64,000 nt of DNA from Stieleria neptunia (GTDB lineage: Bacteria > Planctomycetota > Planctomycetia > Pirellulales > Pirellulaceae). This document shows positions 1 to 64,000 of the stretch, one piece after another. Below the pieces are notes generated by a model that was given only the letters and a program-made list of their open reading frames with translations, ran no database searches and was not told where the DNA came from. Position 1 is the stretch's first letter. The number at the start of each line of letters is the position of its first letter. The stretch covers positions 9,482,938 through 9,546,937 of the forward strand of contig NZ_CP037423.1 of assembly GCF_007754155.1 (NCBI RefSeq), given 5' to 3'. The translations under genes and the position numbers were made by a program.

Positions 1-672
1 TCGGCGACCGCGGACAGTCCGTTTGCCGATCGTGTGTTGAGCGTCGACGTCGATCCGTCGGGACAATGGCTGGCCACCGGAGGCGGAGAACCCTCGCGGA
101 CCGGCGAGCTGATGATCTGGAATCTTTCGGACGGCTCCCTGGTCCGTCGCATCGAATCGCCGCACAGCGATACGGTGCTGTGCGTCCGGTTCTCTCCCGA
201 TGGCAAGACCTTGGCCACCGGGGGCGCCGACCGAATGATCAAATTGTGGGACGTCGCGACGGGAACGTTGATCAAGTCACTCGAAGGCCACACCCATCAC
301 GTCAGCGCGCTCGCCTGGAACGTCAACCAGCGTGAACTGGCCAGTGGTTCAGCCGATGAGACCGTCAAGATCTGGAACATCGATTCCGGGAAATCGACGC
401 GGACGATCAGCGGACTGAAATCGGAAATCACGCGTCTGGTCTACGTGGGGCGAGACGACCGCATCGGCATCACCTCTGGCGACGGCTACTTCCGAGTCTA
501 TCGCACCGATAACGGCGGCCGAGAAACCAACGCCAAACTTCCCGGCGGTTACCTCTACGCTCTCGGCGCCAACCGCGACGGGACGCAGTTCATCGTCGGC
601 GGCGCCGACGGCGTCGCAACAAGAGTCGACAAATCCGGAAAGCAGTTGCAAGAACTCGTCGCTGGTGAGTGA
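1..672 (+). CDS. WD40 repeat protein, C-terminal part (5' end outside window)
   Basis: The reading frame is open from base 1, so the gene begins upstream and only about 223 C-terminal residues are seen. They contain WD40 repeats with recognisable strands: FSPDGKTLATGGADRMIKLWD followed by a GH-containing loop, then ELASGSADETVKIWNI, and weaker repeats to the end. The protein should form part of a beta-propeller used for protein contacts. In planctomycetes such propellers are often the C-terminal half of exported cytochrome-c-like/WD40 proteins encoded next to DUF1549 genes, which fits the DUF1549/1553 gene that follows on the same strand. The missing N-terminus prevents a firmer assignment. 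Confidence 0.85.
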   Translation, partial: SATADSPFADRVLSVDVDPSGQWLATGGGEPSRTGELMIWNLSDGSLVRRIESPHSDTVLCVRFSPDGKTLATGGADRMIKLWDVATGTLIKSLEGHTHHVSALAWNVNQRELASGSADETVKIWNIDSGKSTRTISGLKSEITRLVYVGRDDRIGITSGDGYFRVYRTDNGGRETNAKLPGGYLYALGANRDGTQFIVGGADGVATRVDKSGKQLQELVAGE

Positions 673-679
673 CAACAGG

Positions 680-706
680 CGGGATCGCGAGCGTCTCGCG
701 ATCCCG
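680..706 (+). terminator. Candidate hairpin terminator after the WD40 gene
   Basis: Eight bases after the stop codon there is a perfect 12-bp stem (cgggatcgcgag / ctcgcgatcccg) with a 3-base loop. A T-rich stretch (attctttt) follows only about 12 bases later, so this is not a textbook intrinsic terminator. Its position and stem strength make transcription termination or 3'-end protection plausible. Confidence 0.45.
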
Positions 707-723
707 GAGGACGTCGATTCTTT

Positions 724-820
724 TGCTGCGGCTTTTGGCAACCCATTTAGTTTCTCTCCCTCTGGGAGAGACGGCGTTTGCGCAGCAAGCAAACGCCAGA
801 GAGGGCTCGCGCCGCAAAAG
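724..820. repeat. Dispersed repeat family B, copy 1
   Basis: A stretch of about 95 bp containing acccatttag, ctctgggagagacggcg, a small palindrome (ggcgtttg / caaacgcc) and gccagagaggg. A near-identical copy in the same orientation lies at 51411-51508. The rest of the 673-1344 gap holds two other repeats (965-1010, 1096-1228) and no convincing gene. Confidence 0.8.
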
Positions 821-964
821 CCTTAGCGACCTTGCGCGACGATCCAATCCGTCATTTATTCAGTTGACATCCCCTGGGAGAGTCGAGCGTCGCGAGGAGA
901 GGGTTTGCGTTGTTGCTTGGGGTGGCCCATCAAGCGTGACGTGAACGCCGCGATTCACCATTGG

Positions 965-1010
965 ACCTCCCCTCGCTTCGCTCGACCCTCCTGCCAGGAG
1001 GGTGACTTCT
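965..1010. repeat. Dispersed repeat family C, copy 1
   Basis: The segment acctcccctcgcttcgctc, a short ccctcctgccaggaggg hairpin, and gtgacttct recur as the reverse complement at 47627-47676 with a few changes. It is a short palindromic intergenic repeat. Confidence 0.7.
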
Positions 1011-1095
1011 TCACTTGATGGCGACGTGGGATTGCAGCGAGCACCGCGAGGTGTCGCTTTCTCTCACCACCGGCTGCTGGCTGCAACCCCGTTGG

Positions 1096-1228
1096 GCAAC
1101 GCTGTGAAGCATTTTCCCCATGTGTTTCTTGAGGTATTAGCGGCAGGGCGCGAGCCCTTCGGTTCTTCATCTTTGCCAAAACACCGGAGGGCTCGCGCCC
1201 TGCCGCTAAAAATGCTTCATAGCGTTGC
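1096..1228. repeat. MITE-like nested inverted repeat, family E, copy 1
   Basis: The outer arms are 20 bp with one mismatch: gcaacgctgtgaagcatttt at 1096-1115 and its complement at 1209-1228. Inside lies a second near-perfect inverted repeat (agcggcagggcgcgagccc at about 1139-1157, gggctcgcgccctgccgct at 1189-1207) around a loop containing ggttcttcat and gccaaaacacc. A copy in opposite orientation sits at 56501-56585. The terminal inverted repeats suggest a non-autonomous mobile or REP-like element. Confidence 0.8.
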
Positions 1229-1344
1229 TCGTCGTGGATCAAAATTGGACGCGGCGATCCGAATACGGTAAACTGATGTCCCCTCCCACTTCGACAACGC
1301 GCCGTTGTCCCACCCTGCCGCTGCTCGGCCCATCTGCTCGGCCC

Positions 1345-3594
1345 ATGACAAACGTGTCCACTCACGAACGAATCCACCGATGGCTGCTGCCGTTTTGCTT
1401 CCTACTCGGCTGGTGCGTCCTTCCTCCCGCCACGCCCTGTGACGCGGATACGCCACGCGAAGGCATCAGCTTCGTCAATGATGTGGTGCCAGTGCTGACC
1501 AAAGCCGGTTGCAATGCCGGTGTCTGCCACGCCAAAGCCGGCGGCGGACAGAACGGATTTCAATTGTCACTGCTTGGATTCGAGCCCTTGGAGGACTACC
1601 AGCATCTGGTCCATGAAGGCCGCGGCCGCCGTCTGTTTCCGCTCGATCCGGCGCGCAGCCTGTTGCTTGCCAAAGCGGCCGGCGAAGTGCCACACGGCGG
1701 CGGTGTTCGCATCGAAAAGGGTTCCCCGAACTACAACACGCTGCTCCGCTGGATCCAAGCCGGATCACCCTATCGATCGGACGACGATCCCGAACTGGTT
1801 TCGATTCGCGTCGAGCCGCCGGCCGGAACGCTCCAGCCGGGCGAGAGTCTGACGCTGCGATCGATCGCCACGTTTTCGGATGGTTCAACCCGCGACGTCA
1901 CGGCGACATCGCTGTTTGAATCCAACGACTCGGCCATGGCGACGGTCAGCGAATCGGGTCACGTGACGGCAATGGATTTACCGGGAAAGGTCTCCGTGAT
2001 GGTGCGTCACCAAGATCGTGTCGCGGTCTACAACGCGTCGATTCCGCTGGGCCAACCGGTCGACGCACTTCCGACACCCAACAACTTTATCGACGAACTC
2101 GTCTTTGCCAATTTAGAACAGCTCGGGATCCCACCGTCGGATCTGTGTGACGATGCCACGTTCCTGCGCCGCGTCTCGTTGGACATCGGCGGACGCGTGC
2201 CGACCGAACGTGAATCGCAAGCGTTCGCGGCAGACGATTCGCCCGACAAGCGTGCCAAGGCGGTCGATCGCTTGTTACGAAGCCCTGATTACGCCGATTA
2301 TTTTGCCAACAAGTGGACGGCGTTGTTGAAGAACCGTCGTGACGACGCCAGTGACATCACGTCCAATTTTGCATTTCACGCCTGGGTCCGCGACAACCTG
2401 CTGGCCGGAACACCGTACGATCAATTGGTGCGCGAATTACTGGCCGCCACCGGCACCGTGATCGCCAATCCTCCGGTCGCCTGGTACAAGCGTGTCAAGG
2501 AACCGAAACAACAAATCGAAGACGTCGCCCAATTGTTCCTCGGCGTCCGTCTGCAGTGTGCCCAGTGCCACCATCATCCCTTCGAACGTTGGAGCCAAAC
2601 GGATTATTATTCGCTGGCCGCGTTCTTCAGTCGGATCGGACGAAAGCCGACCGACACCGCGGGCGAAGATTTGATCTTTCACAGACGCGGGGCCGCGCAA
2701 GCGGTCAACATGAAAACCGGCGAAAATGTGCCCCCGGCGGCGCTCGGCGATTCGGTCGGCGAGATCCCGGCCGACGAAGACCCGCGGTTGCGTCTGGCCG
2801 ATTGGATGGCCAGTCCCGGCAATCCGTTCTTTGCCAAGTCGCTGGTCAATCGCTACTGGAAACACTTCTTTCGCCGAGGCTTGATCGAACCGGAAGACGA
2901 CATCCGCGACACCAATCCGCCGACCAATCCCGAGTTACTCGCCGCGCTCGAACAACACTTCGTCGAAAGCGGCTTTGACCTGCGAGCGCTCATTCGCGTG
3001 ATCACGACGTCCAAAGCGTATCAGTTGAGTGCGATTCCGAACGATCATAATCTGGTCGATTCACAGAACTACTCACGCTTCTATCCCAAGCGATTGCAAG
3101 CCGAAGTCATGCTCGATGCGATCGATCAAGTCGCCGGCACCCAAACCTCGTTCGCCAATCTGCCGATCGGCACCCGCGCGGTGGCACTGCCGGACAACAG
3201 CTACAACAAAGCGTCGCCGTTCCTGCGAGTGTTTGGCCGCCCCGAAGCGACCAGCGTGTGCGAGTGCGAGCGGGTGCAATCGGGCAGCCTTGCCCAAAGC
3301 CTGCACCTGATGAATGCCGGCGACATCAAGTCAAAGCTCGCCGCCGGCGGTGGACGCATCAACCGACTGGTCGGCGAGAAAACGCCCGCCGATGAAAAAG
3401 TCACCGAATTGTATTTCGCCGCCTTTTCGCGCTCCCCAAGCGATGCCGAATTGGCAACCGCGTTGCAATACATCAATGAACCGCGCACCGACGGAAATGG
3501 CAAACCGATTGATGCAACGAAAACGCTGCGCGAGAACCTACAAGATCTCACCTGGGCTCTGCTGAACACCAAAGAGTTTTTGTTTAACCACTAG
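1345..3594 (+). CDS. DUF1549/DUF1553 exported protein with Ig-like (BIG2) domain
   Basis: A 749-residue planctomycete-type exported protein. I chose the ATG at 1345 because it is followed by a signal peptide (WLLPFCFLLGWCVLPP) and ends in a DA cleavage region; an upstream start at 1225 would add 40 unlikely residues. A heme-like CxxxxCH motif (C56, C61, H62) opens the mature part. A bacterial Ig-like domain follows (about residues 150-235), then DUF1549 (PSCyt2) with CAQCHHH near residue 405, and DUF1553 (PSD1) to the end. The biochemical function of this family is not settled; it is assumed to be periplasmic and possibly heme-linked. It is followed by PPC and DUF1501 genes, a common planctomycete trio. 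The gap to the next gene is filled by palindromic repeats. Confidence 0.9.
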   Translation: MTNVSTHERIHRWLLPFCFLLGWCVLPPATPCDADTPREGISFVNDVVPVLTKAGCNAGVCHAKAGGGQNGFQLSLLGFEPLEDYQHLVHEGRGRRLFPLDPARSLLLAKAAGEVPHGGGVRIEKGSPNYNTLLRWIQAGSPYRSDDDPELVSIRVEPPAGTLQPGESLTLRSIATFSDGSTRDVTATSLFESNDSAMATVSESGHVTAMDLPGKVSVMVRHQDRVAVYNASIPLGQPVDALPTPNNFIDELVFANLEQLGIPPSDLCDDATFLRRVSLDIGGRVPTERESQAFAADDSPDKRAKAVDRLLRSPDYADYFANKWTALLKNRRDDASDITSNFAFHAWVRDNLLAGTPYDQLVRELLAATGTVIANPPVAWYKRVKEPKQQIEDVAQLFLGVRLQCAQCHHHPFERWSQTDYYSLAAFFSRIGRKPTDTAGEDLIFHRRGAAQAVNMKTGENVPPAALGDSVGEIPADEDPRLRLADWMASPGNPFFAKSLVNRYWKHFFRRGLIEPEDDIRDTNPPTNPELLAALEQHFVESGFDLRALIRVITTSKAYQLSAIPNDHNLVDSQNYSRFYPKRLQAEVMLDAIDQVAGTQTSFANLPIGTRAVALPDNSYNKASPFLRVFGRPEATSVCECERVQSGSLAQSLHLMNAGDIKSKLAAGGGRINRLVGEKTPADEKVTELYFAAFSRSPSDAELATALQYINEPRTDGNGKPIDATKTLRENLQDLTWALLNTKEFLFNH

Positions 3595-3603
3595 GGAACA
3601 ACA

Positions 3604-3693
3604 GTGGGATAGGCTTCCAGCCTGTCAAATCCAGCCCATGACAGGCTGGAAGCCTATCCCACCAGCCCATGACAGGCTGGAAGCCTCTCCCAC
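3604..3693. repeat. Palindromic repeat family A, copy 1
   Basis: One forward unit gtgggataggcttccagcct is followed by two units of its reverse complement (aggctggaagcctatcccac, and a variant with ctctcccac). It can fold into a strong hairpin directly after the DUF1549 gene. The same family recurs at 7207-7285. Confidence 0.85.
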
Positions 3694-3722
3694 TTTCTAC
3701 GACCATCGATTGGAATTTTCAC

Positions 3723-5762
3723 ATGACCCCTCCCCTGCCCTTCCGACTGGTCGCGTGCTTGTGCTTGCTCGCTTCGACGGCGCTGCCCGCCTTCCTGCAC
3801 GCCCAATCGGTTTGTCTGCCGGCTCCAAGATTGCTGACGACGATGCCGATGGGAGGCCAAGCGGGAACGGAACTGGAAGTCACGATCACCGGGCAATCAC
3901 TCGAAGGCAGCGAACAGTTGATCTTTTCGAACCCTTCGATCAGCGCAACGCCCAAGTTGAACGACGACGGCACGGTCGTGGCCAATCAGTTTCTCGTTCG
4001 CATCGCCGCAGACTGCGCACCGGGCGTTTATGACGCGCGGATCATGGCGGGGCTGGGCATCTCCTCGGCACGCGCGTTTTCGGTCAGCAACGTTCCCGAA
4101 GTCACGCAAACCAAACCCGGCACGTCGCTCGACACGGCACTTGAGATCGCCGTCGGCTCGATCGTCAATGCCACGTTGGTGGACCGCTCGGTGAACTTCT
4201 ATGCCTTCGATGCCAAACAAGGCCAGCGGATCATTGTCGATTGTGTCGCCAAGGGCATCGATTCGAAAATGAATCCGGTGTTGGTCGTCGCCGATGCTTC
4301 GGGCAGTGATTTGATCGTCGAGCGGCGCGGCGGCATCATCGACTTCACCGCGCCGGCCGAGGGTCGCTATGTGATCAAGGTCCACGATCTGACGTTCAAG
4401 GGTGGACCGTATTATTTCTTTCGCCTGGCGTTGACCGAAGCGACCGAGGACGTCATCGCGTCACGTTTGCCTGCCACCCAAAGCGTCACGTCTTTCTCGT
4501 GGCCGCCGACCGGCCTGGAAGAGTTCCCCGCCGCGGAAGAAACAGCGCTAACCGCGATCGATGACGACGCGATGGAAATTTCGCTGCCCTGTGATATCGG
4601 CGGCAGCTTCTATCCCGCCGCGGACGTCGACACCTATCAGTTCGCTGCCAAGAAAGGCGAAACGTGGTGGGTCGAGATCGCGTCGGAGCGTCTCGGTCAC
4701 CCGACCGATCCGTCGGTCGTCGTGCAACGTGTGGTCGAGGGGGGTGACGTCGTTGATGTCGCGGAACTGGCCGACGTGCCCAGCCCGGTCAAACGGTCCT
4801 CCAACGGCTACTCCTATGACGGACCGCCCTACAACGCCGGTTCCTCCGATGCGTTGGGCAAATTCGACGTCCCGCAAGACGGCACCTACCGAATCCGCGT
4901 GACCGATCTGTTCGGGGGCACACGGAACGATCCATCCAATCGCTATCGGATGATCGTCCGCAAGGCGGCACCGGATTTCGCACTGGTCGGCTGGGCGCTG
5001 CACATGGGGCTCCGCAATGGCGACCGCAACGCGCTCAGCAAACCGATCGCGCTGCGTGGCGGTGCCGTGATGCCGCTCGAAATCGTCGTCGTCCGACGCG
5101 ACGGCTTTGACGGCGAGATCGACCTGTTCATGGAAAACCTTCCCGAAGGCGTCACCGCGACGGGACTGAAGATCGCCGCCGGAGCAACGCGTGGCATCAT
5201 GCTGGTCTCCGCCGCCGACAACGCACCGCGCGGATTACAGATGGCCAGCCTGTTCGGTCGGGCCAGCGTCGACGGACAAGACGTCGTCCGGCACTGCCGT
5301 TGGGCTTCGATGAAATGGCCCGTGACGAACGCGAAAAGCGAAATCCCCGACCCGAGGTTGGTCGACCAGATCCCCGTTTCTGTCGGCGGGATCGAACAGG
5401 CCGGACTGTCGTTCGAACCGGCCGAAGACAAGGTCTGGCAGGTCACCGCCGGAGAGAAACTGACGATTCCGTTGCGATTGATTCGCCGCGGAGAGTTCTC
5501 GGGCAAAACGATGTCGCTGCGAACCTTCGGCGCCGGATTTGAACGCAACGCGGCGTTTGAATTGTCACTGACCGAAGATCAATCCGAAGTGGTTCTCGAT
5601 CTGGCGAGGCTGAAGCCGCAGCCGGGCGACTACACCCTCGCGTTCTACGGCGGTGCGGTTGCCAAGTACGCTTACGGTGACGCCAAACCCAAAGACATCG
5701 TTGACATCTACGTTTCCGAACCGATTTCGATTCACGTGGTCCCCGCCGAGGCGAAAAAATGA
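3723..5762 (+). CDS. Exported pre-peptidase C-terminal (PPC) domain protein
   Basis: A 679-residue exported protein. The start at 3723 is chosen because a clear signal peptide (RLVACLCLLASTALPAFLHA) follows; the longer frame from 3669 would read through a palindromic repeat. The N-terminal part (about residues 30-125) resembles an IPT/TIG-type beta domain. PPC-like beta domains follow, with a typical VNFYAFDAKQGQRIIVDCVA stretch near residue 160 and another with DTYQFAAKKGETWWVEI near residue 305. No protease catalytic domain is present. The stop overlaps the start of the DUF1501 gene by 4 bases (ATGA), indicating translational coupling and a shared role with the neighbouring DUF1549 and DUF1501 proteins. 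Confidence 0.85.
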   Translation: MTPPLPFRLVACLCLLASTALPAFLHAQSVCLPAPRLLTTMPMGGQAGTELEVTITGQSLEGSEQLIFSNPSISATPKLNDDGTVVANQFLVRIAADCAPGVYDARIMAGLGISSARAFSVSNVPEVTQTKPGTSLDTALEIAVGSIVNATLVDRSVNFYAFDAKQGQRIIVDCVAKGIDSKMNPVLVVADASGSDLIVERRGGIIDFTAPAEGRYVIKVHDLTFKGGPYYFFRLALTEATEDVIASRLPATQSVTSFSWPPTGLEEFPAAEETALTAIDDDAMEISLPCDIGGSFYPAADVDTYQFAAKKGETWWVEIASERLGHPTDPSVVVQRVVEGGDVVDVAELADVPSPVKRSSNGYSYDGPPYNAGSSDALGKFDVPQDGTYRIRVTDLFGGTRNDPSNRYRMIVRKAAPDFALVGWALHMGLRNGDRNALSKPIALRGGAVMPLEIVVVRRDGFDGEIDLFMENLPEGVTATGLKIAAGATRGIMLVSAADNAPRGLQMASLFGRASVDGQDVVRHCRWASMKWPVTNAKSEIPDPRLVDQIPVSVGGIEQAGLSFEPAEDKVWQVTAGEKLTIPLRLIRRGEFSGKTMSLRTFGAGFERNAAFELSLTEDQSEVVLDLARLKPQPGDYTLAFYGGAVAKYAYGDAKPKDIVDIYVSEPISIHVVPAEAKK

Positions 5763-7195
5763 TCCATCACGATTGTGACGATTGCGGGTCTGAAGAGATT
5801 GGCTTACCGCAAGGCCGACGTAGCTTCATGCGAATGGGGCTGGCCGGCATGGCCAGCATCAGCCTTCCCGGCATCCTGCGACTGCGGGCCGCCAGCGCGA
5901 ACGAGTCGGTCGATCAGGACCCGAAACAGCGATCCGCCGTGATCATGGTCTGGAAGCCCGGCGGTTGTTCCCACATCGATACCTACGATCCGAAACCGCT
6001 AGCGACCAGCGAGTATCGCGGACCATTCGGAACGATCCCCACCAAAGTCCCCGGCATGCAGTTCACCGAATTGCTGCCGCGGCAAGCGGCGATCGCCGAC
6101 AAGTTCACGGTGTTGCGGAGCATGTATCAAGGCGCCGGCGGACACCCCGCCGGATCGATGCAGTTGCTGTCCGGTGACAGCGACACCCGTGACAAACCGA
6201 AACCGCGGTTGCCCGATTGGATGTCGGTCGCCAACTACCTGCGGTCGTTGGAAGGCCCGCGGACCAACCCGTTGCCGGCCTATGTCGGCATCAACCCGCC
6301 GACGACTTACAACGGCCCGGCCTACCTGGGCGACGCTTACTCGCCGTTTTCGGTGACCGGCGATCCGAATGCGCCCAACTTCGTCGTCCCCAACATCGGC
6401 TTGAGCGACAAACGCGAAGTCGAACGTCTGAAACGTCGCACGACGCTGCGGCAGAATCTCGACACGTTGCACCGAGCCTTTGACACCTACGGTGAACTCG
6501 GGGCACTCGATCAATTCGAAGCCCAAGCACTGACGTTGTTGACCAACCCGAAAACCAAAGAAGCGTTCGATCTGACACGTGAAGACGACAAGACCCGAGA
6601 CCGATACGGCAGAAACACGTGGGGGCAACAATTGCTGCTCGCCCGTCGTCTGGTCGAAGCCGGCGTCGATGTATTGACGACCAGCTTGCGAGGCCCGTTG
6701 TGCGGACGCGTCAACAACTGGGACGACCACGCGGTCAACCATCACGTCTTCGACGCGCTGCGTTTTCGCGCCCAAGCTTACGACCAAGCGGTTTCCGCAT
6801 TGATCGAAGACATCCACGAGCGCGGATTGGACCAACGCGTCCTGGTCGTGGTCACCGGCGAGTTCGGTCGCACGCCCAAGATCAACTACCAACCCAGCAC
6901 CGGCGCCGGAAATGCGAGCGCCCCCTCGGGGACGAAACAACCCGGCCGCGATCACTGGCCACGCGCCTTTTCCAACCTCTGGGCCGGCGGCGGCATCGAG
7001 ACCGGTCGCTTCATCGGCGGGACCGACAAGCGGGGCGAAGACGCTATCGATCGACGCTGTGGACCCGGCGACTTTTTGTCCACGATCTACCACCACCTCG
7101 GAATCGACGCGTCCAAAGTCATGATCAAAGACTTTAACGGACGCCCAACACCGATCGTCAACCACGGCAAACCCATCCCCGAATTGATCGCCTAG
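5759..7195 (+). CDS. DUF1501 family Tat-exported protein (sulfatase-like fold)
   Basis: A 478-residue DUF1501 protein, the third member of the DUF1549-PPC-DUF1501 set. The N-terminus carries a twin-arginine-type signal (RRSFMRMGLAGMASISLPG). Family hallmarks are visible: MVWKPGGCSHIDTYDPKP near residue 62, GAGGHPAGSMQLLSGD near 126, and VVVTGEFGRTPKIN near 362, which resembles metal-site motifs of the alkaline-phosphatase/sulfatase superfamily. It starts inside the stop of the preceding gene. DUF1501 enzymatic activity is unproven; secretion by Tat suggests it folds with a cofactor in the cytoplasm first. Confidence 0.9.
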   Translation: MIHHDCDDCGSEEIGLPQGRRSFMRMGLAGMASISLPGILRLRAASANESVDQDPKQRSAVIMVWKPGGCSHIDTYDPKPLATSEYRGPFGTIPTKVPGMQFTELLPRQAAIADKFTVLRSMYQGAGGHPAGSMQLLSGDSDTRDKPKPRLPDWMSVANYLRSLEGPRTNPLPAYVGINPPTTYNGPAYLGDAYSPFSVTGDPNAPNFVVPNIGLSDKREVERLKRRTTLRQNLDTLHRAFDTYGELGALDQFEAQALTLLTNPKTKEAFDLTREDDKTRDRYGRNTWGQQLLLARRLVEAGVDVLTTSLRGPLCGRVNNWDDHAVNHHVFDALRFRAQAYDQAVSALIEDIHERGLDQRVLVVVTGEFGRTPKINYQPSTGAGNASAPSGTKQPGRDHWPRAFSNLWAGGGIETGRFIGGTDKRGEDAIDRRCGPGDFLSTIYHHLGIDASKVMIKDFNGRPTPIVNHGKPIPELIA

Positions 7196-7206
7196 AATCA
7201 CACACC

Positions 7207-7285
7207 AGGCTTCCAGCCTGTCATCCCCGTGGGATAGGCTTCCAGCCTGTCAAACCGGCAACGACAGGCTGGAAGCCTATCCCAC
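7207..7285. repeat. Palindromic repeat family A, copy 2
   Basis: Two forward units (aggcttccagcctgtca; gtgggataggcttccagcct) and one inverted unit (aggctggaagcctatcccac) form a hairpin in the gap between the DUF1501 and oxidoreductase genes. It is related to 3604-3693. Confidence 0.85.
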
Positions 7286-7321
7286 AGTCCACTTCCCTCC
7301 CCTCCCACCGGACCGATTTGA

Positions 7322-8632
7322 ATGAAAGACATCGAGACCTTGGAACGAGACCGTCGCCTGTTTTTAAAGACCGGCGTCGCCTCGATGACCGCCCTTGGCC
7401 TGACGAACACCGTGCGTGCCCAAGAGACACCCGCCGCGGCGGCGCCGTCGGAAAAGCTGTCGATCGGTGTGATGGGTGTCAACGGCCGCGGCGGCGCGAT
7501 CGTCAAGGGCATGATGGCCAGCGGACAAGTCGACATCGCGTATATCTGTGACGTCGATGAGCGGGCGGCTGAACGGGTGACCAAGATTGTCAACGAGAAA
7601 CAGTCGACGAAGACTCAATCTGTCAAAGACTTTCGCCGCATCCTGGATGACAAATCAGTCGACGCCCTGATCTGCGCCGCACCGAACCATTGGCACGCCC
7701 CGGCGACCATCATGGCCTGCGGCGCCGGCAAGCACGTGTACGTCGAAAAACCCTGCAGCTACACGCCGGCCGAAGGCGAGATGGCGGTCGCGGCGGCGCG
7801 CAAAAACGATCGCGTCGTGCAGATGGGCACCCAGCGCCGCAGCTGGCCCGGGATCGCCGAAGCGGTCGAAAAAATTCACGGCGGGGCGATCGGAAAGACG
7901 CTGTATTCGAGGACCTGGTACAACAACCGACGCGGTCCGATCGGCGTCGGGAAACCGGCCGAGGTTCCCTCCTGGTTGGACTGGCGATTGTGGCAAGGCC
8001 CGGCGCCGGATCGTCCCTTCAAAGACAACCTCGTCCACTACAACTGGCACTGGCATTGGCACTGGGGCAACGGCGAACTGGGCAACAACGGCGTCCACGG
8101 TTTGGATGTCGCCCGCTGGGGCATGCAAGTCGAATTCCCCAATCGTGTCACCGCCGGCGGTGGAAAGTATCGCCACGACGATGACCAGGAAACCCCCGAC
8201 ACGATGATGGTCACCTATGACTTTCCCGACGGCAAAACCATCACCTGGGAAGGCCTCAGTTGGTCGCCACTGGGACCGCACGACTCGGGATTCGGCGTCA
8301 GTTTCCACGGCACCGAAGGATCGATCGTGATCCGCGGTTCGGGATACACCCAGTACGACATACGAAACAAGGAAGTCGCCAGCGGCACCGGCGCCGGCGG
8401 CGATAAAGATCACTTCGACGATTTCATCAGCGCCGTTCGTGACGGACACCGCACCAACGCGGACATCGAAAAAGCCCATCGCAGTACCCTGCTCTGCCAC
8501 CTGGGCAACATCGCCTACCGGACCGGCAGCGTGTTACACACCGACCCGACCGACGGCCGTCCACAAGACAACGACGCCGCGAATCAACTGTGGTCACGAG
8601 AGTACGCCAAGGGATGGGAGCCGGTGGTCTGA
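7322..8632 (+). CDS. Gfo/Idh/MocA family oxidoreductase, Tat-type signal
   Basis: A 436-residue NAD(P)-dependent oxidoreductase-like protein. The N-terminus has a Tat-type motif (DRRLFLKTGVASMTALGL), so it is probably exported, as many planctomycete members are. A Rossmann fold starts near residue 42 (IGVMGVNGRGGAIVKGMM), and the family EKP motif (VYVEKPCSYTPAEGE) lies near residue 140. The C-terminal alpha/beta domain includes WLDWRLWQGPAPDRPF and NWHWHWHWGNGELGNNGVHG, typical of the planctomycete/Bacteroidetes subgroup acting on sugars or sugar derivatives. Substrate unknown. The stop (TGA) overlaps the ATG of the next gene by one base, so the two are co-translated. Confidence 0.9.
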   Translation: MKDIETLERDRRLFLKTGVASMTALGLTNTVRAQETPAAAAPSEKLSIGVMGVNGRGGAIVKGMMASGQVDIAYICDVDERAAERVTKIVNEKQSTKTQSVKDFRRILDDKSVDALICAAPNHWHAPATIMACGAGKHVYVEKPCSYTPAEGEMAVAAARKNDRVVQMGTQRRSWPGIAEAVEKIHGGAIGKTLYSRTWYNNRRGPIGVGKPAEVPSWLDWRLWQGPAPDRPFKDNLVHYNWHWHWHWGNGELGNNGVHGLDVARWGMQVEFPNRVTAGGGKYRHDDDQETPDTMMVTYDFPDGKTITWEGLSWSPLGPHDSGFGVSFHGTEGSIVIRGSGYTQYDIRNKEVASGTGAGGDKDHFDDFISAVRDGHRTNADIEKAHRSTLLCHLGNIAYRTGSVLHTDPTDGRPQDNDAANQLWSREYAKGWEPVV

Positions 8633-9705
8633 TGAAAACCAATCACAACTCTCTCCGTCGCCACGCTCACCAGGCCCTGGCGTTCCTGTTCGCATTCAGC
8701 CTGGGCATCGCGTCCACCGCCGTGGCACAAGACGCCGCAAGCCAAGACGCCGCAGCGGCGCAAACAACACTCCGCATCGGCGTGATCGGGCTGGACACCT
8801 CGCACGTCCCGGCATTCACCAAATCCTTCAACCAGGAACCGGCGAATCCCGAAATGCAAAACTGTCGTGTCGTCGCGGCCTATCCCTACGGCAGCCGGAC
8901 AATCGAATCGAGTTACAGCCGGATTCCAAAGTACACCGAGCAGATGCAGTCGATGGGCATCGAGATCGTCGATTCGATCGACGCCCTTCTCGACCGCGTC
9001 GACTGTGTGTTGTTGGAAACCAACGACGGAAAACCACACTTGAAACAGGCGCTCGAAGTTTTCAAAGCCGGCAAGCCCGTGTTCATCGACAAACCGGTGG
9101 CATCGAATCTGGCCGAAGTCGTGGCGATCTATCGCGCGGCGGAACACTATGATGTCCCGATGTTTTCCAGTTCATCACTCCGCTATAGCGACGGTGCGCA
9201 GGCGATCCGCAACGGCAAAGTCGGGGCCGTGTTGGGCTGCAACGCCTACAGCCCGGCGTCGACCGAACCGTCCCATACCGATCTGTTCTGGTACGGCATT
9301 CACGGCGTCGAATCGTTGTACACCTGCATGGGAGCCGGTTGCCAGTCAGTCAGTCAGACGTCAGGTGAAGGCCGCGAATTGGTCGTCGGCGTCTGGTCGG
9401 GCGGACGCATCGGAACTTTTCATGGCCTGCGTGAGGGAAAGACGGGTTACGGCGGAACGGCGTTCGGCGAGAAAGGCATCGCACCGATCGGCGACTACGG
9501 CGGTTACAAACCGTTGGTCGTCCAGATCGCCAAGTTCTTCCGCACCCGCGAGCTGCCGATCGATCCGCAGGAAACGATCGAACTGTACGCGTTCATGGAA
9601 GCCGCCGCCGAAAGCAGAAAACGCGATGGCAAATCCGTGACGATCGCCGAGGTGATGCAAGCCGCCGAACAAGCAGCCGACGAACTGTTGGCCGGACAAC
9701 TCTGA
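8632..9705 (+). CDS. Gfo/Idh/MocA family oxidoreductase, second paralog
   Basis: A 357-residue protein. The start at 8632 (TGATG overlap with the preceding gene) is preferred over 8590 because a Sec signal peptide follows (QALAFLFAFSLGIASTAVAQ). The Rossmann region reads LRIGVIGLDTSHVPAF near residue 45, and the EKP motif is replaced by IDKPVASN near residue 147, a common variant. The C-terminal half has YGIHGVESLYTCMGAG. It is more divergent than the upstream paralog; the pair probably acts on the same carbohydrate pathway, but the substrate cannot be read from sequence. Confidence 0.85.
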   Translation: MKTNHNSLRRHAHQALAFLFAFSLGIASTAVAQDAASQDAAAAQTTLRIGVIGLDTSHVPAFTKSFNQEPANPEMQNCRVVAAYPYGSRTIESSYSRIPKYTEQMQSMGIEIVDSIDALLDRVDCVLLETNDGKPHLKQALEVFKAGKPVFIDKPVASNLAEVVAIYRAAEHYDVPMFSSSSLRYSDGAQAIRNGKVGAVLGCNAYSPASTEPSHTDLFWYGIHGVESLYTCMGAGCQSVSQTSGEGRELVVGVWSGGRIGTFHGLREGKTGYGGTAFGEKGIAPIGDYGGYKPLVVQIAKFFRTRELPIDPQETIELYAFMEAAAESRKRDGKSVTIAEVMQAAEQAADELLAGQL

Positions 9706-9810
9706 ACCGCAGGTCAGGCCGCGCGCGACAAGCTGGCATGCCACTCGTCTTCGGGACGAGGTGGGGAGACAAGGAGACAAGGAGAGGGTTCTTGACCGGT
9801 GTCGCCTCGG

Positions 9811-10120
9811 CTGCCACCCCATCATTCTGCCACCCCATCATTCTGCCATCTCATCATTCTGCCACCCCATCATTCTGCCACCCCATCGTTCTGCCCCCAT
9901 CGTTCTGCCCCCATCGTTCTGCCCCCATCGTTCTGCCCCCATCATTCTGCCCCCATCATTCTGCCCCCATCATTCTGCCCCCATCGTTCTGCCCCCATCG
10001 TTTTGCCCCCATCGTTCTGCCCCCATCGTTCTGCCCCCATCGTTCTGCCCCCATCGTTCTGCCCCCATCGTTCTGCCCCCATCGTTCTGCCCCCATCGTT
10101 CTGCCCCCATCGTTCTGCCA
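9811..10120. repeat. Minisatellite: 16-bp then 14-bp tandem repeats abutting a start codon
   Basis: Five 16-bp units (ctgccaccccatcatt and variants, 9811-9890) are followed by sixteen 14-bp units (ctgcccccatcgtt, a few with catcatt or a ttg variant, 9891-10114) and one last diverged unit, ctgccactccatgctc, whose ATG at 10125 is the likely start of the next gene. The unit contains no stop codon in any of the six frames. The remainder of the 9706-10124 gap shows nothing else recognisable. Confidence 0.95.
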
Positions 10121-10124
10121 CTCC

Positions 10125-12467
10125 ATGCTCACCCGCCTTGCACAATCCCCGCTATCGATCGTCCTGTCCAGTCTGCTCCTGATCACCCTTGCCAGCGCCA
10201 ACGACCTCTCCTTCACGATCGCGCGATCGACGGCCCAGCGTGGGTTTGACGGACAGACATGCTGGGTCCATGCCCGTGCCGGGGCGATTCCCGCGGGCGT
10301 GAAAGGCAACGATTCGGATCAGCCGCTGGTCGTGATGACGACGCAAAAGCTGTTGCTGACCGGTTCAGACATTTTTTATCGACTGCATCAAACCACTTCG
10401 AAAGACTCGGCCGCGACTTGGACAGATCTCGCGCCGATCGACTCGTTCGCCCGCGAGCGGGTCGGCGGAGAGTCAGACGCGCTGCCGACCGGCGCCTCGA
10501 TCGCGCCGCAACTACTTCAGCCGGGCGATGAAACCACCGTTTGTGACTTTCAACCCCAGTGGCACGCGGCCAGCCAACGGTTGCTCGGCATCGGTCAATC
10601 GGTGTGGTACCGCAACAACCGCGTGATGCATGTCCGCCCGCGAGGCATCGCCTACGCCGTCTACGACGCGCCGGCGAAACAGTGGTCGAAATGGAAGACC
10701 GTCAATCTGCCCCACGAACCGCGGTTTCAAGATGCCGGATCGGGCAGCGTTCAGCGTGTCGATCTCCCCGGCGGTGACGTCTTGGTGCCGTTCTACTTCA
10801 AAGAACCAACGACCAAACAATATTCCACCGCGGTTTGCCGCTGCCGCTTCGACGGTGAAACGTTGCACTTCATCGAAGTCGGCAACGCGCTGACCGTTCC
10901 CATCAAGCGGGGACTCTACGAACCCTCGCTGACACGATTCGGCGGTCGTTTTTATCTGACTCTGCGAAACGACGATCGGGGCTACGTCAGCGTCAGCGAT
11001 GACGGGTTGAACTTCGGGCCGCCGCGTGCTTGGACCTTTGACGACGGCAGCGATCTGGGCAACTACAACACCCAGCAACACTGGGTCACGCACAGCGACG
11101 GTTTGTTTTTGGTCTACACGCGACGTGGTGCCGACAACGACCACGTGTTTCGTCATCGAGCGCCCTTGTTCATCGCCCGTATCGACCCGGAAACGCTGCA
11201 CGTGATTCGCGACAGCGAACAAATCTTGGTGCCCGAGCGTGGCGCGCGGCTGGGCAATTTTGGCGTGGTGGATGTGTCAGCCGATGAAACCTGGGTGACG
11301 GTGACCGAGTGGATGCAGCCGTTGGGCGTCGAAAAACACGGCAGCGACAACAGCATCTTTGTTGCCAAGCTGAAATGGAGTCAGCCCAATCATCGCGCAG
11401 TCGTCTCATCCGAACATCGCCGACCGAGCGATGAGTTACCCCCTTACACCGATCCTCCGAAAGCCTATCAAGACGACTTCGGTGACTTTCGATCGCCGCT
11501 GGTGTTCGCCGACGGTTCCCAGGTCCGAAACTCCGAAGATTGGCAGCGCCGTCGGGCTGAAATCCTTTCGACCTGGCAAGGCCTGCTCGGCAAGTGGCCG
11601 CCGCTGATCACCGAACCCGAAGTGGAAATGCTGGACTCTCGGCAGCGTGAGAACTTCACCGAGCATCAAGTGCGTTTTCAGTGGACGCCGAATGAAAAGA
11701 CAACCGGCTACCTGCTGGTGCCCGACGGCAAGGGCCCATTCCCCGCAGCGGTCACGGTGTACTACGAACCGGAAACCGCGATCGGTGAGGGCAATCCGTA
11801 TCGTGACTTTGCGTTGCAACTCGCGCGGCGCGGCTTCGTGACCCTGTCGATCGGCACCAGTGATGCCACCGCGGCCAAGACGTATTCGCTCTACCATCCC
11901 TCGATCGACGATGCAGAGGTCCAACCGCTGTCGATGCTCGGCTACGCGGCGGCCAACGCCTGGCATGTCTTGGCCGATCGTCCGGAAGTGGATTCCAAGC
12001 GGATCGGCATCGTCGGCCATTCCTTCGGCGGCAAGTGGGCGATGTTTGCCTCGTGTCTGTTCGACAAATTCGCCTGCGCCGCATGGTCCGATCCCGGCAT
12101 CGTGTTCGACCAATCGCGACCGAGTGTGAATTACTGGGAACCCTGGTACCTGGGCTATCACGTCAAACCTTGGCGGAAGCGCGGCTTGATCACGGACGAC
12201 AACCCGGCCCGCGGCCTCTATCCGCGATTGGTCGCCGAAGGACATGACCTGCACGAGTTGCACGCCTTGATGGCCCCCCGGCCGTTTCTGGTTTCCGGCG
12301 GCAGCGAAGACCCGATCGGTCGCTGGCACGCCCTGAATCACTCCGTGGCGGTCAACCGAATCCTCGGCCACAGCGATCGTGTGATGATGACCAATCGCCC
12401 CGATCATTCCCCCAACGCCGACTCGAATGAAATGATCTACTCATTCTTCGATCACTGGCTGAAGTAG
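10125..12467 (+). CDS. Exported sialidase-like (BNR) plus alpha/beta-hydrolase esterase fusion
   Basis: A 780-residue protein. I place the start at 10125 because a signal peptide follows at once (LAQSPLSIVLSSLLLITLAS); upstream in-frame ATGs at 9738 and beyond would translate the tandem repeat. The N-terminal half (about 30-420) is a six-bladed sialidase/BNR-like propeller with DDRGYVSVSDDGLNFGPP. The C-terminal half (about 450-780) is an alpha/beta hydrolase of the acetylxylan-esterase/dienelactone-hydrolase type with nucleophile motif GHSFGG (Ser633), an acid candidate in GGSEDPIG and a histidine in RPDHSPN. It probably removes acyl groups from, or binds, an extracellular polysaccharide. 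No ribosome binding site is visible because the repeat array occupies that position. Confidence 0.85.
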   Translation: MLTRLAQSPLSIVLSSLLLITLASANDLSFTIARSTAQRGFDGQTCWVHARAGAIPAGVKGNDSDQPLVVMTTQKLLLTGSDIFYRLHQTTSKDSAATWTDLAPIDSFARERVGGESDALPTGASIAPQLLQPGDETTVCDFQPQWHAASQRLLGIGQSVWYRNNRVMHVRPRGIAYAVYDAPAKQWSKWKTVNLPHEPRFQDAGSGSVQRVDLPGGDVLVPFYFKEPTTKQYSTAVCRCRFDGETLHFIEVGNALTVPIKRGLYEPSLTRFGGRFYLTLRNDDRGYVSVSDDGLNFGPPRAWTFDDGSDLGNYNTQQHWVTHSDGLFLVYTRRGADNDHVFRHRAPLFIARIDPETLHVIRDSEQILVPERGARLGNFGVVDVSADETWVTVTEWMQPLGVEKHGSDNSIFVAKLKWSQPNHRAVVSSEHRRPSDELPPYTDPPKAYQDDFGDFRSPLVFADGSQVRNSEDWQRRRAEILSTWQGLLGKWPPLITEPEVEMLDSRQRENFTEHQVRFQWTPNEKTTGYLLVPDGKGPFPAAVTVYYEPETAIGEGNPYRDFALQLARRGFVTLSIGTSDATAAKTYSLYHPSIDDAEVQPLSMLGYAAANAWHVLADRPEVDSKRIGIVGHSFGGKWAMFASCLFDKFACAAWSDPGIVFDQSRPSVNYWEPWYLGYHVKPWRKRGLITDDNPARGLYPRLVAEGHDLHELHALMAPRPFLVSGGSEDPIGRWHALNHSVAVNRILGHSDRVMMTNRPDHSPNADSNEMIYSFFDHWLK

Positions 12468-12778
12468 CACGACCGCCACCAGGATCGAGTCTTCCGCTGC
12501 AACCGATCGGCATTGTTCGTCGCGATGCGGTGGCGTTCAGCGACAATACGTCGCGTTTTTAGTCGCCCAATTCTATACACTTAGGTGCACAATATGCTAG
12601 ACTCAGTCTCATCGCAGCGTCCCCGACCGACCGTGCACAGGTTTTACGACCATGATTGCTTCCCAGCCGTTCGCGACTCGACCGTCCGATCTGCGGTCTC
12701 GCAAGTCGTTTGACCATAGTCCGATGCTGGTGTTTTACATTCCTGACGCAATGGCCACCACGTAAAAGGGAACCCACC
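12468..12778. other. Gene-free gap upstream of hemG
   Basis: 311 bases between two plus-strand genes. An AT-richer patch (about 12565-12600, containing attctataca and caatatgcta) may hold the hemG promoter, but no consensus is clear. No repeat or RNA gene was recognised. Confidence 0.4.
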
Positions 12779-14218
12779 ATGAATCGTCGCGTGACCGTCA
12801 TCGGCGGTGGCATTTCGGGCCTCGCCGCGGCAACCCATCTACGCCGGATCGCGCCCGAAATCGAGGTGCGTTTACTGGAATCCGGGCCGCGCCTCGGCGG
12901 CGTGATCCAAACAACTCACAAGGACGGATTCTTGATCGAAGGAGCGGCGGACAATTTCATCACGACGTCGCCCACCGCGATACAGCTTTGCCAGGACGTC
13001 GGCCTGGGTGACGAATTGATCGGCACCAATCCCAACGAGCGCGGCGCGATGGTGCTCAGCCGGGGAAAATTGGAAAAGATTCCCGAGGGTTTTTACGTGA
13101 TGGCCCCCTCGCGTTTGTGGCCGCTGCTGACCACCAAGATCCTGAGCCCGAAGGGTAAATTGCGATCGGGATGCGAAGTCTTTGTGCCGCGCAAACGAGA
13201 ACAAGTCGATGAATCGTTGAAATCGTTCGTGTGCCGGCGATTCGGAACCGAAATGTTTGAACGTCTGGTCCAACCGTTGGTCGGCGGCATCTACAGCGCC
13301 GACCCCAATCGGCTGAGTATTGCCGCAACGATGCCACGTTTTCTGGACATGGAACAAAAATACGGCAGTCTGATCCGCGGCATGTTGAACCAACGTCGAT
13401 CGAGCCGGCAACCGACCGAGAAAAGTGGCGGAGCGCGAGACAGTCAATTCATGACGCTGCGCGGCGGGATGTCTCAATTGATCGAGGCACTGGAAAGGAG
13501 CTTGCCAAAAGAGTCCGTGCGGCTCAATACGCCAGCCAATTTCATCGTCCCGAGCGGCTCGCGATGGTCGATCAGCAGCGGAATAAAGGATCCGCAACGT
13601 GAAGAGTCCGATGCCGTGATCGTTGCCGCGCCGGCCAGCCACGCCTCACGCATGCTCTCCACCGTCGATGGGGAATTATCGGCGCTGCTAGGCGAGATTC
13701 AATTTGCCAGTTGTGCGGTCGTGTCGCTCGCCTTTCGCCGCGAACAAATCGGCCATGACTTGAACTCGTTTGGATTCGTCGTGCCGGCGATCGAAGGTCA
13801 CTTCATTTTGTCGTGCAGCTTTTCGAGCGTGAAGTACGGTGGCCGCGCCCCCGATGGCACAGTGCTGATGCGAGTCTTTATCGGCGGTGCCTGCCAGAGC
13901 GGATTGCTGCGTTTACCCGACACACAGTTGCTGGAATTGGCTCACTGGGAAGTCGCAAAATTGTTGGACATTGAAGGTGAACCATTGATGCGTCACATCA
14001 CCCGACAACGGCATGCGATGCCACAATATCACGTCGGCCATCGGAATCGAATCGCAAAGATCAATCAGCGTCTGGAGTGGTTCCCGACGCTCGCGTTGGC
14101 CGGCGGCTCACTCAGCGGCGTTGGGGTCCCGAGCTGCATCGAGAGCGGACAGAAAGCCGCCGAGCGGATTGTTGCCGCGACACGAAAAACCTCGACGGTC
14201 CCCGTGCAAGTGGGGTAA
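12779..14218 (+). CDS. hemG: Protoporphyrinogen oxidase (oxygen-dependent, HemG/HemY type)
   Basis: A 479-residue FAD enzyme that oxidises protoporphyrinogen IX (or coproporphyrinogen III in the coproporphyrin branch) in late heme synthesis. The start at 12779 is chosen because the FAD dinucleotide motif follows directly (VTVIGGGISGLAAATHL); the frame open from 12656 adds residues unlike the family. Other hallmarks are GAADNFITTSPTAIQLC near residue 45, FVCRRFGTEMFERLVQPLVGGIYSADP near 150 and the C-terminal FAD-binding LAGGSLSGVGVPSCIESG. Length matches the family. The neighbours are a YwiC-like membrane protein downstream and no other heme genes. HemY in Bacillus naming is the same protein type. 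Confidence 0.92.
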   Translation: MNRRVTVIGGGISGLAAATHLRRIAPEIEVRLLESGPRLGGVIQTTHKDGFLIEGAADNFITTSPTAIQLCQDVGLGDELIGTNPNERGAMVLSRGKLEKIPEGFYVMAPSRLWPLLTTKILSPKGKLRSGCEVFVPRKREQVDESLKSFVCRRFGTEMFERLVQPLVGGIYSADPNRLSIAATMPRFLDMEQKYGSLIRGMLNQRRSSRQPTEKSGGARDSQFMTLRGGMSQLIEALERSLPKESVRLNTPANFIVPSGSRWSISSGIKDPQREESDAVIVAAPASHASRMLSTVDGELSALLGEIQFASCAVVSLAFRREQIGHDLNSFGFVVPAIEGHFILSCSFSSVKYGGRAPDGTVLMRVFIGGACQSGLLRLPDTQLLELAHWEVAKLLDIEGEPLMRHITRQRHAMPQYHVGHRNRIAKINQRLEWFPTLALAGGSLSGVGVPSCIESGQKAAERIVAATRKTSTVPVQVG

Positions 14219-14251
14219 GCATCTTGCTTGCCATGTCATAGGGCTGGGCAA

Positions 14252-14275
14252 TCGCAAGCTGGAAGCTTACGCCAC
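14252..14275. repeat. Short repeat family D, copy 1 (inverted)
   Basis: cgcaagctggaagcttacgc with flanking cac is the reverse complement of gtggcgtaagcttccagctt found at 26222, 51381, 58180 and 58196. It is self-complementary around aagctggaagctt. Confidence 0.75.
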
Positions 14276-14327
14276 TTTGGCTGCAACTAAAAAACTCCAC
14301 TGGAACAACTCGCGAGGATGGGCTTCG

Positions 14328-15119
14328 ATGAGTACTGCAACGTTGTCGAACGCAAAACCAGACACCGTCGCTTCTGCTGCAAAGCTGAAACCGAAAGAGC
14401 ACGGCGCGTACGCGATCCTTGGAATTCCGATCGCGACTTCGCTGTTGATCGCGGGCATCTCCCTACCGGGCGTTTGCGTGGCGATCGCCAGCGTGACCGG
14501 TTTCTTGGCCCACGAACCGCTGCTGGTTGCCTGGGGGCATCGGGGTTCGCGTGCGCAGCGTTCGACGCCGACGGCAACACGACGCTTGGTGATTCTCACC
14601 GGGTTCACGATCCTTTGCGGATGTGTCGCATTGCTGACGGGATCCAACCCGGTACGAATCTCGCTCCTGGGATGCCTTGGGCTCGCGACGACCAGCTTTG
14701 CACTGGCCGTCGCGGGGAACCACCGCTCGCTGCTCGGCCAATTATGGGGAATCGTCGGCTTGTCCGTTCCCTGCGTACCAATTCTGTTGGCCGGAGCGAT
14801 CCCCAGCGACCTCGCGATCGAAATCTGGACGACGTGGCTGATCGGATTTGCCGCCACCACGATGGCCGTTCGCGGCGTGATCGCGGCCCAGAAACGGCAC
14901 CCGCGGACCATTCACTGGTTGGCCATCTGTGCGCTTAGTGTGCTCGTGATTGGACGTTATACTTCATCCAGTTCACTCGCGATCGTCACTCTACCGATGT
15001 TGGCGATGAGTGGATGGTTGATAATCTGGCCGCCGCCAGCCAAACACCTCAAGCGGGTCGGATGGACGCTGGTTGTCGGCACCGTGGTCACTGCCGTCTG
15101 GATGATCGTTGTTGTTTGA
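14328..15119 (+). CDS. YwiC-like integral membrane protein
   Basis: A 263-residue polytopic membrane protein. The start at 14328 was chosen because upstream codons overlap hemG in another frame and pass through a repeat. Near the N-terminus is the YwiC-family signature KEHGAYAILGIPIATSLL, followed by about eight hydrophobic segments (for example ISLPGVCVAIASVTGFLA, LLGCLGLATTSFALAVAG, VGWTLVVGTVVTAVWMIVVV at the end). YwiC of Bacillus lies beside nitrate-respiration genes but its function is unknown. Location directly after hemG suggests a link to heme or respiratory metabolism, which is inference. Confidence 0.75.
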   Translation: MSTATLSNAKPDTVASAAKLKPKEHGAYAILGIPIATSLLIAGISLPGVCVAIASVTGFLAHEPLLVAWGHRGSRAQRSTPTATRRLVILTGFTILCGCVALLTGSNPVRISLLGCLGLATTSFALAVAGNHRSLLGQLWGIVGLSVPCVPILLAGAIPSDLAIEIWTTWLIGFAATTMAVRGVIAAQKRHPRTIHWLAICALSVLVIGRYTSSSSLAIVTLPMLAMSGWLIIWPPPAKHLKRVGWTLVVGTVVTAVWMIVVV

Positions 15120-15142
15120 CGAAACTTTCTTTGAGTGATTTG

Positions 15143-16534
15143 ATGCACACTAAACAGACCTCTAGTCTGAAAACGTCCGGTTTCTATTCCGTCCTCTTCA
15201 CGTTGCTTTCGGTCGGCTGCCTGCACGCAGCAGAGCCGATCGTGGTGAAAGAGAACGGCGGATGGTGCTGGTTCCAGGGGAAACGTGCGGTCGGATCGGA
15301 TGGCAAGGTCTTTTTCACGTCCATTTCCGGCGACGACCATGGAGACTGGAATGCCGGCGACCTGGTGGTGACCGAGCTGAATCTGTCGAGCGGTGAAACC
15401 TCGCATTTCTGTCTGCATGCGACGCTTCAACGGGACGACCATGCCGTCGCGGGACTCTGCCTGCTCGCTGATGGGCGATTGCTTGCCGTTTATGGAAAAC
15501 ATGGCAACGATCATTTCCAACGGTCACGGATCACGCTTCGTCCGGGTGATATCAGCGAGTGGACCCAAGAACAACGGTTTGATGCCGGGGCGGGCTACAC
15601 GTACTCCAATGTTTACCGATTGCCCGGCGAAGACGATCGCATTTATAATTTCCATCGCGGACGTGGTTTTAATCCCAACTGCAACTTTTCCGATGACGGC
15701 GGATCCACCTGGAAGTACGGCTGGCGATTGATGCAGCGGACGTCTGCTGACCTGAGCGATGACCCCAGATACACGGGCATGGACGGCCGGCGACCCTATG
15801 TTTGTTATGCCAGTAATGGTCGCGACGAAATCCACTTCATCGCGACCGACGATCATCCCAGAGCGTATGACAACAGCCTGTATCATGGATACTACAAGGC
15901 CGGAAACCTGCTGGCGTCCGACGGCACGATCTTGGCACCCCCCACCGCAGCCGGCCAACCGCTGAAACCGCGTGACTTCACCGAAGTGTTTACCGGGACG
16001 GCGGCTCGAGTCGCCTGGGCCAGTGACATCGAAATCGACGCGCTCGGCAACCCATTCATCGCGTTCTCCGTCCAGGTCGATGGCGCCGCGATGCGCAACC
16101 GCCGCGGTGCAGGTGGGATGGATCACCGCGATTTTTATGGCCGTTGGGATGGATCGCGGTGGCACGTGCACGAAATGGCTCATGCGGGAACCAAATTGTA
16201 TTCCGGCGAAGACGACTACACCGGGTTGGTCGCGCTGGATCCGCAAGACCCCAACTACGTCGTCATCTCCACCAACGCAGATCCGGTCTCCGGAATGCCG
16301 CTGGTTAGTCGCACCGACGGGCAACGGCATTGGGAGCTGTTCGCAGGAACAACCAGCGACGGGGGCGAGACCTGGACGTGGACCGCCCTGACGAAGGATT
16401 CGACGCAGGATCAATTGCGTCCGGTCATTCCGAAGACTGAATCAGACACGCGAGTGATCTTGTGGACACGTGGAACCCTGAATTCCTACACCGATTATCA
16501 CCTCGACATCGCCGCACTCCCGGTGCCGCGCTAA
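15143..16534 (+). CDS. Exported BNR-repeat (BNR_4-like) protein
   Basis: A 463-residue protein with a Sec signal peptide (SVLFTLLSVGCLHA). The start at 15143 gives a normal short N-region; longer frames run back into the previous gene. The mature part resembles the BNR_4 family of sialidase-fold propellers, with Asp-box-like strands such as NCNFSDDGGSTWKYGWRL and TTSDGGETWTWTALT, and FHRGRGFNPNC and YYKAGNLLASDGTIL shared by that group. These proteins are often found with sulfatases and polysaccharide lyases, and a rhamnogalacturonan/ulvan-type lyase relation is possible. Catalytic residues cannot be fixed from the sequence alone. Confidence 0.8.
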   Translation: MHTKQTSSLKTSGFYSVLFTLLSVGCLHAAEPIVVKENGGWCWFQGKRAVGSDGKVFFTSISGDDHGDWNAGDLVVTELNLSSGETSHFCLHATLQRDDHAVAGLCLLADGRLLAVYGKHGNDHFQRSRITLRPGDISEWTQEQRFDAGAGYTYSNVYRLPGEDDRIYNFHRGRGFNPNCNFSDDGGSTWKYGWRLMQRTSADLSDDPRYTGMDGRRPYVCYASNGRDEIHFIATDDHPRAYDNSLYHGYYKAGNLLASDGTILAPPTAAGQPLKPRDFTEVFTGTAARVAWASDIEIDALGNPFIAFSVQVDGAAMRNRRGAGGMDHRDFYGRWDGSRWHVHEMAHAGTKLYSGEDDYTGLVALDPQDPNYVVISTNADPVSGMPLVSRTDGQRHWELFAGTTSDGGETWTWTALTKDSTQDQLRPVIPKTESDTRVILWTRGTLNSYTDYHLDIAALPVPR

Positions 16535-16620
16535 AACGCTCGCACCTCCACCAACCTCGTCCTCAACGCACGCTTGGCCATCTTTCCAAGCATCGCGACC
16601 ACAATCGGGTGTCACACGCT

Positions 16621-17025
16621 TCAATACTTTGAAATCATCAGGTCGATCCCCGGTTGCATCGCACGTCTCCATAATTGTTCGACGTGGGGCGTAAATTCTG
16701 GATCGTGTTGCGCGACGGCGCTACAGAGTGTGTCGAGCCAAAGTTCGTACAGATGCGGAGCGATCTCCGCATGATTGCGATCGTGACGCTCGGCAAGCTG
16801 CAGCAATTCGGCGTGATTGCGATCCTGATTCTCACTGAACAGGATCAACACCAGTAGCGATTCCCGAAGCACCAGTTTTTGATGCACCATGTCGGTGAAC
16901 TGGAATTTGATTCTCACTTCGTCCGAACTGGCCAGAAACAGTTGGTAGAACGTGTCAATGAACCCTTCACCGCTCATGCAGCGCCGATAGGTGGCGACAA
17001 TCGCACTTGAGTCTTCTGAAATCAT
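16621..17025 (-). CDS. Single-domain globin-like protein
   Basis: A 134-residue protein with the layout of bacterial globins. It shows FIDTFYQLFLASSDEVRIKF (helix A-C region), TDMVHQKLVLRESL (E-helix region) and RHDRNHAEIAPHLYELWLDT, where the first histidine fits the proximal F8 heme ligand and the HLYELW motif is typical. It would bind heme and O2 or NO, probably for NO dioxygenation or sensing. It is on the same strand as Ric and the NO reductase upstream, separated from them only by the IS110 element. A weak gaaag ribosome site precedes the ATG at 17025. The globin fold assignment is by motif, not by alignment. Confidence 0.7.
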   Translation of the reverse strand: MISEDSSAIVATYRRCMSGEGFIDTFYQLFLASSDEVRIKFQFTDMVHQKLVLRESLLVLILFSENQDRNHAELLQLAERHDRNHAEIAPHLYELWLDTLCSAVAQHDPEFTPHVEQLWRRAMQPGIDLMISKY

Positions 17026-17232
17026 GATTGCTTTCTTCGTTTTGTACCCGGCACAATCGCGGATGGGCCGAGATGACGACCCTGTCTGTATGGGTTCTTC
17101 GCGGATTTTAGTGGGTGCTCTCGAATACTCGGGGAAGGTTTTTTGAGGGATGACTGCGATGTCCGATGGTTCTGTTCGGTAGGACGGCGAAGCCAGGTGA
17201 AGCGGAGGCGGGCTCTGCTCTCAAGGAACTTC

Positions 17233-18630
17233 CTACCCAGCTAGTTCATTGGGGACCACTCGCAGGTTGAGTGCAGCTGCCCGTTTCGCCAGGTTTTCCA
17301 TTGCTCGCTTCTTGTATTGCTGTTCGTAATAGTCGTTGCCGACATCGACATATTCCCTCCCGTACTTCAGCATCCCATAAACTATTTTCGCGAGCTTGTG
17401 GGCCGTCGCCGTGATCGCTTTGGGTGAACCAAGACGGGAACGGATCCTGCGAAAGAACGCTCCTAAGGCGCAGTTTGATCGTGCCAGGGACGCGGCGGCT
17501 GTTCGAAGTGCGGCGGCGGCTCGGTTCGCACTTGTACGTGTTTTACCACTGAGCAATTTCCCACCTGTCTTCTTACTGCCCGGACATAGGCAAAGCCAAG
17601 AAGTGAAATGCTTCTCTGTTGCCCACCTACTCATGTCGGTACCGATTTCAGAAATCAGTGTGATTGCGGATTGACCGCTAATCCCATCAATGGTCGTCAT
17701 GTCGACGCCCAGCACCCGGTAGAGCTGATTGCGCATATCGAACCGGGGGCTATTGCTTCCAGCTTTAGGAGCCTTCAGCTTCGGCAGAATCTCACCGTCA
17801 CTTCGGTCGGAAAATGTACCCAAATGTTCTTCAAGCTTGGAATCGACTTCCGACAGTTTGGAACCGTAAAAACGGTACAGTTCCAGAGCCTGTTTTAACG
17901 CAAATACATGTTCTTCACGCCAATTGCCTTCCAGAGCTTTCGCGATCGTCGACTCGTCATTTTTGCACCTTGGATCGCGAAGTTTTGCGAGTAGGTGAGG
18001 GTCTCGACTGCCCGCAACAATGGCATCCAAAATGGCAAGGCCAGTGGTGCCGGTGATGTCCGAAATGACGTGATGGAGCTGGACATTCATTTCCATCATC
18101 GCCTTCTGCATCCGTTGGATATGCTCGCTCGCGTTGGCGACGAGCATGGCTCGTTGCCGCATGTAAGAACGCAGAACACAAATTGCCGAATCCGGTCGAA
18201 ACGATCCGGCCAGCAAACCGTATGTGTGAAGCTGCTGGATCCACTGGCAATCCAAGACATCCGTTTTTCGGCCAGGAACGCTCTTCAGCTTGCCAGGCTC
18301 AACAAGCTTCACTTCAAACCCCCTGGCTTCGAGAAGCTCGAAAACTGGAATCCAATAGACCCCTGTTGACTCCATTGCAATCGTTTTGATTCCGCACTCT
18401 TCCAACCAATCTGCGAGCGACGCCAGATCGGATGTAAAGGTGCCGAAGCAGCGAACGTGTGATGAGTCGCGATCGGAGGGCACGGCAACATAGTGCTGGG
18501 TCGAACCAATATCGATGCCGGCAGCGTTCAAGTTGATTGTGTCAAGTGATTGTGGAACGGGTGCGTTGTCAATCGGAAACCCACCACGTGATCGACGCTT
18601 AGGTTTCCCAGAGGATTTCTTCTTGGCCAT
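17233..18630 (-). CDS. IS110-family transposase (DEDD + Transposase_20)
   Basis: A 465-residue recombinase of the IS110 family. The RuvC-like DEDD domain is visible: AGIDIGSTQHYVAVPSD (first Asp near residue 39), IAMESTGVYWIP (Glu) and GRKTDVLDCQWIQ (paired Asp near 128 and 131). The C-terminal Transposase_20 region includes GVDMTTIDGISGQSAITLIS and the serine-containing SGKTRTSANRAAAALRTAA, where the catalytic serine of this family lies. The frame is intact and of full family length (longer than many 330-420 aa members because of a basic N-terminal tail), so it may be active. Members of this family use a bridge RNA transcribed from the non-coding end of the element. Confidence 0.93.
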   Translation of the reverse strand: MAKKKSSGKPKRRSRGGFPIDNAPVPQSLDTINLNAAGIDIGSTQHYVAVPSDRDSSHVRCFGTFTSDLASLADWLEECGIKTIAMESTGVYWIPVFELLEARGFEVKLVEPGKLKSVPGRKTDVLDCQWIQQLHTYGLLAGSFRPDSAICVLRSYMRQRAMLVANASEHIQRMQKAMMEMNVQLHHVISDITGTTGLAILDAIVAGSRDPHLLAKLRDPRCKNDESTIAKALEGNWREEHVFALKQALELYRFYGSKLSEVDSKLEEHLGTFSDRSDGEILPKLKAPKAGSNSPRFDMRNQLYRVLGVDMTTIDGISGQSAITLISEIGTDMSRWATEKHFTSWLCLCPGSKKTGGKLLSGKTRTSANRAAAALRTAAASLARSNCALGAFFRRIRSRLGSPKAITATAHKLAKIVYGMLKYGREYVDVGNDYYEQQYKKRAMENLAKRAAALNLRVVPNELAG

Positions 18631-18830
18631 GGCGGAACTCCGAAAGGTGACTTCAACGGAAAAACGCGGCAGGCGCGGGAGTAGGGCTCTGTTATTCTCT
18701 CAAACGGGGTCAACGCCGTGAGGCGAGCCACCAATGTCATTTTCAAGCAAACTCCCGGGACCAGGCTGAGAAGCGGGCACGAAGCACCACGTAGAGAACG
18801 GCCTCCACGACCCGCCGCGTATCCGACATG
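17233..18830 (-). mobile_element. IS110-family insertion sequence (ends not resolved)
   Basis: The intact IS110 transposase defines the element. IS110 elements lack clear terminal inverted repeats, and I could not fix the termini. The boundary given at the right includes part of the non-coding leader upstream of the transposase, where a bridge RNA would be expected. The element lies between the globin gene and ric, both on the same strand, in a block otherwise devoted to nitric-oxide defence. Confidence 0.7.
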
Positions 18831-19093
18831 ATAATCCTCACACCCAGTTCCTCGGAATCATTTGGTCACTTGTGGCCTGCGGCGGCTGAGGAGCAACCCG
18901 CCAAGGAATCACCTGGTCTGCGATGCGCCGAAGGTGCTTCGTGCCCTCGGCCGGCCCCCGTGTCGGCGGAGGGTCGTTTGAACCGAGCGTTTGTCCTCGC
19001 TCTCCCCATTCGGACATCGCAGCAATGCCTCGAAAAACCTGGGGCCTGAGCGATTAGCCACTCAAATCCACGAAGAATCGTCTGTATGAAAGA
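18631..19093. other. Non-coding stretch upstream of the IS110 transposase
   Basis: 463 bases without a supportable gene; a 73-codon open frame at 18828-19049 has no family resemblance. The part nearest the transposase (about 18631-18830) is the expected site of an IS110-type bridge RNA and holds short self-complementary segments. The remainder to ric shows nothing recognisable. Confidence 0.45.
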
Positions 19094-19798
19094 TTACTCG
19101 ATTTCCAGCGCCTTGACAAAAAGCACGTTATTTTCTTTGTGGATGTGCTGGTGCATGTCGGCTTCCAACTTCTCCAGCGAGTCGAGCATTGCGCGGTAGG
19201 TGTTGCAGGCCCACTGGGGCGGAACAAAATCGTCGGTCGCCTCGCGCAAAATGGCCAATGCATCGCCGGCTTGGTCGTGTTCGTGTTCCATTTGCCGGAT
19301 CGGATTGGCGACACTGCCGCAATGGAACTCGGGTCGGTCGGTGGACGCTTCCAATTGCCGAATGATGGGAAACAGGATTTTCTCTTCCTTCATCATGTGC
19401 GGTTCGAGTTCGTTCTTGAGAGCCACGAACGCCTTGCGAACCGTCGCCAGTCGAGGCTCCTTGTCACCGTGGACTCGCGACACCTTTTCGGTCATGAAGT
19501 CCAGTCGCGGCAATTCCTCGCGCAGATAGGCGTGATGGGTCGATTCGATGTGATCGGCCAACTCGGTCAAGGTCATCGCGTCGGCGTCAACGGTGGGCAC
19601 TGAATCTCGCTGCGAGTCGCATTGCCCCAGTCGCGCAACGACGTCCTCGGGGTCGACCTTTCGCTTGGCACAGGCGGTTGCCAGCGAAATCTTGCCGCCG
19701 CAGCAATAGTCGATCTTGAGCGATTCGAACACGCGGGCGCGATCAGGAAGTTCGCGGACGAGTTCACCGACGGTGGTTTGTATATCAACGGTTTGCAT
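19094..19798 (-). CDS. ric: Iron-sulfur cluster repair di-iron protein (Ric/YtfE/ScdA)
   Basis: A 234-residue Ric protein that repairs Fe-S clusters damaged by NO and oxidants. The N-terminal DUF542/ScdA_N domain carries the family signature IDYCCGGKISLATAC near residue 30. The hemerythrin-like domain follows, with His/Glu ligands in ADHIESTHHAYLREELPRL (near 88), LEPHMMKEEKILFP (near 132) and MEHEHDQAG (near 170), ending with MHQHIHKENNVLF. Length agrees with YtfE (about 220 aa). It lies 81 bases after the NO reductase gene on the same strand, so the two are probably one operon induced by nitrosative stress. Confidence 0.93.
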   Translation of the reverse strand: MQTVDIQTTVGELVRELPDRARVFESLKIDYCCGGKISLATACAKRKVDPEDVVARLGQCDSQRDSVPTVDADAMTLTELADHIESTHHAYLREELPRLDFMTEKVSRVHGDKEPRLATVRKAFVALKNELEPHMMKEEKILFPIIRQLEASTDRPEFHCGSVANPIRQMEHEHDQAGDALAILREATDDFVPPQWACNTYRAMLDSLEKLEADMHQHIHKENNVLFVKALEIE

Positions 19799-19879
19799 CG
19801 ATTTTCTCTATCGTTCTCCGACCACTCCGCCGGTCGGCATTCAAAAAAAGACGAACCGGCGGAGCGGTTCGGCGATTTC

Positions 19880-22231
19880 CTAAATCGCTTCGTCAGTCTT
19901 CTTGAACGAATGGCCGGTTTTCAGTCCTGCGACAAACAGGACCAGTGCCAATGCCCCGAAGAAGAAAATGGTGTCGCCGGGGACTCGCATCCAACGCAGC
20001 GTTTGCATCAGATCGGTCTGCATGAACTCGCTGCTGCGGGCGTACCAGTAACCGGTCTCCACCGACGCTTTGGTTTGCAACAACCCGACCGGCAGCAAGC
20101 TCAACACGCACATCGCGAACAAGCCGATGTTCATGCCCCAAAAACCGATCCGCAACAAACCGTCCTTCCACTGCCGCGCCGGGATCAGCACCCGCAGGCA
20201 CATCAGCATCAATCCCATGCCCAGCATCCCGTAGACGCCGAACAATGCCGCATGCCCGTGCAGCGGCGTCGTGTTCAGCCCCTGCATGTAGTACAGCGCG
20301 ATCGGCGGATTGATCATGAACCCGAACAATCCCGCGCCGACCATGTTCCAGAACGCGACGGCGACAAAGAAATAGATCGGCCACTTGTATCGCTGCACCC
20401 ACGGCGTCGCCTTGCTGCGTCGCAAATCTTCCATCGCGTCAAATCCGATCAGGGTCAGCGGGACGACCTCGAGGGCGCTGAACACCGACCCCCAAGCCAG
20501 CGCGACCGTGGGCGTGCCGGAGAAGTACAGGTGGTGCAACGTGCCGATGATGCCACCGGACAGGAAGATCGTGGCGGCCAACAGTGCCGCCGCCGCGGCG
20601 ATTCCGGGTTTGACCAGATTCAATCGCATGAACACAAACGCGATCACCGTGGTCGCGAAGACTTCAAAGAAACCTTCGACCCACAAATGGACCACCCACC
20701 AACGCCAGTACTCGACCATCGTCAGGTGCGAATGCTGACCCCACGTCAAACCGGCTCCATAAAACAGGGCGATCGCGGCGGTGGCGACCGCCAAGAGGAT
20801 GACCAGATGCCGCTGGTTGTTCGCTTCCAACGCGTGACGGTCGCCCCCGTCGGCATTGAAAGCGGCCAGGGAATGGCTGGTGCTGAATTCAGACCCCGCC
20901 GTGGCGACATCCGGATTCGCGACGGGCAAATTCCCAACCCCGTTCTTCCGCAGCGCCGGAAGCAGCACGCAAATCATCAGTGCCAACCAAAGCAACAATC
21001 CGACCATCAGCAGGATCTGCCAAAAGCGTCCCAGTTCAACGTATTCGTAGCCTTGATGTCCAAAGTAAAACGATTGTCCGTCCGTCATCCGGTTCATCAC
21101 GCTCAACCATTCCCCGGCCAGCGATCCGACCACGACCAACAACAACGCCGCGAACAACACGTTGACGCCCAGTCGTTGAAACTTGGGCTCGTGATGACTG
21201 ACCAGCGGCCCGATAAACAACCCGGCGGCCAGCCAAGCGGTGGCGATCCAGAACAAGCCGATCTGCACGTGCCAGGTACGCGCCACCGTGTACGGCAGGT
21301 ACTCCGCGAGCGGGAACCCATAGAACCCGTCCCCTTCCACACCGTAGTGTGCCGCGACAATGCCGAGTGTCATTTGCACCAAGATCAACGCAGCGACGAC
21401 CCAGAAATACTTGATCGTTGCCTTCTGCGATGGAGTCGCTTCCCATAGCGAGAGCGGATCGGAGGTGTGCGCGTGACCTTCTTCCTCTTCTTCTCTTCGT
21501 GAAGCGTACCACCAAGCCATCGCGGAAATTCCGGCCAACAACACAATCACGCTGACACCCGTCCAAACGATGTTGTCGCCCGTGGGTCGATTGCCGACCA
21601 GTGGTTCGTGCGGCCAATTGTTTGTGTAGCTCGCGATGTCACCGGGCCGAGTCGTCACCGCCGCCCAAGACGTCCAGAAATAAAAGGCCGAGAGCTTGCG
21701 CAATCGCTCTTCGCTGGAGATCGCACCGGCGGGAATCGCGTAGTCCGCGTTGCCGTCGATAAAAACCGTTTTGTAGTGTTCGACGTTGCTGGCGAACGCC
21801 TCGGCGCGGATCGGGGAGACGGTCGCGATCCCCGTGGACGCGTCGTAATTGTTCTCATGCAATTGTTCGGCCAGTCGACCGGTGAGTTGCCCTTGTTGTT
21901 CGGCGTTCAGTTCCGCGAAGGGATTGCCAAACTCCTCCGTCCCCCATTTGTCGAGAATGAAGACGGCTTCGCGGTGCAGCCAATCCGCCGTCCAATCGGG
22001 CGCGACATAGCTGCCGTGTCCCCAGACGCTGCCGACCTGCATGCCGCCCATCGACTGCCAGACATTTTGGCCTTCGCCGATCTCCCCGCTGTCGACCAGC
22101 GTCACGCCGTCGGTCGTGACGAACCGGTCGGGAATCGGTGGCATCTCCTGGAAGATACGCGTCCCAATCCAACCCAGGATCAGGAAGGAAACGATCATCA
22201 CTGCCGCAAACGCGAGCCAAAGTTTTTTCAT
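19880..22231 (-). CDS. norB: Quinol-dependent nitric oxide reductase (qNOR, NorZ)
   Basis: A 783-residue integral membrane enzyme reducing NO to N2O with quinol electrons. The N-terminal membrane anchor (WLAFAAVMIVSFLILGWIG) is followed by the qNOR-specific periplasmic region with NVWQSMGGMQVGSVWGHGSY and PDWTADWLHREA. The heme-copper-oxidase-like core of about 12 helices follows, with YWRWWVVHLWVEGFFEVFAT (helix with heme/FeB ligands and a catalytic Glu), HHLYFSG and TTPLHGHAALFGVYG. Length matches single-subunit qNORs rather than cNOR (about 450 aa plus NorC). It is followed by ric and preceded by a DUF2024 gene. Absence of other denitrification genes in the window suggests NO detoxification rather than denitrification. 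Confidence 0.93.
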   Translation of the reverse strand: MKKLWLAFAAVMIVSFLILGWIGTRIFQEMPPIPDRFVTTDGVTLVDSGEIGEGQNVWQSMGGMQVGSVWGHGSYVAPDWTADWLHREAVFILDKWGTEEFGNPFAELNAEQQGQLTGRLAEQLHENNYDASTGIATVSPIRAEAFASNVEHYKTVFIDGNADYAIPAGAISSEERLRKLSAFYFWTSWAAVTTRPGDIASYTNNWPHEPLVGNRPTGDNIVWTGVSVIVLLAGISAMAWWYASRREEEEEGHAHTSDPLSLWEATPSQKATIKYFWVVAALILVQMTLGIVAAHYGVEGDGFYGFPLAEYLPYTVARTWHVQIGLFWIATAWLAAGLFIGPLVSHHEPKFQRLGVNVLFAALLLVVVGSLAGEWLSVMNRMTDGQSFYFGHQGYEYVELGRFWQILLMVGLLLWLALMICVLLPALRKNGVGNLPVANPDVATAGSEFSTSHSLAAFNADGGDRHALEANNQRHLVILLAVATAAIALFYGAGLTWGQHSHLTMVEYWRWWVVHLWVEGFFEVFATTVIAFVFMRLNLVKPGIAAAAALLAATIFLSGGIIGTLHHLYFSGTPTVALAWGSVFSALEVVPLTLIGFDAMEDLRRSKATPWVQRYKWPIYFFVAVAFWNMVGAGLFGFMINPPIALYYMQGLNTTPLHGHAALFGVYGMLGMGLMLMCLRVLIPARQWKDGLLRIGFWGMNIGLFAMCVLSLLPVGLLQTKASVETGYWYARSSEFMQTDLMQTLRWMRVPGDTIFFFGALALVLFVAGLKTGHSFKKTDEAI

Positions 22232-22415
22232 GGGTGTGGGTTTCTAGTGTGGTTGGATTTTCATGCCGACCCTTATCTACACCAAACGGTATAGAATTAA
22301 TCCGGCGCGTCAAGAGGTGTCCGAGGGAGGTTCGAAGTTTCCCTGGCCGCGGTTGGCGAACGGCGCTATGCAGGAACGCCGCAGATCCAAGCACATCATC
22401 AGGGGTTTTGCAGGC

Positions 22416-22476
22416 TCATGGACGACAGCCTTTCCAGGCTGTCGCTGGTTTCGACGGCCTGGAAAGGCCGTCGTAC
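22416..22476. repeat. Palindromic repeat family F, copy 1
   Basis: Two linked hairpins, gacagcctttccaggctgtc and cgacggcctggaaaggccgt with following cgtac, lie between norB and the DUF2024 gene. Related hairpins occur at 40941-40965 and 41674-41790. Confidence 0.75.
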
Positions 22477-22495
22477 TTTCTCGGACGCTTCCGGT

Positions 22496-22765
22496 TCAAC
22501 CGGCGTCGCAAAGACGATTCACCAGTGGCACGACGGCGAAGCCATGTTGCTGCAACTCGGCGAGGGCGGCCACGCCGATCCGCCCATGACCCGACGACTT
22601 CCAGCGATTCCGTTGGATTTCAATTTCGGGGTCGTCGCCACCGACGTAATCGTGAATCAGACGCCGCACAACACGTTGGCTGGTCCCTGCGGGAACGATG
22701 GCATCAAAATGCAACACCGTTCCGTCTGGATCGGTCGCGTAGGTATCGAAGCAATCGTACTTCAT
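22496..22765 (-). CDS. DUF2024 family small protein
   Basis: An 89-residue protein resembling DUF2024: it opens MKYDCFDTYATDPDG, then VLHFDAIVPAGTS, matching the family pattern of a DTYV..DG..HFD.IVP start. The ATG at 22765 is chosen because a GGAGG ribosome site lies 7 bases upstream (an in-frame ATG two codons earlier is too close). The C-terminal segment SSGHGRIGVAALAELQQHGF is longer than in most members. Function is unknown. It precedes norB on the same strand, with a palindromic repeat in the 264-base gap, so it may belong to the NO-response block. Confidence 0.65.
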   Translation of the reverse strand: MKYDCFDTYATDPDGTVLHFDAIVPAGTSQRVVRRLIHDYVGGDDPEIEIQRNRWKSSGHGRIGVAALAELQQHGFAVVPLVNRLCDAG

Positions 22766-23065
22766 CGGCATTCCTCCAGCGGTCTCGAGTGATGCTCTCC
22801 AAAAACTTGATGGTGACGTGCCGAGCGGCCGAAACCTGCACCACAGGTACATCTTTCGGTTTCTCCAAGTCGATACGTCGATTCATTTGGTAAAATTTCT
22901 CGAAACGCTTCACATTGCTCGCATTTCACCGAAGCGACTGGCGATCTCTATCCTTGCGTCGCTGATTGATCACTGGACGCCGTGATTTGACTTGCGTGGT
23001 GTCGGCGAAGAGACTGTTGGCGGGAACCGGATTCGGTTCCAAACCGTCCTCCAGCGGAATTCAAC
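22766..23065. other. Gap between DUF2024 gene and sulfatase
   Basis: 300 bases between divergently transcribed genes, so promoters for both strands are expected here. A 69-codon minus-strand frame (22704-22913) overlaps the DUF2024 start and is not supported. No repeat or RNA gene was recognised. Confidence 0.4.
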
Positions 23066-24571
23066 ATGATTCAACTACTTGCTTCGACGCGGCCTGATTG
23101 TCAACGGACGCGATCACGACGTTCATGGCGCAACATCGCAACACTCGCCGTTGCCGCGGTTGCGACGCTACTCGGGCAAACCGTCGCGACTCCGAGCTTG
23201 AGGGCCGAGCCGACCACTCGCCCCAACATCGTCTTCATCCTGGTCGACGACTTGGGCTATGGCGACCTGGGGTGTTATGGCCAGAAACTGATCCAGACGC
23301 CGCGTTTGGATCAGATGGCTGCTGAAGGGATGCGGTTCACAGATTTCTACGCCGGCAACACGGTCTGCGCCCCCTCGCGCAGCGTCTTGATGACCGGGCA
23401 ACACATGGGGCACACCCACGTCCGCGGCAACGCCGGCGGCCCCGACATGTCGAAACAGTCGCTGCGCAGCGAGGACGTGACGGTGGCGGAGGTCTTGAAA
23501 GACGCGGGCTATCAGACGGCACTGTGCGGCAAGTGGGGACTCGGCGATGACGCCCTCGGTGGACGCGAGGGATTGCCGCGACGGCAGGGTTTCGATTTCT
23601 TTTACGGTTATCTGAATCAGGTTCACGCCCACAACTACTACCCCGAATTCCTGTGGCGCAACGAGACCAAGTCGCCGCTCCGCAACGTCGTGCAGCGAAA
23701 CAATCGCAGCTACGGCGGGTTCACCGGCGGCTGGGCGACGAAGAAAGTCGACTACAGCCACGACTTGATCGCCGAAGAGGCGTTGGGATTCATCAAGCGG
23801 AGTGCGGAAAACAAAGACAAACCCTTTTTCCTGTACCTGTCGCTGACGATCCCCCACGCCAACAATGAAGGCACCGGGGGCACCGGAAACGGTCAAGAGG
23901 TTCCGGACGACGGGCCCTACGCGGACAAGGACTGGAGCGACAACGACAAGGGCCAAGCGGCGATGATCACACGGATGGACGGTGACGTCGGCCGGCTGTT
24001 GGACCTGCTGGATGAACTGCAGATTTCCAAAGACACCGTGGTGATGTTCTCCAGCGACAACGGCCCGCACGACGAGGGCGGCCATGACACCGAACGCTTT
24101 GACCCCGCCGGACCGCTGCGGGGCATGAAACGCGATTTGTATGAAGGCGGCATCCGCGTGCCGTTTATCGTGCGTTGGCCCGGAACGACGCCGGCCGGAA
24201 CCACGTCCGACCACATCGGCTACTTCGGCGACCTGATGGCCAGCGCCGCCGAACTCGCCGGCGTCCCCTGCCCCGAGAATACCGATTCGGTCAGCTTCGT
24301 CCCCACGATCACCGGCAACGCCACCGAGCAGGCCAAGCATGATTACCTGTACTGGGAATTCTACGAACGCGGCGGCAAACAAGCCGTGCGGGCCGGCAAC
24401 TGGAAAGCGATCCGAATCCCGATGCGAACCGGAAAGACACAGCTTTTCGATCTCAGCCAAGACATCGGCGAAACCGAGAATCTGGCCGACAAGCATCCCG
24501 ACATGGTCGAACGCATGGAAGCGATGATGGCCGACGCCCACACGCCGCATCCGAACTGGCAACCGCGTTAA
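23066..24571 (+). CDS. Type I sulfatase (arylsulfatase family)
   Basis: A 501-residue exported sulfatase that hydrolyses sulfate esters, probably on algal polysaccharides or glycans. An N-terminal signal region ([18 protein letters not shown]) precedes the metal-binding [19 protein letters not shown]. The formylglycine signature [11 protein letters not shown] has Cys101 as the residue modified to formylglycine. Further motifs are [11 protein letters not shown] near residue 153, [12 protein letters not shown] near 260 and [16 protein letters not shown] near 325, with the Asp-Asn metal ligands. Length is normal for family S1. A formylglycine-generating enzyme is not in the window. Confidence 0.94.
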
Positions 24572-24673
24572 GATCCGTGGGTACGCTTTGCCATCCGTGG
24601 TCTTTTCACTCCACACCTTGGAGGTCGCGGAGGGTGACTTTAGTCACTGCTTGACCGCCCAGAAGGAAATGCC

Positions 24674-26230
24674 ATGACCAAGCCTAATCGATCGAGAATC
24701 AGTCGGCGCGAGTTGCTCAAGAGCGTGTCAATGACACCCGCGATCGGTGCGTTGACATCCACCGCGATGGCAGACGACAGGGATGACGTCATTGCGCGAG
24801 CGGGTTCGTCACTGATTCGCGAGGAGAACGCCAAACCGGGCTCGCGCGACTGGCAACTCACGCGGGTGCGTCTGGATTCACGCGACGGGGTTCGGGCGTC
24901 GAAGATCGAGGGGTATTGTTCGCGGCAGAGTGTGGCGGCGGGCGAATCGATCGACATCATGGTCTCGACCGACCCGGCGCAAGCGTATGTGATCGAGATC
25001 TTTCGCACCGGGTATTACGGCGGTCGCGGGGCGCGGCTGATGACCAAACTCGGGCCCTTTGACGGTTCGGTGCAACCGGTGCCGGAGGCCGGCGACAAGC
25101 GGATTCGGGAATGTCAATGGACGCCATCGGTAACGCTGACGATTCCCGATGACTGGCCCAGCGGCGTGTACTTGGGTCGGCTTTCCACGCTGACCGATTC
25201 GACCGGGTTTGGTTACTGGCAAAACTACGTCGTCTTCATCGTCCGGGACGACCGCCCCGCCGACATCCTGCTGCAGTGCAGCGACAACACTTGGCAAGCG
25301 TACAACCAATGGCCCGATCGCGACTCCGTCTACACGCACCCCAAAGGCAACCAGGGTCCCTGGGCCGACGTCAGCTTTGACCGCCCCTACGGCATGTATC
25401 CGCAGATCTTTGAGAATCCACAAACGATCGGATCGGGCGAGTGGTTGTGCTTTGAGTATCCGTTGGCCTATTGGTTGGAAAAGCATGGCTACGATGTGAC
25501 CTATTGCTCCAACAGCGACATGCTGACGCCCGATCGAGGCTTAACGTGCAAGACATTCATCAGTAATGGACACGATGAATACTGGGACATCCGGCAATAC
25601 AACAGCGTCGTCAAACTGCGTGACGAAGGTGTCAGCTTGTTGTTCCTATCGGGCAACTCGGTGTGCTGGGTCAGCCCCTTTCGCGGCAGCATGGATGGCC
25701 GTGCGAACCGGATTCTGTTTCGCGGGGGGCCGTACGGCGGTGAGTACAAATGGGCGGAACTTCGCGAGCAACAGCACGGGCCGTTTCCGCATCGCGGCCC
25801 CGACGAAGGTTACTTGATGGGCTCGCGAAACGTTGATCCCGTCAACGGTGGCGGCGATTGGGTTTGTGCGCTGCCGGACCATTGGATCTTCGAAGGCACG
25901 GGCATGAAGCAAGGCGAAGCGATTCCCGGCTTGATCGGCTGGGAGTATCACGGCGACCCGCCGAGGGACATTCCCGGTCTGCAGGTCGTCGGCAAAGGAA
26001 CGGCGCTGCAAGGCGGCGTGAATCCTCAGGCGTGGACGTCGACGGTCTATCCCGGCCCCAAAGGCAACTTTGTCTTCAACGCCTCGACGATCTGGTGGTG
26101 CCAAGACCTGGCCAGTCCGCCGGGGCACTGGATCCCCTGGTCGCACTGGAGTCGCCCCCACGGGCCGGACGATCGTGTCCAACAAATCACCCACAATCTG
26201 CTGCGGCGGGCGATCAACCCGGTGGCGTAA
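24674..26230 (+). CDS. N,N-dimethylformamidase large-subunit-like protein, Tat-exported
   Basis: A 518-residue protein resembling the C-terminal part of the DMFase beta subunit (DmfA2-like). A Tat-type signal is present (SRRELLKSVSMTPAIGALTS). A beta domain (about 60-190, with IEIFRTGYYGGRGARLM and PDDWPSGVYLGRLS) precedes the glutamine-amidotransferase-like core with TWQAYNQWPDRDSVY, YCSNSDMLTP, FISNGHDEYWD and LFLSGNSVCWVSPF, which match the family. No small subunit gene is adjacent, so it probably has another substrate than dimethylformamide. The last codons and the stop (GTG GCG TAA) are provided by a copy of repeat family D. Confidence 0.85.
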   Translation: MTKPNRSRISRRELLKSVSMTPAIGALTSTAMADDRDDVIARAGSSLIREENAKPGSRDWQLTRVRLDSRDGVRASKIEGYCSRQSVAAGESIDIMVSTDPAQAYVIEIFRTGYYGGRGARLMTKLGPFDGSVQPVPEAGDKRIRECQWTPSVTLTIPDDWPSGVYLGRLSTLTDSTGFGYWQNYVVFIVRDDRPADILLQCSDNTWQAYNQWPDRDSVYTHPKGNQGPWADVSFDRPYGMYPQIFENPQTIGSGEWLCFEYPLAYWLEKHGYDVTYCSNSDMLTPDRGLTCKTFISNGHDEYWDIRQYNSVVKLRDEGVSLLFLSGNSVCWVSPFRGSMDGRANRILFRGGPYGGEYKWAELREQQHGPFPHRGPDEGYLMGSRNVDPVNGGGDWVCALPDHWIFEGTGMKQGEAIPGLIGWEYHGDPPRDIPGLQVVGKGTALQGGVNPQAWTSTVYPGPKGNFVFNASTIWWCQDLASPPGHWIPWSHWSRPHGPDDRVQQITHNLLRRAINPVA

Positions 26231-26246
26231 GCTTCCCGCTTGCGAG
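26222..26246. repeat. Short repeat family D, copy 2, overlapping a stop codon
   Basis: gtggcgtaagcttcccgctt followed by gcgag; the first nine bases encode the last Val-Ala-stop of the preceding gene. The rest of the 26231-26493 gap shows no other feature. Confidence 0.75.
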
Positions 26247-26493
26247 TGTTGCGGTGGTGGACGCAACCCCACTCCGTCCGACGTCGCCGGTGTGTGACAT
26301 TCGAGGTTTGCGGCCCAACCACGCAGGCCCCGCTGGCGCCGCAGATCGCTAGAATACAATTTCATCGACCGGTGAACGAAAACACTCGCGATCGATTCCA
26401 TTGTTCAAGTCCATTGTTCAAGGATCGTAAGCGAGTGCCCCACTCGCACCGGTCTGATCAAACCAGTCATCCCGACTTCTTGGAATCCCATTC

Positions 26494-27837
26494 ATGAGTT
26501 CTTCGCATGGTCCGCGTCTCGCGGTTGTTGTGCCGGCCCTTCTTTGCTGCTCTGTCCTTTTCTGCTGCGGCGAATCGGACGTCCAAGCTCAGACGCTTAA
26601 AATAGATTTTCTTTCCAGTGGCGTCTCGCGAAAGATCGGCGGCTATCGTCCGATACGATCTCAGATGGACCAGGAAGCGGACATCGTCGAGGCGGCACCG
26701 GAAGACCTGCAAGCCGCCCGCTACGGATTCTTCGAAGTTGGCGACCAGAAGTGGGCTTACATTTTGGATGAGCCCGAAGAGGGCGATTCGAAACTCTACA
26801 TCGACACCAACGGCGACGGTGACTTGACCAATGATCCGGAAGCGGAATGGAAGTCCAGCAAGCAAGGTGAATACACGATGTACAGCGGAAGCGGAGAAAT
26901 CGATTTGGGGGATGACAAGATCGGCACGATCAATTTCTTTCGCTTCGATCCGAACGACGAGCGCCGCCAATCTCTCAAAGACACGATCCTGTTCTACACC
27001 GATTTCGGATACGAATACACGTTCGAATTGGACGGACAAGAGTTCAGCACGTTCGTCAGCGGGTCGCCCTCGCAATCGACTCGATTCCCAGTCGATCGCG
27101 ACGGAAATGGAAAGATCAGCCGTCGATTCGAAACCGCTTCGGTCGGCAAGCCTTTCAATTTCACGGGCACGACCTACGTCTTCGAATTGAAGGACGGAGC
27201 ACTCTCGCTGGAAGAGGCCGCCGAAGAACTGGAGCAAATGCAGATGCCACCGGATCTGACAATCGGCAAGCAAGCCCTAACGTTCACCGCGACGACGATG
27301 GACGGCGACGAGATCAACTTCCCCGATTCCTACGCGGGCAAGATCGTGATGCTGGATTTTTGGGCCACCTGGTGCGGCCCCTGTATCGGCGAAATCCCGC
27401 ACATGAAAAAAGCCTATGCGAACTGGCACGAAAACGGATTCGACATCCTCGGCATCAGTTTTGACCGCGCCGACATGGAAGAAAAGATCCTGGCGTTCCT
27501 GGAAAAAAACGAGCAACCCTGGCCACAGATTTACGAGGGGAAGATGTGGGACACGACGCTCGGCAACATGCACGACGTCAGCGGGATTCCCTTTGTCCTG
27601 CTCGTCGACGGCGACAGCGGTGAAATCCTGGCCACCGCAAGACAACTACGAGGCCCCGGCTTGAGCGATTTCATCAAAGCTCAGCTGGAACAGAAATTCG
27701 ACATCGAACTGGAAGACAAACCGGATCCGGCCGACGAGGAGGAAGCCTCCAAGGAAGCCTCCAAGGAAGCCGAAGACAAGGAAGCCGAAGACGAGGACTC
27801 CGAAGACAAGGACGGCGCGGGGGAATCGGAAGAATAG
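26494..27837 (+). CDS. TlpA-like thioredoxin-fold protein with EF-hand-like motifs and acidic tail
   Basis: A 447-residue exported redox protein. The signal region (VPALLCCSVLFCCGESDVQA) could be a lipoprotein signal. The N-terminal domain (about 30-250) has two calcium-loop-like motifs, DTNGDGDLTNDPE near residue 110 and DRDGNGKIS near 200. The C-terminal TlpA/ResA-like domain has FWATWCGPCIGEIPHMKK with the CGPC active site (C294, C297) and the cis-proline motif VSGIPFVLLVDGDSGEIL. It likely reduces or exchanges disulfides in the periplasm. The last 40 residues are almost only Asp, Glu, Lys, Ser and Ala in an imperfect EASKEAEDKEAED repeat, which is unusual for the family. Confidence 0.88.
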   Translation: MSSSHGPRLAVVVPALLCCSVLFCCGESDVQAQTLKIDFLSSGVSRKIGGYRPIRSQMDQEADIVEAAPEDLQAARYGFFEVGDQKWAYILDEPEEGDSKLYIDTNGDGDLTNDPEAEWKSSKQGEYTMYSGSGEIDLGDDKIGTINFFRFDPNDERRQSLKDTILFYTDFGYEYTFELDGQEFSTFVSGSPSQSTRFPVDRDGNGKISRRFETASVGKPFNFTGTTYVFELKDGALSLEEAAEELEQMQMPPDLTIGKQALTFTATTMDGDEINFPDSYAGKIVMLDFWATWCGPCIGEIPHMKKAYANWHENGFDILGISFDRADMEEKILAFLEKNEQPWPQIYEGKMWDTTLGNMHDVSGIPFVLLVDGDSGEILATARQLRGPGLSDFIKAQLEQKFDIELEDKPDPADEEEASKEASKEAEDKEAEDEDSEDKDGAGESEE

Positions 27838-27885
27838 CCGATCGCCCGTTTCAAAGTTCCTTCCATCCAGACGGCTCGACGTCGA

Positions 27886-30800
27886 TCAAGGGAATGTCAG
27901 TTTCTTGAGAAATCGGATCCCGAAACTGCCATAATCCTGTCCATCGACGTCACCGTCTCCATCGCGATCCAGGTCGGGGTCGAAGCCGCTCTGGCCGCTG
28001 GACTTGAGGAACGCGAGCCCGAATCGGCCGTAATCCTGACCATCGACGTCACGATCACCGTCGGTGTCGCCGTAGAGCCGGAAGAATCCGTCGGCCTCCT
28101 CGGCACCAAAGACATGATCGTCAACCATGCCCGGACCTCCGCTCGCCGACTGCACCGACGCGGCAGCAATCGTCAGTTTGTAATGCCCGTCGGCAAGCGA
28201 GTTCCCGAGTGATCCCTCCCCGAGGCGTCCATCGACCGACGGCCCCGCCCCGAAGGTCAGCGCGACGGATGTTTTGCCATCGGCGTTGACCGCTGCCGTG
28301 ACCACCAGCGACGTCACTTGGGTTTGAGTGCTGAGATTCTCAAGGCTAAACGCCGTCGCCAGCGCGGCATGATCGACTTCATCGTCGAACATCACCTCCA
28401 GTGATGTGACTTGGGAACGACTGGCCGAGCCGCGATTGATGGCAATCGACTCGACGGTCGGGACGACCAGTTGGCTGAGCTGCACCCCCGGAGAAAACTC
28501 GGATGTCCCCCTGAGCTGGTGTTCCGCGGTGGCAGTCAGGTACAGATCCGGGGCAACGACGTCCGGCACCGTCATTTGAAAGGTCCCCAGACCCGTTGGA
28601 CCGGTGCTGGCGTACGCAGTCCCCAAGTAAATCTCACCCTCGGCTTCTTCCGCAGCGGCGACATCATTGGCAAACAGTTCGATCGAAAACGTTGTATCTG
28701 GATCGCTTTGCAGCGTGCCGAAGATTACCGTGTTGGTTTCTGAAATCGCGACGCGCTGGATCGTGGGCGTGTTTTGCAGCCCGTTGGGCCCGGCATCGAC
28801 GTCATCAGGATCGTTCGGCGTCGGTCCGTCGTTGCCGAGATCGATTCCAAGACCACCGTTGTTGAAGATGCTGTTGGGGCCCACAAAAACCCCCTCGCTG
28901 CTGCCTGTGATGCTCAGCCCATCGGCAGCATTGCCAAAGATCTGGTTCCTCGCGTCCGAAAGCGGTCCTCCCACAATCGCGACGGACGTGTCATCAAACT
29001 CGATCCCGGCTCCGCCATTGTCCGCCACGAAATTCCCTTGCACCCAAACCGTTTCACTGCGACGAATGAATGCGCCGAATCCGCCATTGCCGAGCGGGGT
29101 GAGGCGATCGAGACCGAGACCGATCGTGTTGTCCATCAATCGAATTTCAGAATCCTGCAACGTTGCCGTGCCCGGAGAGAAGATCGGTTCGAATTCGAAT
29201 TCGAACAGAGAAAACATCACCGAATCGTCGCGCACGTTGTCCCAAGTTCCGTCTGTCTTCAACAAAACCGCATCGTCGTTGTTTCCGTTGGCATGGGGTT
29301 CGTTTGACCGCCACGGTGCGAAGCCGACCGGATCGAAGGGTTCGTTGGTCGTCCATTGAAACACGGACTCGACATCGCGGTCGTTGAGTCCGATGTAGAG
29401 ATCTTCGGAGCGGTGAAAGGCATCGGTGGACCGAAACGCCGCCTGGATAAAATCGGCTTCGTCCTGAGAGGTCACGCTGGCCAGATGTCCGCCAACTGCC
29501 GTGGCGGTTGATTCGGCGTCCGCCCAAAGCATCGGAGGCGCGATCAGGTAATAGTGGTCGTTTCCACCTTCCGAGACCGGCCACTGAAACACGGTCGTAT
29601 CCAGGCGGGCGTCCTGGATCGACACGCCGGGGGCACTGTTGGGTACGCCGCTGGGTTCGACACCGTTTCCGCTGATCACGTTCTGTTCAACAATGGCGCG
29701 GTACGTGCGTGAGATCAACAACCCTTCACGCCGATTGGCAAGCGGGCTGTTCCCGTCGGCCGTGGTGCCGATCAAATTGCCGGCGATGGTGATGCCGGAG
29801 TTAAAATCATCGTTGTGTCCATACCCAGAAAGATCGATTCCAGTGCGATCGTTGCCCGAAACCACGTTGGATGCGGCGCCGAGATTCCCACCGATGCGAA
29901 GGTTGGTGGTCCCATAGACGCTGATCCCGTCTTCGCCGTTGCCGAAATCCAGCATACCGGTGATATCCGTTCCGATCTTGTTTCCCAGCAGATCCACTCC
30001 AATGCTGTCTTCGATCAGCACTCCATCTCGATCATTTCCAGAGATCAGATTTCCTTCGCCTTCCGCGGCTCCTCCGATCAACACGACGCTCGACGAATCA
30101 ATATGAATGCCGTCCCGAGTGTTCCCGATCATGGCGGTTCCCGACGCATCGGTCCCGATCCGATTTGCCTGGATGGTCAGATTGGTAGTTTGGGACATCC
30201 CGATCCCGCGTGCGAAACTTCCCGCGTTTCCCGAAATCACGTTGCCAGCCCCCGGTGCTCCGATCGTCACATTGAAGGCGTTTCTAATCCGAATCCCTTG
30301 CGAGTCTCCCGTGGGGCTACCGTTGGGGATCGCGGCATTGCCGGCCGCGTTGAGCCCGATGATGTTGCTGGTGATGGTGATGTCTTGGATCAGCTGACCA
30401 AAATTGTTTCCGATTGCGTTGGTGACGTTGCCTGAGATCACGTTTCCGTGGGCAGGTATCGGGCCGCCGATCAAGACTTCGGACACATCGGTGACAGTGA
30501 TGCCACGCCCCGAGTTGCCGAGATCAATCACTCCGGTCGAATCGGTGCCGATCAGGTTGCCCGAAATGGTGATCAATGAACTTCCCGCATCCGCGATCAC
30601 GCCGTGGCTGCCGTTGGCGGAGATGACGTTCCCCAGACCTTCCAGTTTGTTTCCACCGACAGCCACGTCGACCGAATTGCTGATCGACACGCCGCGTTCT
30701 CCGTTGCCGAGTGGGTTGTAACCTTGTGAATCGACGCCGACGAAATTGCCGCTGATGTCGATTTCTGAGCTTCCCAGGGTGACGCTGATCCCGTGACGCG

Positions 30801-33800
30801 TGTTGCCCGAGATGACGTTGCCCGATCCGATCCGCCGGTCTCCGCCGACGCGCACCTGGTGGCTGCGGCCGATCTCAATTCCCTTTTCATCGTTGGCGAG
30901 CGGCTGCATGCCGTCGGCCGTCGTGCCGATGTAGTTGCCCGAAACGTCCACGCGGCGACTCAAGTCGACGGCGATCCCGTCTCGAGTGTTCCCTGAAATG
31001 ACATTTCGATCTGCGATGCTGTGGCCTCCGACGATGACATCCTCGGCGCCGTCGATGAAAACGCCTGCCGTTCCCCGATTCGGCTTGGCGGTCGCTCCTA
31101 TCGCATCGGTGCCGACAAAGCTGCCCGTCAGAATGGCGTGATCACCTCGGATCACGACGCCCGTATTGCCGAAATCGTTGACCACCAAGGCGTGCAGGGT
31201 TGCGAAATCAGATTCGATCACGACCCCGTGGCTTCCGCCGCCCGCTGACAGTCCGCTGATTTCGATTTCTGGTCCGAATGCGTTGGTGTCTCCGCCGAAG
31301 GTTTGTTGAGTGGATCCGTCGATGAAGACCGGGTGGCCCGATGCGTTGTTGAGGGTCGGCAAGGCACTTTCGGGCGCGATCCGAAAGACATCCGGCGTGG
31401 CATCGCCGCCCGGCAGCAGGGAATCAACGTCGACCAATCCCTCGTCCGTATCGGGGATTTCAAAGCGAATCGTCGCCGGGCCGGATGCAGCGTTTGCATC
31501 CAGGATGGCTTGTCGCAACGAGCCGGCACCGCTATCGGATGTATGGGTCACCAGAAAATCGGTCTGTTCGAAGCTGACCTTGTAATCTTCCACTTCGCCT
31601 CCGACGACATCGGTGGCGGCATCGGGGACGGCGGTTTCGGCGATGCGAAAACGCGCGAAGGTGTCTCGGGGCCGGGCGTCGCTGGGCACGACGAACGAGA
31701 CCGTGGAAATTCCCACGGGCAAGCTGAGTGCATCGAGGATGTGTTCACCATCGTCATCCCAATCACCGTCGCCGTTGAAGTCGATCCAGCCGTCGACGAC
31801 TCCGGGGGCGCCGCCGACATGGACGCCCATTTCCATGGTTTGACCCGCGACCAATTTCGGAATTGTGAAACCGTCCTCGGCATCGGGGGCAGCACCGACA
31901 GGGCCCCCCATTTCCATGACGTGGCCCGCGGGCAACGCCGGAATCATCAGACCATTCTCGGCACCGCCCTGGAAAGATTCGCCGAGAAAGAAAATGTCTC
32001 GATCATCGCCATCGGCATTGGCTTCGGGCTGCGCACCGGGTTCCTCGTCAACGGTCGCACCGAAGTACGGTGCTCCCGGAACGGTTGCGTGAGAGGTTTG
32101 CGGATAGCGCGGCGGTGCGTCGCTGTAGTCGCCATACACCGCACTGGACCGACCAACTTGCGAAACCGCTTGGTATCCACTCACATTTGCATTTCCCCCT
32201 TCAATCCCAAAATCAGTTCCATCCAAAAACATCTCCCAGCGACCTTCCGATAACCGAACCGTGTCCTGAGGTTCCGCGGTTGTCGAACCGTCAACAAAAC
32301 CGACCCCAAACTTGTCCAGCGAGACGATCGGTTTGCCGACGGTCGATGAAACCGCGTCGACGTTCGCCAGAGAGGTCGTGATGTCGCTGGCCGAATGACG
32401 TTTGCTGAACTCTCCCGTCTGCACGTACAACGTCAAAAGGTCGTTCCTTGAAACCGATTGATTTTGGCCGCCTAGTGCGAGTTGACCATCTTGTTCAAGG
32501 GAAACCACGAACTGACTGCTTCCAACGTAGTCGATTCCGTCGATATTACCGTCCAAAGAAACAGACGCTGCGTCAAACACGTTGGACCATCGACCGCGGC
32601 CGGGATCGTAACTGACGATGTCGCCAGGGCCGAAGGTGATTTCACCGCTCTGAGCGTTTCCGGCGGTCGCCCGTCCTTCAGTCGATAAGTACAACAGCCC
32701 GCCAGGGTAGGGATAAGCAAACGCATCGATGGTTTCATTTACATCGGTTAGCCCCAGCGATTGAGCGGTGAACACGATTTCGAAGGAGTACTCACCGTTG
32801 CTGAATTCCGTCAACTGAACAATGTCAGACCGATCGGGATTGATGATCGAACGATCGGCCGTTGTGTTGACGAGCCGAACCCCGGACTTTTCAAAAGAAA
32901 ATAGGTGCGTTGATTTGACGAACACCGGTGCCGAGGAAACGTTGCCGCTTAAATTGATCGTGTAGACGCCTGGGGTCGCGTCATGGTGCAACCGAAGCTG
33001 TCCAGACTTGGGGCCCGAACTGGACGTGTCCATTCCGACGAAAATGACCTCGCTATCGCCTGGGGGAATCGAAAGTGGAAAGCCGGGGTTCCCGCTCGCG
33101 GGAATGCTGAAGTCTGCCGTCGCGGTCGAAGCTGCAGTCAACGTTAGCGGGGCATCACCGGAGTTGCTGATCGTAAAGGGCACGCGACTGGGTTGGGATT
33201 CTTGTCCGTCTGGAAACGGATAGGCTCCGCCGTTGGAAGCTCGATCAACAACCAGCATGGCGCCGGATGCGGGGTTGGAGTGGTATGTTCCTTCCAGTCG
33301 AATCACGTATGGATTTTCCGATGCGTCGTTGATGTCCAGAGTCAGCAGCGATGTATTGAGACCTTCAACAGCCTGGTCGACATGGAATGCCGGTGATAGG
33401 TTGGTGTGGGCTTTCGGCTGGATCGTGATGGGGAACAGTGATCCGTCCATTGAAAAAACATTTCCGGGAAGCGTGAACGAGTTCAACACCAGCGGCGCGT
33501 TCCCGACATTGTCGATTCGAATGACGCGCGTCAGCAGTGTCTCCGATAGCGGCGTGACCGTTCCGAAGGGAAACGCTTCCCCGTTTGCAACGCTCGCTTC
33601 GATATCCGGCTTGGGCACCTCGACGTCGGCACTGAATTCAATGACAAACGGATTCGCGTCCGGATCGTTTGTTTCGAACGTCAGGGTGCCCGTTCTCGGG
33701 CCGGGGGATGACGTGTCGGCCGTGATCGTGAACGTTTTATACTTGCCGCGGGGTTTAACCGTTGTCGGGAAAGCGTCGGGTTGGAGATCGAAATCCCCTT

Positions 33801-35418
33801 CGATCAAGGGATTCGAAATGACCAAATCGGCGCGTCCATCGTTGTGGACTTCGAAGGTATGGCTAAGGGATTGGCCAACCGTGAAGGTGCCAAACGGATA
33901 CATGTCGGCGACGACTTCCGGCAGGCTGATTCGTGGTGCAGACTCATTCAAACGCAACAAAAACTGCGATTCATTTTCATCGTTCGTTGAGATCGTGAAG
34001 TCACCGCTCTGATATCCGACAACCGCCACATCCAGCTCGACGGTGAAGGGAGCCGACTGACCGGGTTCAATCGGGCTTGGCGGAAAATCCGCGATCAAAA
34101 ATCCGGCTGGAACTAGCCCGGGCGTCACCGTCAGTGGGTGATTGCCGGTGTTGTTGATCCAGAGTGTTGTTGATGTCGGATCGAGTCCGGATTCGGCGAG
34201 ATTGACTCGCTGCCCCGTCCCAATCTCATGCCCCGACTCCGTGACCGAAATTTCGGGTTTACTTCCCCAGCGACCGGCCACGACGGTCGTGTGGGACGTC
34301 AATCCGTACTGATAGACCGGCAGATGGGCAAACGGATCGTTGCGATCGGTGTTGCGGTACCAGTCGATCCGATTGGCGACCGGGACGTTGCGAGCGACTC
34401 CTAAATCGTCGGCGCCGTCGTTGTCCCAGTCGCCGACAACGGGCGTGTCGGTGGGGTCGCTCAGACCGAACTCGAACGGTCCTTCGGTCGCCGCCTCGAA
34501 GCCTCCATTGCCGTCGATGTCCAGGTACCATTGCAGCAACCCCGAACCGCGCCTGGCGGTGCCGATCTTATCACGGCCGTCGCCCTCCCAATCGCCCGTC
34601 ACCGGGTCGCGGACGCCCCAGTCGCCGGTGACGGGAATGTCGCCGCTGAGTCCGAACAGCACCGGTCCGATCTCGGCGGTCTCATTGTCGTCGGTGGTGA
34701 TGTACCAGTCCAAAAACTCGCCGTTGGGTCGTGCGACGCCGGCGTTGGCGCCGCCGGCACCGTCCCAGTCGCCGGCGACCGGAATGTCGGCCGGCTGCCC
34801 CGTCGACGGATTTTCCAGCAATCCAAAGTAAAAGGGATCTTCGTTTGTATTGACGAACCACTGCCATTTGCCGGCGGCGTAGTCCTTGCGGACCACGACC
34901 AAGTCGTCTTCGCCGTCTCCGTTCCAGTCGGCCGCCAAAAACACCGAATCGGCGCCGAAATCGTTGCTCAACCCATAGCTTTGGTCGGCTTCGACGTCTG
35001 GATCGGAATCCAAATCGAACCACCAATCCGCCGAAGGGCCGTTGGGCACGACCACGGCCGGCCGATCGGGTCCGGCCGAGGCAGCCGCCGCGCCAAACGT
35101 CCCGCCATCGCTCTCAGGATCGGAATTCGCCAGATAATTGACCACCAGCAAACCGTCGCGGGGCGTCACCGAACCATCGCCGCTGACGTCAAAATGAGCC
35201 ACAATCTCCTTCGTCTCTGTTGAGCCGCTCAGGTACTCGATCACCGCTGCGGCATCCGACGGCGTCACCGCCCCGTTTCCATCGACGTCCGCCGGTAATG
35301 CTTCGTTGTGCAAATTCGCCGCCAGCAGCAATCGTGGTTCCAACGGATCGCAGAACAGGCTGCGAAAACGGGACCGCTTGGACGGTTTGCGCAACTGTGC
35401 TGGAGACCGACGAGCCAT
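27886..35418 (-). CDS. Giant multidomain surface protein (2510 aa): anchor-D repeats, GEVED, beta-helix, C-type lectin, dockerins
   Basis: A planctomycete surface/extracellular protein. The N-terminal signature LEPRLLLAA (about residues 27-35) is the planctomycete export motif. In order: dockerin-like Ca loops (about 43-95, DVDGNGAVTPSDAA); FG-GAP-like repeats with DWNGDGEDDL (about 130-385); choice-of-anchor-D/Ig-like repeats (about 388-826); a lower-similarity region; a GEVED domain with DYSDAPPRYPQ and WIDFNGDGDWDD (about 1096-1280); THTSDSGAGSLRQAI (about 1290); right-handed parallel beta-helix repeats with VISGN motifs (about 1390-1940 and again after 2080); an inserted C-type-lectin-like domain (about 1944-2076, GGHLASVTSQDEADFIQAAF); and C-terminal dockerin repeats with DGDGDVDGQDYG. 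It probably binds carbohydrate or acts in adhesion or the extracellular matrix. No anchoring sequence other than dockerins was seen. Confidence 0.9.
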   Translation of the reverse strand: MARRSPAQLRKPSKRSRFRSLFCDPLEPRLLLAANLHNEALPADVDGNGAVTPSDAAAVIEYLSGSTETKEIVAHFDVSGDGSVTPRDGLLVVNYLANSDPESDGGTFGAAAASAGPDRPAVVVPNGPSADWWFDLDSDPDVEADQSYGLSNDFGADSVFLAADWNGDGEDDLVVVRKDYAAGKWQWFVNTNEDPFYFGLLENPSTGQPADIPVAGDWDGAGGANAGVARPNGEFLDWYITTDDNETAEIGPVLFGLSGDIPVTGDWGVRDPVTGDWEGDGRDKIGTARRGSGLLQWYLDIDGNGGFEAATEGPFEFGLSDPTDTPVVGDWDNDGADDLGVARNVPVANRIDWYRNTDRNDPFAHLPVYQYGLTSHTTVVAGRWGSKPEISVTESGHEIGTGQRVNLAESGLDPTSTTLWINNTGNHPLTVTPGLVPAGFLIADFPPSPIEPGQSAPFTVELDVAVVGYQSGDFTISTNDENESQFLLRLNESAPRISLPEVVADMYPFGTFTVGQSLSHTFEVHNDGRADLVISNPLIEGDFDLQPDAFPTTVKPRGKYKTFTITADTSSPGPRTGTLTFETNDPDANPFVIEFSADVEVPKPDIEASVANGEAFPFGTVTPLSETLLTRVIRIDNVGNAPLVLNSFTLPGNVFSMDGSLFPITIQPKAHTNLSPAFHVDQAVEGLNTSLLTLDINDASENPYVIRLEGTYHSNPASGAMLVVDRASNGGAYPFPDGQESQPSRVPFTISNSGDAPLTLTAASTATADFSIPASGNPGFPLSIPPGDSEVIFVGMDTSSSGPKSGQLRLHHDATPGVYTINLSGNVSSAPVFVKSTHLFSFEKSGVRLVNTTADRSIINPDRSDIVQLTEFSNGEYSFEIVFTAQSLGLTDVNETIDAFAYPYPGGLLYLSTEGRATAGNAQSGEITFGPGDIVSYDPGRGRWSNVFDAASVSLDGNIDGIDYVGSSQFVVSLEQDGQLALGGQNQSVSRNDLLTLYVQTGEFSKRHSASDITTSLANVDAVSSTVGKPIVSLDKFGVGFVDGSTTAEPQDTVRLSEGRWEMFLDGTDFGIEGGNANVSGYQAVSQVGRSSAVYGDYSDAPPRYPQTSHATVPGAPYFGATVDEEPGAQPEANADGDDRDIFFLGESFQGGAENGLMIPALPAGHVMEMGGPVGAAPDAEDGFTIPKLVAGQTMEMGVHVGGAPGVVDGWIDFNGDGDWDDDGEHILDALSLPVGISTVSFVVPSDARPRDTFARFRIAETAVPDAATDVVGGEVEDYKVSFEQTDFLVTHTSDSGAGSLRQAILDANAASGPATIRFEIPDTDEGLVDVDSLLPGGDATPDVFRIAPESALPTLNNASGHPVFIDGSTQQTFGGDTNAFGPEIEISGLSAGGGSHGVVIESDFATLHALVVNDFGNTGVVIRGDHAILTGSFVGTDAIGATAKPNRGTAGVFIDGAEDVIVGGHSIADRNVISGNTRDGIAVDLSRRVDVSGNYIGTTADGMQPLANDEKGIEIGRSHQVRVGGDRRIGSGNVISGNTRHGISVTLGSSEIDISGNFVGVDSQGYNPLGNGERGVSISNSVDVAVGGNKLEGLGNVISANGSHGVIADAGSSLITISGNLIGTDSTGVIDLGNSGRGITVTDVSEVLIGGPIPAHGNVISGNVTNAIGNNFGQLIQDITITSNIIGLNAAGNAAIPNGSPTGDSQGIRIRNAFNVTIGAPGAGNVISGNAGSFARGIGMSQTTNLTIQANRIGTDASGTAMIGNTRDGIHIDSSSVVLIGGAAEGEGNLISGNDRDGVLIEDSIGVDLLGNKIGTDITGMLDFGNGEDGISVYGTTNLRIGGNLGAASNVVSGNDRTGIDLSGYGHNDDFNSGITIAGNLIGTTADGNSPLANRREGLLISRTYRAIVEQNVISGNGVEPSGVPNSAPGVSIQDARLDTTVFQWPVSEGGNDHYYLIAPPMLWADAESTATAVGGHLASVTSQDEADFIQAAFRSTDAFHRSEDLYIGLNDRDVESVFQWTTNEPFDPVGFAPWRSNEPHANGNNDDAVLLKTDGTWDNVRDDSVMFSLFEFEFEPIFSPGTATLQDSEIRLMDNTIGLGLDRLTPLGNGGFGAFIRRSETVWVQGNFVADNGGAGIEFDDTSVAIVGGPLSDARNQIFGNAADGLSITGSSEGVFVGPNSIFNNGGLGIDLGNDGPTPNDPDDVDAGPNGLQNTPTIQRVAISETNTVIFGTLQSDPDTTFSIELFANDVAAAEEAEGEIYLGTAYASTGPTGLGTFQMTVPDVVAPDLYLTATAEHQLRGTSEFSPGVQLSQLVVPTVESIAINRGSASRSQVTSLEVMFDDEVDHAALATAFSLENLSTQTQVTSLVVTAAVNADGKTSVALTFGAGPSVDGRLGEGSLGNSLADGHYKLTIAAASVQSASGGPGMVDDHVFGAEEADGFFRLYGDTDGDRDVDGQDYGRFGLAFLKSSGQSGFDPDLDRDGDGDVDGQDYGSFGIRFLKKLTFP

Positions 35419-35583
35419 TGGAGAACCATCTTGGGGAGAATCGGGCGGACCACACAGAGATTACGAACGACCCTTACAGCCCAGACAGAGGTTGCCGGAC
35501 GTGTCCACAGACCGTGGAAAGACACTGAACAACTGACTACAATTCTCACTGAGAGGCCCGACAGTCCTGGTCGATTTCCCCCT
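35419..35583. promoter_or_regulatory. Shared divergent promoter region, surface protein / ECF sigma gene
   Basis: 165 bases separate the start of the minus-strand giant protein gene from the plus-strand sigma factor gene, so both promoters must lie here or within the coding ends. No clear -35/-10 pair could be assigned. The layout makes control of the surface protein by the divergent sigma factor a reasonable hypothesis. Confidence 0.4.
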
Positions 35584-36198
35584 ATGTCTCAGCTATACCA
35601 CGACGAATCGACGTCCTCCACGTTGCTCCACCGAACCCGGCAAGGAAACCGGCTGGCGCAGGAGCAGATTTATGAAATTTATTGCCCGCTGGTCTATCAG
35701 TGGAGCCGAGGTGTGGGGCTGGGGCACGACGACGCGCTCGACAATGTGCAGCAGGTGTTCATCAAACTGTTTTCAAACATTGCCTCGTATGACCAGCAAC
35801 AGGGACGGTTCCGTCACTGGTTGTGGCGAATGACAAAAAACTTTGCGATCGACCAGTTTCGCAAGCGTCAACGCGACGATGCCTTCCACCGCGAGGTCGC
35901 GATGGACGTCCGGTCGATGGACGAACCGGCTTCGGCGACCAGCAACCGAATCCCCCAAGCCGTTGCACGGCGTGCGATCGAAGTCTTGATGGACCGATAC
36001 GAAGGGCGGACCAGGGAAATCGCGATCGAAGTCTTGGTCCATGGCCGACCGGCCGCCGCAGTCGCCCAACAGTTCAATGTTTCACTCGGAGCGGTTTACA
36101 CCAATCGATCACGAGCCCTCAAATTGTTGCGTGAATCCCTCAACGAACTGGAGTTTTTTCCCGTACCCGAGCGGAGTCCATCCGATACGAGTTCGTGA
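35584..36198 (+). CDS. ECF-type RNA polymerase sigma factor
   Basis: A 204-residue sigma-70-family factor with regions 2 and 4 only. The ATG at 35584 is chosen as it gives a normal ECF N-terminus; upstream codons from 35308 overlap the divergent gene. Region 2 shows YEIYCPLVYQWSRGVGLGH, DDALDNVQQVFIKLF and FRHWLWRMTKNFAIDQFRKR; region 4 shows the helix-turn-helix AVAQQFNVSLGAVYTNRSRAL. The gene is 82 bases upstream of a Ser/Thr kinase carrying an anti-sigma-type zinc motif, a layout known for planctomycete ECF groups linked to Ser/Thr kinases. Control of the divergent surface protein gene is possible but not shown. Confidence 0.9.
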   Translation: MSQLYHDESTSSTLLHRTRQGNRLAQEQIYEIYCPLVYQWSRGVGLGHDDALDNVQQVFIKLFSNIASYDQQQGRFRHWLWRMTKNFAIDQFRKRQRDDAFHREVAMDVRSMDEPASATSNRIPQAVARRAIEVLMDRYEGRTREIAIEVLVHGRPAAAVAQQFNVSLGAVYTNRSRALKLLRESLNELEFFPVPERSPSDTSS

Positions 36199-36280
36199 GT
36201 GAAGAGACGGAAGCAACAAGCGGATCATACGTGGACGATGTAAGGTGCATTCGTAGAGAGGGTGTACCGAGTCTGTTTCA

Positions 36281-39200
36281 ATGCCGTGCGAGGGACGTCA
36301 CGTGGCTGTTCATGAACGAGGAATTTGTCCGCCACACGAGATCCTCATTCGCTTCCTTCAAGGCGAGGTGGACGAGACGCTGCTGTCGGACGTTTCCGAG
36401 CATCTCGAATCCTGCCGACGCTGTGTCGATCTTCTGCAGGAAAACGAAGCGGGCCTGCCGATCGCCCAAGTCACCACCGATTGTTTCTCTGACACCCTTT
36501 CCGAAACGGAATTGCAATTCCTTTCGCGCGACTTCTGGAAGCCGGCGGTGCCTGAGCGGATCGGAAAATACCCGATCAAACGCGAGCTAGCGGTCGGGGG
36601 GATGGGCGTCGTCTATGAGGCTTGGCATCCGAATTTGATGTGCGATGTGGTGATCAAGACGATCAAGCCCGATCGAAGGATGCGGCTGGATGCCCGCCAG
36701 CGAATGTTGGCCGAACAGCAGTTGATGGGACGTCTTCGCCACCGCTCGATCGTCGCCGTTTTAGATGCCGGCGTTGACCGCGACCTGCCTTTCATCGTGA
36801 TGGAGAAGCTTCCCGGCGTCACACTGACCCGCTGGGTGCGAGATCAATCTGCACCCGCCGAGGGCCAATCAATTCGGCCTGGGATCCCCTGGCGTGATGC
36901 CTGCCGCATCGGTCAAGCGATCGCCGAAGGTCTGGCGGTCTTGCATCGATCCGGACTGATTCATCGTGACGTCAAACCGGGCAATGTGATGATCGACGGC
37001 GATCAAAAAATCAAATTGTTGGACCTCGGCCTCGCGCTCGATGTCGGTGAAAATGGCTTGTCGGCTGCCGGAGAATCGGTCGGAACGCCCCACTACATTT
37101 CACCCGAACAACGCCAGGCGAGAGAAACCGACCGCCGGACCGATCTCTTCGGACTCGCCGCGACAATCGTCTTCATGCTCTCCGGGGCTCCGCCTGAACC
37201 GGACGCTCCGATGATCACCTGCGATCATCTCGGCAAGCCATTGCCCGACGAATTGCGTTCTCTGTTGTCACAGATGCTTCACGAGGATCCGGGGCACCGT
37301 CCCGATTCCGCCGAACAGGTCGCGGCGCGGCTGGCGATGATCAAACCCCGATCATCACACCGGTGGCAGATCCCGCTCGCTGTGACGATCGGGATCGTTT
37401 CCGTGGTACTGACGACCGTCGCACTGCGATGGGAATCACCCGATGCGGCTTCGATCAAAACCGCTCGAGATACCCCCACGCGCTCTCGTCTGTTTGAGCG
37501 TCCTGGATTGCAGGCTTCCGGTCTGCTGCCAACGGGTGCCTCGACCAAGCTTGATACCCGACTGCCGCGTCCCGTGGTGGTCAACGCAAAACTTTCCCGT
37601 GACGGCCGGTACCTTGCCTGTTTTGGAACCGGCGGAAACTTACGCATCTATGACGTCCGCAGTTCTGAACCGAACCTGGTTCAACTGGTGCGATGTTATG
37701 AGTCGACCAACGTGAATCATCCGCAGATCAATTGGATGGACCAGGACCGTGTGATCGCGGTGACAGGATCGGCGTTCGACCGCGTCCTTTTTTGGGACGT
37801 GCATCAACAACAGTTCCGGGCCGAAACGCGCCCGTTCACGGACGCACTGGCCGGTCACGTCAACGCCTCGGGGGACCGACTGGTCGTCTGTGATACCGAC
37901 GGCAGGATCGGCGTCTACGATGCCGACGGCCAGGTCGTGCAAGAATGGTCGCTTCCGCAAGACCTGAAGGCGACGTCCGTCTCGTGGTCCGGCCAGACCT
38001 CCGACCTCTTGATTGCGACCACCGCGACGAAGCTGGTTCATTACACCGACGAACTGTCGCACACACGAATCATCGACCGATCCACATCAACCACCTGCAT
38101 CCTTTCACTTCCGCAAGGCCAATGGTGCTTCGGCGACCCACACGGCAAGGTTCATCACGTCGATCGCGATTTTGAAACGATTGCGGTGCACTCGATCGCC
38201 GATCGGCCGATACACAGCATCGTGATGGGGGATCAACCGACGCAGATCGTTGTTTCGGCGGACCAGGTCAAACGGCTCGACCTGCAGACAGGCCGTTACG
38301 TCACGATTCCAGACAATCGCAACCACCGGTCTCCCGTTCTTTTACAACGATCCAGTGCCGGAGTCTTGTTCGCCGGTGGCGATGTCCGGTTTTCGCCGTT
38401 CCTCTCTGCCGACCAACCCTCGACGTTGCTGACCGGTACCGAGCAGATTCTGACCGACATCGACATCAGCCCTCAATCGGACCACTTGGCCTTCTGTTCA
38501 ACCGTTGGCATCACCGTCGCCGACACGCAGGGAAAAATTCGATTCCGACAGCGCGGCGACAAAGGTGGTTTCCAAGAATTGCAATGGTCTCCCGATGGCA
38601 ACCGTCTGGCCGCCGTCGCAGGCTGGGGAGGGCGACGTCTTTCTATTTGGAGCTTCGATTCGGCCGACGCGGACACGCTGCATTTGCGGCATGCCATCGA
38701 TGCCCCGAACTCGGTGACCACATTGGCTTGGTTGAATGAGCAAACGTTGATCACCGTCGGCGAAGCGGGAGTCGCCCGGCACTGGGACATCGGATCCGGG
38801 ACGATTTCCGCGTCACACGACGTCGGCGGCTTTGTTCGCACCCTGGCCGTCTCTCCCGACCGAAATCACGTGGCTATGGGGCTGCAGGACGGCACTCTCC
38901 GGATCGCAGATCCGACACTCACGACGCTCGCTACCGTCGTGTCCCCGCGCGACGTGTCCGCGGACGGCGTGTCCGCGGACGGCGTGTCCGCGGACGGGGG
39001 CGGAGCGATCCGAAAGGTCCGTTGGCACCCGACCGAAAATCAAATCGCCGTTGTGGATGAACAACGCCACATCAAAATCGTGGACGTGGACAGTGGCAGC
39101 GAGCTGGCGGGGATGCATTCACCCTGGGTCAAACCCCTATCGCTATGTTGGGCGGGCGATGGACAGGAACTGGCCGTCACTCCGCTGGGGATCTTTGGCA

Positions 39201-39436
39201 TCGGGGCTACGGGAGAGTTTTCCCAACGTCGGCAGTTGCGGCGCGGCACGTGCGTGGACTGGTCTGCCGACGGTGACATGCTGGCGTTCGGGGAGTCGCT
39301 CTCGGCTGTTCACTTCTACCGCGCCGGTCAACACCATTGGTCCATCGTCTTGGACCAGATCGATTCCGCAATCACGCTGGATGCCAACGGCAACGTCATT
39401 TCACGATGGGGATCGACCGACGACTTGATTCGCTGA
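36281..39436 (+). CDS. Transmembrane Ser/Thr kinase with N-terminal zinc-finger (ZAS-like) and WD40 propeller
   Basis: A 1051-residue signalling protein. Near residue 40 there is an HxxxCxxC motif (HLESCRRC) as in zinc-binding anti-sigma factors, in the context FLQGEVDETLLSDVSEHLES. The kinase domain (about 95-350) has the glycine loop AVGGMGVVYEA, the VIK lysine, HRDVKPGNV (near 228) and DLG in place of DFG. One transmembrane helix follows (PLAVTIGIVSVVLTTVAL, about 366-383). The outer part (about 420-1051) is WD40-like, with FSP/DG blades. Three 15-bp tandem units add the SADGV repeat near residue 895. With the adjacent sigma gene it probably forms a membrane-coupled sigma regulatory pair. 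Confidence 0.9.
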   Translation: MPCEGRHVAVHERGICPPHEILIRFLQGEVDETLLSDVSEHLESCRRCVDLLQENEAGLPIAQVTTDCFSDTLSETELQFLSRDFWKPAVPERIGKYPIKRELAVGGMGVVYEAWHPNLMCDVVIKTIKPDRRMRLDARQRMLAEQQLMGRLRHRSIVAVLDAGVDRDLPFIVMEKLPGVTLTRWVRDQSAPAEGQSIRPGIPWRDACRIGQAIAEGLAVLHRSGLIHRDVKPGNVMIDGDQKIKLLDLGLALDVGENGLSAAGESVGTPHYISPEQRQARETDRRTDLFGLAATIVFMLSGAPPEPDAPMITCDHLGKPLPDELRSLLSQMLHEDPGHRPDSAEQVAARLAMIKPRSSHRWQIPLAVTIGIVSVVLTTVALRWESPDAASIKTARDTPTRSRLFERPGLQASGLLPTGASTKLDTRLPRPVVVNAKLSRDGRYLACFGTGGNLRIYDVRSSEPNLVQLVRCYESTNVNHPQINWMDQDRVIAVTGSAFDRVLFWDVHQQQFRAETRPFTDALAGHVNASGDRLVVCDTDGRIGVYDADGQVVQEWSLPQDLKATSVSWSGQTSDLLIATTATKLVHYTDELSHTRIIDRSTSTTCILSLPQGQWCFGDPHGKVHHVDRDFETIAVHSIADRPIHSIVMGDQPTQIVVSADQVKRLDLQTGRYVTIPDNRNHRSPVLLQRSSAGVLFAGGDVRFSPFLSADQPSTLLTGTEQILTDIDISPQSDHLAFCSTVGITVADTQGKIRFRQRGDKGGFQELQWSPDGNRLAAVAGWGGRRLSIWSFDSADADTLHLRHAIDAPNSVTTLAWLNEQTLITVGEAGVARHWDIGSGTISASHDVGGFVRTLAVSPDRNHVAMGLQDGTLRIADPTLTTLATVVSPRDVSADGVSADGVSADGGGAIRKVRWHPTENQIAVVDEQRHIKIVDVDSGSELAGMHSPWVKPLSLCWAGDGQELAVTPLGIFGIGATGEFSQRRQLRRGTCVDWSADGDMLAFGESLSAVHFYRAGQHHWSIVLDQIDSAITLDANGNVISRWGSTDDLIR

Positions 39437-39698
39437 CGAAATGCCCCTCCCCGGAAGAAGCTCGGTCTTCTGCGGCACCATTGGGCCATGATCCCCAGCA
39501 GATGTTATATTCAAGGAATTCGGTCGATCGTCGGCTGTGAACTCTACCCCGCCATCATCGCGGGGCGATCCGCCGAACAGGAAGCGAATCGGGACCGTCG
39601 CCCGCGGAGTGATGAACGATGCAAATGTCAGACTGTCATCACTGCGAATCACCGTTTGTCCGCCCGCCCCAAAATAGCATCGGGTCGGGGACGGGGGG

Positions 39699-40871
39699 AT
39701 GACACAAAATGATCCCCGCGGGCGTCAGGGCCCATCACCCGACGATGAACTGACGATCGCCTCGAACGAAACGGTGGGGGATGCGTCGCGAACCTTGTCG
39801 GACGCGTCTGCCAGGTCACCCAATGGCCCACAGCACGGGCTGGGATCGGGGCACGTGGCAGAATATCGCTTGATCGACGTGATCGGCGTCGGTGGGATGG
39901 GGATCGTCTATCGGGCCGAAGACGCACGACTGCGCCGAACGGTCGCGCTGAAGGTCATGAAACCCGAAGTGGCGGCCAACGCGATGGCCCGCAAACGGTT
40001 CCTCCGCGAAGCCGAATCCGCCGCCCGAATCGATCACGAGAATATCGTGACGATCTACCAGGTCGGGGAGCACGATGGCGTGCCGTTCATCGCGATGGGT
40101 TATCTGGTCGGGGAATCGCTACGACAGAAACTGAAACGCGAAGGTCGAATCGAGCCACGCATCGTCGCAAACATCGGCCGTCAAGTCGCGACCGGACTGG
40201 CCGCCGCCCATCAACTCGGTTTGATTCATCGCGACATCAAACCGGAAAACCTTTGGCTGGAAGCGGAGACGGGGCGGGTCAAGATCCTGGATTTCGGGCT
40301 CGCCCGGACTCAAGAATCAGACATGCGGCTGACGCAGTCGGGCATGGTGCTGGGGACGCCCAAGTACATGTCACCCGAACAAGCGACGGCGAAAACCGTT
40401 GACCATCGCAGCGACCTCTTCAGCCTGGGGAGCGTGCTGTACCATTTGCTCAGCGGCCACGAGCCCTTCGGCGGCAAAGACTCTGCGTCCACCTTGATCA
40501 ACGTCACCCAAGCCGAATTCGCGCCGGTGGAGAAAGTCTGTCCGCACTTGAATCCGGCGCTCGGTCGAATCATCAATCGGCTGCTGGCGAAACATCCCGC
40601 CAAACGCCCGCAAACGGCCCGCGAAGTCGCGATGACGCTGGCGGAAATCGAGCAGCAACTCGAAGCCGAGTACCAGGAAAACGCGAGGCGGCAAAGCCTG
40701 ACCGAAACAGCCGAACTGCCGGCGACGGCTTCCTCGTCACCTGCGTCGGCCCCGATTCCGATCAACGTGTCCACCGCCACCGGCAAACCGCCCCTGCTCT
40801 CCCTCGTCCTGCTCGGCCTGGGAATCCTGCTCGTCGGACTGTTGCTCCTGGCGTTCCTGTCGGCCAACTAA
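39699..40871 (+). CDS. Ser/Thr protein kinase with C-terminal membrane anchor
   Basis: A 390-residue eukaryotic-like kinase. The catalytic domain (about 52-320) is complete: GVGGMGIVYRAEDARL (Gly loop), VALKVMK (Lys), HRDIKPENLW (H177, R178, D179), ILDFGLART (DFG) and GTPKYMSPEQAT. The C-terminus ends in a single transmembrane helix (LLGLGILLVGLLLLAFL) with no extracellular domain, so the signal must come from within the cell or membrane. It is 262 bases downstream of the larger WD40 kinase. A PP2C phosphatase that could act as counterpart lies 11 kb further on, but a link is inference. Confidence 0.92.
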   Translation: MTQNDPRGRQGPSPDDELTIASNETVGDASRTLSDASARSPNGPQHGLGSGHVAEYRLIDVIGVGGMGIVYRAEDARLRRTVALKVMKPEVAANAMARKRFLREAESAARIDHENIVTIYQVGEHDGVPFIAMGYLVGESLRQKLKREGRIEPRIVANIGRQVATGLAAAHQLGLIHRDIKPENLWLEAETGRVKILDFGLARTQESDMRLTQSGMVLGTPKYMSPEQATAKTVDHRSDLFSLGSVLYHLLSGHEPFGGKDSASTLINVTQAEFAPVEKVCPHLNPALGRIINRLLAKHPAKRPQTAREVAMTLAEIEQQLEAEYQENARRQSLTETAELPATASSSPASAPIPINVSTATGKPPLLSLVLLGLGILLVGLLLLAFLSAN

Positions 40872-40940
40872 CAGGCACGGTGCCCGCAGGGAATCCAGCC
40901 ACCATTAATCTCCAGCCTTCAGGCGTTCTGCTTTCCGCAT

Positions 40941-40965
40941 GTACGACGGCCCTTCCGGGCCGTCG
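40941..40965. repeat. Palindromic repeat family F, copy 2
   Basis: gtac followed by gacggcccttccgggccgtc forms a strong short hairpin. The 40872-41349 gap contains this, the inverted repeat at 41130-41209, and no supportable gene. Confidence 0.7.
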
Positions 40966-41129
40966 CCCGTCGGGCTCGCCCCGACGACCGGGGAGGTTGC
41001 ACTGGATACAATTGCGGCCCTGATGTGTTGCCCCTCACCCTCAGCCTGGACCGTCAAAAACGCTGCAGCGACCACCGTAAGCGACCCGAATTGGAGCGAC
41101 AGTTTCACAGTCACCTAATGATTCTGGCT

Positions 41130-41209
41130 CCCCTCTCCCCAAAACAGATCGCGCGAGAGACAGTTGTTCTCAGAGTGACGTTGACCGCGATCTGTTTTGG
41201 GGAGAGGGG
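41130..41209. repeat. 24-bp perfect inverted repeat with 32-bp spacer
   Basis: The left arm (41130-41153) contains ctctccccaaaacagatcgc, and the right arm (41186-41209) is its exact complement. The structure could be a small non-autonomous mobile element or a bidirectional transcription-stop hairpin. Confidence 0.8.
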
Positions 41210-41349
41210 CTGGGGGTGAGGGGCTCAGCATTGAGACGCTTCACATCGATTGACGTGCTAAATCGCCGATCATTTTGAGGCGTAATTGTTGTCGGGTTTC
41301 ACCGCCTGGGTATCAAGTCTCGTCTTCGGGTCTTCTCTGCTCGTCTGCG

Positions 41350-41616
41350 TCACGATGGATTGGAATCTCCATCAAGAGAATCGTCGTTCAGATCGTCAAT
41401 TTGAGCCAGAAGCCTTGCGTATTCATCCGAGTAGGTCTCGTGATAGATCTGGTGCAACTGAAAGAAGGTACCAACGATCTCACGAGCAACGAACGACGCA
41501 AACAACGAAGCAATGAGCACCGCCAGCGGAGCGAAGCCTTGCAAGGCGTACCAAACCGCGGCGTTCGTAAGCAACACCGTCGGAATCCAGATAAGTCGTT
41601 TCGTTGTATTGCTCAT
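41350..41616 (-). CDS. Small hypothetical membrane protein
   Basis: An 88-residue frame starting MSNTTKRLIWIPTVLLTNAA. Two hydrophobic segments (WIPTVLLTNAAVWYALQ and APLAVLIASLFASFVA) are followed by an amphipathic charged tail rich in Asp (AQIDDLNDDSLDGDS). The composition is that of a real small inner-membrane protein rather than a shadow frame, and it has no gene opposite. No family was recognised. The start at 41616 is preferred to 41655 because it puts the first helix near the N-terminus. Confidence 0.5.
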   Translation of the reverse strand: MSNTTKRLIWIPTVLLTNAAVWYALQGFAPLAVLIASLFASFVAREIVGTFFQLHQIYHETYSDEYARLLAQIDDLNDDSLDGDSNPS

Positions 41617-41673
41617 GCGGTGGATTGTACGCAACATATCAGCATTGCAGTGCAAGTCACTCAGCAGATCGTG

Positions 41674-41790
41674 ACGACAACCTTTCCAGGTCGTCGAAGC
41701 AATTCACGCGACGGCCCGGAAGGGCCGTCGTACGCGGTGGAGCAATGGTGATTCACGCGACCGCCCGGAAGGGCTGTGGTACGCGGTGGA
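41674..41790. repeat. Palindromic repeat family F, copy 3 (multiple hairpins)
   Basis: Three linked hairpins: acgacaacctttccaggtcg, then cgacggcccggaagggccgt, then a diverged copy with gaagggctgtgg, with attcacgcgac and acgcggtggag recurring around them. It lies just upstream of the ThrE-type gene. Confidence 0.75.
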
Positions 41791-41830
41791 GCCTAGACAC
41801 CGACGGGTGCGGCGGATTACAACCCCGCGG

Positions 41831-43045
41831 ATGGAAAACTCCCCCAAAACTCCCCCGACACAAGCGTTTTTGATCGAAGCGGCGATCATGCTGCATCGCT
41901 ACGGCACTCCGTCGCACCGCCTGGAACGTGTGATGGGTCGGGTGGCCGAGGCGTTGGCGATCCACGGCGAATTCTTGTACACCCCGACGGCGCTGGTGAT
42001 TTCATTGCGTGATCGATCAGGCAACGAAATGACCGTCGTCCGGCGTGTCGACAGTGGACCGGTGAACGTCGACAAATTGATTCGCTTTGACCAATTGCTC
42101 AGCCGTGTGGACCGCCTGGAGATCGGCACCGACGTGGCGATGGCGGAACTGAAACAGATCGACGAAGCGACGCCGTTGTACCGCCGCCCGGTTTACATCT
42201 CCGCCTGCGCGATCGCCTGTGCCGCCGTCGCCGTTTTCTTCGGCGGCACGCCCTGGGAAATCGCCGTGGCCGGTCTGATCGGGGCGCTCGTCGCGGGGAT
42301 CGAATTACTGCACGAACATTGGCGTTGGGAATCGGGGCTCTTGGAACCGCTGGCCGGTGTGGCGGCGGCAACCTGTTCCCTGTTGGTCGCGGCCTACCTG
42401 GTGCCGATCGATGATCGCCTGGTCACGTTGGCCGGTCTGATCATCTTGATCCCGGGTCTGCGTCTGACGGTGGCGCTGACGGAGTTGGCGGTCGGGCATT
42501 TGTCGGCCGGGGTGGCCAGACTTTCCGGGGCGTTGGTTTCGTTGGCGACGTTGGTCGTGGGGGTGTTCCTGGTCTGGCGTCTGCTGGATCGGCTTCATCC
42601 GCAACTGGGGCCACGGCCGTTGCCGGAGCCCTATTGGCAATGGATCGCCCTGGCGCTCGCGCCGATCGCGTTTGCGATCGTGTTTCGTGCCCGCTGGCGG
42701 CAATGGCCGATCATCTCCCTGGTGTCGACCCTGGGAGTGCTGGCCAGCTGGGGAATCGGACCGCGATTCGGCATCGAAGTCGGTTCGTTCTTCGGAGCCT
42801 TGTCGGTCGGATGTGTCAGCAATCTGTACGCCCGGATCCGCGACATCCCGGCGCTGGTTTCGCTGACGCCGGGCATGCTGATCCTGGTTCCCGGTTCGTT
42901 CGGTTACCGATCCCTGTCGGCGCTGTGGCAACACCAGACGCTCGAAGGCGTTCAGTTCGGATTTGAAATGATGCTGGTCGGCGCAAGCCTGGTCGGCGGG
43001 TTACTCGTTTCCAACGTGGTCATTCCGCCGAAGCGGATTCTCTAA
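41831..43045 (+). CDS. thrE: ThrE-family threonine/serine exporter
   Basis: A 404-residue protein in which the cytoplasmic DUF1212 half and the C-terminal membrane half are fused, as in ThrE of Corynebacterium. The ATG at 41831 precedes the family start FLIEAAIMLHRYGTPSHRLE. The N-terminal domain has GEFLYTPTALVISLRD and IDEATPLYRRP. About ten transmembrane segments follow, with TLAGLIILIPGLRLTVALTE at the end of the first half and a second SLTPGMLILVPGSFGYRSL repeat. It should export threonine and serine or related small amino acids by proton antiport. Specificity is inferred from family only. Confidence 0.85.
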   Translation: MENSPKTPPTQAFLIEAAIMLHRYGTPSHRLERVMGRVAEALAIHGEFLYTPTALVISLRDRSGNEMTVVRRVDSGPVNVDKLIRFDQLLSRVDRLEIGTDVAMAELKQIDEATPLYRRPVYISACAIACAAVAVFFGGTPWEIAVAGLIGALVAGIELLHEHWRWESGLLEPLAGVAAATCSLLVAAYLVPIDDRLVTLAGLIILIPGLRLTVALTELAVGHLSAGVARLSGALVSLATLVVGVFLVWRLLDRLHPQLGPRPLPEPYWQWIALALAPIAFAIVFRARWRQWPIISLVSTLGVLASWGIGPRFGIEVGSFFGALSVGCVSNLYARIRDIPALVSLTPGMLILVPGSFGYRSLSALWQHQTLEGVQFGFEMMLVGASLVGGLLVSNVVIPPKRIL

Positions 43046-43099
43046 CCCGTCGTCGATGAACGGCGTACCCGAGACACGAGCAGTTGTCGCGTGCTCTGG

Positions 43100-43729
43100 T
43101 CAACGCCGACGGCGAATCACCAGCGGCAGCGCGATGGCGGCTAACACTGCCACCGACGAGGGTTCCGGGATGGCGGTGATTTGAAAGGCATCGATGGCCG
43201 CAGCGCCAGCGGTTGCTGTCAGGACGATCCGGTAGTTGTCTGCCGTGGACGTCGTGAAGTCGAGTGACTGGTCCATGAATCCACTTCCCGTTGGAACAAA
43301 GAAGCCGGCAGGGCCGCCAACGACCGAGGTACCGCCTCGCAGAATATCGACGCTGATGCCTGCATCGGAAATGGTATCGGCGGCGGCCAGTTGAAACGAA
43401 AGCCGGTAGATGGCAGCATCGAGCGCGACGTCCTGGCGAATCGTTGCAAAGTCCGGCGCCAATCCAATCAACGCGTACTGGTCCCCGTCGAGCACGGCCG
43501 GGTGAACCCCCGCCGCTTCTTTAAGGATCAAGACGGCGGAGCCAGACGCCGGATCGACCACCCAGCCCGCCCCGATGGGATCGCCCGGATTAAAAAACGC
43601 AAAACTCGATCCGTCCGGGATATCCGGAGTCTCAAACGACCCGTTGGTGACGACTGCCGCGTTCACCGAAACGGCAGCGATCGTCGCAGCAAAGACACAT
43701 GCGATGACTCCCCTGAAGCAAATGGTCAT
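43100..43729 (-). CDS. PEP-CTERM sorting-domain protein
   Basis: A 209-residue exported protein. The start at 43729 (ATG) gives a signal peptide (FRGVIACVFAATIAAVSVNA); upstream starts to 43903 run into the neighbouring gene's 3' region. The mature part begins VVTNGSFETPDIPDGS, typical of jelly-roll, carbohydrate-binding-like PEP-CTERM proteins. The C-terminus has the sorting signal IPEPSSVAVLAAIALPLVI followed by RRRR. It would be processed by an exosortase and placed on the cell surface or matrix; no exosortase gene lies in the window. Confidence 0.88.
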   Translation of the reverse strand: MTICFRGVIACVFAATIAAVSVNAAVVTNGSFETPDIPDGSSFAFFNPGDPIGAGWVVDPASGSAVLILKEAAGVHPAVLDGDQYALIGLAPDFATIRQDVALDAAIYRLSFQLAAADTISDAGISVDILRGGTSVVGGPAGFFVPTGSGFMDQSLDFTTSTADNYRIVLTATAGAAAIDAFQITAIPEPSSVAVLAAIALPLVIRRRR

Positions 43730-43930
43730 CGTGTCACTCTCACAGTTGGAGGCTGAATTCCGGCGGTTTGGAATACCGATCATACCTGAGGCCATCACCA
43801 ATTGCCTTCGAAAAGTTTCGAATAGCCGCCGGGTCGACTCGCCCATTGTCTTGGCCGTCCCTGGCAAACCGTTTGGCTGACAGACGCAATGACGCCACCC
43901 CACCCGGCCTCGTGTGCGATACCGGGCGGC

Positions 43931-46900
43931 CTAGCGGTCCTCGTCGCGTCGGATCGACAGCGGCAACGACGTGCCGTCTCCGTTGACGTCCAGGTGCAAA
44001 TCGCGTTGGGGGAACGGGATCGTGATGCCGGCCTGCTCGAGCGCCTCGGCGATCGCGGTATTGATTTGGTGCGTCACTTCGATTCGGTTGTCCAGCTTTT
44101 CCAGAAAGAAGCGAACGGCAAAGTTCAGCGAACTGTCTCCGAAGGTGTCGAAATTGATCAAGGGAGCGGGGTCGGTGAGCACCAGCGGGTGAGACCGCAC
44201 GACTTTGTAAAGCAGTTCGCGGACCTGATCGGGATCGCTTCCATACTCCACGCCGATTTCGATGGTCAGCCGATTGATGACGTTGGTGAGCGACCAGTTG
44301 AGCAGTTTTTGGGTGATCAGATCCTTGTTCGGAATCACCAGTTCTTTGCGGTCCCAGTTGGTGACCGTGGTGGCCCGCATTTGAATGCGCGAAACGATCC
44401 CGGTGGTGCCGTCGATCGTGACCACATCGCCGACTCGCACGGGGCGTTCGAGCAGCAGAATGATCCCGGAGACGAAGTTCGCCACGATTTCCTGCAATCC
44501 GAAACCGAGCCCGACCGATGCCGCGGCCAACAGCCAACCGAGTTGGTTGTAGGGAACGCTCAATAGGCTCAAGATGATGAAGCTGCCCACGACAACGATC
44601 ACGTAGCGCATCAGGGTGGCGATCGCATAGCGTGCTCCGCCATCGAGCGACGTTCTGCCGCGGACCATCAATTCGAACACGCGCGGCACCACTCCCGTCG
44701 CATAGATCATCAACGTCAAGCCGAGCAAACTGTACATCACATCGAGCAAGCTGACCGTTTCGATGTTTTCGCCGGTCCCCACATTCCAAAGCGAAACGTC
44801 GTCGAAATAGGTCAACGCGGGAACCAGATCACTCCAGATCCAGCCGATCCCGACCAGGACCAACAGCGACGCAAAGACAACGGCCGTTTGACGGCCTTGT
44901 TCGTCGAGTTTATCGAGATCCGCCGCGTTTTCTTCCTCAAGAACGATGCCGGCTTGACTTGCAATCGCTTGCCCTTCGGTCCCCTCCATTTCCTTGAGTC
45001 TTCGCTGCCGCAACTCCATCGCTTTCCGCCGTGCCAAATCCCGCCGCCGGAGCATCAACCAGCGGGTCAGCAGTCCGTGCATCAGGACCGTCGCCACGAG
45101 TAACAGGAACGTCATTTGAAGCGAGTGGCCCAGCCGAAAGGTCGTTTCCAAATAACCGGCCAACGCCATCAGCGCGCACAGGACCGGCAGTAAGACGGCC
45201 AGGCCCCACAGCACCTTCCGCATGCGATACAGCAATGAACTGGGATGATCGAGAATGAGTTGCACATACAGCGGACTTCGTTGGCGAAGCATCACGTGAT
45301 GAAAGACCGCGGTGACCAGGAACAGTGCCGTCGACAAAACCCGAATCGCGAAGATCCGAACGTCGGTATCGGGATGCTCAAAGAACAGGCCCATCGGAAA
45401 GACGATCAATCCGCCCACCCACGTGTACCAACGCAGGTGTCGTCGCAGGTGCCGCCGCAATCCGTCGGTCCATCCAAAGTGGCACTCCGCCACGCCCTGG
45501 TCACGACACACTTTGCCGAGCAGTTCTCGCGATGCGACGTACAGTGCGACCATCGCGAGGGCGTCCCCGAATCCGTGGACGAAGGGATCCGCCGGAGTCG
45601 TTTTTAGAATCAGGTAGGCAAACGTGCCCAGGCAAACGGGCCAGACCATCGCCACGACAAAGGTGGCCGCCAAGGCCCGCAGGGTCGAATCAAATCCGAC
45701 GTTGATCTTCGTCGCCTCCTCGCCCTCATGCTTGATCCGTTTCCGCGCCCAAGCACGTCCGAACAACACGGCAAACGCGACCACGATCAGCCCCAGCGAT
45801 CGCAACGGTTTGAGCGTGACCGTCAACACCATTTGCTCGACCGCCTTGGACCAGGACGTCGGCGAACTGACCCATTGGACCAACTCGGGCGCGACAGCCA
45901 ATTCGCCCAGGGAGATCGTCGGCGCATCCTTGGTCCAAAACAAATGCACATCGATGGCATCGATGAATTGGTCGATCAACAGGACCAATTCGCGCCGCTG
46001 CGTGTCGCTATTCAACATCGACTGCAAGACCGCATTTTGTGATTGCAGTGTTTCCTCAATCAACTCTTGCCGTTTGCGATACAACACCCATTCCGCCTCG
46101 TCTTGGCTCAAATCCTTCCAAGCAAACTCCGTCGCATCCGAATCGAGCTGCGGGACTTCGCGTTGAGCGAGCCCCTGGTTGATATCCGACAGTTCGTCTT
46201 CCAAACGAAACGTGCTGATTTGGTATTCTTCGACCTTTGCATTCAGATCGTCGCGGGGACGAAACTTGTTTTTCAACGCTTTGGCTTCGTCGCGTTGCTG
46301 ACGGAGGATTACGCCCAACGCGTCGGTCAGCCCGACCGCGTCGATCCGTTCTTTGGATGATTGTTGATCGGCCTTCACGTCCTCGATCGCGGCTTTCACC
46401 CCCAACAGGTTCTGCTGCGTTTCGGCCGCTTGCTCGATCAATTTCTTTTGGAGCTCGGCGAGTTCGACGTTTTTCTTCGCCAATCCGCGCAGATTCACTG
46501 GCACGGCGTTGACCGTTTGTTCCAAATTCGCCGCGGTCGCCCGTACCTGGTCTTTTTGCATTTCCAAAACCGCCGCCTGCAGCAGATCGGTTTGGCGACG
46601 CAATTGTGCGACGTTCGCCTCGGCCAATTTTCGCTCCAGCGGCAATAAATCCACCGTCGCGGTGTAGGCCGATTGCTCGTTTTGTAGGGACTCGATCCGG
46701 GTGGACAATTCTTCGGCGCGGGTGGCCAGCAACGTCTTGCGGGTCTGGGACTCGATCGCAGACTCATTGACCGGTGCCGCTTGAGACTGCTGCTTGACGA
46801 CCTCGGCGCGTTCGTTTTCGGCAGCGGTCAGCAATCCGGGAATTTCGGTCAGCCGAGTCCGCCGCCGCGCCGATTCGGCCGTCAGGTCCGTCACCTGTTT

Positions 46901-47374
46901 GGAGGCCGCGGCGAGCTCGGCGTTCAGCGTTGCCAAATTCTGTGTCGCATCGGCGAGCGTCAGATCGGCAGCGAGTTTCGGTTCTTGGCCCGCCAACGCA
47001 TCCAGTTTTGCCCGCAGCTCGGCCTGACGCGCCGCCACGCTGCCGATCATCTGCGAATACTGTTTGGCCAATTCCTGCTGCGACTGCCCTTGTTGCAACG
47101 TTTTTTTCGCTTGTTGCAACATCGCCACCAGCCGAGCCTTGGTCGCCTCGTCCAGGTCCGTCTTCAATTCCAGTGCCGCCAAATCGGCATCAATCGAATC
47201 CGCGGTGGGGCCGTTGGACGCGACAACCGGTGTCGCAGGGGGCGCAGGGGGCGCAGGGGGCGCATCCTGACCCGTGCAAGCCACTGAAGCGACCAGCACC
47301 CACAGCAGGGTCAAACATTGCAAGCAATGCGGACGACGGATCGGTCGGGCGAGCGGCATTTGGGCGGGTGTCAT
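43931..47374 (-). CDS. Large MscS-type mechanosensitive channel (MscK/MscM-like), paralog 1
   Basis: A 1147-residue channel protein. A signal peptide (CLTLLWVLVASVACTGQ) and a short Pro-Ala-rich spacer encoded by 9-bp repeats (APPAPPAPPA) precede a long periplasmic coiled-coil region (about 55-500). Roughly ten transmembrane helices and the MscS core follow: TM3 pore LAAASVGLGFGLQEIVANF, then ERPVRVGDVVTIDG, TVTNWDRKELVIPN, and the beta/alpha-beta vestibule to the end (IPFPQRDLHLDV). It should open on membrane tension to release ions and osmolytes, with the coiled coil acting as a periplasmic gate. A paralog is encoded divergently 461 bases away. Confidence 0.92.
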   Translation of the reverse strand: MTPAQMPLARPIRRPHCLQCLTLLWVLVASVACTGQDAPPAPPAPPATPVVASNGPTADSIDADLAALELKTDLDEATKARLVAMLQQAKKTLQQGQSQQELAKQYSQMIGSVAARQAELRAKLDALAGQEPKLAADLTLADATQNLATLNAELAAASKQVTDLTAESARRRTRLTEIPGLLTAAENERAEVVKQQSQAAPVNESAIESQTRKTLLATRAEELSTRIESLQNEQSAYTATVDLLPLERKLAEANVAQLRRQTDLLQAAVLEMQKDQVRATAANLEQTVNAVPVNLRGLAKKNVELAELQKKLIEQAAETQQNLLGVKAAIEDVKADQQSSKERIDAVGLTDALGVILRQQRDEAKALKNKFRPRDDLNAKVEEYQISTFRLEDELSDINQGLAQREVPQLDSDATEFAWKDLSQDEAEWVLYRKRQELIEETLQSQNAVLQSMLNSDTQRRELVLLIDQFIDAIDVHLFWTKDAPTISLGELAVAPELVQWVSSPTSWSKAVEQMVLTVTLKPLRSLGLIVVAFAVLFGRAWARKRIKHEGEEATKINVGFDSTLRALAATFVVAMVWPVCLGTFAYLILKTTPADPFVHGFGDALAMVALYVASRELLGKVCRDQGVAECHFGWTDGLRRHLRRHLRWYTWVGGLIVFPMGLFFEHPDTDVRIFAIRVLSTALFLVTAVFHHVMLRQRSPLYVQLILDHPSSLLYRMRKVLWGLAVLLPVLCALMALAGYLETTFRLGHSLQMTFLLLVATVLMHGLLTRWLMLRRRDLARRKAMELRQRRLKEMEGTEGQAIASQAGIVLEEENAADLDKLDEQGRQTAVVFASLLVLVGIGWIWSDLVPALTYFDDVSLWNVGTGENIETVSLLDVMYSLLGLTLMIYATGVVPRVFELMVRGRTSLDGGARYAIATLMRYVIVVVGSFIILSLLSVPYNQLGWLLAAASVGLGFGLQEIVANFVSGIILLLERPVRVGDVVTIDGTTGIVSRIQMRATTVTNWDRKELVIPNKDLITQKLLNWSLTNVINRLTIEIGVEYGSDPDQVRELLYKVVRSHPLVLTDPAPLINFDTFGDSSLNFAVRFFLEKLDNRIEVTHQINTAIAEALEQAGITIPFPQRDLHLDVNGDGTSLPLSIRRDEDR

Positions 47375-47489
47375 GGCGGGATCTTGGAGTCAAAACAGCA
47401 TTCTTTGTCCGGTTCGTGCGACCGGTCGGAGCATCATAGCGGGACCGTCCAGGATTCGAAGTGCGTCATTGACGCGGGCAGGTCGATGG

Positions 47490-47625
47490 GGTCGGAGATT
47501 GCCTTGTTCCCGGGCTCCCGCCTGGGAACACACTGTCATGGAGGCTCCCGCCTCCTAGCTGCCACCAACGCGTGGCAGGAGCCACCGCGGCCTGGCGTTC
47601 CCAGGCGGAGCCTTGGAACGAGGTT
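47490..47625. repeat. Repeat family G, hairpin-rich (gggctcccgcctgggaac)
   Basis: Segments ttcccgggctcccgcctggg, ggaggctcccgcctcc, gccaccaacgcgtggcagga and ggcgttcccaggcgg form several overlapping hairpins. It occupies the middle of the 47375-47835 gap between the divergent MscS genes, together with repeat C copy 2 (47627-47676); no gene is seen there. Confidence 0.65.
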
Positions 47626-47626
47626 C

Positions 47627-47676
47627 AGAAGTCACCCTCCCGTGTGCGGGAGGGTCGAGCGCAGCGAGGGGAGGGT
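47627..47676. repeat. Dispersed repeat family C, copy 2
   Basis: agaagtcaccctcccg, a hairpin (ccctcccgtgtgcgggaggg) and tcgagcgcagcgaggggagg correspond to the reverse complement of 965-1010. Confidence 0.7.
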
Positions 47677-47835
47677 TTCCGCGGCCCCGCAGCCACCGAT
47701 GCCAACAACAACGCCAAAGCCCTGTCGGATCGCTGAAACGACTTGCCGCGATCTGCCCTTCTGTCGTAGTGTCGACGCTGCGGTACTGGCGGACCGCCGC
47801 ACGTTCCCCATCACGATTCAGGCAGGAGGCCTGCT

Positions 47836-50800
47836 TTGTTGTCTCATTCGATCAAGTGCCGGATCTTCTTCGCGTTGACGCTCAGCTGTGGATTGGCCAC
47901 ATCGGTCGGTGTGTCGGCGGTCGACGAGCCCCTCCCGGCGGGTCCAGCGCAGGCCGAACCAAGCCTGCAGTCTCCCACGCTGACGGTGGAACAGATCAAC
48001 CAGCGGCTGCAAACGGTTGACCAGGACGCATCACTCCCGCCCGAGGTCCGGAACTCCGTCTCGGAATCCTATCGAGCCGCGTTGGCGGACTTGAAAACGG
48101 CCCAAGACTTGACCCGTCGACGAGAAGAGTTCGCCGCGGAAGCGGAAGCGGCCGGTGCCAAAGCCGAACGGATTCGCGGAAAACTGGAGGAACTCAAAAC
48201 CAAACAACCGGTGATCGATTCCGAATTGAAATTGGTCGAATTGGAACAGCAACTGGCACAGCTCGAGCTGCAACTGGCGACGCAGAAACAAAACCGACTG
48301 ACGGCCGAATCGGAATCGCAGACCCGTTCGCAACGTCGCAAAGAGATTCGATCACATTTGGTCCTGTTGCAGCAGAAACTCGAGGAGACGCGACGCAGCC
48401 GCGTGCCCGACGCCGCCGCCGAGCCCACGCCATTGACCACGGCCCGGCAAGCCCGCGCCGAAACCAGCCAGCATGTTCTGGAGATCGAGATCCCGACGCT
48501 CGAGGCGGAACTGGCCAAGTATGACGCCGAAGAAGCGCTCGGCATCGTCCAGCTGCGATCGGATTTGGCAGCCAAGCAGGTGATGTTTACCGAAAAGAGC
48601 CTGGAGGCGTTGGGGGTTCGCATCAAGGCGGCGAGAGAACTGGCCGCGGCCGAATCGGTCCGCAAAGCAAAGCTTGAAGCGATCGAAGCGGCGCCCTCGC
48701 TGCGGGCGTTCGCCCAACAGAATCAGGAGTTGGCCGAAAGTGCCAAGCGGGTCGCCGATTCGCTGGCGACGGCCGAACAAGACTTGAAAGCCGCCACCGA
48801 CGTCCACGAACGACTGGCCAAGCAATTCAAAACGACGAAAACCAAAGTGGAGTTGGTGGGTTTGACCAGCTCGGTGGGCGCCTTGCTGCGCAAACAACGC
48901 TCCACCTTGCCCGACGTTCGACAGCGAAAGATCGAGGTCGCCAACCGCCAGACGTTGATCAATGACGCCCAGTACGAACTGTTTGAATTCGATGATGAAC
49001 GTCAAGCGATCGCGGACACCGAATCCTGCATCGCCGAGATGATCCAGCCCCCGACCAGCGGCCGCGAAACCACAGGCCGCGATACCGCCGTGCTCAAGTC
49101 GGCTGCCCAAGAATTGCTGGCCCGAAAACAGGAATACCTGGACGCGTTGATTCGAACCAGCAACCAGTACTTCGATGCGTTGGTGGAACTCGATTTCGAA
49201 GACCGCCAGATCATCACGTTGACCGCCGAGTACGAAAACTACATTGACGAGCGTGTCCTGTGGATCCGCAGCGCACGATTCCTGTCCGATGATTTCGCGA
49301 TCGAATCGACCGACAAACGGCTGCTGGACGCGAAAGCCTGGCTGGGTCTGGGAACTCATCTGGCCAAGGATGCACGTGACAGGTTTCCGCTGTACCTGTT
49401 GGCCGCCGCGGTGATCGGAGTGTTGATGTTGCGGCGCAAACGGATGCGTGGGCGGATCAAGGATGCGGGCGAGATTGCGTTCAAAGCGAACTGCCGATCG
49501 ATGGTCCCGACGGTGCTGACGTTGGCCTTGACGATCGTCATTTCCGCGACCGGGCCACTGTTGTGCCTGTTTCTGGGCTGGCGATTGAGTGTCTCCCACG
49601 CCGACGACCTGTTCATCAAGGGCGTCTCGCGCGGGCTGATCGGCGTCGCCGCGATCTGGTTGGCGTTGGAGAGTCTGCGTCAGGTCTGTCGGCCGTTGGG
49701 GTTGGCGGAAAACCACTTTCGCTGGAGCCGCAGTGTGACGACCACGGTGCGTCGTGAACTCCGTCAACTGATGGGTTTCGCGTTGCCGATCATGTTCGTC
49801 ACCGGCATGTTGTCGGTGACCGATTCGTCGCACGGTCGCAATTCGGTCGAGCGGGTGGCCTACATCGCCGGCATGCTCGTCTTGGCGGTGTTTCTGTATC
49901 GGATCCTCAGCCCCGGCGGGGTGCTGCGCGATTACTTGGCGACCCACAAATCCGAATGGGCCAGCCGGCTCCGTCACGTCTGGGGAATTTCGGCGGCGAG
50001 CGTGCCGTTGACACTGGGGCTGTTGGCGACGTTCGGTTATTACTACACAGCCGAGGTGCTGTTTTGGCGTGTGTTTGCGACCGCGCTGTTCGGTTCCGCT
50101 TTGTTCGTGTTGCGTTCGATGTTCCTGAGGATGTTGATGCTGCGTCGACGTTCGCTGAGCATCGCCCAATCGCGTCAGCGTGCCGCGGCGGCCGCTTCGT
50201 CGGGCAGCGATGACGAGGGGCGTCAATCGGTCGCCGGCATCGTGACCTCGACACCGGAAAGCGACATTTCGACACACAGTCTGCAATCCCAACGCCTGGT
50301 CAACAGCGCGTTGATCGCCGCATCGGTGATCGGGCTATGGTGCATCTGGGTGCAAGTCTTGCCCGCGCTGGGGATGTTGGACAAATACGAACTGTGGGGC
50401 GGATCGAAGACACCCACCGTCGCCGCGGCGGCAGCCCCGGCGGTCGGATTGGTCCCGGGGCAAGAAGCCTTGGATCGCTCCGCGGCGACCGGCGACGCGA
50501 CCGACGAGTCCACCGATGTCGTCACGGCGTCGGACTTGGCGCTGGCCATCCTGCTCGCTTTCGTCACGTTTGTGTTGGCCAGAAACGGACCGGGCTTGTT
50601 GGAAATCTCGGTGCTGCAGCAGTTGCCGGTCGATCAATCGGTCCGGTATGCGATCACCACCCTGGTCAGCTATGCGATCGTGCTGGCCGGGACGATCGCG
50701 ACCTGTTCGACGATCGGGCTGCAGTGGTCCCAAATCCAATGGCTGGCGACGGCGTTGACCTTCGGTTTGGCGTTCGGTTTGCAAGAGATGTTTGCGAACT

Positions 50801-51363
50801 TCGTGGCCGGTCTGATCATCTTGCTGGAGCGTCCGATCCGCGTCGGCGACGTGGTGACGGTCGATGATGTCACCGGAGTCGTCTCCAGGATCCGCATCCG
50901 AGCGACCTCGATCACCAACTGGGACCGCAAGGAATACGTCGTTCCCAATAAGGAATTCATCACCGGCCGGTTGCTCAACTGGACGCTCTCGGACAAGGTC
51001 AATCGGATCGTGATCGAGGTCGGACTGGCGTATGGATCCGACACCGAACGGGCCCGCGAGATCCTGCTCAAAGCGGCCAACGACCACCCGCTGATTCTGG
51101 ACGACCCGCCGTCGCTGGCCACCTTTGAAGGGTTCGGCGACAACGCACTGAACCTCTCGTTGCGGACCTATCTTCCGACCCTGGACAATCGGCTGGAAGT
51201 GATTCATCAGCTGCATACCGAGATCGATCAAGCGTTTCGCCGGGCCGGAATCGAGGTCGCGTTCCCGCAACGGGATCTGCACATTCGCACGATGCCGGCC
51301 GCGGTGGCGTTGGGGCTGGAGGGGGATCGGCAGCAGACCAAGTCGATCAGCGAAGCGGCGTAG
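47836..51363 (+). CDS. Large MscS-type mechanosensitive channel, paralog 2
   Basis: A 1175-residue paralog of the divergent channel at 43931-47374 with the same layout. The TTG start at 47836 is supported by an AGGAGG ribosome site 6 bases upstream and a signal peptide directly after it (FFALTLSCGLATSVGVSA). A periplasmic coiled coil (about 45-480) is followed by transmembrane helices and the MscS core: LTFGLAFGLQEMFANFVAGL, ERPIRVGDVVTVDD, SITNWDRKEYVVPN, and VAFPQRDLHIR near the end. An Ala/Gly/Thr-rich insertion near residue 860 (AAAAAPAVGLVPGQ) interrupts the helix bundle relative to paralog 1. A tension-gated role is expected. Confidence 0.92.
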   Translation: MLSHSIKCRIFFALTLSCGLATSVGVSAVDEPLPAGPAQAEPSLQSPTLTVEQINQRLQTVDQDASLPPEVRNSVSESYRAALADLKTAQDLTRRREEFAAEAEAAGAKAERIRGKLEELKTKQPVIDSELKLVELEQQLAQLELQLATQKQNRLTAESESQTRSQRRKEIRSHLVLLQQKLEETRRSRVPDAAAEPTPLTTARQARAETSQHVLEIEIPTLEAELAKYDAEEALGIVQLRSDLAAKQVMFTEKSLEALGVRIKAARELAAAESVRKAKLEAIEAAPSLRAFAQQNQELAESAKRVADSLATAEQDLKAATDVHERLAKQFKTTKTKVELVGLTSSVGALLRKQRSTLPDVRQRKIEVANRQTLINDAQYELFEFDDERQAIADTESCIAEMIQPPTSGRETTGRDTAVLKSAAQELLARKQEYLDALIRTSNQYFDALVELDFEDRQIITLTAEYENYIDERVLWIRSARFLSDDFAIESTDKRLLDAKAWLGLGTHLAKDARDRFPLYLLAAAVIGVLMLRRKRMRGRIKDAGEIAFKANCRSMVPTVLTLALTIVISATGPLLCLFLGWRLSVSHADDLFIKGVSRGLIGVAAIWLALESLRQVCRPLGLAENHFRWSRSVTTTVRRELRQLMGFALPIMFVTGMLSVTDSSHGRNSVERVAYIAGMLVLAVFLYRILSPGGVLRDYLATHKSEWASRLRHVWGISAASVPLTLGLLATFGYYYTAEVLFWRVFATALFGSALFVLRSMFLRMLMLRRRSLSIAQSRQRAAAAASSGSDDEGRQSVAGIVTSTPESDISTHSLQSQRLVNSALIAASVIGLWCIWVQVLPALGMLDKYELWGGSKTPTVAAAAAPAVGLVPGQEALDRSAATGDATDESTDVVTASDLALAILLAFVTFVLARNGPGLLEISVLQQLPVDQSVRYAITTLVSYAIVLAGTIATCSTIGLQWSQIQWLATALTFGLAFGLQEMFANFVAGLIILLERPIRVGDVVTVDDVTGVVSRIRIRATSITNWDRKEYVVPNKEFITGRLLNWTLSDKVNRIVIEVGLAYGSDTERAREILLKAANDHPLILDDPPSLATFEGFGDNALNLSLRTYLPTLDNRLEVIHQLHTEIDQAFRRAGIEVAFPQRDLHIRTMPAAVALGLEGDRQQTKSISEAA

Positions 51364-51380
51364 GGGGTTCGGAAGAGTGA

Positions 51381-51405
51381 GTGGCGTAAGCTTCCAGCTT
51401 GCGGT
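51381..51405. repeat. Short repeat family D, copy 3
   Basis: gtggcgtaagcttccagctt followed by gcggt, 17 bases after the stop of the MscS paralog 2 gene. Confidence 0.75.
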
Positions 51406-51410
51406 GTATG

Positions 51411-51508
51411 ACTGCAGCTTTTCGCAACCCATTTAGATTCTCTCTCCCTCTGGGAGAGACGGCGTTTGCGCAGCAAGCAAACGCCAGAGAGGGCCCACGC
51501 TGCAAAAG
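51411..51508. repeat. Dispersed repeat family B, copy 2
   Basis: A near copy of 724-820 in the same orientation (acccattta, ctctgggagagacggcg, caagcaaacgccagagaggg). The rest of the 51364-51817 gap contains further GC-rich, low-information sequence and probably the promoter of the following three-gene unit. Confidence 0.8.
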
Positions 51509-51817
51509 TCGCCGCCGCCCCAGAAACCGAAAGCCTTGACAGGCTGTTGACGGCTTCCGCTACGATCAAATCCGTCGCGATTTACAATCGACGGTCCTCG
51601 GGTTGTGCTGTCGCTTCGTTTCGACTCCGGCGTGTTCACTGCGCTCGACCGCCGGCTACGTGACTACGTCCCTTTCGGGATCCACAAGCCCGCGCGGTGG
51701 TGTTAGACGGCTTAGGTAGCGGTTATAGTGAAGTTCGCTGCGAGGTGTTTTCCGAGCCAACGCCCTCACCACGTCGTGGCCGATCCGCCCCAAGCTGCTG
51801 ACCACAAGTCTGTTCTC

Positions 51818-53050
51818 ATGGTGATCGTCGCAACGGCAATCAGTGACAAGGGATTGAAACGCGACGGAAACGAAGATCAGTATCTGATCGACGAGAGCCT
51901 GGGGTTGTACGTCGTTTGCGACGGCATGGGCGGCCATGCGGCCGGCGAAGTGGCAGCCGAGCGGGCGATCGAGTTCGCGTCGGAGCACCTATCCAAGAAC
52001 CGCGACCTGATCCACTCGGCCGGCGAGTCGCCCGACGGGGTGTTTCGGGTGCTGAAGGTCGTCGAAGAAGCCGTCCAGCAGGCGAGCCAGGGGCTGAATC
52101 TGCTGGCCAGAACCACGCCGGACTATGCCGGGATGGGGACCACGTTGACGTTATTGGTCGTCGTGGAGGACAAAGGGGTGATGGCCCACGTCGGTGATTC
52201 GCGTTTGTATTTACTGCGCCAAACCGAAGTCCATCAGCTCAGCAGCGATCACACGTTGGCCAACGAGCTCTTTCTATCCGGGGACCTGACCCGAGAAGAA
52301 GCCAGCAACAGCCGCTACCGACACGTCCTGACGCGCAGCATCGGCCCGCACGAGTACGTCGACGTCGACACCTTGCTGTTCGATTTGATTCCCGGCGACC
52401 GACTGCTGCTGTGCTCCGACGGACTGAGCAACTATTTCGAAAGCACGTCGTGCGTCGCCGGTTTCCTGTCTGAACCGGACCTGATCGAACAACCCGACAG
52501 GCTGGTGGAGTTCGCCAAGGAATCCGGCGGTGCCGACAACATCACCGCGATCGTGGTCGAAGTGCAGGGTGAGGTGACCGATCAACCGGCCGCGGACGTC
52601 CAAAAGAAAATCGAATGCCTGCAGGGTGTGTTCCTGTGCGAAAAGCTGTCGGTTCGTCGTCTGATGCACTTGGTTTCGATCACCACGATTATCCAATGTG
52701 CCGCCGGCAAAGAGCTGATTTCTATCGATGACGGACTGCCCGGTCTGTCTGTCGTCCTGGACGGTCGGTTTCGCGTGATCGACGACGATGTGATCGAGGG
52801 AGAACTCGGTCCGGGGGACTGTTTTGGTGAAGCGTCCTTGCTGACCGAGGTTCAATCATCGGCATCGCTTGTCGCCATCGAACCGTCCCGCGTGCTCGTG
52901 ATCAGCCGCAAGGAATTCGGCAAACTGACGCGGCGGCTGCCACGATTGGGCAACGTGATGCTCCGCAATCTGGGAAAGCGGCTCGCCAAACAAATCATCA
53001 AGCAACAAACCCGAACGCTGAACCTGGATGACACGGGGCCACTGGAATGA
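51818..53050 (+). CDS. PP2C-family protein phosphatase fused to a cyclic-nucleotide-binding-like domain
   Basis: A 410-residue protein. The ATG at 51818 starts VIVATAISDKGLKRDGNEDQ, the usual PP2C N-terminus; the longer frame from 51728 lacks similarity. The phosphatase domain (about 1-250) has metal motifs YVVCDGMGGHAAGE, MAHVGDSRLYLL, LLLCSDGLSNYF and GGADNITAIVVEV, typical of bacterial Stp/PrpC enzymes that reverse Ser/Thr kinase action. The C-terminal domain (about 275-395) has the cNMP-binding-domain fold (LSVVLDGRFRV, LGPGDCFGEASLL), but its phosphate cassette lacks the conserved arginine. It overlaps the next gene by 4 bases (ATGA), so the phosphatase is coupled to two receptor-channel genes. 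Confidence 0.9.
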   Translation: MVIVATAISDKGLKRDGNEDQYLIDESLGLYVVCDGMGGHAAGEVAAERAIEFASEHLSKNRDLIHSAGESPDGVFRVLKVVEEAVQQASQGLNLLARTTPDYAGMGTTLTLLVVVEDKGVMAHVGDSRLYLLRQTEVHQLSSDHTLANELFLSGDLTREEASNSRYRHVLTRSIGPHEYVDVDTLLFDLIPGDRLLLCSDGLSNYFESTSCVAGFLSEPDLIEQPDRLVEFAKESGGADNITAIVVEVQGEVTDQPAADVQKKIECLQGVFLCEKLSVRRLMHLVSITTIIQCAAGKELISIDDGLPGLSVVLDGRFRVIDDDVIEGELGPGDCFGEASLLTEVQSSASLVAIEPSRVLVISRKEFGKLTRRLPRLGNVMLRNLGKRLAKQIIKQQTRTLNLDDTGPLE

Positions 53051-54165
53051 ATCACATCGGCCGCGTCTGCATGATCCAACTGTTGGTCCTGGGCACACTG
53101 TGCTGCCTCGGCGACATCGCAACCGCGCAACCGGCAGCCGCGCAACCTGCAGCCGAAGCACAGGGATCAGGGCCGTCGATCGTGGTCGGGACCAAGCACA
53201 GCCCACCGTTTGCGATCAAGAACGACGACGGGACCTGGAGCGGCATCAGCATCGAACTGTGGAAGAACCTGTGCACCGAATTGGATCTGGAATATGAATT
53301 CCGGGAGATGACGCTCGAGCAAATCTTGCAGGGGCTGGAGCGTGGTGACATCGATGCCGGCGTGGCGGCGATCAGCGTCACGGCGGAACGCCACCAACAG
53401 ATGGAGTTCTGCCACCCACACTATTCCACCGGCCTGGGGATCGCCGTCGCCCGACACCATCGGTCCAGTGTCTGGGCATCGATTCGACAGATCTTCAGCT
53501 TTCGAATGGTGTTGTTTGTCGTCTGCATGGCGTGCGTGGTCGCGTTGTGCGGCTGGTTGTTCTGGTTGTTTGAACGCAAACGCAACGAAACGGTGTTCGG
53601 CAGCGGACGGCGCCAGGGGGTCTCGATGGGCGTCTGGTGGTCGATCGTGGTGCTGTTGGGGCACAAGGGGGTCGTACCGGTCAGCATTTGGGGCAGGGTC
53701 TTGGCGACGATTTCGATGTTGGCCAGCATTGCCGTGATCAGCCTGATCACGGGCGTCGTTGCGTCGGCGTTGACGGTCCGGGAATTGGACATCGGGATCG
53801 CCCAACCGAGTGATCTGCGTCATGTCCAGGTCGCGACGGTGGCATCGAGCACCAGCACCGAGTATCTGCGAAATCGACGGATTGCGTTTCGCGCCTACCC
53901 GACACCCGAGGACGCGGTCCGTGCGGTCGAAACCGGCAAAGCGGACGCGGCGGTGTACGACCGGGCGCTGCTGAGGCATCTGGCGATGCAAAAATTTCAT
54001 GATCAGATCGACGTCTTACCCGTCTCGTTCAACCTGCAGGAGTACGCGATCGCGTTGAAACGGGGCAGCGACTTGAGACGACCGCTGAACGAGGGATTGC
54101 TGCGTTATCGAGCGACCGATGCCTGGAGCGATCTCTTGTACCGCTATTTGGGAGACGTGCAGTGA
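53047..54165 (+). CDS. Glutamate-receptor-like channel protein with atypical pore loop
   Basis: A 372-residue protein with the layout of prokaryotic ionotropic glutamate receptors (GluR0-like): signal peptide (LLVLGTLCCLGDIATAQ); lobe S1 of a periplasmic solute-binding domain (SIVVGTKHSPPFAIKNDDG, AAISVTAERHQQMEF); M1 (MVLFVVCMACVVALCGWLF); a pore loop (VVLLGHKGVVPVS, L203-P211); M2 (VLATISMLASIAVISLITGV); and lobe S2 (VATVASSTSTEYLRNRRIAF). The K+ filter TVGYGD of its paralog is absent and two residues are missing, so it may be non-selective or serve as a regulatory subunit. It is translationally coupled to the phosphatase before it and the paralog after it. Confidence 0.85.
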   Translation: MNHIGRVCMIQLLVLGTLCCLGDIATAQPAAAQPAAEAQGSGPSIVVGTKHSPPFAIKNDDGTWSGISIELWKNLCTELDLEYEFREMTLEQILQGLERGDIDAGVAAISVTAERHQQMEFCHPHYSTGLGIAVARHHRSSVWASIRQIFSFRMVLFVVCMACVVALCGWLFWLFERKRNETVFGSGRRQGVSMGVWWSIVVLLGHKGVVPVSIWGRVLATISMLASIAVISLITGVVASALTVRELDIGIAQPSDLRHVQVATVASSTSTEYLRNRRIAFRAYPTPEDAVRAVETGKADAAVYDRALLRHLAMQKFHDQIDVLPVSFNLQEYAIALKRGSDLRRPLNEGLLRYRATDAWSDLLYRYLGDVQ

Positions 54166-55295
54166 TCCACCGACGCGCCGTTCCCTTGATCGTGCTGTTG
54201 ATCTGCTTGCCCCTGGGCGGTGGCCACTGCTGGGCTCAACCCGATGATCCGCCGGAGAGCTTGGAGGTTCCCGATGAAATCGTCGTCGCGACGCGGGACG
54301 TTCCGCCGTTCGCGATGCAAAACGGGGACGGCGATTGGGAGGGCATCAGCATCGACCTGATGCGTCAGATCAAATCGGATTTGGAAGAGGCGTCGAAGCA
54401 TAAGATTCAGCTTCGCTTTGAATCCTATCCGCTCGACGAGATGCTCGATGCGGTCGCGGCCGGACGGGTGGACGTTGCCGTCGCCGCGATCACCGTCAAC
54501 GCAGAACGTGAACGGCGGATGGATTTCACGCATGCGTTCTTCCAATCCGGGCTCGGCATCGCCGTCGGCAGCTCGCAGCGGCGCGCGGCATGGCAAGGGA
54601 TCATCGAGGCGGTCCTCTCACCGACGTTTTTGCGAATCCTGGCGGGTTTGATGTTCGCGATGTTGATCAGCGCGATCGCGGTGTACTTTTTCGAACGAAA
54701 GCATCACGACGGCGATTTTGAATACGGCATCGTGCGGGGAATCGGAGCGGGATTGTGGTGGGCGGCGGTGACACTGACCACCGTCGGTTATGGCGACAAG
54801 GTTCCCAAGACGTTGCCGGGCCGGATGATCGGATTGATTTGGATGTTTTCGGGGCTGTTCATCATCGCCAGTTTCACCGCGGCGGTGACGTCGGCATTGA
54901 CCGTCAACCAACTTCGTTCGCGGGTCGCCGGACCGGGGGACCTGTCGCGGGTCAAGGTCGCGACGGTGGCCGGTTCGACATCGGCCGGCTATTTGCGCTC
55001 GCGTCACATCCGCTTTCGGTCCCACGAGAGCGTTGAACTGGCGTTGCAATCTCTCGCAGAAGGACGCTGCGATGCGGTCGTCTATGACGCCCCGATTCTT
55101 CGGCACCTGGTGTTCCAAGCCGAAGCCGGCGACCAGTTCGTTCTGCCGGTCACCTTCGAACGCCAAAGCTATGCGTTTGCCCTTCCCAGCGGCAGTCCAT
55201 TGCGTGAACCGATCAATCAAAGTCTACTTCACTGGACCTCCTCATCCAGCTGGGAAGACACATTGCAAAGCTATCTCGGGGACGATGTGGAATGA
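54162..55295 (+). CDS. Glutamate-receptor-like ligand-gated K+ channel (GluR0 type)
   Basis: A 377-residue protein: signal peptide (VPLIVLLICLPLGGGHCWA), S1 lobe (IVVATRDVPPFAMQNGDG; VAAITVNAERERRMDFTHAF with the ligand-carboxylate Arg region), M1 (ILAGLMFAMLISAIAVYFF), a pore loop with a complete potassium filter TTVGYGDKVP (T206-P215), M2 (MIGLIWMFSGLFIIASFTAA) and S2 lobe (VATVAGSTSAGYLRSRHI). It should conduct K+ on binding an amino acid or similar ligand in the periplasm. The GTG start at 54162 overlaps the upstream stop by 4 bases. Paralog of the preceding gene; the two may assemble as heterotetramers. Confidence 0.9.
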   Translation: MIHRRAVPLIVLLICLPLGGGHCWAQPDDPPESLEVPDEIVVATRDVPPFAMQNGDGDWEGISIDLMRQIKSDLEEASKHKIQLRFESYPLDEMLDAVAAGRVDVAVAAITVNAERERRMDFTHAFFQSGLGIAVGSSQRRAAWQGIIEAVLSPTFLRILAGLMFAMLISAIAVYFFERKHHDGDFEYGIVRGIGAGLWWAAVTLTTVGYGDKVPKTLPGRMIGLIWMFSGLFIIASFTAAVTSALTVNQLRSRVAGPGDLSRVKVATVAGSTSAGYLRSRHIRFRSHESVELALQSLAEGRCDAVVYDAPILRHLVFQAEAGDQFVLPVTFERQSYAFALPSGSPLREPINQSLLHWTSSSSWEDTLQSYLGDDVE

Positions 55296-55378
55296 GATGA
55301 CGACGGTTTGATCGCGGGCACCTCGAGAGTTTTTAACGACCACGTTTGCGGTCGGCATCCAACGCCAGGAATGGGTCA

Positions 55379-56461
55379 GTGAGTCAAAAGATCTTCAAGA
55401 AGCGACACACCCGAATTGGCGCCCGTCCCGGCACCCTGGTGATCTCGAAACAGTCACCGCGGCCAGTCGTTCGCGGCATCTTCTATAATCCAGAGAGTTT
55501 CGAAGACCAGCCCATCGAGGATCTGGATCGGTTAACAGAAGCGTTCAAAAAGGAGACGATCGCCTGGATCGACGTGCAGGGATTCGGCGACCGATCGGTG
55601 ATGAATAAAGTCGGGTCGGTGTTCGGATTACACCCGCTGCTTCTGGAAGATGTCGTCAACGTCCCGCAGCGGCCCAAGACCGAATTGTACGACGACCAGC
55701 TTTTGATCGTCGTCCGCATGGTCCGCTTGAAAGACCCCGAGGACCAGTCTCGCTATCGTGTCGACATGGAACAGGTCAGCATCGTTCTGGCGGAGAACTA
55801 CGTGATCACGTTCCAAGAACGCTACGGCGACATCCTGGACCCGGTCCGCAAACGGATCAAGGGCGGCAAGGGCATCATTCGACACCGCGGGACGGACTAC
55901 CTTGCCTATGCGATCGCGGACACGATCGTGGACGGCTATTACCCGGTGCTGGAAGGAGTCGGCAATGATTTGGAGGCGATGGAAGACGAAGTGATTCGCA
56001 ACCCTTCGCCGGAGGTTCTGGGTGAGCTGAACACGTTGAAAAATCAACTGATCAATCTTCGCCGCGCGGTCTGGCCGCAACGCGAAGCGGTCAACTCCTT
56101 GGTCCGGGGGGACTACGCCCTGATCGGCGAAGACGTTCGCGTCTTCCTGCGTGACACCCACGATCACTGCATCCAGACGTCGGAGGTCGCCGAGATGTAT
56201 CGCGAGATGGCGACGGGCTTGATGAACACGTACTTGTCATCGGTCGCCAACCGGACCAACGACGTCATGAAGGTGCTGACCGTGATGGCCAGCTTGTTCA
56301 TTCCGTTGACGTTCATGGCCGGAATCTACGGCATGAATTTCGAACACATGCCCGAGTTGCACTACCGCTACTCGTACCCCCTGCTGTGGGCGGTGATGAC
56401 CGTCACCACCGTCGGCATGCTCATCTTCTTCTGGCGCAAGGGTTGGATCGGACGGGGTTGA
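55379..56461 (+). CDS. corA: CorA-type magnesium/cobalt transporter
   Basis: A 360-residue CorA family protein forming a pentameric Mg2+ (Co2+) channel. I take the GTG at 55379 because it has an AGGA ribosome-site-like sequence upstream; a TTG at 55346 would add 11 residues. The cytoplasmic domain has IAWIDVQGFGD, HPLLLEDVVNVPQRPKTELY and RNPSPEVLGELNTLKNQL. The stalk helix leads to two C-terminal transmembrane helices: the first ends in the essential GMN motif (LTFMAGIYGMNFEHMPEL), and the second is WAVMTVTTVGMLIFFWRK. It is 84 bases downstream of the receptor-channel operon, and a repeat separates it from mgtE. Confidence 0.92.
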   Translation: MSQKIFKKRHTRIGARPGTLVISKQSPRPVVRGIFYNPESFEDQPIEDLDRLTEAFKKETIAWIDVQGFGDRSVMNKVGSVFGLHPLLLEDVVNVPQRPKTELYDDQLLIVVRMVRLKDPEDQSRYRVDMEQVSIVLAENYVITFQERYGDILDPVRKRIKGGKGIIRHRGTDYLAYAIADTIVDGYYPVLEGVGNDLEAMEDEVIRNPSPEVLGELNTLKNQLINLRRAVWPQREAVNSLVRGDYALIGEDVRVFLRDTHDHCIQTSEVAEMYREMATGLMNTYLSSVANRTNDVMKVLTVMASLFIPLTFMAGIYGMNFEHMPELHYRYSYPLLWAVMTVTTVGMLIFFWRKGWIGRG

Positions 56462-56500
56462 CGTGCATGGCCATGCGTAACCCCTGGTGGGCTGACCCGA

Positions 56501-56585
56501 TGAAGCATTTTTTAGCGGCAGGGCGCGAGCCCTCCGGTGTTTTGGCAGAAATGAAGAACCGGAGGGCTTGCGCCCTGCCGCTAAA
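56501..56585. repeat. MITE-like palindromic repeat family E, copy 2 (inverted)
   Basis: gaagcattttttagcggcag and the stem gcagggcgcgagccctccgg / ccggagggcttgcgccctgc enclose a loop tgttttggcagaaatgaaga. It is the inverse complement of the inner part of 1096-1228, but the right outer arm is missing. The 56462-56748 gap also contains a small hairpin gtgcgtgacgggtggcatgc and no gene. Confidence 0.8.
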
Positions 56586-56748
56586 ACCTCATGCGGTGTA
56601 GGTCACGCTGTGCGTGACGGGTGGCATGCACAGCATGCCCTACGCAACTGCCATCTATTTCTGCTCCGCGGTCAACGCGGCTTGCCAAGGCGCGAATCGG
56701 CGTCAGACTGGAGTGCCACTCGACCGTTTTAGATGAAAGGCTGCCACT

Positions 56749-58176
56749 TTGACCACTCCAAACGAACCGGACGTTCTCGACACGATCGCCCCCTCCGATT
56801 CTGCTGCCGACGAGGTTGCCGTTTCCGACCGCCCTTGGGAAGAACTCTCCCGTTTGGCCGAACAGGGTGACGCCGAGCGTCTGGAAGAATTCCTCTCGGA
56901 ACTCTCGACGACCGACCAGGCGCTGGCGCTGAGTCGCTTGGACGAAGTCCATCGCGTGCAGGTGCTCGAGGGGTTGGATGCCGAGGACGCGGCGGATTTG
57001 ATCGCGGCGTTGCCCGAGGTCCAGGCCGCCGAGGCGATCGCGTCCCTGGAACCGGACACCGCCGCGGCGATCGTCCACGAGTTACCCAGTGACGAACAAG
57101 CGGACGTGCTGGGCGATTTGAACGACCAACAGGCGGCGGCCATTTTGGACGTCTTGCCCGTCATCGAAGCCGACGCCGCCCGCCAACTGGCGTCCTATGA
57201 AGATGACGTCGCCGGCGGAATGATGGTGCTGGAGATGCTTCGCTTTACCCCCGACATGACCGTCGCGGACGTCATCGCCGAGCTGAATTCCAACGCCGAG
57301 ATCTACAGCGATTTTGATGTCCGTTACGCCTACGTGTGCGAACAGGATGGTTCGCTGGTCGGTGTGCTGCCGATGCAAAACCTGTTGTTCGTCCGGCGTG
57401 GATCCAAACTGCGCGATCTGATGATCACCGAACCGATTTCGGTGCCCGACACGACGCCGCTGGATGAATTGATCGAACTATTCGATGCCCATCACTTTCT
57501 GGGCGTTCCGGTGGTCGATCACGACGGACGGCTGAAGGGCGTCCTGCACCGTGAAGCGGTCAATTACGAAGAAACCCGCGCGGCCGAAAGCGACTATCTC
57601 AAGAGCCAGGGGATCGTCGGCGGCGAGGAGCTGCGTTCAATGCCGCTGTGGCTTCGTGCCCGCCGGCGACTGAGTTGGTTGAGCATCAACATCTTGCTGA
57701 ACATCGGTGCCGCCGCGGTGATCGCCTACTTTCAAGAAACCCTGCAAGCGGTGATCGCGCTGGCCGTGTTTCTGCCGATCATCAGCGACATGAGCGGTTG
57801 CAGCGGCAATCAAGCGGTCGCGGTCAGCATGCGTGAACTGTCGCTCGGTTTGGTACGCCCCTCCGAAGTCTTTCGCGTTTGGTGGAAAGAGGTTTCGGTG
57901 GGATTGATCAACGGAGCGGTTTTGGGGTTGTTGGTCGCCATCTGCGCCGTGATCTTTGACGGCAACGGCTACCTGGGCCTGGTCGTCGGCGTCGCGTTGT
58001 TCGCCAACACAATCGTCGCGGTCTCGATCGGCGGCGTGGTACCGCTGGTGCTGAAACGATTCGGGTTCGACCCCGCCGTCGCCAGCGGGCCGTTACTGAC
58101 CACGGTGACGGACATGTGCGGCTTCTTCCTCGTGTTGGGCTTGGCCACGCTGCTGCTCTCGCGGCTGGTGGCCTGA
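56749..58176 (+). CDS. mgtE: MgtE-type magnesium transporter
   Basis: A 475-residue MgtE. The TTG start at 56749 has a GAAAGG ribosome site 8 bases upstream. The N-domain of alpha-helical repeats (about 30-155, ALSRLDEVHRVQVLEGLDAE, AAAIVHELPSDEQADVLG) is followed by two CBS domains (about 160-280, DVRYAYVCEQDGSLVGVLPM and FLGVPVVDHDGRLKGVLH). Five transmembrane helices follow, with the pore motif IISDMSGCSGNQAVAVSMRE and a C-terminal helix ending LLLSRLVA. Mg2+ binding between N and CBS domains gates the channel in known homologs. With corA next door, both main Mg2+ channel families are encoded together. Confidence 0.94.
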   Translation: MTTPNEPDVLDTIAPSDSAADEVAVSDRPWEELSRLAEQGDAERLEEFLSELSTTDQALALSRLDEVHRVQVLEGLDAEDAADLIAALPEVQAAEAIASLEPDTAAAIVHELPSDEQADVLGDLNDQQAAAILDVLPVIEADAARQLASYEDDVAGGMMVLEMLRFTPDMTVADVIAELNSNAEIYSDFDVRYAYVCEQDGSLVGVLPMQNLLFVRRGSKLRDLMITEPISVPDTTPLDELIELFDAHHFLGVPVVDHDGRLKGVLHREAVNYEETRAAESDYLKSQGIVGGEELRSMPLWLRARRRLSWLSINILLNIGAAAVIAYFQETLQAVIALAVFLPIISDMSGCSGNQAVAVSMRELSLGLVRPSEVFRVWWKEVSVGLINGAVLGLLVAICAVIFDGNGYLGLVVGVALFANTIVAVSIGGVVPLVLKRFGFDPAVASGPLLTTVTDMCGFFLVLGLATLLLSRLVA

Positions 58177-58179
58177 ACC

Positions 58180-58220
58180 GTGGCGTAAGCTTCCAAGTGG
58201 CGTAAGCTTCCAGCTTGCGG
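58180..58220. repeat. Short repeat family D, copies 4 and 5 in tandem
   Basis: A truncated unit gtggcgtaagcttcca (58180-58195) is followed by a complete one, agtggcgtaagcttccagct with tgcgg after it (58196-58220), right after the mgtE stop codon. Confidence 0.75.
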
Positions 58221-58342
58221 TTCCCCATCAACACCGCATGGCGGGCAGGATGCTTCCGTCACGCGAGAGGTAAGCGTTCTATCTGCCCATGTTGACCGAC
58301 TGGTTAGCGTGATGGGTTTCTTTCCACTCTCAGGAGAAACCC

Positions 58343-58708
58343 ATGCCGCAGTTTCCCAACCCGCAGCTCGCACAGCAGTGGCGTGACCGTATTGAACGGT
58401 TCGCCCAATCCGACCTAACGGTCGCCGATTTCTGTGATCGGGAAGGCTATTCGGTTGCCTCATTCTATCAGTGGCGGCGTAAGCTGCGTTCCTCTGTTCT
58501 CGTTGATCCGTCAGCCCCCAGCGATCGACCGGCCTCGTTCGTCGCTGTTGAGCTTCAGCCCGTCGCGATGGAAGCGGCCCAACTGAATGGCCTGGAAATT
58601 GAATTGCCTGGTGGGGCCGTTGCTCGCCTCGACCAGAACGCCACCGACGAGCAGCAACGCAGACTGATCAAGAACGTCGTCGAGGCACTCAGCGAGGTGG
58701 CATCGTGA
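58343..58708 (+). CDS. tnpA: IS66 accessory protein TnpA
   Basis: A 121-residue IS66 orfA product. The helix-turn-helix region near the N-terminus reads RFAQSDLTVADFCDREGYSV, followed by ASFYQWRRKLR, the usual IS66 OrfA/TnpA signature. The C-terminal part contains the LEIELPGGAVARL strand typical of the family. It binds DNA or helps transposition together with TnpB. It overlaps tnpB by 4 bases (GTGA). Confidence 0.9.
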   Translation: MPQFPNPQLAQQWRDRIERFAQSDLTVADFCDREGYSVASFYQWRRKLRSSVLVDPSAPSDRPASFVAVELQPVAMEAAQLNGLEIELPGGAVARLDQNATDEQQRRLIKNVVEALSEVAS

Positions 58709-59067
58709 TCGCACTTGCACCCACCACTCGGATCTTTGTCTACACCGAGGCGACCGATATGAGGAAGAGTTTCAATGGCTTGTCCGGACTCGTCAAAGAA
58801 CATTTCCAGGTCGACTTGTTCTCTGGTCATCTGTTCGTCTTTTTCAACCGCCGGCGCGACTATGTCAAGATTCTGATGTGGGACTGTGATGGCCTGGCTC
58901 TCTGGTCCAAGCGACTCGAAAGTGGAAGCTTCGAGAAGGTTGTCTCCGAGGAACAAGGCAGCTTCGAAATCGATTCCGCCGGCCTGGTCATGATGCTCCG
59001 CGGTGTGCAGATTGAAGGATCGCAACGACGCAAACGTTACTCGATCGATCAGCCGCAGGCGGCCTGA
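58705..59067 (+). CDS. tnpB: IS66 accessory protein TnpB (IS66 Orf2)
   Basis: A 120-residue protein with all TnpB hallmarks: TRIFVYTEATDMRKSFNGLS, HLFVFFNRRRDYVKILMWD and GLALWSKRLESGSFE. It uses a GTG start inside the tnpA stop. Its role in IS66 transposition is required but not biochemically defined. A strong hairpin with a T-tract follows before tnpC. Confidence 0.93.
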   Translation: MIALAPTTRIFVYTEATDMRKSFNGLSGLVKEHFQVDLFSGHLFVFFNRRRDYVKILMWDCDGLALWSKRLESGSFEKVVSEEQGSFEIDSAGLVMMLRGVQIEGSQRRKRYSIDQPQAA

Positions 59068-59098
59068 CCACGTCAAGCAAATCTTTCTTAAAAGCGTC

Positions 59099-59134
59099 AA
59101 CGCAAGGCTGATCGAAGCCTTGCGTTTTTTGTTT
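59099..59134 (+). terminator. Intrinsic terminator-like hairpin between tnpB and tnpC
   Basis: An 11-bp perfect stem (aacgcaaggct / agccttgcgtt, 59099-59109 and 59116-59126), a 6-base loop and a run ttttttgtttt make a canonical intrinsic terminator 32 bases after the tnpB stop and 20 bases before tnpC. It would uncouple tnpAB from the tnpC transposase. Confidence 0.7.
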
Positions 59135-59153
59135 TGATGGCGATAACAGCGGC

Positions 59154-60782
59154 ATGGCTACTTCGGAAAACAAAGACGACTTGCAAAGCGTGTTGAGGGT
59201 CAACGCTGAGCTGATTGAAACGGTTGAACGATTGCAGAAAGCCAACCAACAACTCCGCGAAGAACTGGAACTCTATCGTCGAAAGTTCTTCGGCAGGTCT
59301 TCCGAAAGGCACGTCGAAGATGACTCGCAATTGCATCTGTTCGACTTAGGTGAGCAGCAAGCCGAGAACGACGATGCCGAAGACGATGAAGCAAACCAGC
59401 CACGCCGACGTCGTCGCAAGAAGAAGTCTGAGAAGCTGCCAGACCATCTCAAACGCAAGGTCATCGAAGCGGACGTTCCGGTCGAACAGCGAATCTGTCC
59501 TTGCTGTGATGAAGAGATGCCGATTGTGGGCACCGACATCAGCAATCGATTGGATTTTATCCCCGCAGAGTTTTTCGTTTGGGAGATCCATCGCCATAAA
59601 CGTGCATGCTGCAATTGCAAAGAATCGATCGCTCAGGTGCCTGCCGGCGAGGAACCCTGCGGCCTGACAACGCCGATCCCCGGCAGCGATTATGGCTTCG
59701 GTGTTTACACGCAGCTGATCGTCAATAAATTCGCCGATCATCTACCGCTCTATCGCGGAGAAGACATCTTCGCCCGCGCCGGGATGCTGATCCCTCGCAA
59801 CACACAATTTGGGATGCTTGCGAACATCGCGGCATTGGCCGGCGTGGTGGTGGAACTGATGAAGTCGCAAATCGTCTCAGGCGATGTGCTGGGTGTGGAT
59901 GATACGTCGGTTCGTCTGCAGGATCACAGTTTGCCGGGCAAGATGCGGACTGCACGATTCTGGCTGTACCGAGGCCGTGAGGATCATCCGTATAACGTGT
60001 TCGATTTCACAGAAAGCCGCGGGCGCGACGGCCCCGGCAAATTCCTTCGTGATTTTCGCGGCCACGCGGTGGTCGATGCTTATGGAGTCAACGACGGAGT
60101 CTATCTGGGAGCACAGAATCAGATCTTTGCCGCGTGCTGCAATGCGCACGCACGTCGAAAGTTCGTCGAAGCCAGACCGAACGACCCGGTCGCCGCTGCG
60201 CAGGCACTGGCGTTTTACCGTGGCTTGTACAATGTTGAAGATCGCGCGCGGGAAGCATCGGTGGCTGAACGCCTGGAACTGCGCCAGAGCGACTCCGTGC
60301 CGATCATGAACGGCCTTCACGACTGGTTGCTGCAGATGAATGATGATCGCCGTGTGCTTCCGAAGAGCTCGATCGGCAAGGCGGTGCGTTATGCATTGAA
60401 CCAGTGGGACGAGTTGTCGGTGTTCCTCGGCGACGGTGCAATCCCGATTGACAACAATGCGACTGAAAACGAACTTCGCCGTTTGACGATCGGTCGAAAG
60501 AACTGGCTGTTTGTCGGCTCGAACCGAGGAGGGCACGTGGCGGCGACGATGTATAGCCTGGTGTCTTCGGCGGCACGGCATCACTTGGATGTGTGGGCCT
60601 ATGTGGACGACTGTCTTCGCCAGTTGGCAAGTGGCAGCACAGATTACGAACGCCTGCTTCCAGACGTGTGGCGAAAGGAACACCCAGAGTCGATCCGTCC
60701 GTACCGCGACGCCGAGCAGAAGGCGCGACGCTTGACCACACAACAACGTCGAACGCGTCGCCGCGAGGCGAGGGTGGCGTGA
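59154..60782 (+). CDS. tnpC: IS66 transposase TnpC
   Basis: A 542-residue DDE transposase. An N-terminal leucine-zipper-like coiled coil (VNAELIETVERLQKANQQLR) is followed by the IS66 Zn-finger-like domain with CPCCDEEM and HKRACCNCKES. The catalytic core has GDVLGVDDTSVRLQDH (first Asp) and GHAVVDAYGVNDGVY (second Asp). The Glu region is IPIDNNATENELRRLTIGRK, characteristic of the family, followed by WLFVGSNRGGHVAATMYSLV. Full length and without frame disruption, so probably functional. Confidence 0.95.
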   Translation: MATSENKDDLQSVLRVNAELIETVERLQKANQQLREELELYRRKFFGRSSERHVEDDSQLHLFDLGEQQAENDDAEDDEANQPRRRRRKKKSEKLPDHLKRKVIEADVPVEQRICPCCDEEMPIVGTDISNRLDFIPAEFFVWEIHRHKRACCNCKESIAQVPAGEEPCGLTTPIPGSDYGFGVYTQLIVNKFADHLPLYRGEDIFARAGMLIPRNTQFGMLANIAALAGVVVELMKSQIVSGDVLGVDDTSVRLQDHSLPGKMRTARFWLYRGREDHPYNVFDFTESRGRDGPGKFLRDFRGHAVVDAYGVNDGVYLGAQNQIFAACCNAHARRKFVEARPNDPVAAAQALAFYRGLYNVEDRAREASVAERLELRQSDSVPIMNGLHDWLLQMNDDRRVLPKSSIGKAVRYALNQWDELSVFLGDGAIPIDNNATENELRRLTIGRKNWLFVGSNRGGHVAATMYSLVSSAARHHLDVWAYVDDCLRQLASGSTDYERLLPDVWRKEHPESIRPYRDAEQKARRLTTQQRRTRRREARVA

Positions 60783-61072
60783 TGGCGAACCTGACCGAGC
60801 GAATCCAACTGACGCGCGAACATCGTGACTTGATCCTGAAGTACGGCTACGTCTCAGGCCGTTTGGAGACGTCGCTGCGTCGCTGGCCGAAGGATCAAGT
60901 GATTCGCCGAGTGGGAATGACTCGGGTCGAGCTGCAGTGGCTAATCGGCGACCTGAGTCACGTATGCGTCAAAGGCAAAGCGGGTTCCGATGTCGAAGCG
61001 GTTGCTGACCTGTGCGACCACCTCGAATACGCCCAGCAAACCGGGGATGGTGATCTCGACATTCTATGGTGA
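60782..61072 (+). CDS. Small IS66-associated ORF of unknown function (96 aa)
   Basis: A 96-residue protein starting within the tnpC stop (TGATG) and so translationally coupled to it. It reads MANLTERIQLTREHRDLILK at the start and has a predicted helical segment WPKDQVIRRVGMTRVELQWL, then a short acidic tail (DVEAVADLCDHLEYAQQ, GDGDLDILW). It does not resemble TnpA, TnpB or TnpC. It lies inside the terminal repeats, so it travels with the element and is either a fourth transposition factor or a regulatory/passenger gene. Confidence 0.7.
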   Translation: MANLTERIQLTREHRDLILKYGYVSGRLETSLRRWPKDQVIRRVGMTRVELQWLIGDLSHVCVKGKAGSDVEAVADLCDHLEYAQQTGDGDLDILW

Positions 61073-61627
61073 CGTCAGATCGGATCTCTGCCATTTGAGC
61101 AGCCCAAGTGGCAGACGCTACGACGAGCAAAGCTATCGCCAGCTTCGAGAATCCACTGGCCGTAGTTGATCAGCGATCCAAAAGCGGCAGCGTCTTGAAC
61201 TCTTGTGGCACATGGCGGATCGAAGGGCGCTTGACCAACGTGACATGCGAGGTGTGATCCAGCGGTTCTTCCTTTTAGCAAAAGACTGAATCTGTTGACC
61301 GCACTTCGCGCGTTCGCTTGGGAGTCGAGCGGAAAAAGAACTCAGGGACACCCCAGTGAGATCAAAACGCAGTATCCGGGGCAGCGCCGATGAACTGCGT
61401 GCTGAAGACATTTGAAGCTGCTGCCGGCGCATCGGTTAGGCTACAAACACAAAGCGTGATTTTGGACCGCGGTGGCGATCAATGTCTCCGGCGTCGTTGC
61501 GTTGGTCACAGGCCCCAAATGTTGATACGCCGACACCGCCACTGCGCCCAATTCGCCACACCGTTCCGATGAATCTTCGGATTGGTGAAAAGCAGTCGCC
61601 GGCCGGCCGAGCCACGAAGCGGCACCC
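61073..61627. other. Non-coding 3' part of the IS66 element
   Basis: 555 bases between the fourth ORF and the right terminal repeat. No supportable gene and no hairpin of note; short frames here show no family features. Such a long non-coding end is unusual for an IS66 element. Confidence 0.5.
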
Positions 61628-61654
61628 GGGCAGATAGAACGCTTACGCATCACG

Positions 61655-61765
61655 ATGCTCAAGTCGCCCCGCCACGTCGTCGTCGCAAGAAGAATCCCCA
61701 GAAGCTGCAGATGATCCTGCTGAGTCAGCGGACGCGCGACAACAAAAGAAAGCTGAAGCCGTAAC
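61655..61765 (+). pseudogene. Fragment resembling IS66 TnpC
   Basis: Immediately outside the right terminal repeat, a frame reads PPRRRRKKNPQKLQ, close to RRRRRKKKSEKLPDH in the TnpC coil region (59400-59460), and the DNA shares ccacgtcgtcgtcgcaagaa-like sequence with it. It is too short to be a gene and probably is a remnant of another IS66 copy. The rest of 61647-61917 shows nothing else recognisable. Confidence 0.5.
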
Positions 61766-61917
61766 CGCGGAACTGTTGGAGCGTTGATTCAACACGGACC
61801 TGGAAAGGCTATGCGATAATGGATCCGGGGAATAACACCCACGCACATCAGTCACAGCGTCATTCCCTGAAACCACACCTTTGACGTGGCAACGCAGTGA
61901 AGCACTTGTTTCTAGTT

Positions 61918-64000
61918 TCAGAACCCTGTCCCCTCGCCTTCCGCCCAGGGGTCGTCGATCCACCAGCGACCATCGATCTTTTTCAGTTCCATGCGACTGC
62001 GTTCATTGGCATCAATTGCCCAAACGCCCTTCGGGTTGGTTTCGATCTCGAACTTCTTACGTCGCTTTGGCCTTTCGGCTTCGTCAGGGACGGCTTCGTC
62101 CGCCGCGTCGAATTCAAGGACAAACTGCCGAGGGTTCTTCAACATCGAAGGCGTGGTCGCTGTCAGCATCAGCTCCTTTTGCGTCGGCACGCGAGATGCA
62201 TCGCCTTGAAGTCGCTCGCGAACACTGGCGGCAGCTTGGTACAGCCCTGCCTTGGCGATCGACGGCACGTTGTCGATCATCGACCGAGCGAGTAACGCTT
62301 CGAGTTCGTCAGCCTTCCTGCGCTGCTTATCTTGCAACTCGTCATCTGGAATTTTTCGGTACATTTCCAACATGGCCGTCGCGATGACAAGATAGTTTGC
62401 CGCGAACTGATCGATCACCTTGTCCGAATAGCATTCTAAACAACCCGCCACGTCGTCGCGAAACTGACAGTCGGCGTAATACGTCATCAGCGATTCGGGA
62501 GTTGCGAAACCGGGGTTTGCCTCAGCGGAATGAATCACACCGTCCGTCGCCGAGTCGACCGAAATGTACTGCTGACGTATTTGGAATGCATAAGTGCTGC
62601 CAGGCCTCGCGACTTGCGGCATCACCATTCGTACCGACCAAATCTTGAAGGTGTCACCGCCTAGGCTCCCGAAACGTGCGATCACATCCAACTTGCAGTC
62701 TACTGGCAGTTGATGAGTGTTTTTGATCTCTTGAAAGTTTGCGAAAGTTTTGTTGTCGACCGAAGCTTCATGGCGGCGAGACTTCCAATTAACGATTGCC
62801 GCCAGTACTTCGTCGACTGTCAATGGCGGCTGACGTTTGCCATCGACCGAATGATGCATCGCATTGAATTCGGTGATCGCAGCGGCCAGCGGCGTTGCCC
62901 GTTCAATCGCGGCGGGCAGTCTGGGGGCCCGGAAGTTCACGGGTGGAGCAAGGTAACGTTTGCGAACGAGAACCCTTGATTGAGAGTAGCGATTCACCAG
63001 TTCGATGCTGTAAATCTTGATCTCTCCATCATCCGTCACGACTTCCGATTCGCCCCCTGCGATTGCCCATTGCTCCGGTAAATAGCGTCCGATTCCGAGG
63101 TTGGTTAGGAAACCCTTGACTTCAACGGATAGCTCGCCATCGGTTTGCAGTTTCCATTGGCTTAGCGAAAGCAATTCGTCGACGGTGAGCGGAGGCTGGT
63201 GATCGTCGCCACCGGCTGCGATCATTCTGCGATTGAACGCTTCGACTTTGCCAGCCAATGTGCTGGGGTCCGCGGGCGCACCTAATGCTTGGAATTTGCC
63301 GTCACCATGAAGTCTTGATGCTGCGTCGCCGATCAAATGAAAATGATGGTGGTCGATGTAGACCACTTTGATTGCATCGCGTTCGTCAATGGAATGGGGG
63401 ATTGGATAATCGACTTCTTGTTTCTCGTCGGAATAGACCGTGCATTTATAGTGCGCGTGGTGGAGTTGTGCTGGACCAATCAGAGGATACACGCGAGGAG
63501 GATCGATGTAGTCTGCGATTTTCTCTTTCGTTATTCGCACATTCTCTCGCCGCGTTTTCCAGATCGATGCAATGTTGCCTTTTGCAAAACGTTGCGACTC
63601 TAGAACGCGGAGGATTTCCTGATCGCTGGGAGGATCAAGGGCAATCGCGTTGCCGCCTTGCGTTGTTGGGCCGGGGATTGGCACGAAGTTGGCGAGGGGA
63701 TGCTGCTGGGTCGCAATTGCGTTTGCTCTCTGGTAAACCGGTGCTGGTCCGGCATTTGGATTCGGGCCATTTCGATCGTCGAAGCCATACACATCCAATT
63801 CACGCACCTTGTCCGGTGCCAAGCGGACATCAATCTTCGCCAACCAAGTCTCGCCGCGTTTCAGCGTCACGCGACCGCCTGAGAGATGAACGTCGGTTGC
63901 TTGGCCATCGACTTCGATGCGGTAGTTGCCTGCACTTAAACGTGTTGTGGCACCATCGAGAGAAACGCTGAGTTGGTCGACGATTTTTTCGCCTTGAATG
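61918..64000 (-). CDS. Large hypothetical protein with duplicated domain (5' end outside window)
   Basis: The frame is open to the window edge, so at least 693 C-terminal residues are seen and the start is missing. The visible beginning, LSAGNYRIEVDGQATDVHLS followed by GRVTLKRGETWLAKI, resembles PEGA-like beta modules at the end of some planctomycete kinases. Then two related blocks of about 100 residues begin QPPLTVDELLSLSQWKLQ and QPPLTVDEVLAAIVNWKSRR, and end with similar YSIELVNRY / WSVRMVMP and QYI-type strands, showing an internal duplication. A helical region (CLECYSDKVIDQFAANYL) and a final basic/aromatic segment with KIDGRWWIDD resemble an NTF2-like fold. No catalytic motif was found. 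Confidence 0.75.
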   Translation of the reverse strand, partial: IQGEKIVDQLSVSLDGATTRLSAGNYRIEVDGQATDVHLSGGRVTLKRGETWLAKIDVRLAPDKVRELDVYGFDDRNGPNPNAGPAPVYQRANAIATQQHPLANFVPIPGPTTQGGNAIALDPPSDQEILRVLESQRFAKGNIASIWKTRRENVRITKEKIADYIDPPRVYPLIGPAQLHHAHYKCTVYSDEKQEVDYPIPHSIDERDAIKVVYIDHHHFHLIGDAASRLHGDGKFQALGAPADPSTLAGKVEAFNRRMIAAGGDDHQPPLTVDELLSLSQWKLQTDGELSVEVKGFLTNLGIGRYLPEQWAIAGGESEVVTDDGEIKIYSIELVNRYSQSRVLVRKRYLAPPVNFRAPRLPAAIERATPLAAAITEFNAMHHSVDGKRQPPLTVDEVLAAIVNWKSRRHEASVDNKTFANFQEIKNTHQLPVDCKLDVIARFGSLGGDTFKIWSVRMVMPQVARPGSTYAFQIRQQYISVDSATDGVIHSAEANPGFATPESLMTYYADCQFRDDVAGCLECYSDKVIDQFAANYLVIATAMLEMYRKIPDDELQDKQRRKADELEALLARSMIDNVPSIAKAGLYQAAASVRERLQGDASRVPTQKELMLTATTPSMLKNPRQFVLEFDAADEAVPDEAERPKRRKKFEIETNPKGVWAIDANERSRMELKKIDGRWWIDDPWAEGEGTGF

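Follow-up and report, generated by a model that had tools for sequence, protein, structure and literature searches.

Two unlike glutamate-receptor genes and an overlapping PP2C phosphatase gene in Stieleria: a possible bacterial two-subunit channel

Bacterial iGluRs are usually viewed as simple ancestors of the animal receptors. Eukaryotic heteromeric iGluRs (AMPA GluA1/GluA2, NMDA) are made of unlike subunits, one of which carries a basic residue in its pore loop. Among prokaryotic receptors, GluR0 of Synechocystis (slr1257) is described, in the part of the account drawn on here, as a K+ channel that helps to control cell volume when KCl is high (PMC13099474), while filterless bacterial iGluRs are known as Group 2 prokaryotic iGluRs (Ger 2010; PMC2950845, in part). 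The parts of these two papers that we used mention no partner gene of GluR0; in the locus described here a PP2C gene overlaps the gene of a filterless receptor, GluR_A, which in turn overlaps the gene of a receptor with the GYG filter, GluR_B. CorA-like and MscS-type genes stand together in the cmaX-cfrX-cmpX operon of Pseudomonas aeruginosa, as they do here, but in the sections of that report that we used neither a glutamate-receptor channel nor a PP2C is mentioned (PMC7641640). We found no report of an operonic pair of filter and filterless iGluRs in openly licensed literature.

The window, i.e. the whole stretch of 64 000 nucleotides of the Stieleria neptunia genome that was analyzed, contains seven ion-related genes in one block (Table 1), as the sequence-only reading had it; open reading frames and Pfam agree on this. 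The two large channels have the porin, inner-membrane and MscS domains of MscK/MscM channels; however, their scores of 515.3 and 536.8 bits are well under the cut-off of 991 of the NCBIfam MscK equivalog NF008438, and we therefore call them 'MscK/MscM-like' in place of the earlier 'MscK-like'. CorA (324.4 bits; TIGR00383 cut-off 200.75) and MgtE (269.8 bits; TIGR00400 cut-off 232.75) are members of their NCBIfam families. The PP2C frame is open from 51728, with the ATG at 51818 as its likely start. There was no Rfam match to known RNAs, including the Mg2+ riboswitch, at the gathering threshold between 43000 and 60000, and a scan for sigma-70 promoters found none (shuffled sequences average 1.6), an outcome that says little either way.

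Table 1. Genes and smaller features of the block, in positions of the window
Feature	Position	Strand	Evidence
MscK1, divergent MscK/MscM-like channel	43931..47374	-	Pfam; 30% identical to MscK2
MscK2, MscK/MscM-like large mechanosensitive channel, core-associated	47836..51363	+	Pfam MscS_TM, porin, MscS domains
PP2C Ser/Thr phosphatase, C-terminal cNMP-binding-type domain (PP2C-CNB)	51818..53050	+	Pfam PP2C_2 7.2e-15, cNMP_binding 6.4e-14
ATGA overlap, PP2C stop / GluR_A start	53047..53050	+	sequence
GluR_A	53047..54165	+	Pfam SBP_bac_3 7.7e-25; Lig_chan 28.9 bits
GluR_A altered pore loop LLGHKG, residues 203-208	codons 53653..53670	+	sequence
GluR_A lysine 207	codon 53665-53667	+	sequence
GTGA overlap, GluR_A stop / GluR_B start	54162..54165	+	sequence
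GluR_B	54162..55295	+	Pfam SBP_bac_3, Lig_chan 48.2 bits, Ion_trans_2 1.6e-13
GluR_B K+ selectivity filter TTVGYG	codons 54777..54794	+	sequence
CorA magnesium/cobalt transporter family	55346..56461	+	Pfam CorA 1.3e-63; TIGR00383
MgtE magnesium transporter	56749..58176	+	NCBIfam TIGR00400

Both receptor proteins (38% identity) have an SBP_bac_3 ligand domain interrupted by an M1-P-M3 pore. GluR_B resembles GluR0 and the Group 1 iGluRs in its SBP-type domain split by M1-P-M2 (order S1-M1-P-M2-S2), in the TVGYG filter and in the Arg/Asp pair; GluR_A lacks the Group 1 K+ filter, LLGHKG standing in place of TTVGYG. The best PDB match of GluR_A is 2pyy, a bacterial iGluR ligand domain (9.6e-29), and its Lig_chan match is slightly under the Pfam cut-off of 30.8 bits. 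Thus, what had been described as two receptor-channels does have two ligand domains with Lig_chan matches, but the pores differ, a point missed earlier, and given the altered filter we speak of two unlike subunits. In the alignment of 21 clade-A rows the loop has the consensus L[LF]G[HN]K[GS], two residues shorter than the K+ filter loop, with L203, G205, K207 and P211 invariant; TTVGYGDKVP is identical across all 25 clade-B rows. Arg115, Ser268, Thr269 and Asp305 are retained in every row of both clades; Arg and Asp hold the alpha-amino acid in prokaryotic iGluRs, according to the part of PMC2950845 that we used. Sequencing error behind the missing filter was ruled out because the loop is common to 21 rows from different genomes. 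As a block, the clade-A loop does not stand out in its conservation: 15% of blocks of equal length vary as little. For five genome pairs each, dN/dS ranged from 0.07 to 0.18 in A and from 0.10 to 0.16 in B; GluR_A evolves under purifying selection. AlphaFold2 monomer models of A and B (mean pLDDT 50.9 and 61.5) gave no usable pore geometry.

The sequence features of the two genes suggest that A and B could be partner subunits of one amino-acid-gated channel acting in K+ and volume control, a reading to which we assign a probability of about 0.5. The same loop could also belong to a non-conducting, ligand-sensing regulator of B, one that silences it or is dominant-negative, the lysine plugging the filter. 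The lost filter signature, the shortened loop with its invariant lysine and the low Lig_chan score of the window GluR_A would fit such a protein, as would the tendency, seen below, of B to stand alone at times and of A to do so rarely. On the other hand, four invariant loop residues seem more than a plug needs, which is not decisive, and we consider a silencing A unlikely.

Could GluR_A simply be one more of the known filterless receptors? It shares with Group 2 the iGluR topology and the absence of a recognised K+ filter, but it differs in its LGxK motif, its adjoining GYG gene and a single origin of its own. In quick trees (without bootstrap) the lysine loop arose once, with pore columns excluded (SH-aLRT 99); all lysine-loop rows lie on one side of this branch, and eight filterless plasmid comparators lie elsewhere (4 changes). 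Common descent of GluR_A with these comparators was not found in a tree from which Ger's own sequences were absent; GluR_A nests among planctomycete GYG proteins. The GluR_A fragment of G170 (L087) and the duplicate records L095-L103 and L106 were omitted from all trees; the second tree was made without a further five rows, which are very long. Carriage of the lysine-loop gene by plasmid or phage was also considered and rejected: a search for phage carriage of the receptor genes gave no match, and the 17 matching plasmid records show at most 38.6% identity, with no lysine loop in the 8 examined, each of which has one filterless iGluR gene and no second. In the cyanobacterial plasmid protein L283 the loop is also two residues shorter.

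Among 241 genomes of the family, clade A is present in 16, clade B in 20 and both in 15; within the genus, 8 of 14 genomes have A and/or B and 6 are without such a receptor. The clade-A profile search covered Planctomycetota only, the phylum search 392 genomes taken from a larger group, and the scan of named genomes used two peptide patterns only. A is immediately upstream of B in 14 of the 16 family genomes with A, and A>B pairs also occur outside the family, in three lineages (G391, G528 and Botrimarina). Five of the 20 family genomes with B have no A; therefore, B is not dependent on A. The reverse situation is seen in G028 (99% complete), where GluR_A is intact and the search gave no other GluR; in L105, A is without B along its 7 kb of downstream sequence, and in G007 and G458 A and a GYG receptor are present but unlinked. 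The lone and unlinked copies, along with the full pore segment and the ligand residues retained in A, might indicate that GluR_A makes its own homomeric amino-acid-gated channel, non-K+ and possibly anion-conducting or weakly selective, with A and B being separate co-expressed receptors. Filterless receptors occur elsewhere in bacteria (PMC2950845, in part), and the plasmid stretches with one such gene each point the same way. We consider this rather unlikely: A keeps company with B in 15 of the 16 family genomes that have it, four lysines arranged in a ring should disfavour cations, and the lone A of G028 is the longest end branch among the A rows of the family (0.63, first tree). For partner subunits one may look to the A and B distances, which co-vary more than RecA distances account for (a partial rank correlation of 0.61, not reached in any of 2000 permutations), though genetic linkage alone could produce this and the RecA identities were depressed by untrimmed open-frame ends.

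The order of genes around the receptors was kept in relatives, hence the arrangement is more than chance. The window, G004, G005, G006 and G008 share the same order of all seven genes, and G009 has six of the seven up to the end of its contig. Scattering in close relatives, which the sequence-only reading had named as evidence against a unit, was not seen for the core: MscK1/MscK2-PP2C-A-B-CorA is in order in 6 of the 8 receptor-bearing genomes of the genus, the block being partial in G012 (MscK2-A-B-CorA) and G007 (PP2C-B-CorA, with A elsewhere). A smaller core, MscK2 > PP2C-CNB > GluR_A > GluR_B > CorA, is met again in other genera, complete or incomplete, at 52-73% protein identity; CorA is a recurrent neighbour (8/25 loci), and MscK2 also precedes the unit in G012, G081 and G170. 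A seven-gene island for ion and osmotic homeostasis, regulated by the phosphatase and two nearby kinases, would explain the full order in the Stieleria core; however, MscK1 was confined to that core among the loci examined, and MgtE outside it is a loose receptor neighbour only in G285 (51%, 3.8 kb off) and G351 (24%, 9 kb off). A dispersed repeat (51380-51405) parts MscK2, and a hairpin-type inverted repeat with 29-bp arms (56510-56586) parts MgtE, from the genes between them; we therefore take PP2C-A-B-CorA as the tight unit, with MgtE possibly on a separate transcript. The two Ser/Thr kinases at 36281-40871, suggested earlier as partners, are not kept beside the block and were dropped: of the second, a counterpart is near it in G004, G005 and G009, three of the five core relatives, and for the first none was seen in the 4 core relatives with a long enough stretch. 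The seven-gene version is thus very improbable.

The opposite extreme, a loose cluster of transporter genes with no functional coupling, would account for the patchy distribution and for the A>B pairs of G019, G040, G186, G391 and G528, with no adjoining PP2C, CorA or MscK in the stretches examined. Yet it sits badly with the order kept across genera, with the four-base overlaps and with a distant version of the block in G298 (MscK-type, CorA, PP2C-CNB and GYG GluR by Pfam), and we find it scarcely credible. In G012, RecA is 91-93% but A only 57% identical to that of the window, and the nearest relatives of its A and B are in other genera or families; therefore, the unit appears mobile, which suggests horizontal transfer.

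The overlap of phosphatase and receptor genes, read as translational coupling from the window alone, recurs elsewhere. PP2C orthologues adjoin a GluR gene in 11 of 13 cases in the family. Eleven PP2C>GluR junctions were compared, and each has an in-frame start at -4, i.e. a four-base overlap; 15 of 17 A>B pairs have an in-frame start codon within -4 to +4. The motifs NED, DG(M/L)GGH, SDG and GGxDN, which we take to be the PP2C catalytic motifs, are present in all 15 aligned homologues, and the window protein scores 218.6 bits, under the cut-off of 230 of the Stp1/PrpC equivalog NF033484. Pfam cNMP_binding was matched in 7 of 7 PP2C-CNB proteins tested. In cAMP/cGMP-binding CNB domains an arginine is expected for the cyclic-nucleotide phosphate; in the alignment this place holds Ser in 14 of 15 homologues, Pro in G184 and Arg in none.

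Taken as a whole, the explanation that we prefer, with odds near even, is a PP2C-CNB > A > B > CorA unit encoding a heteromeric channel tuned by the phosphatase. The four genes would be co-transcribed as one expression unit with MscK2 upstream. GluR_B would be a K+ channel subunit of the GluR0 type, gated by amino acids; GluR_A, its partner, expected to bind an amino acid too, would supply a short lysine-bearing pore loop instead of a K+ filter. Together they would most likely form one heteromeric ligand-gated channel, with A altering or limiting the K+ conductance that B sets. The GluA2(R) subunit, which changes conductance in AMPA receptors, is a rough parallel to GluR_A. The pair looks like a bacterial two-subunit receptor, comparable with the eukaryotic heteromers in its unlike subunits and the basic residue in one pore loop; however, A and B have no NTD or M4, their genes overlap, the heteromer is a predicted one and the register of the GluR_A lysine relative to the eukaryotic Q/R/N site is ambiguous. 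The cytosolic PP2C, probably translationally coupled to the receptor, would be suitably located to remove phosphate groups from the channel or its neighbours, CorA and MscK could move Mg2+ and solutes when the cell is under ionic or osmotic stress, and the output would be a fast K+ adjustment under such stress. In this sense we infer, as had been proposed, that the block may control K+, Mg2+ and osmotic pressure. The more specific proposal, that GYG and lysine-loop subunits form a bacterial heteromeric iGluR with non-GluR0 selectivity, produced together with a PP2C of its own that would tune it, is tentative, and we hold it to be possible rather than probable.

If true, the heteromer would mean that the design of animal AMPA receptors, with two subunits and a charge in the pore, was arrived at independently in bacteria, and a gene pair of K+ filter and lysine loop would show subunit diversification and filter replacement within bacteria. 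A and B are small proteins suited for testing how an iGluR leaves K+ selectivity, and through the overlapping PP2C gene one could ask whether phosphorylation controls bacterial ligand-gated channels. Of the 21 family genomes with a receptor, 8, from 3 lineages, have a RimK-type glutamate-ligase gene no more than 14 kb away from a receptor gene; the nearby glutamate ligase with its TrkA-C domain would, if the proposal is true, link the channel to a K+-glutamate stress circuit.

The seven genes for ion movement that the sequence-only reading had joined into an ion/osmotic homeostasis island (43931..58176) were all found in place, as ORFs and by Pfam (Table; G numbers denote genomes compared, L numbers fetched loci, and G000 the window's own genome, 11.0 Mb on a single contig, C1). 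The tight part of the locus consists of PP2C-CNB (a Ser/Thr phosphatase with a C-terminal cNMP_binding-type domain, CNB) and the iGluR-like paralogues GluR_A and GluR_B, with junction overlaps ATGA and then GTGA; the CorA reading frame opens 50 bases past GluR_B. Spacers with repeats separate MscK2 and MgtE from this tight unit, which dispersed and inverted repeats bracket. IS66-type transposase genes (HTH_Tnp_1, TnpB_IS66, DDE_Tnp_IS66) lie immediately 3′ of mgtE (58343-60782). Elsewhere in the window, a sigma-70-like gene precedes a pair of Ser/Thr kinase genes, of which the first encodes WD40-like repeats (35308-40871), and one 2510-aa protein (27886-35418, minus strand) combines dockerin, C-type lectin, beta-helix, GEVED and DUF1573 domains.

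Coordinates of the ion-movement genes, repeats and RimK-type ligase genes
Feature	Record	Position	Strand	Remark
MscK1	window	43931-47374	-	
MscK2	window	47836-51363	+	
AGTGGCGTAAGCTTCC-type short dispersed repeat copy	window	51380-51405		after MscK2
PP2C-CNB	window	51818-53050	+	
GluR_A	window	53047-54165	+	
GluR_B	window	54162-55295	+	
CorA	window	55346-56461	+	
Inverted repeat	window	56510-56586		29-bp arms, between corA and mgtE
MgtE	window	56749-58176	+	
AGTGGCGTAAGCTTCC-type short dispersed repeat copy	window	58179-58221		after mgtE
RimK-type glutamate ligase	G000:C1	9552002-9553204		5 kb beyond window end
RimK-type glutamate ligase	L074	11281-12498		

GluR_A and GluR_B share 38% identity, and for both the best PDB match by sequence is the ligand domain of a bacterial iGluR (2pyy). 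GluR_B carries TTVGYGD, the K+ signature, and also matches Ion_trans_2, whereas the pore loop of GluR_A, WWSIVVLLGHKGVVP, is without GYG, is two residues shorter and puts a lysine in the filter strand. The most similar GluR_A proteins among named records come from Stieleria sedimenti, strain TBK1r and ‘Rhodopirellula’ sp. SM50 and JC639. In the lysine-loop clade (clade A, 21 rows) the first L, G, K and P of the loop are invariant, the second L is replaced by F once and the H position holds H or N; as a block the loop is conserved, not exceptionally (15% of equal-length blocks are equally low). TTVGYGDKVP is unchanged in all 25 rows of clade B. Arg115, Ser268, Thr269 and Asp305, positions that hold the alpha-amino acid in iGluRs, are present in 21 of 21 A and 25 of 25 B rows, and dN/dS (five pairs each) was 0.07-0.18 for GluR_A and 0.10-0.16 for GluR_B, purifying selection of similar strength. 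This selection and the conservation of loop and ligand residues across rows rule out that GluR_A is a pseudogene or a product of sequencing error.

The 21 lysine-loop proteins were set apart from all other rows by a single branch (SH-aLRT 99) in a tree of 79 rows built without pore columns; among the other 58 rows, 57 had TVGYG or SVGYG and one (L093) GVGYG. The same split was recovered among 82 rows, eight of which are filterless plasmid proteins (alphaproteobacterial, vibrio-type and cyanobacterial). As these eight have other loops and are placed elsewhere in the tree, planctomycete iGluRs seem to have lost the K+ filter on a separate occasion in clade A, judged from quick trees in which a few long branches meet. 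On a Rhizobium tumorigenes plasmid (L278 3872-4993) we saw a homologue 38.6% identical to GluR_A with loop TQASTGHRG and, at the fetched locus, no second GluR gene beside it; a Kovacikia (cyanobacterium) plasmid homologue (L283 2683-3969), loop LIGQDV, has the equal two-residue shortening without the lysine. The window's own genome holds a distant third iGluR-like gene with STVGYG (L071, G000:C1:4454792-4455772).

Clade A was found in 16 of the 241 family genomes searched (640-676 bits), clade B in 20 (21 genes, 636-735 bits) and both in 15. A lies directly upstream of B (A>B) in 14 of the 16; the exceptions are G007 (separate contigs) and G028 (A alone). B without A occurs in five family genomes (G043, G168, G169, G174 and G175) and in G621, which belongs to another family. 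A phylum sample of 392 genomes added A>B pairs in two genomes of the same class (G391 and G528) and, beyond this class, an A not linked to B (G458); Botrimarina colliarenosi has A>B>CorA. The in-frame B start falls -4 to +4 from the A stop in 15 of 17 pairs (exceptions: Botrimarina and G528). Six of 14 genus-level genomes were without such a receptor, which counts against the unit.

The complete seven-gene order is present in the window, G004, G005, G006 and G008, and in G009 as far as CorA, where the contig ends. Partial orders are MscK2>A>B>CorA (G012), MscK2>PP2C>A>B>CorA with the CorA frame split in two (G081), PP2C>A>B with divergent CorA (G136), PP2C>A>B (G204), PP2C>B>CorA (G007) and B>CorA (G168). 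G170 has MscK2>PP2C>broken A>B>CorA and an intact A>B pair elsewhere; in its broken GluR_A (L087 6131-6759) segments corresponding to residues 18-146 and 277-372 are left and the pore is missing; its start is still at -4 of the PP2C stop. Far outside, a single GYG receptor is accompanied by an MscK-type gene, CorA and PP2C-CNB in G298 and adjoins CorA in G418. The fetched stretches around the A>B pairs of G019, G040, G186, G391 and G528 held no PP2C, CorA or MscK, also counted against the unit.

PP2C orthologues (57% identity or more) occur in 13 of 241 family genomes and adjoin a GluR gene in 11, the others being G013 and G029. All 11 PP2C>GluR junctions show a four-base overlap between the PP2C stop and an in-frame start (ATG or GTG), even when PP2C is followed by B (G007) or by the broken A (G170). 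In G013 PP2C is next to MscK2 and no GluR gene was found; there the gene after MscK2>PP2C (L230 6073-9252) encodes 1059 aa that match no Pfam family. All 15 aligned homologues retain the catalytic motifs, and the CNB domain had a Pfam match in 7 of 7 tested. A domain that binds cyclic nucleotides would be expected to carry an arginine for their phosphate; its place is taken by Ser in 14 of the 15 and by Pro in one.

All-against-all comparison of neighbours at 25 A- or B-bearing loci from 22 genomes (one locus representing the Stieleria core, i.e. the window and its close relatives) gave CorA at 8, PP2C at 6 and MscK at 4. Four more families recur at 3-6 loci: prepilin-like, transposase-like and sulfatase-like (named by eye) and a RimK-type glutamate ligase. 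The latter was present in 9 of 68 stretches searched (G040, G043, G170, G005, G008, G285, G298, G184 beside PP2C, G185 beside CorA), with a C-terminal TrkA_C domain in G040 and G170, a TrkA_C match in G005 and G185, and none over the stretch scanned in G285 and G298. All 21 family genomes bearing A and/or B have a RimK-type gene: at most 14 kb from a receptor gene in 8, from three lineages (G000, G004, G005, G006, G008, G040, G043, G170), and elsewhere or on another contig in 13. This nearness exceeds chance for one or two copies per genome and the placement is loose; we counted the ligase as an associate of the unit, not as core.

Group 2 is the known class of bacterial iGluRs in which no K+ filter is recognised; it comprises 10 of 22 channels in Ger 2010 (PMC2950845). 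The open-licence papers searched yielded no report of paired bacterial iGluR genes or of iGluRs of this planctomycete group. In Synechocystis, GluR0 functions as a K+ channel, and KCl upshock shrinks cells faster without it (PMC13099474); GluR_B should be a K+ channel of this kind. Among the genomes seen, only G028 and possibly the short contig L105 had A with no GYG receptor, while B is often alone, an asymmetry consistent with GluR_A as an accessory subunit. In mixed A/B tetramers the K+ filter would be broken, with lysines at the filter, so that K+ conductance would be expected to be altered, reduced or blocked; sequence cannot tell which. The gene overlap would put the cytosolic PP2C in a position to act on a putative substrate, be it the channel, CorA or MscK2. 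For CorA together with MscS, a Pseudomonas aeruginosa operon is a precedent (PMC7641640). CorA would add Mg2+ entry and MscK2 emergency solute release, and a glutamate ligase nearby that carries a TrkA_C domain would fit a K+ and glutamate theme; we infer this physiological role.
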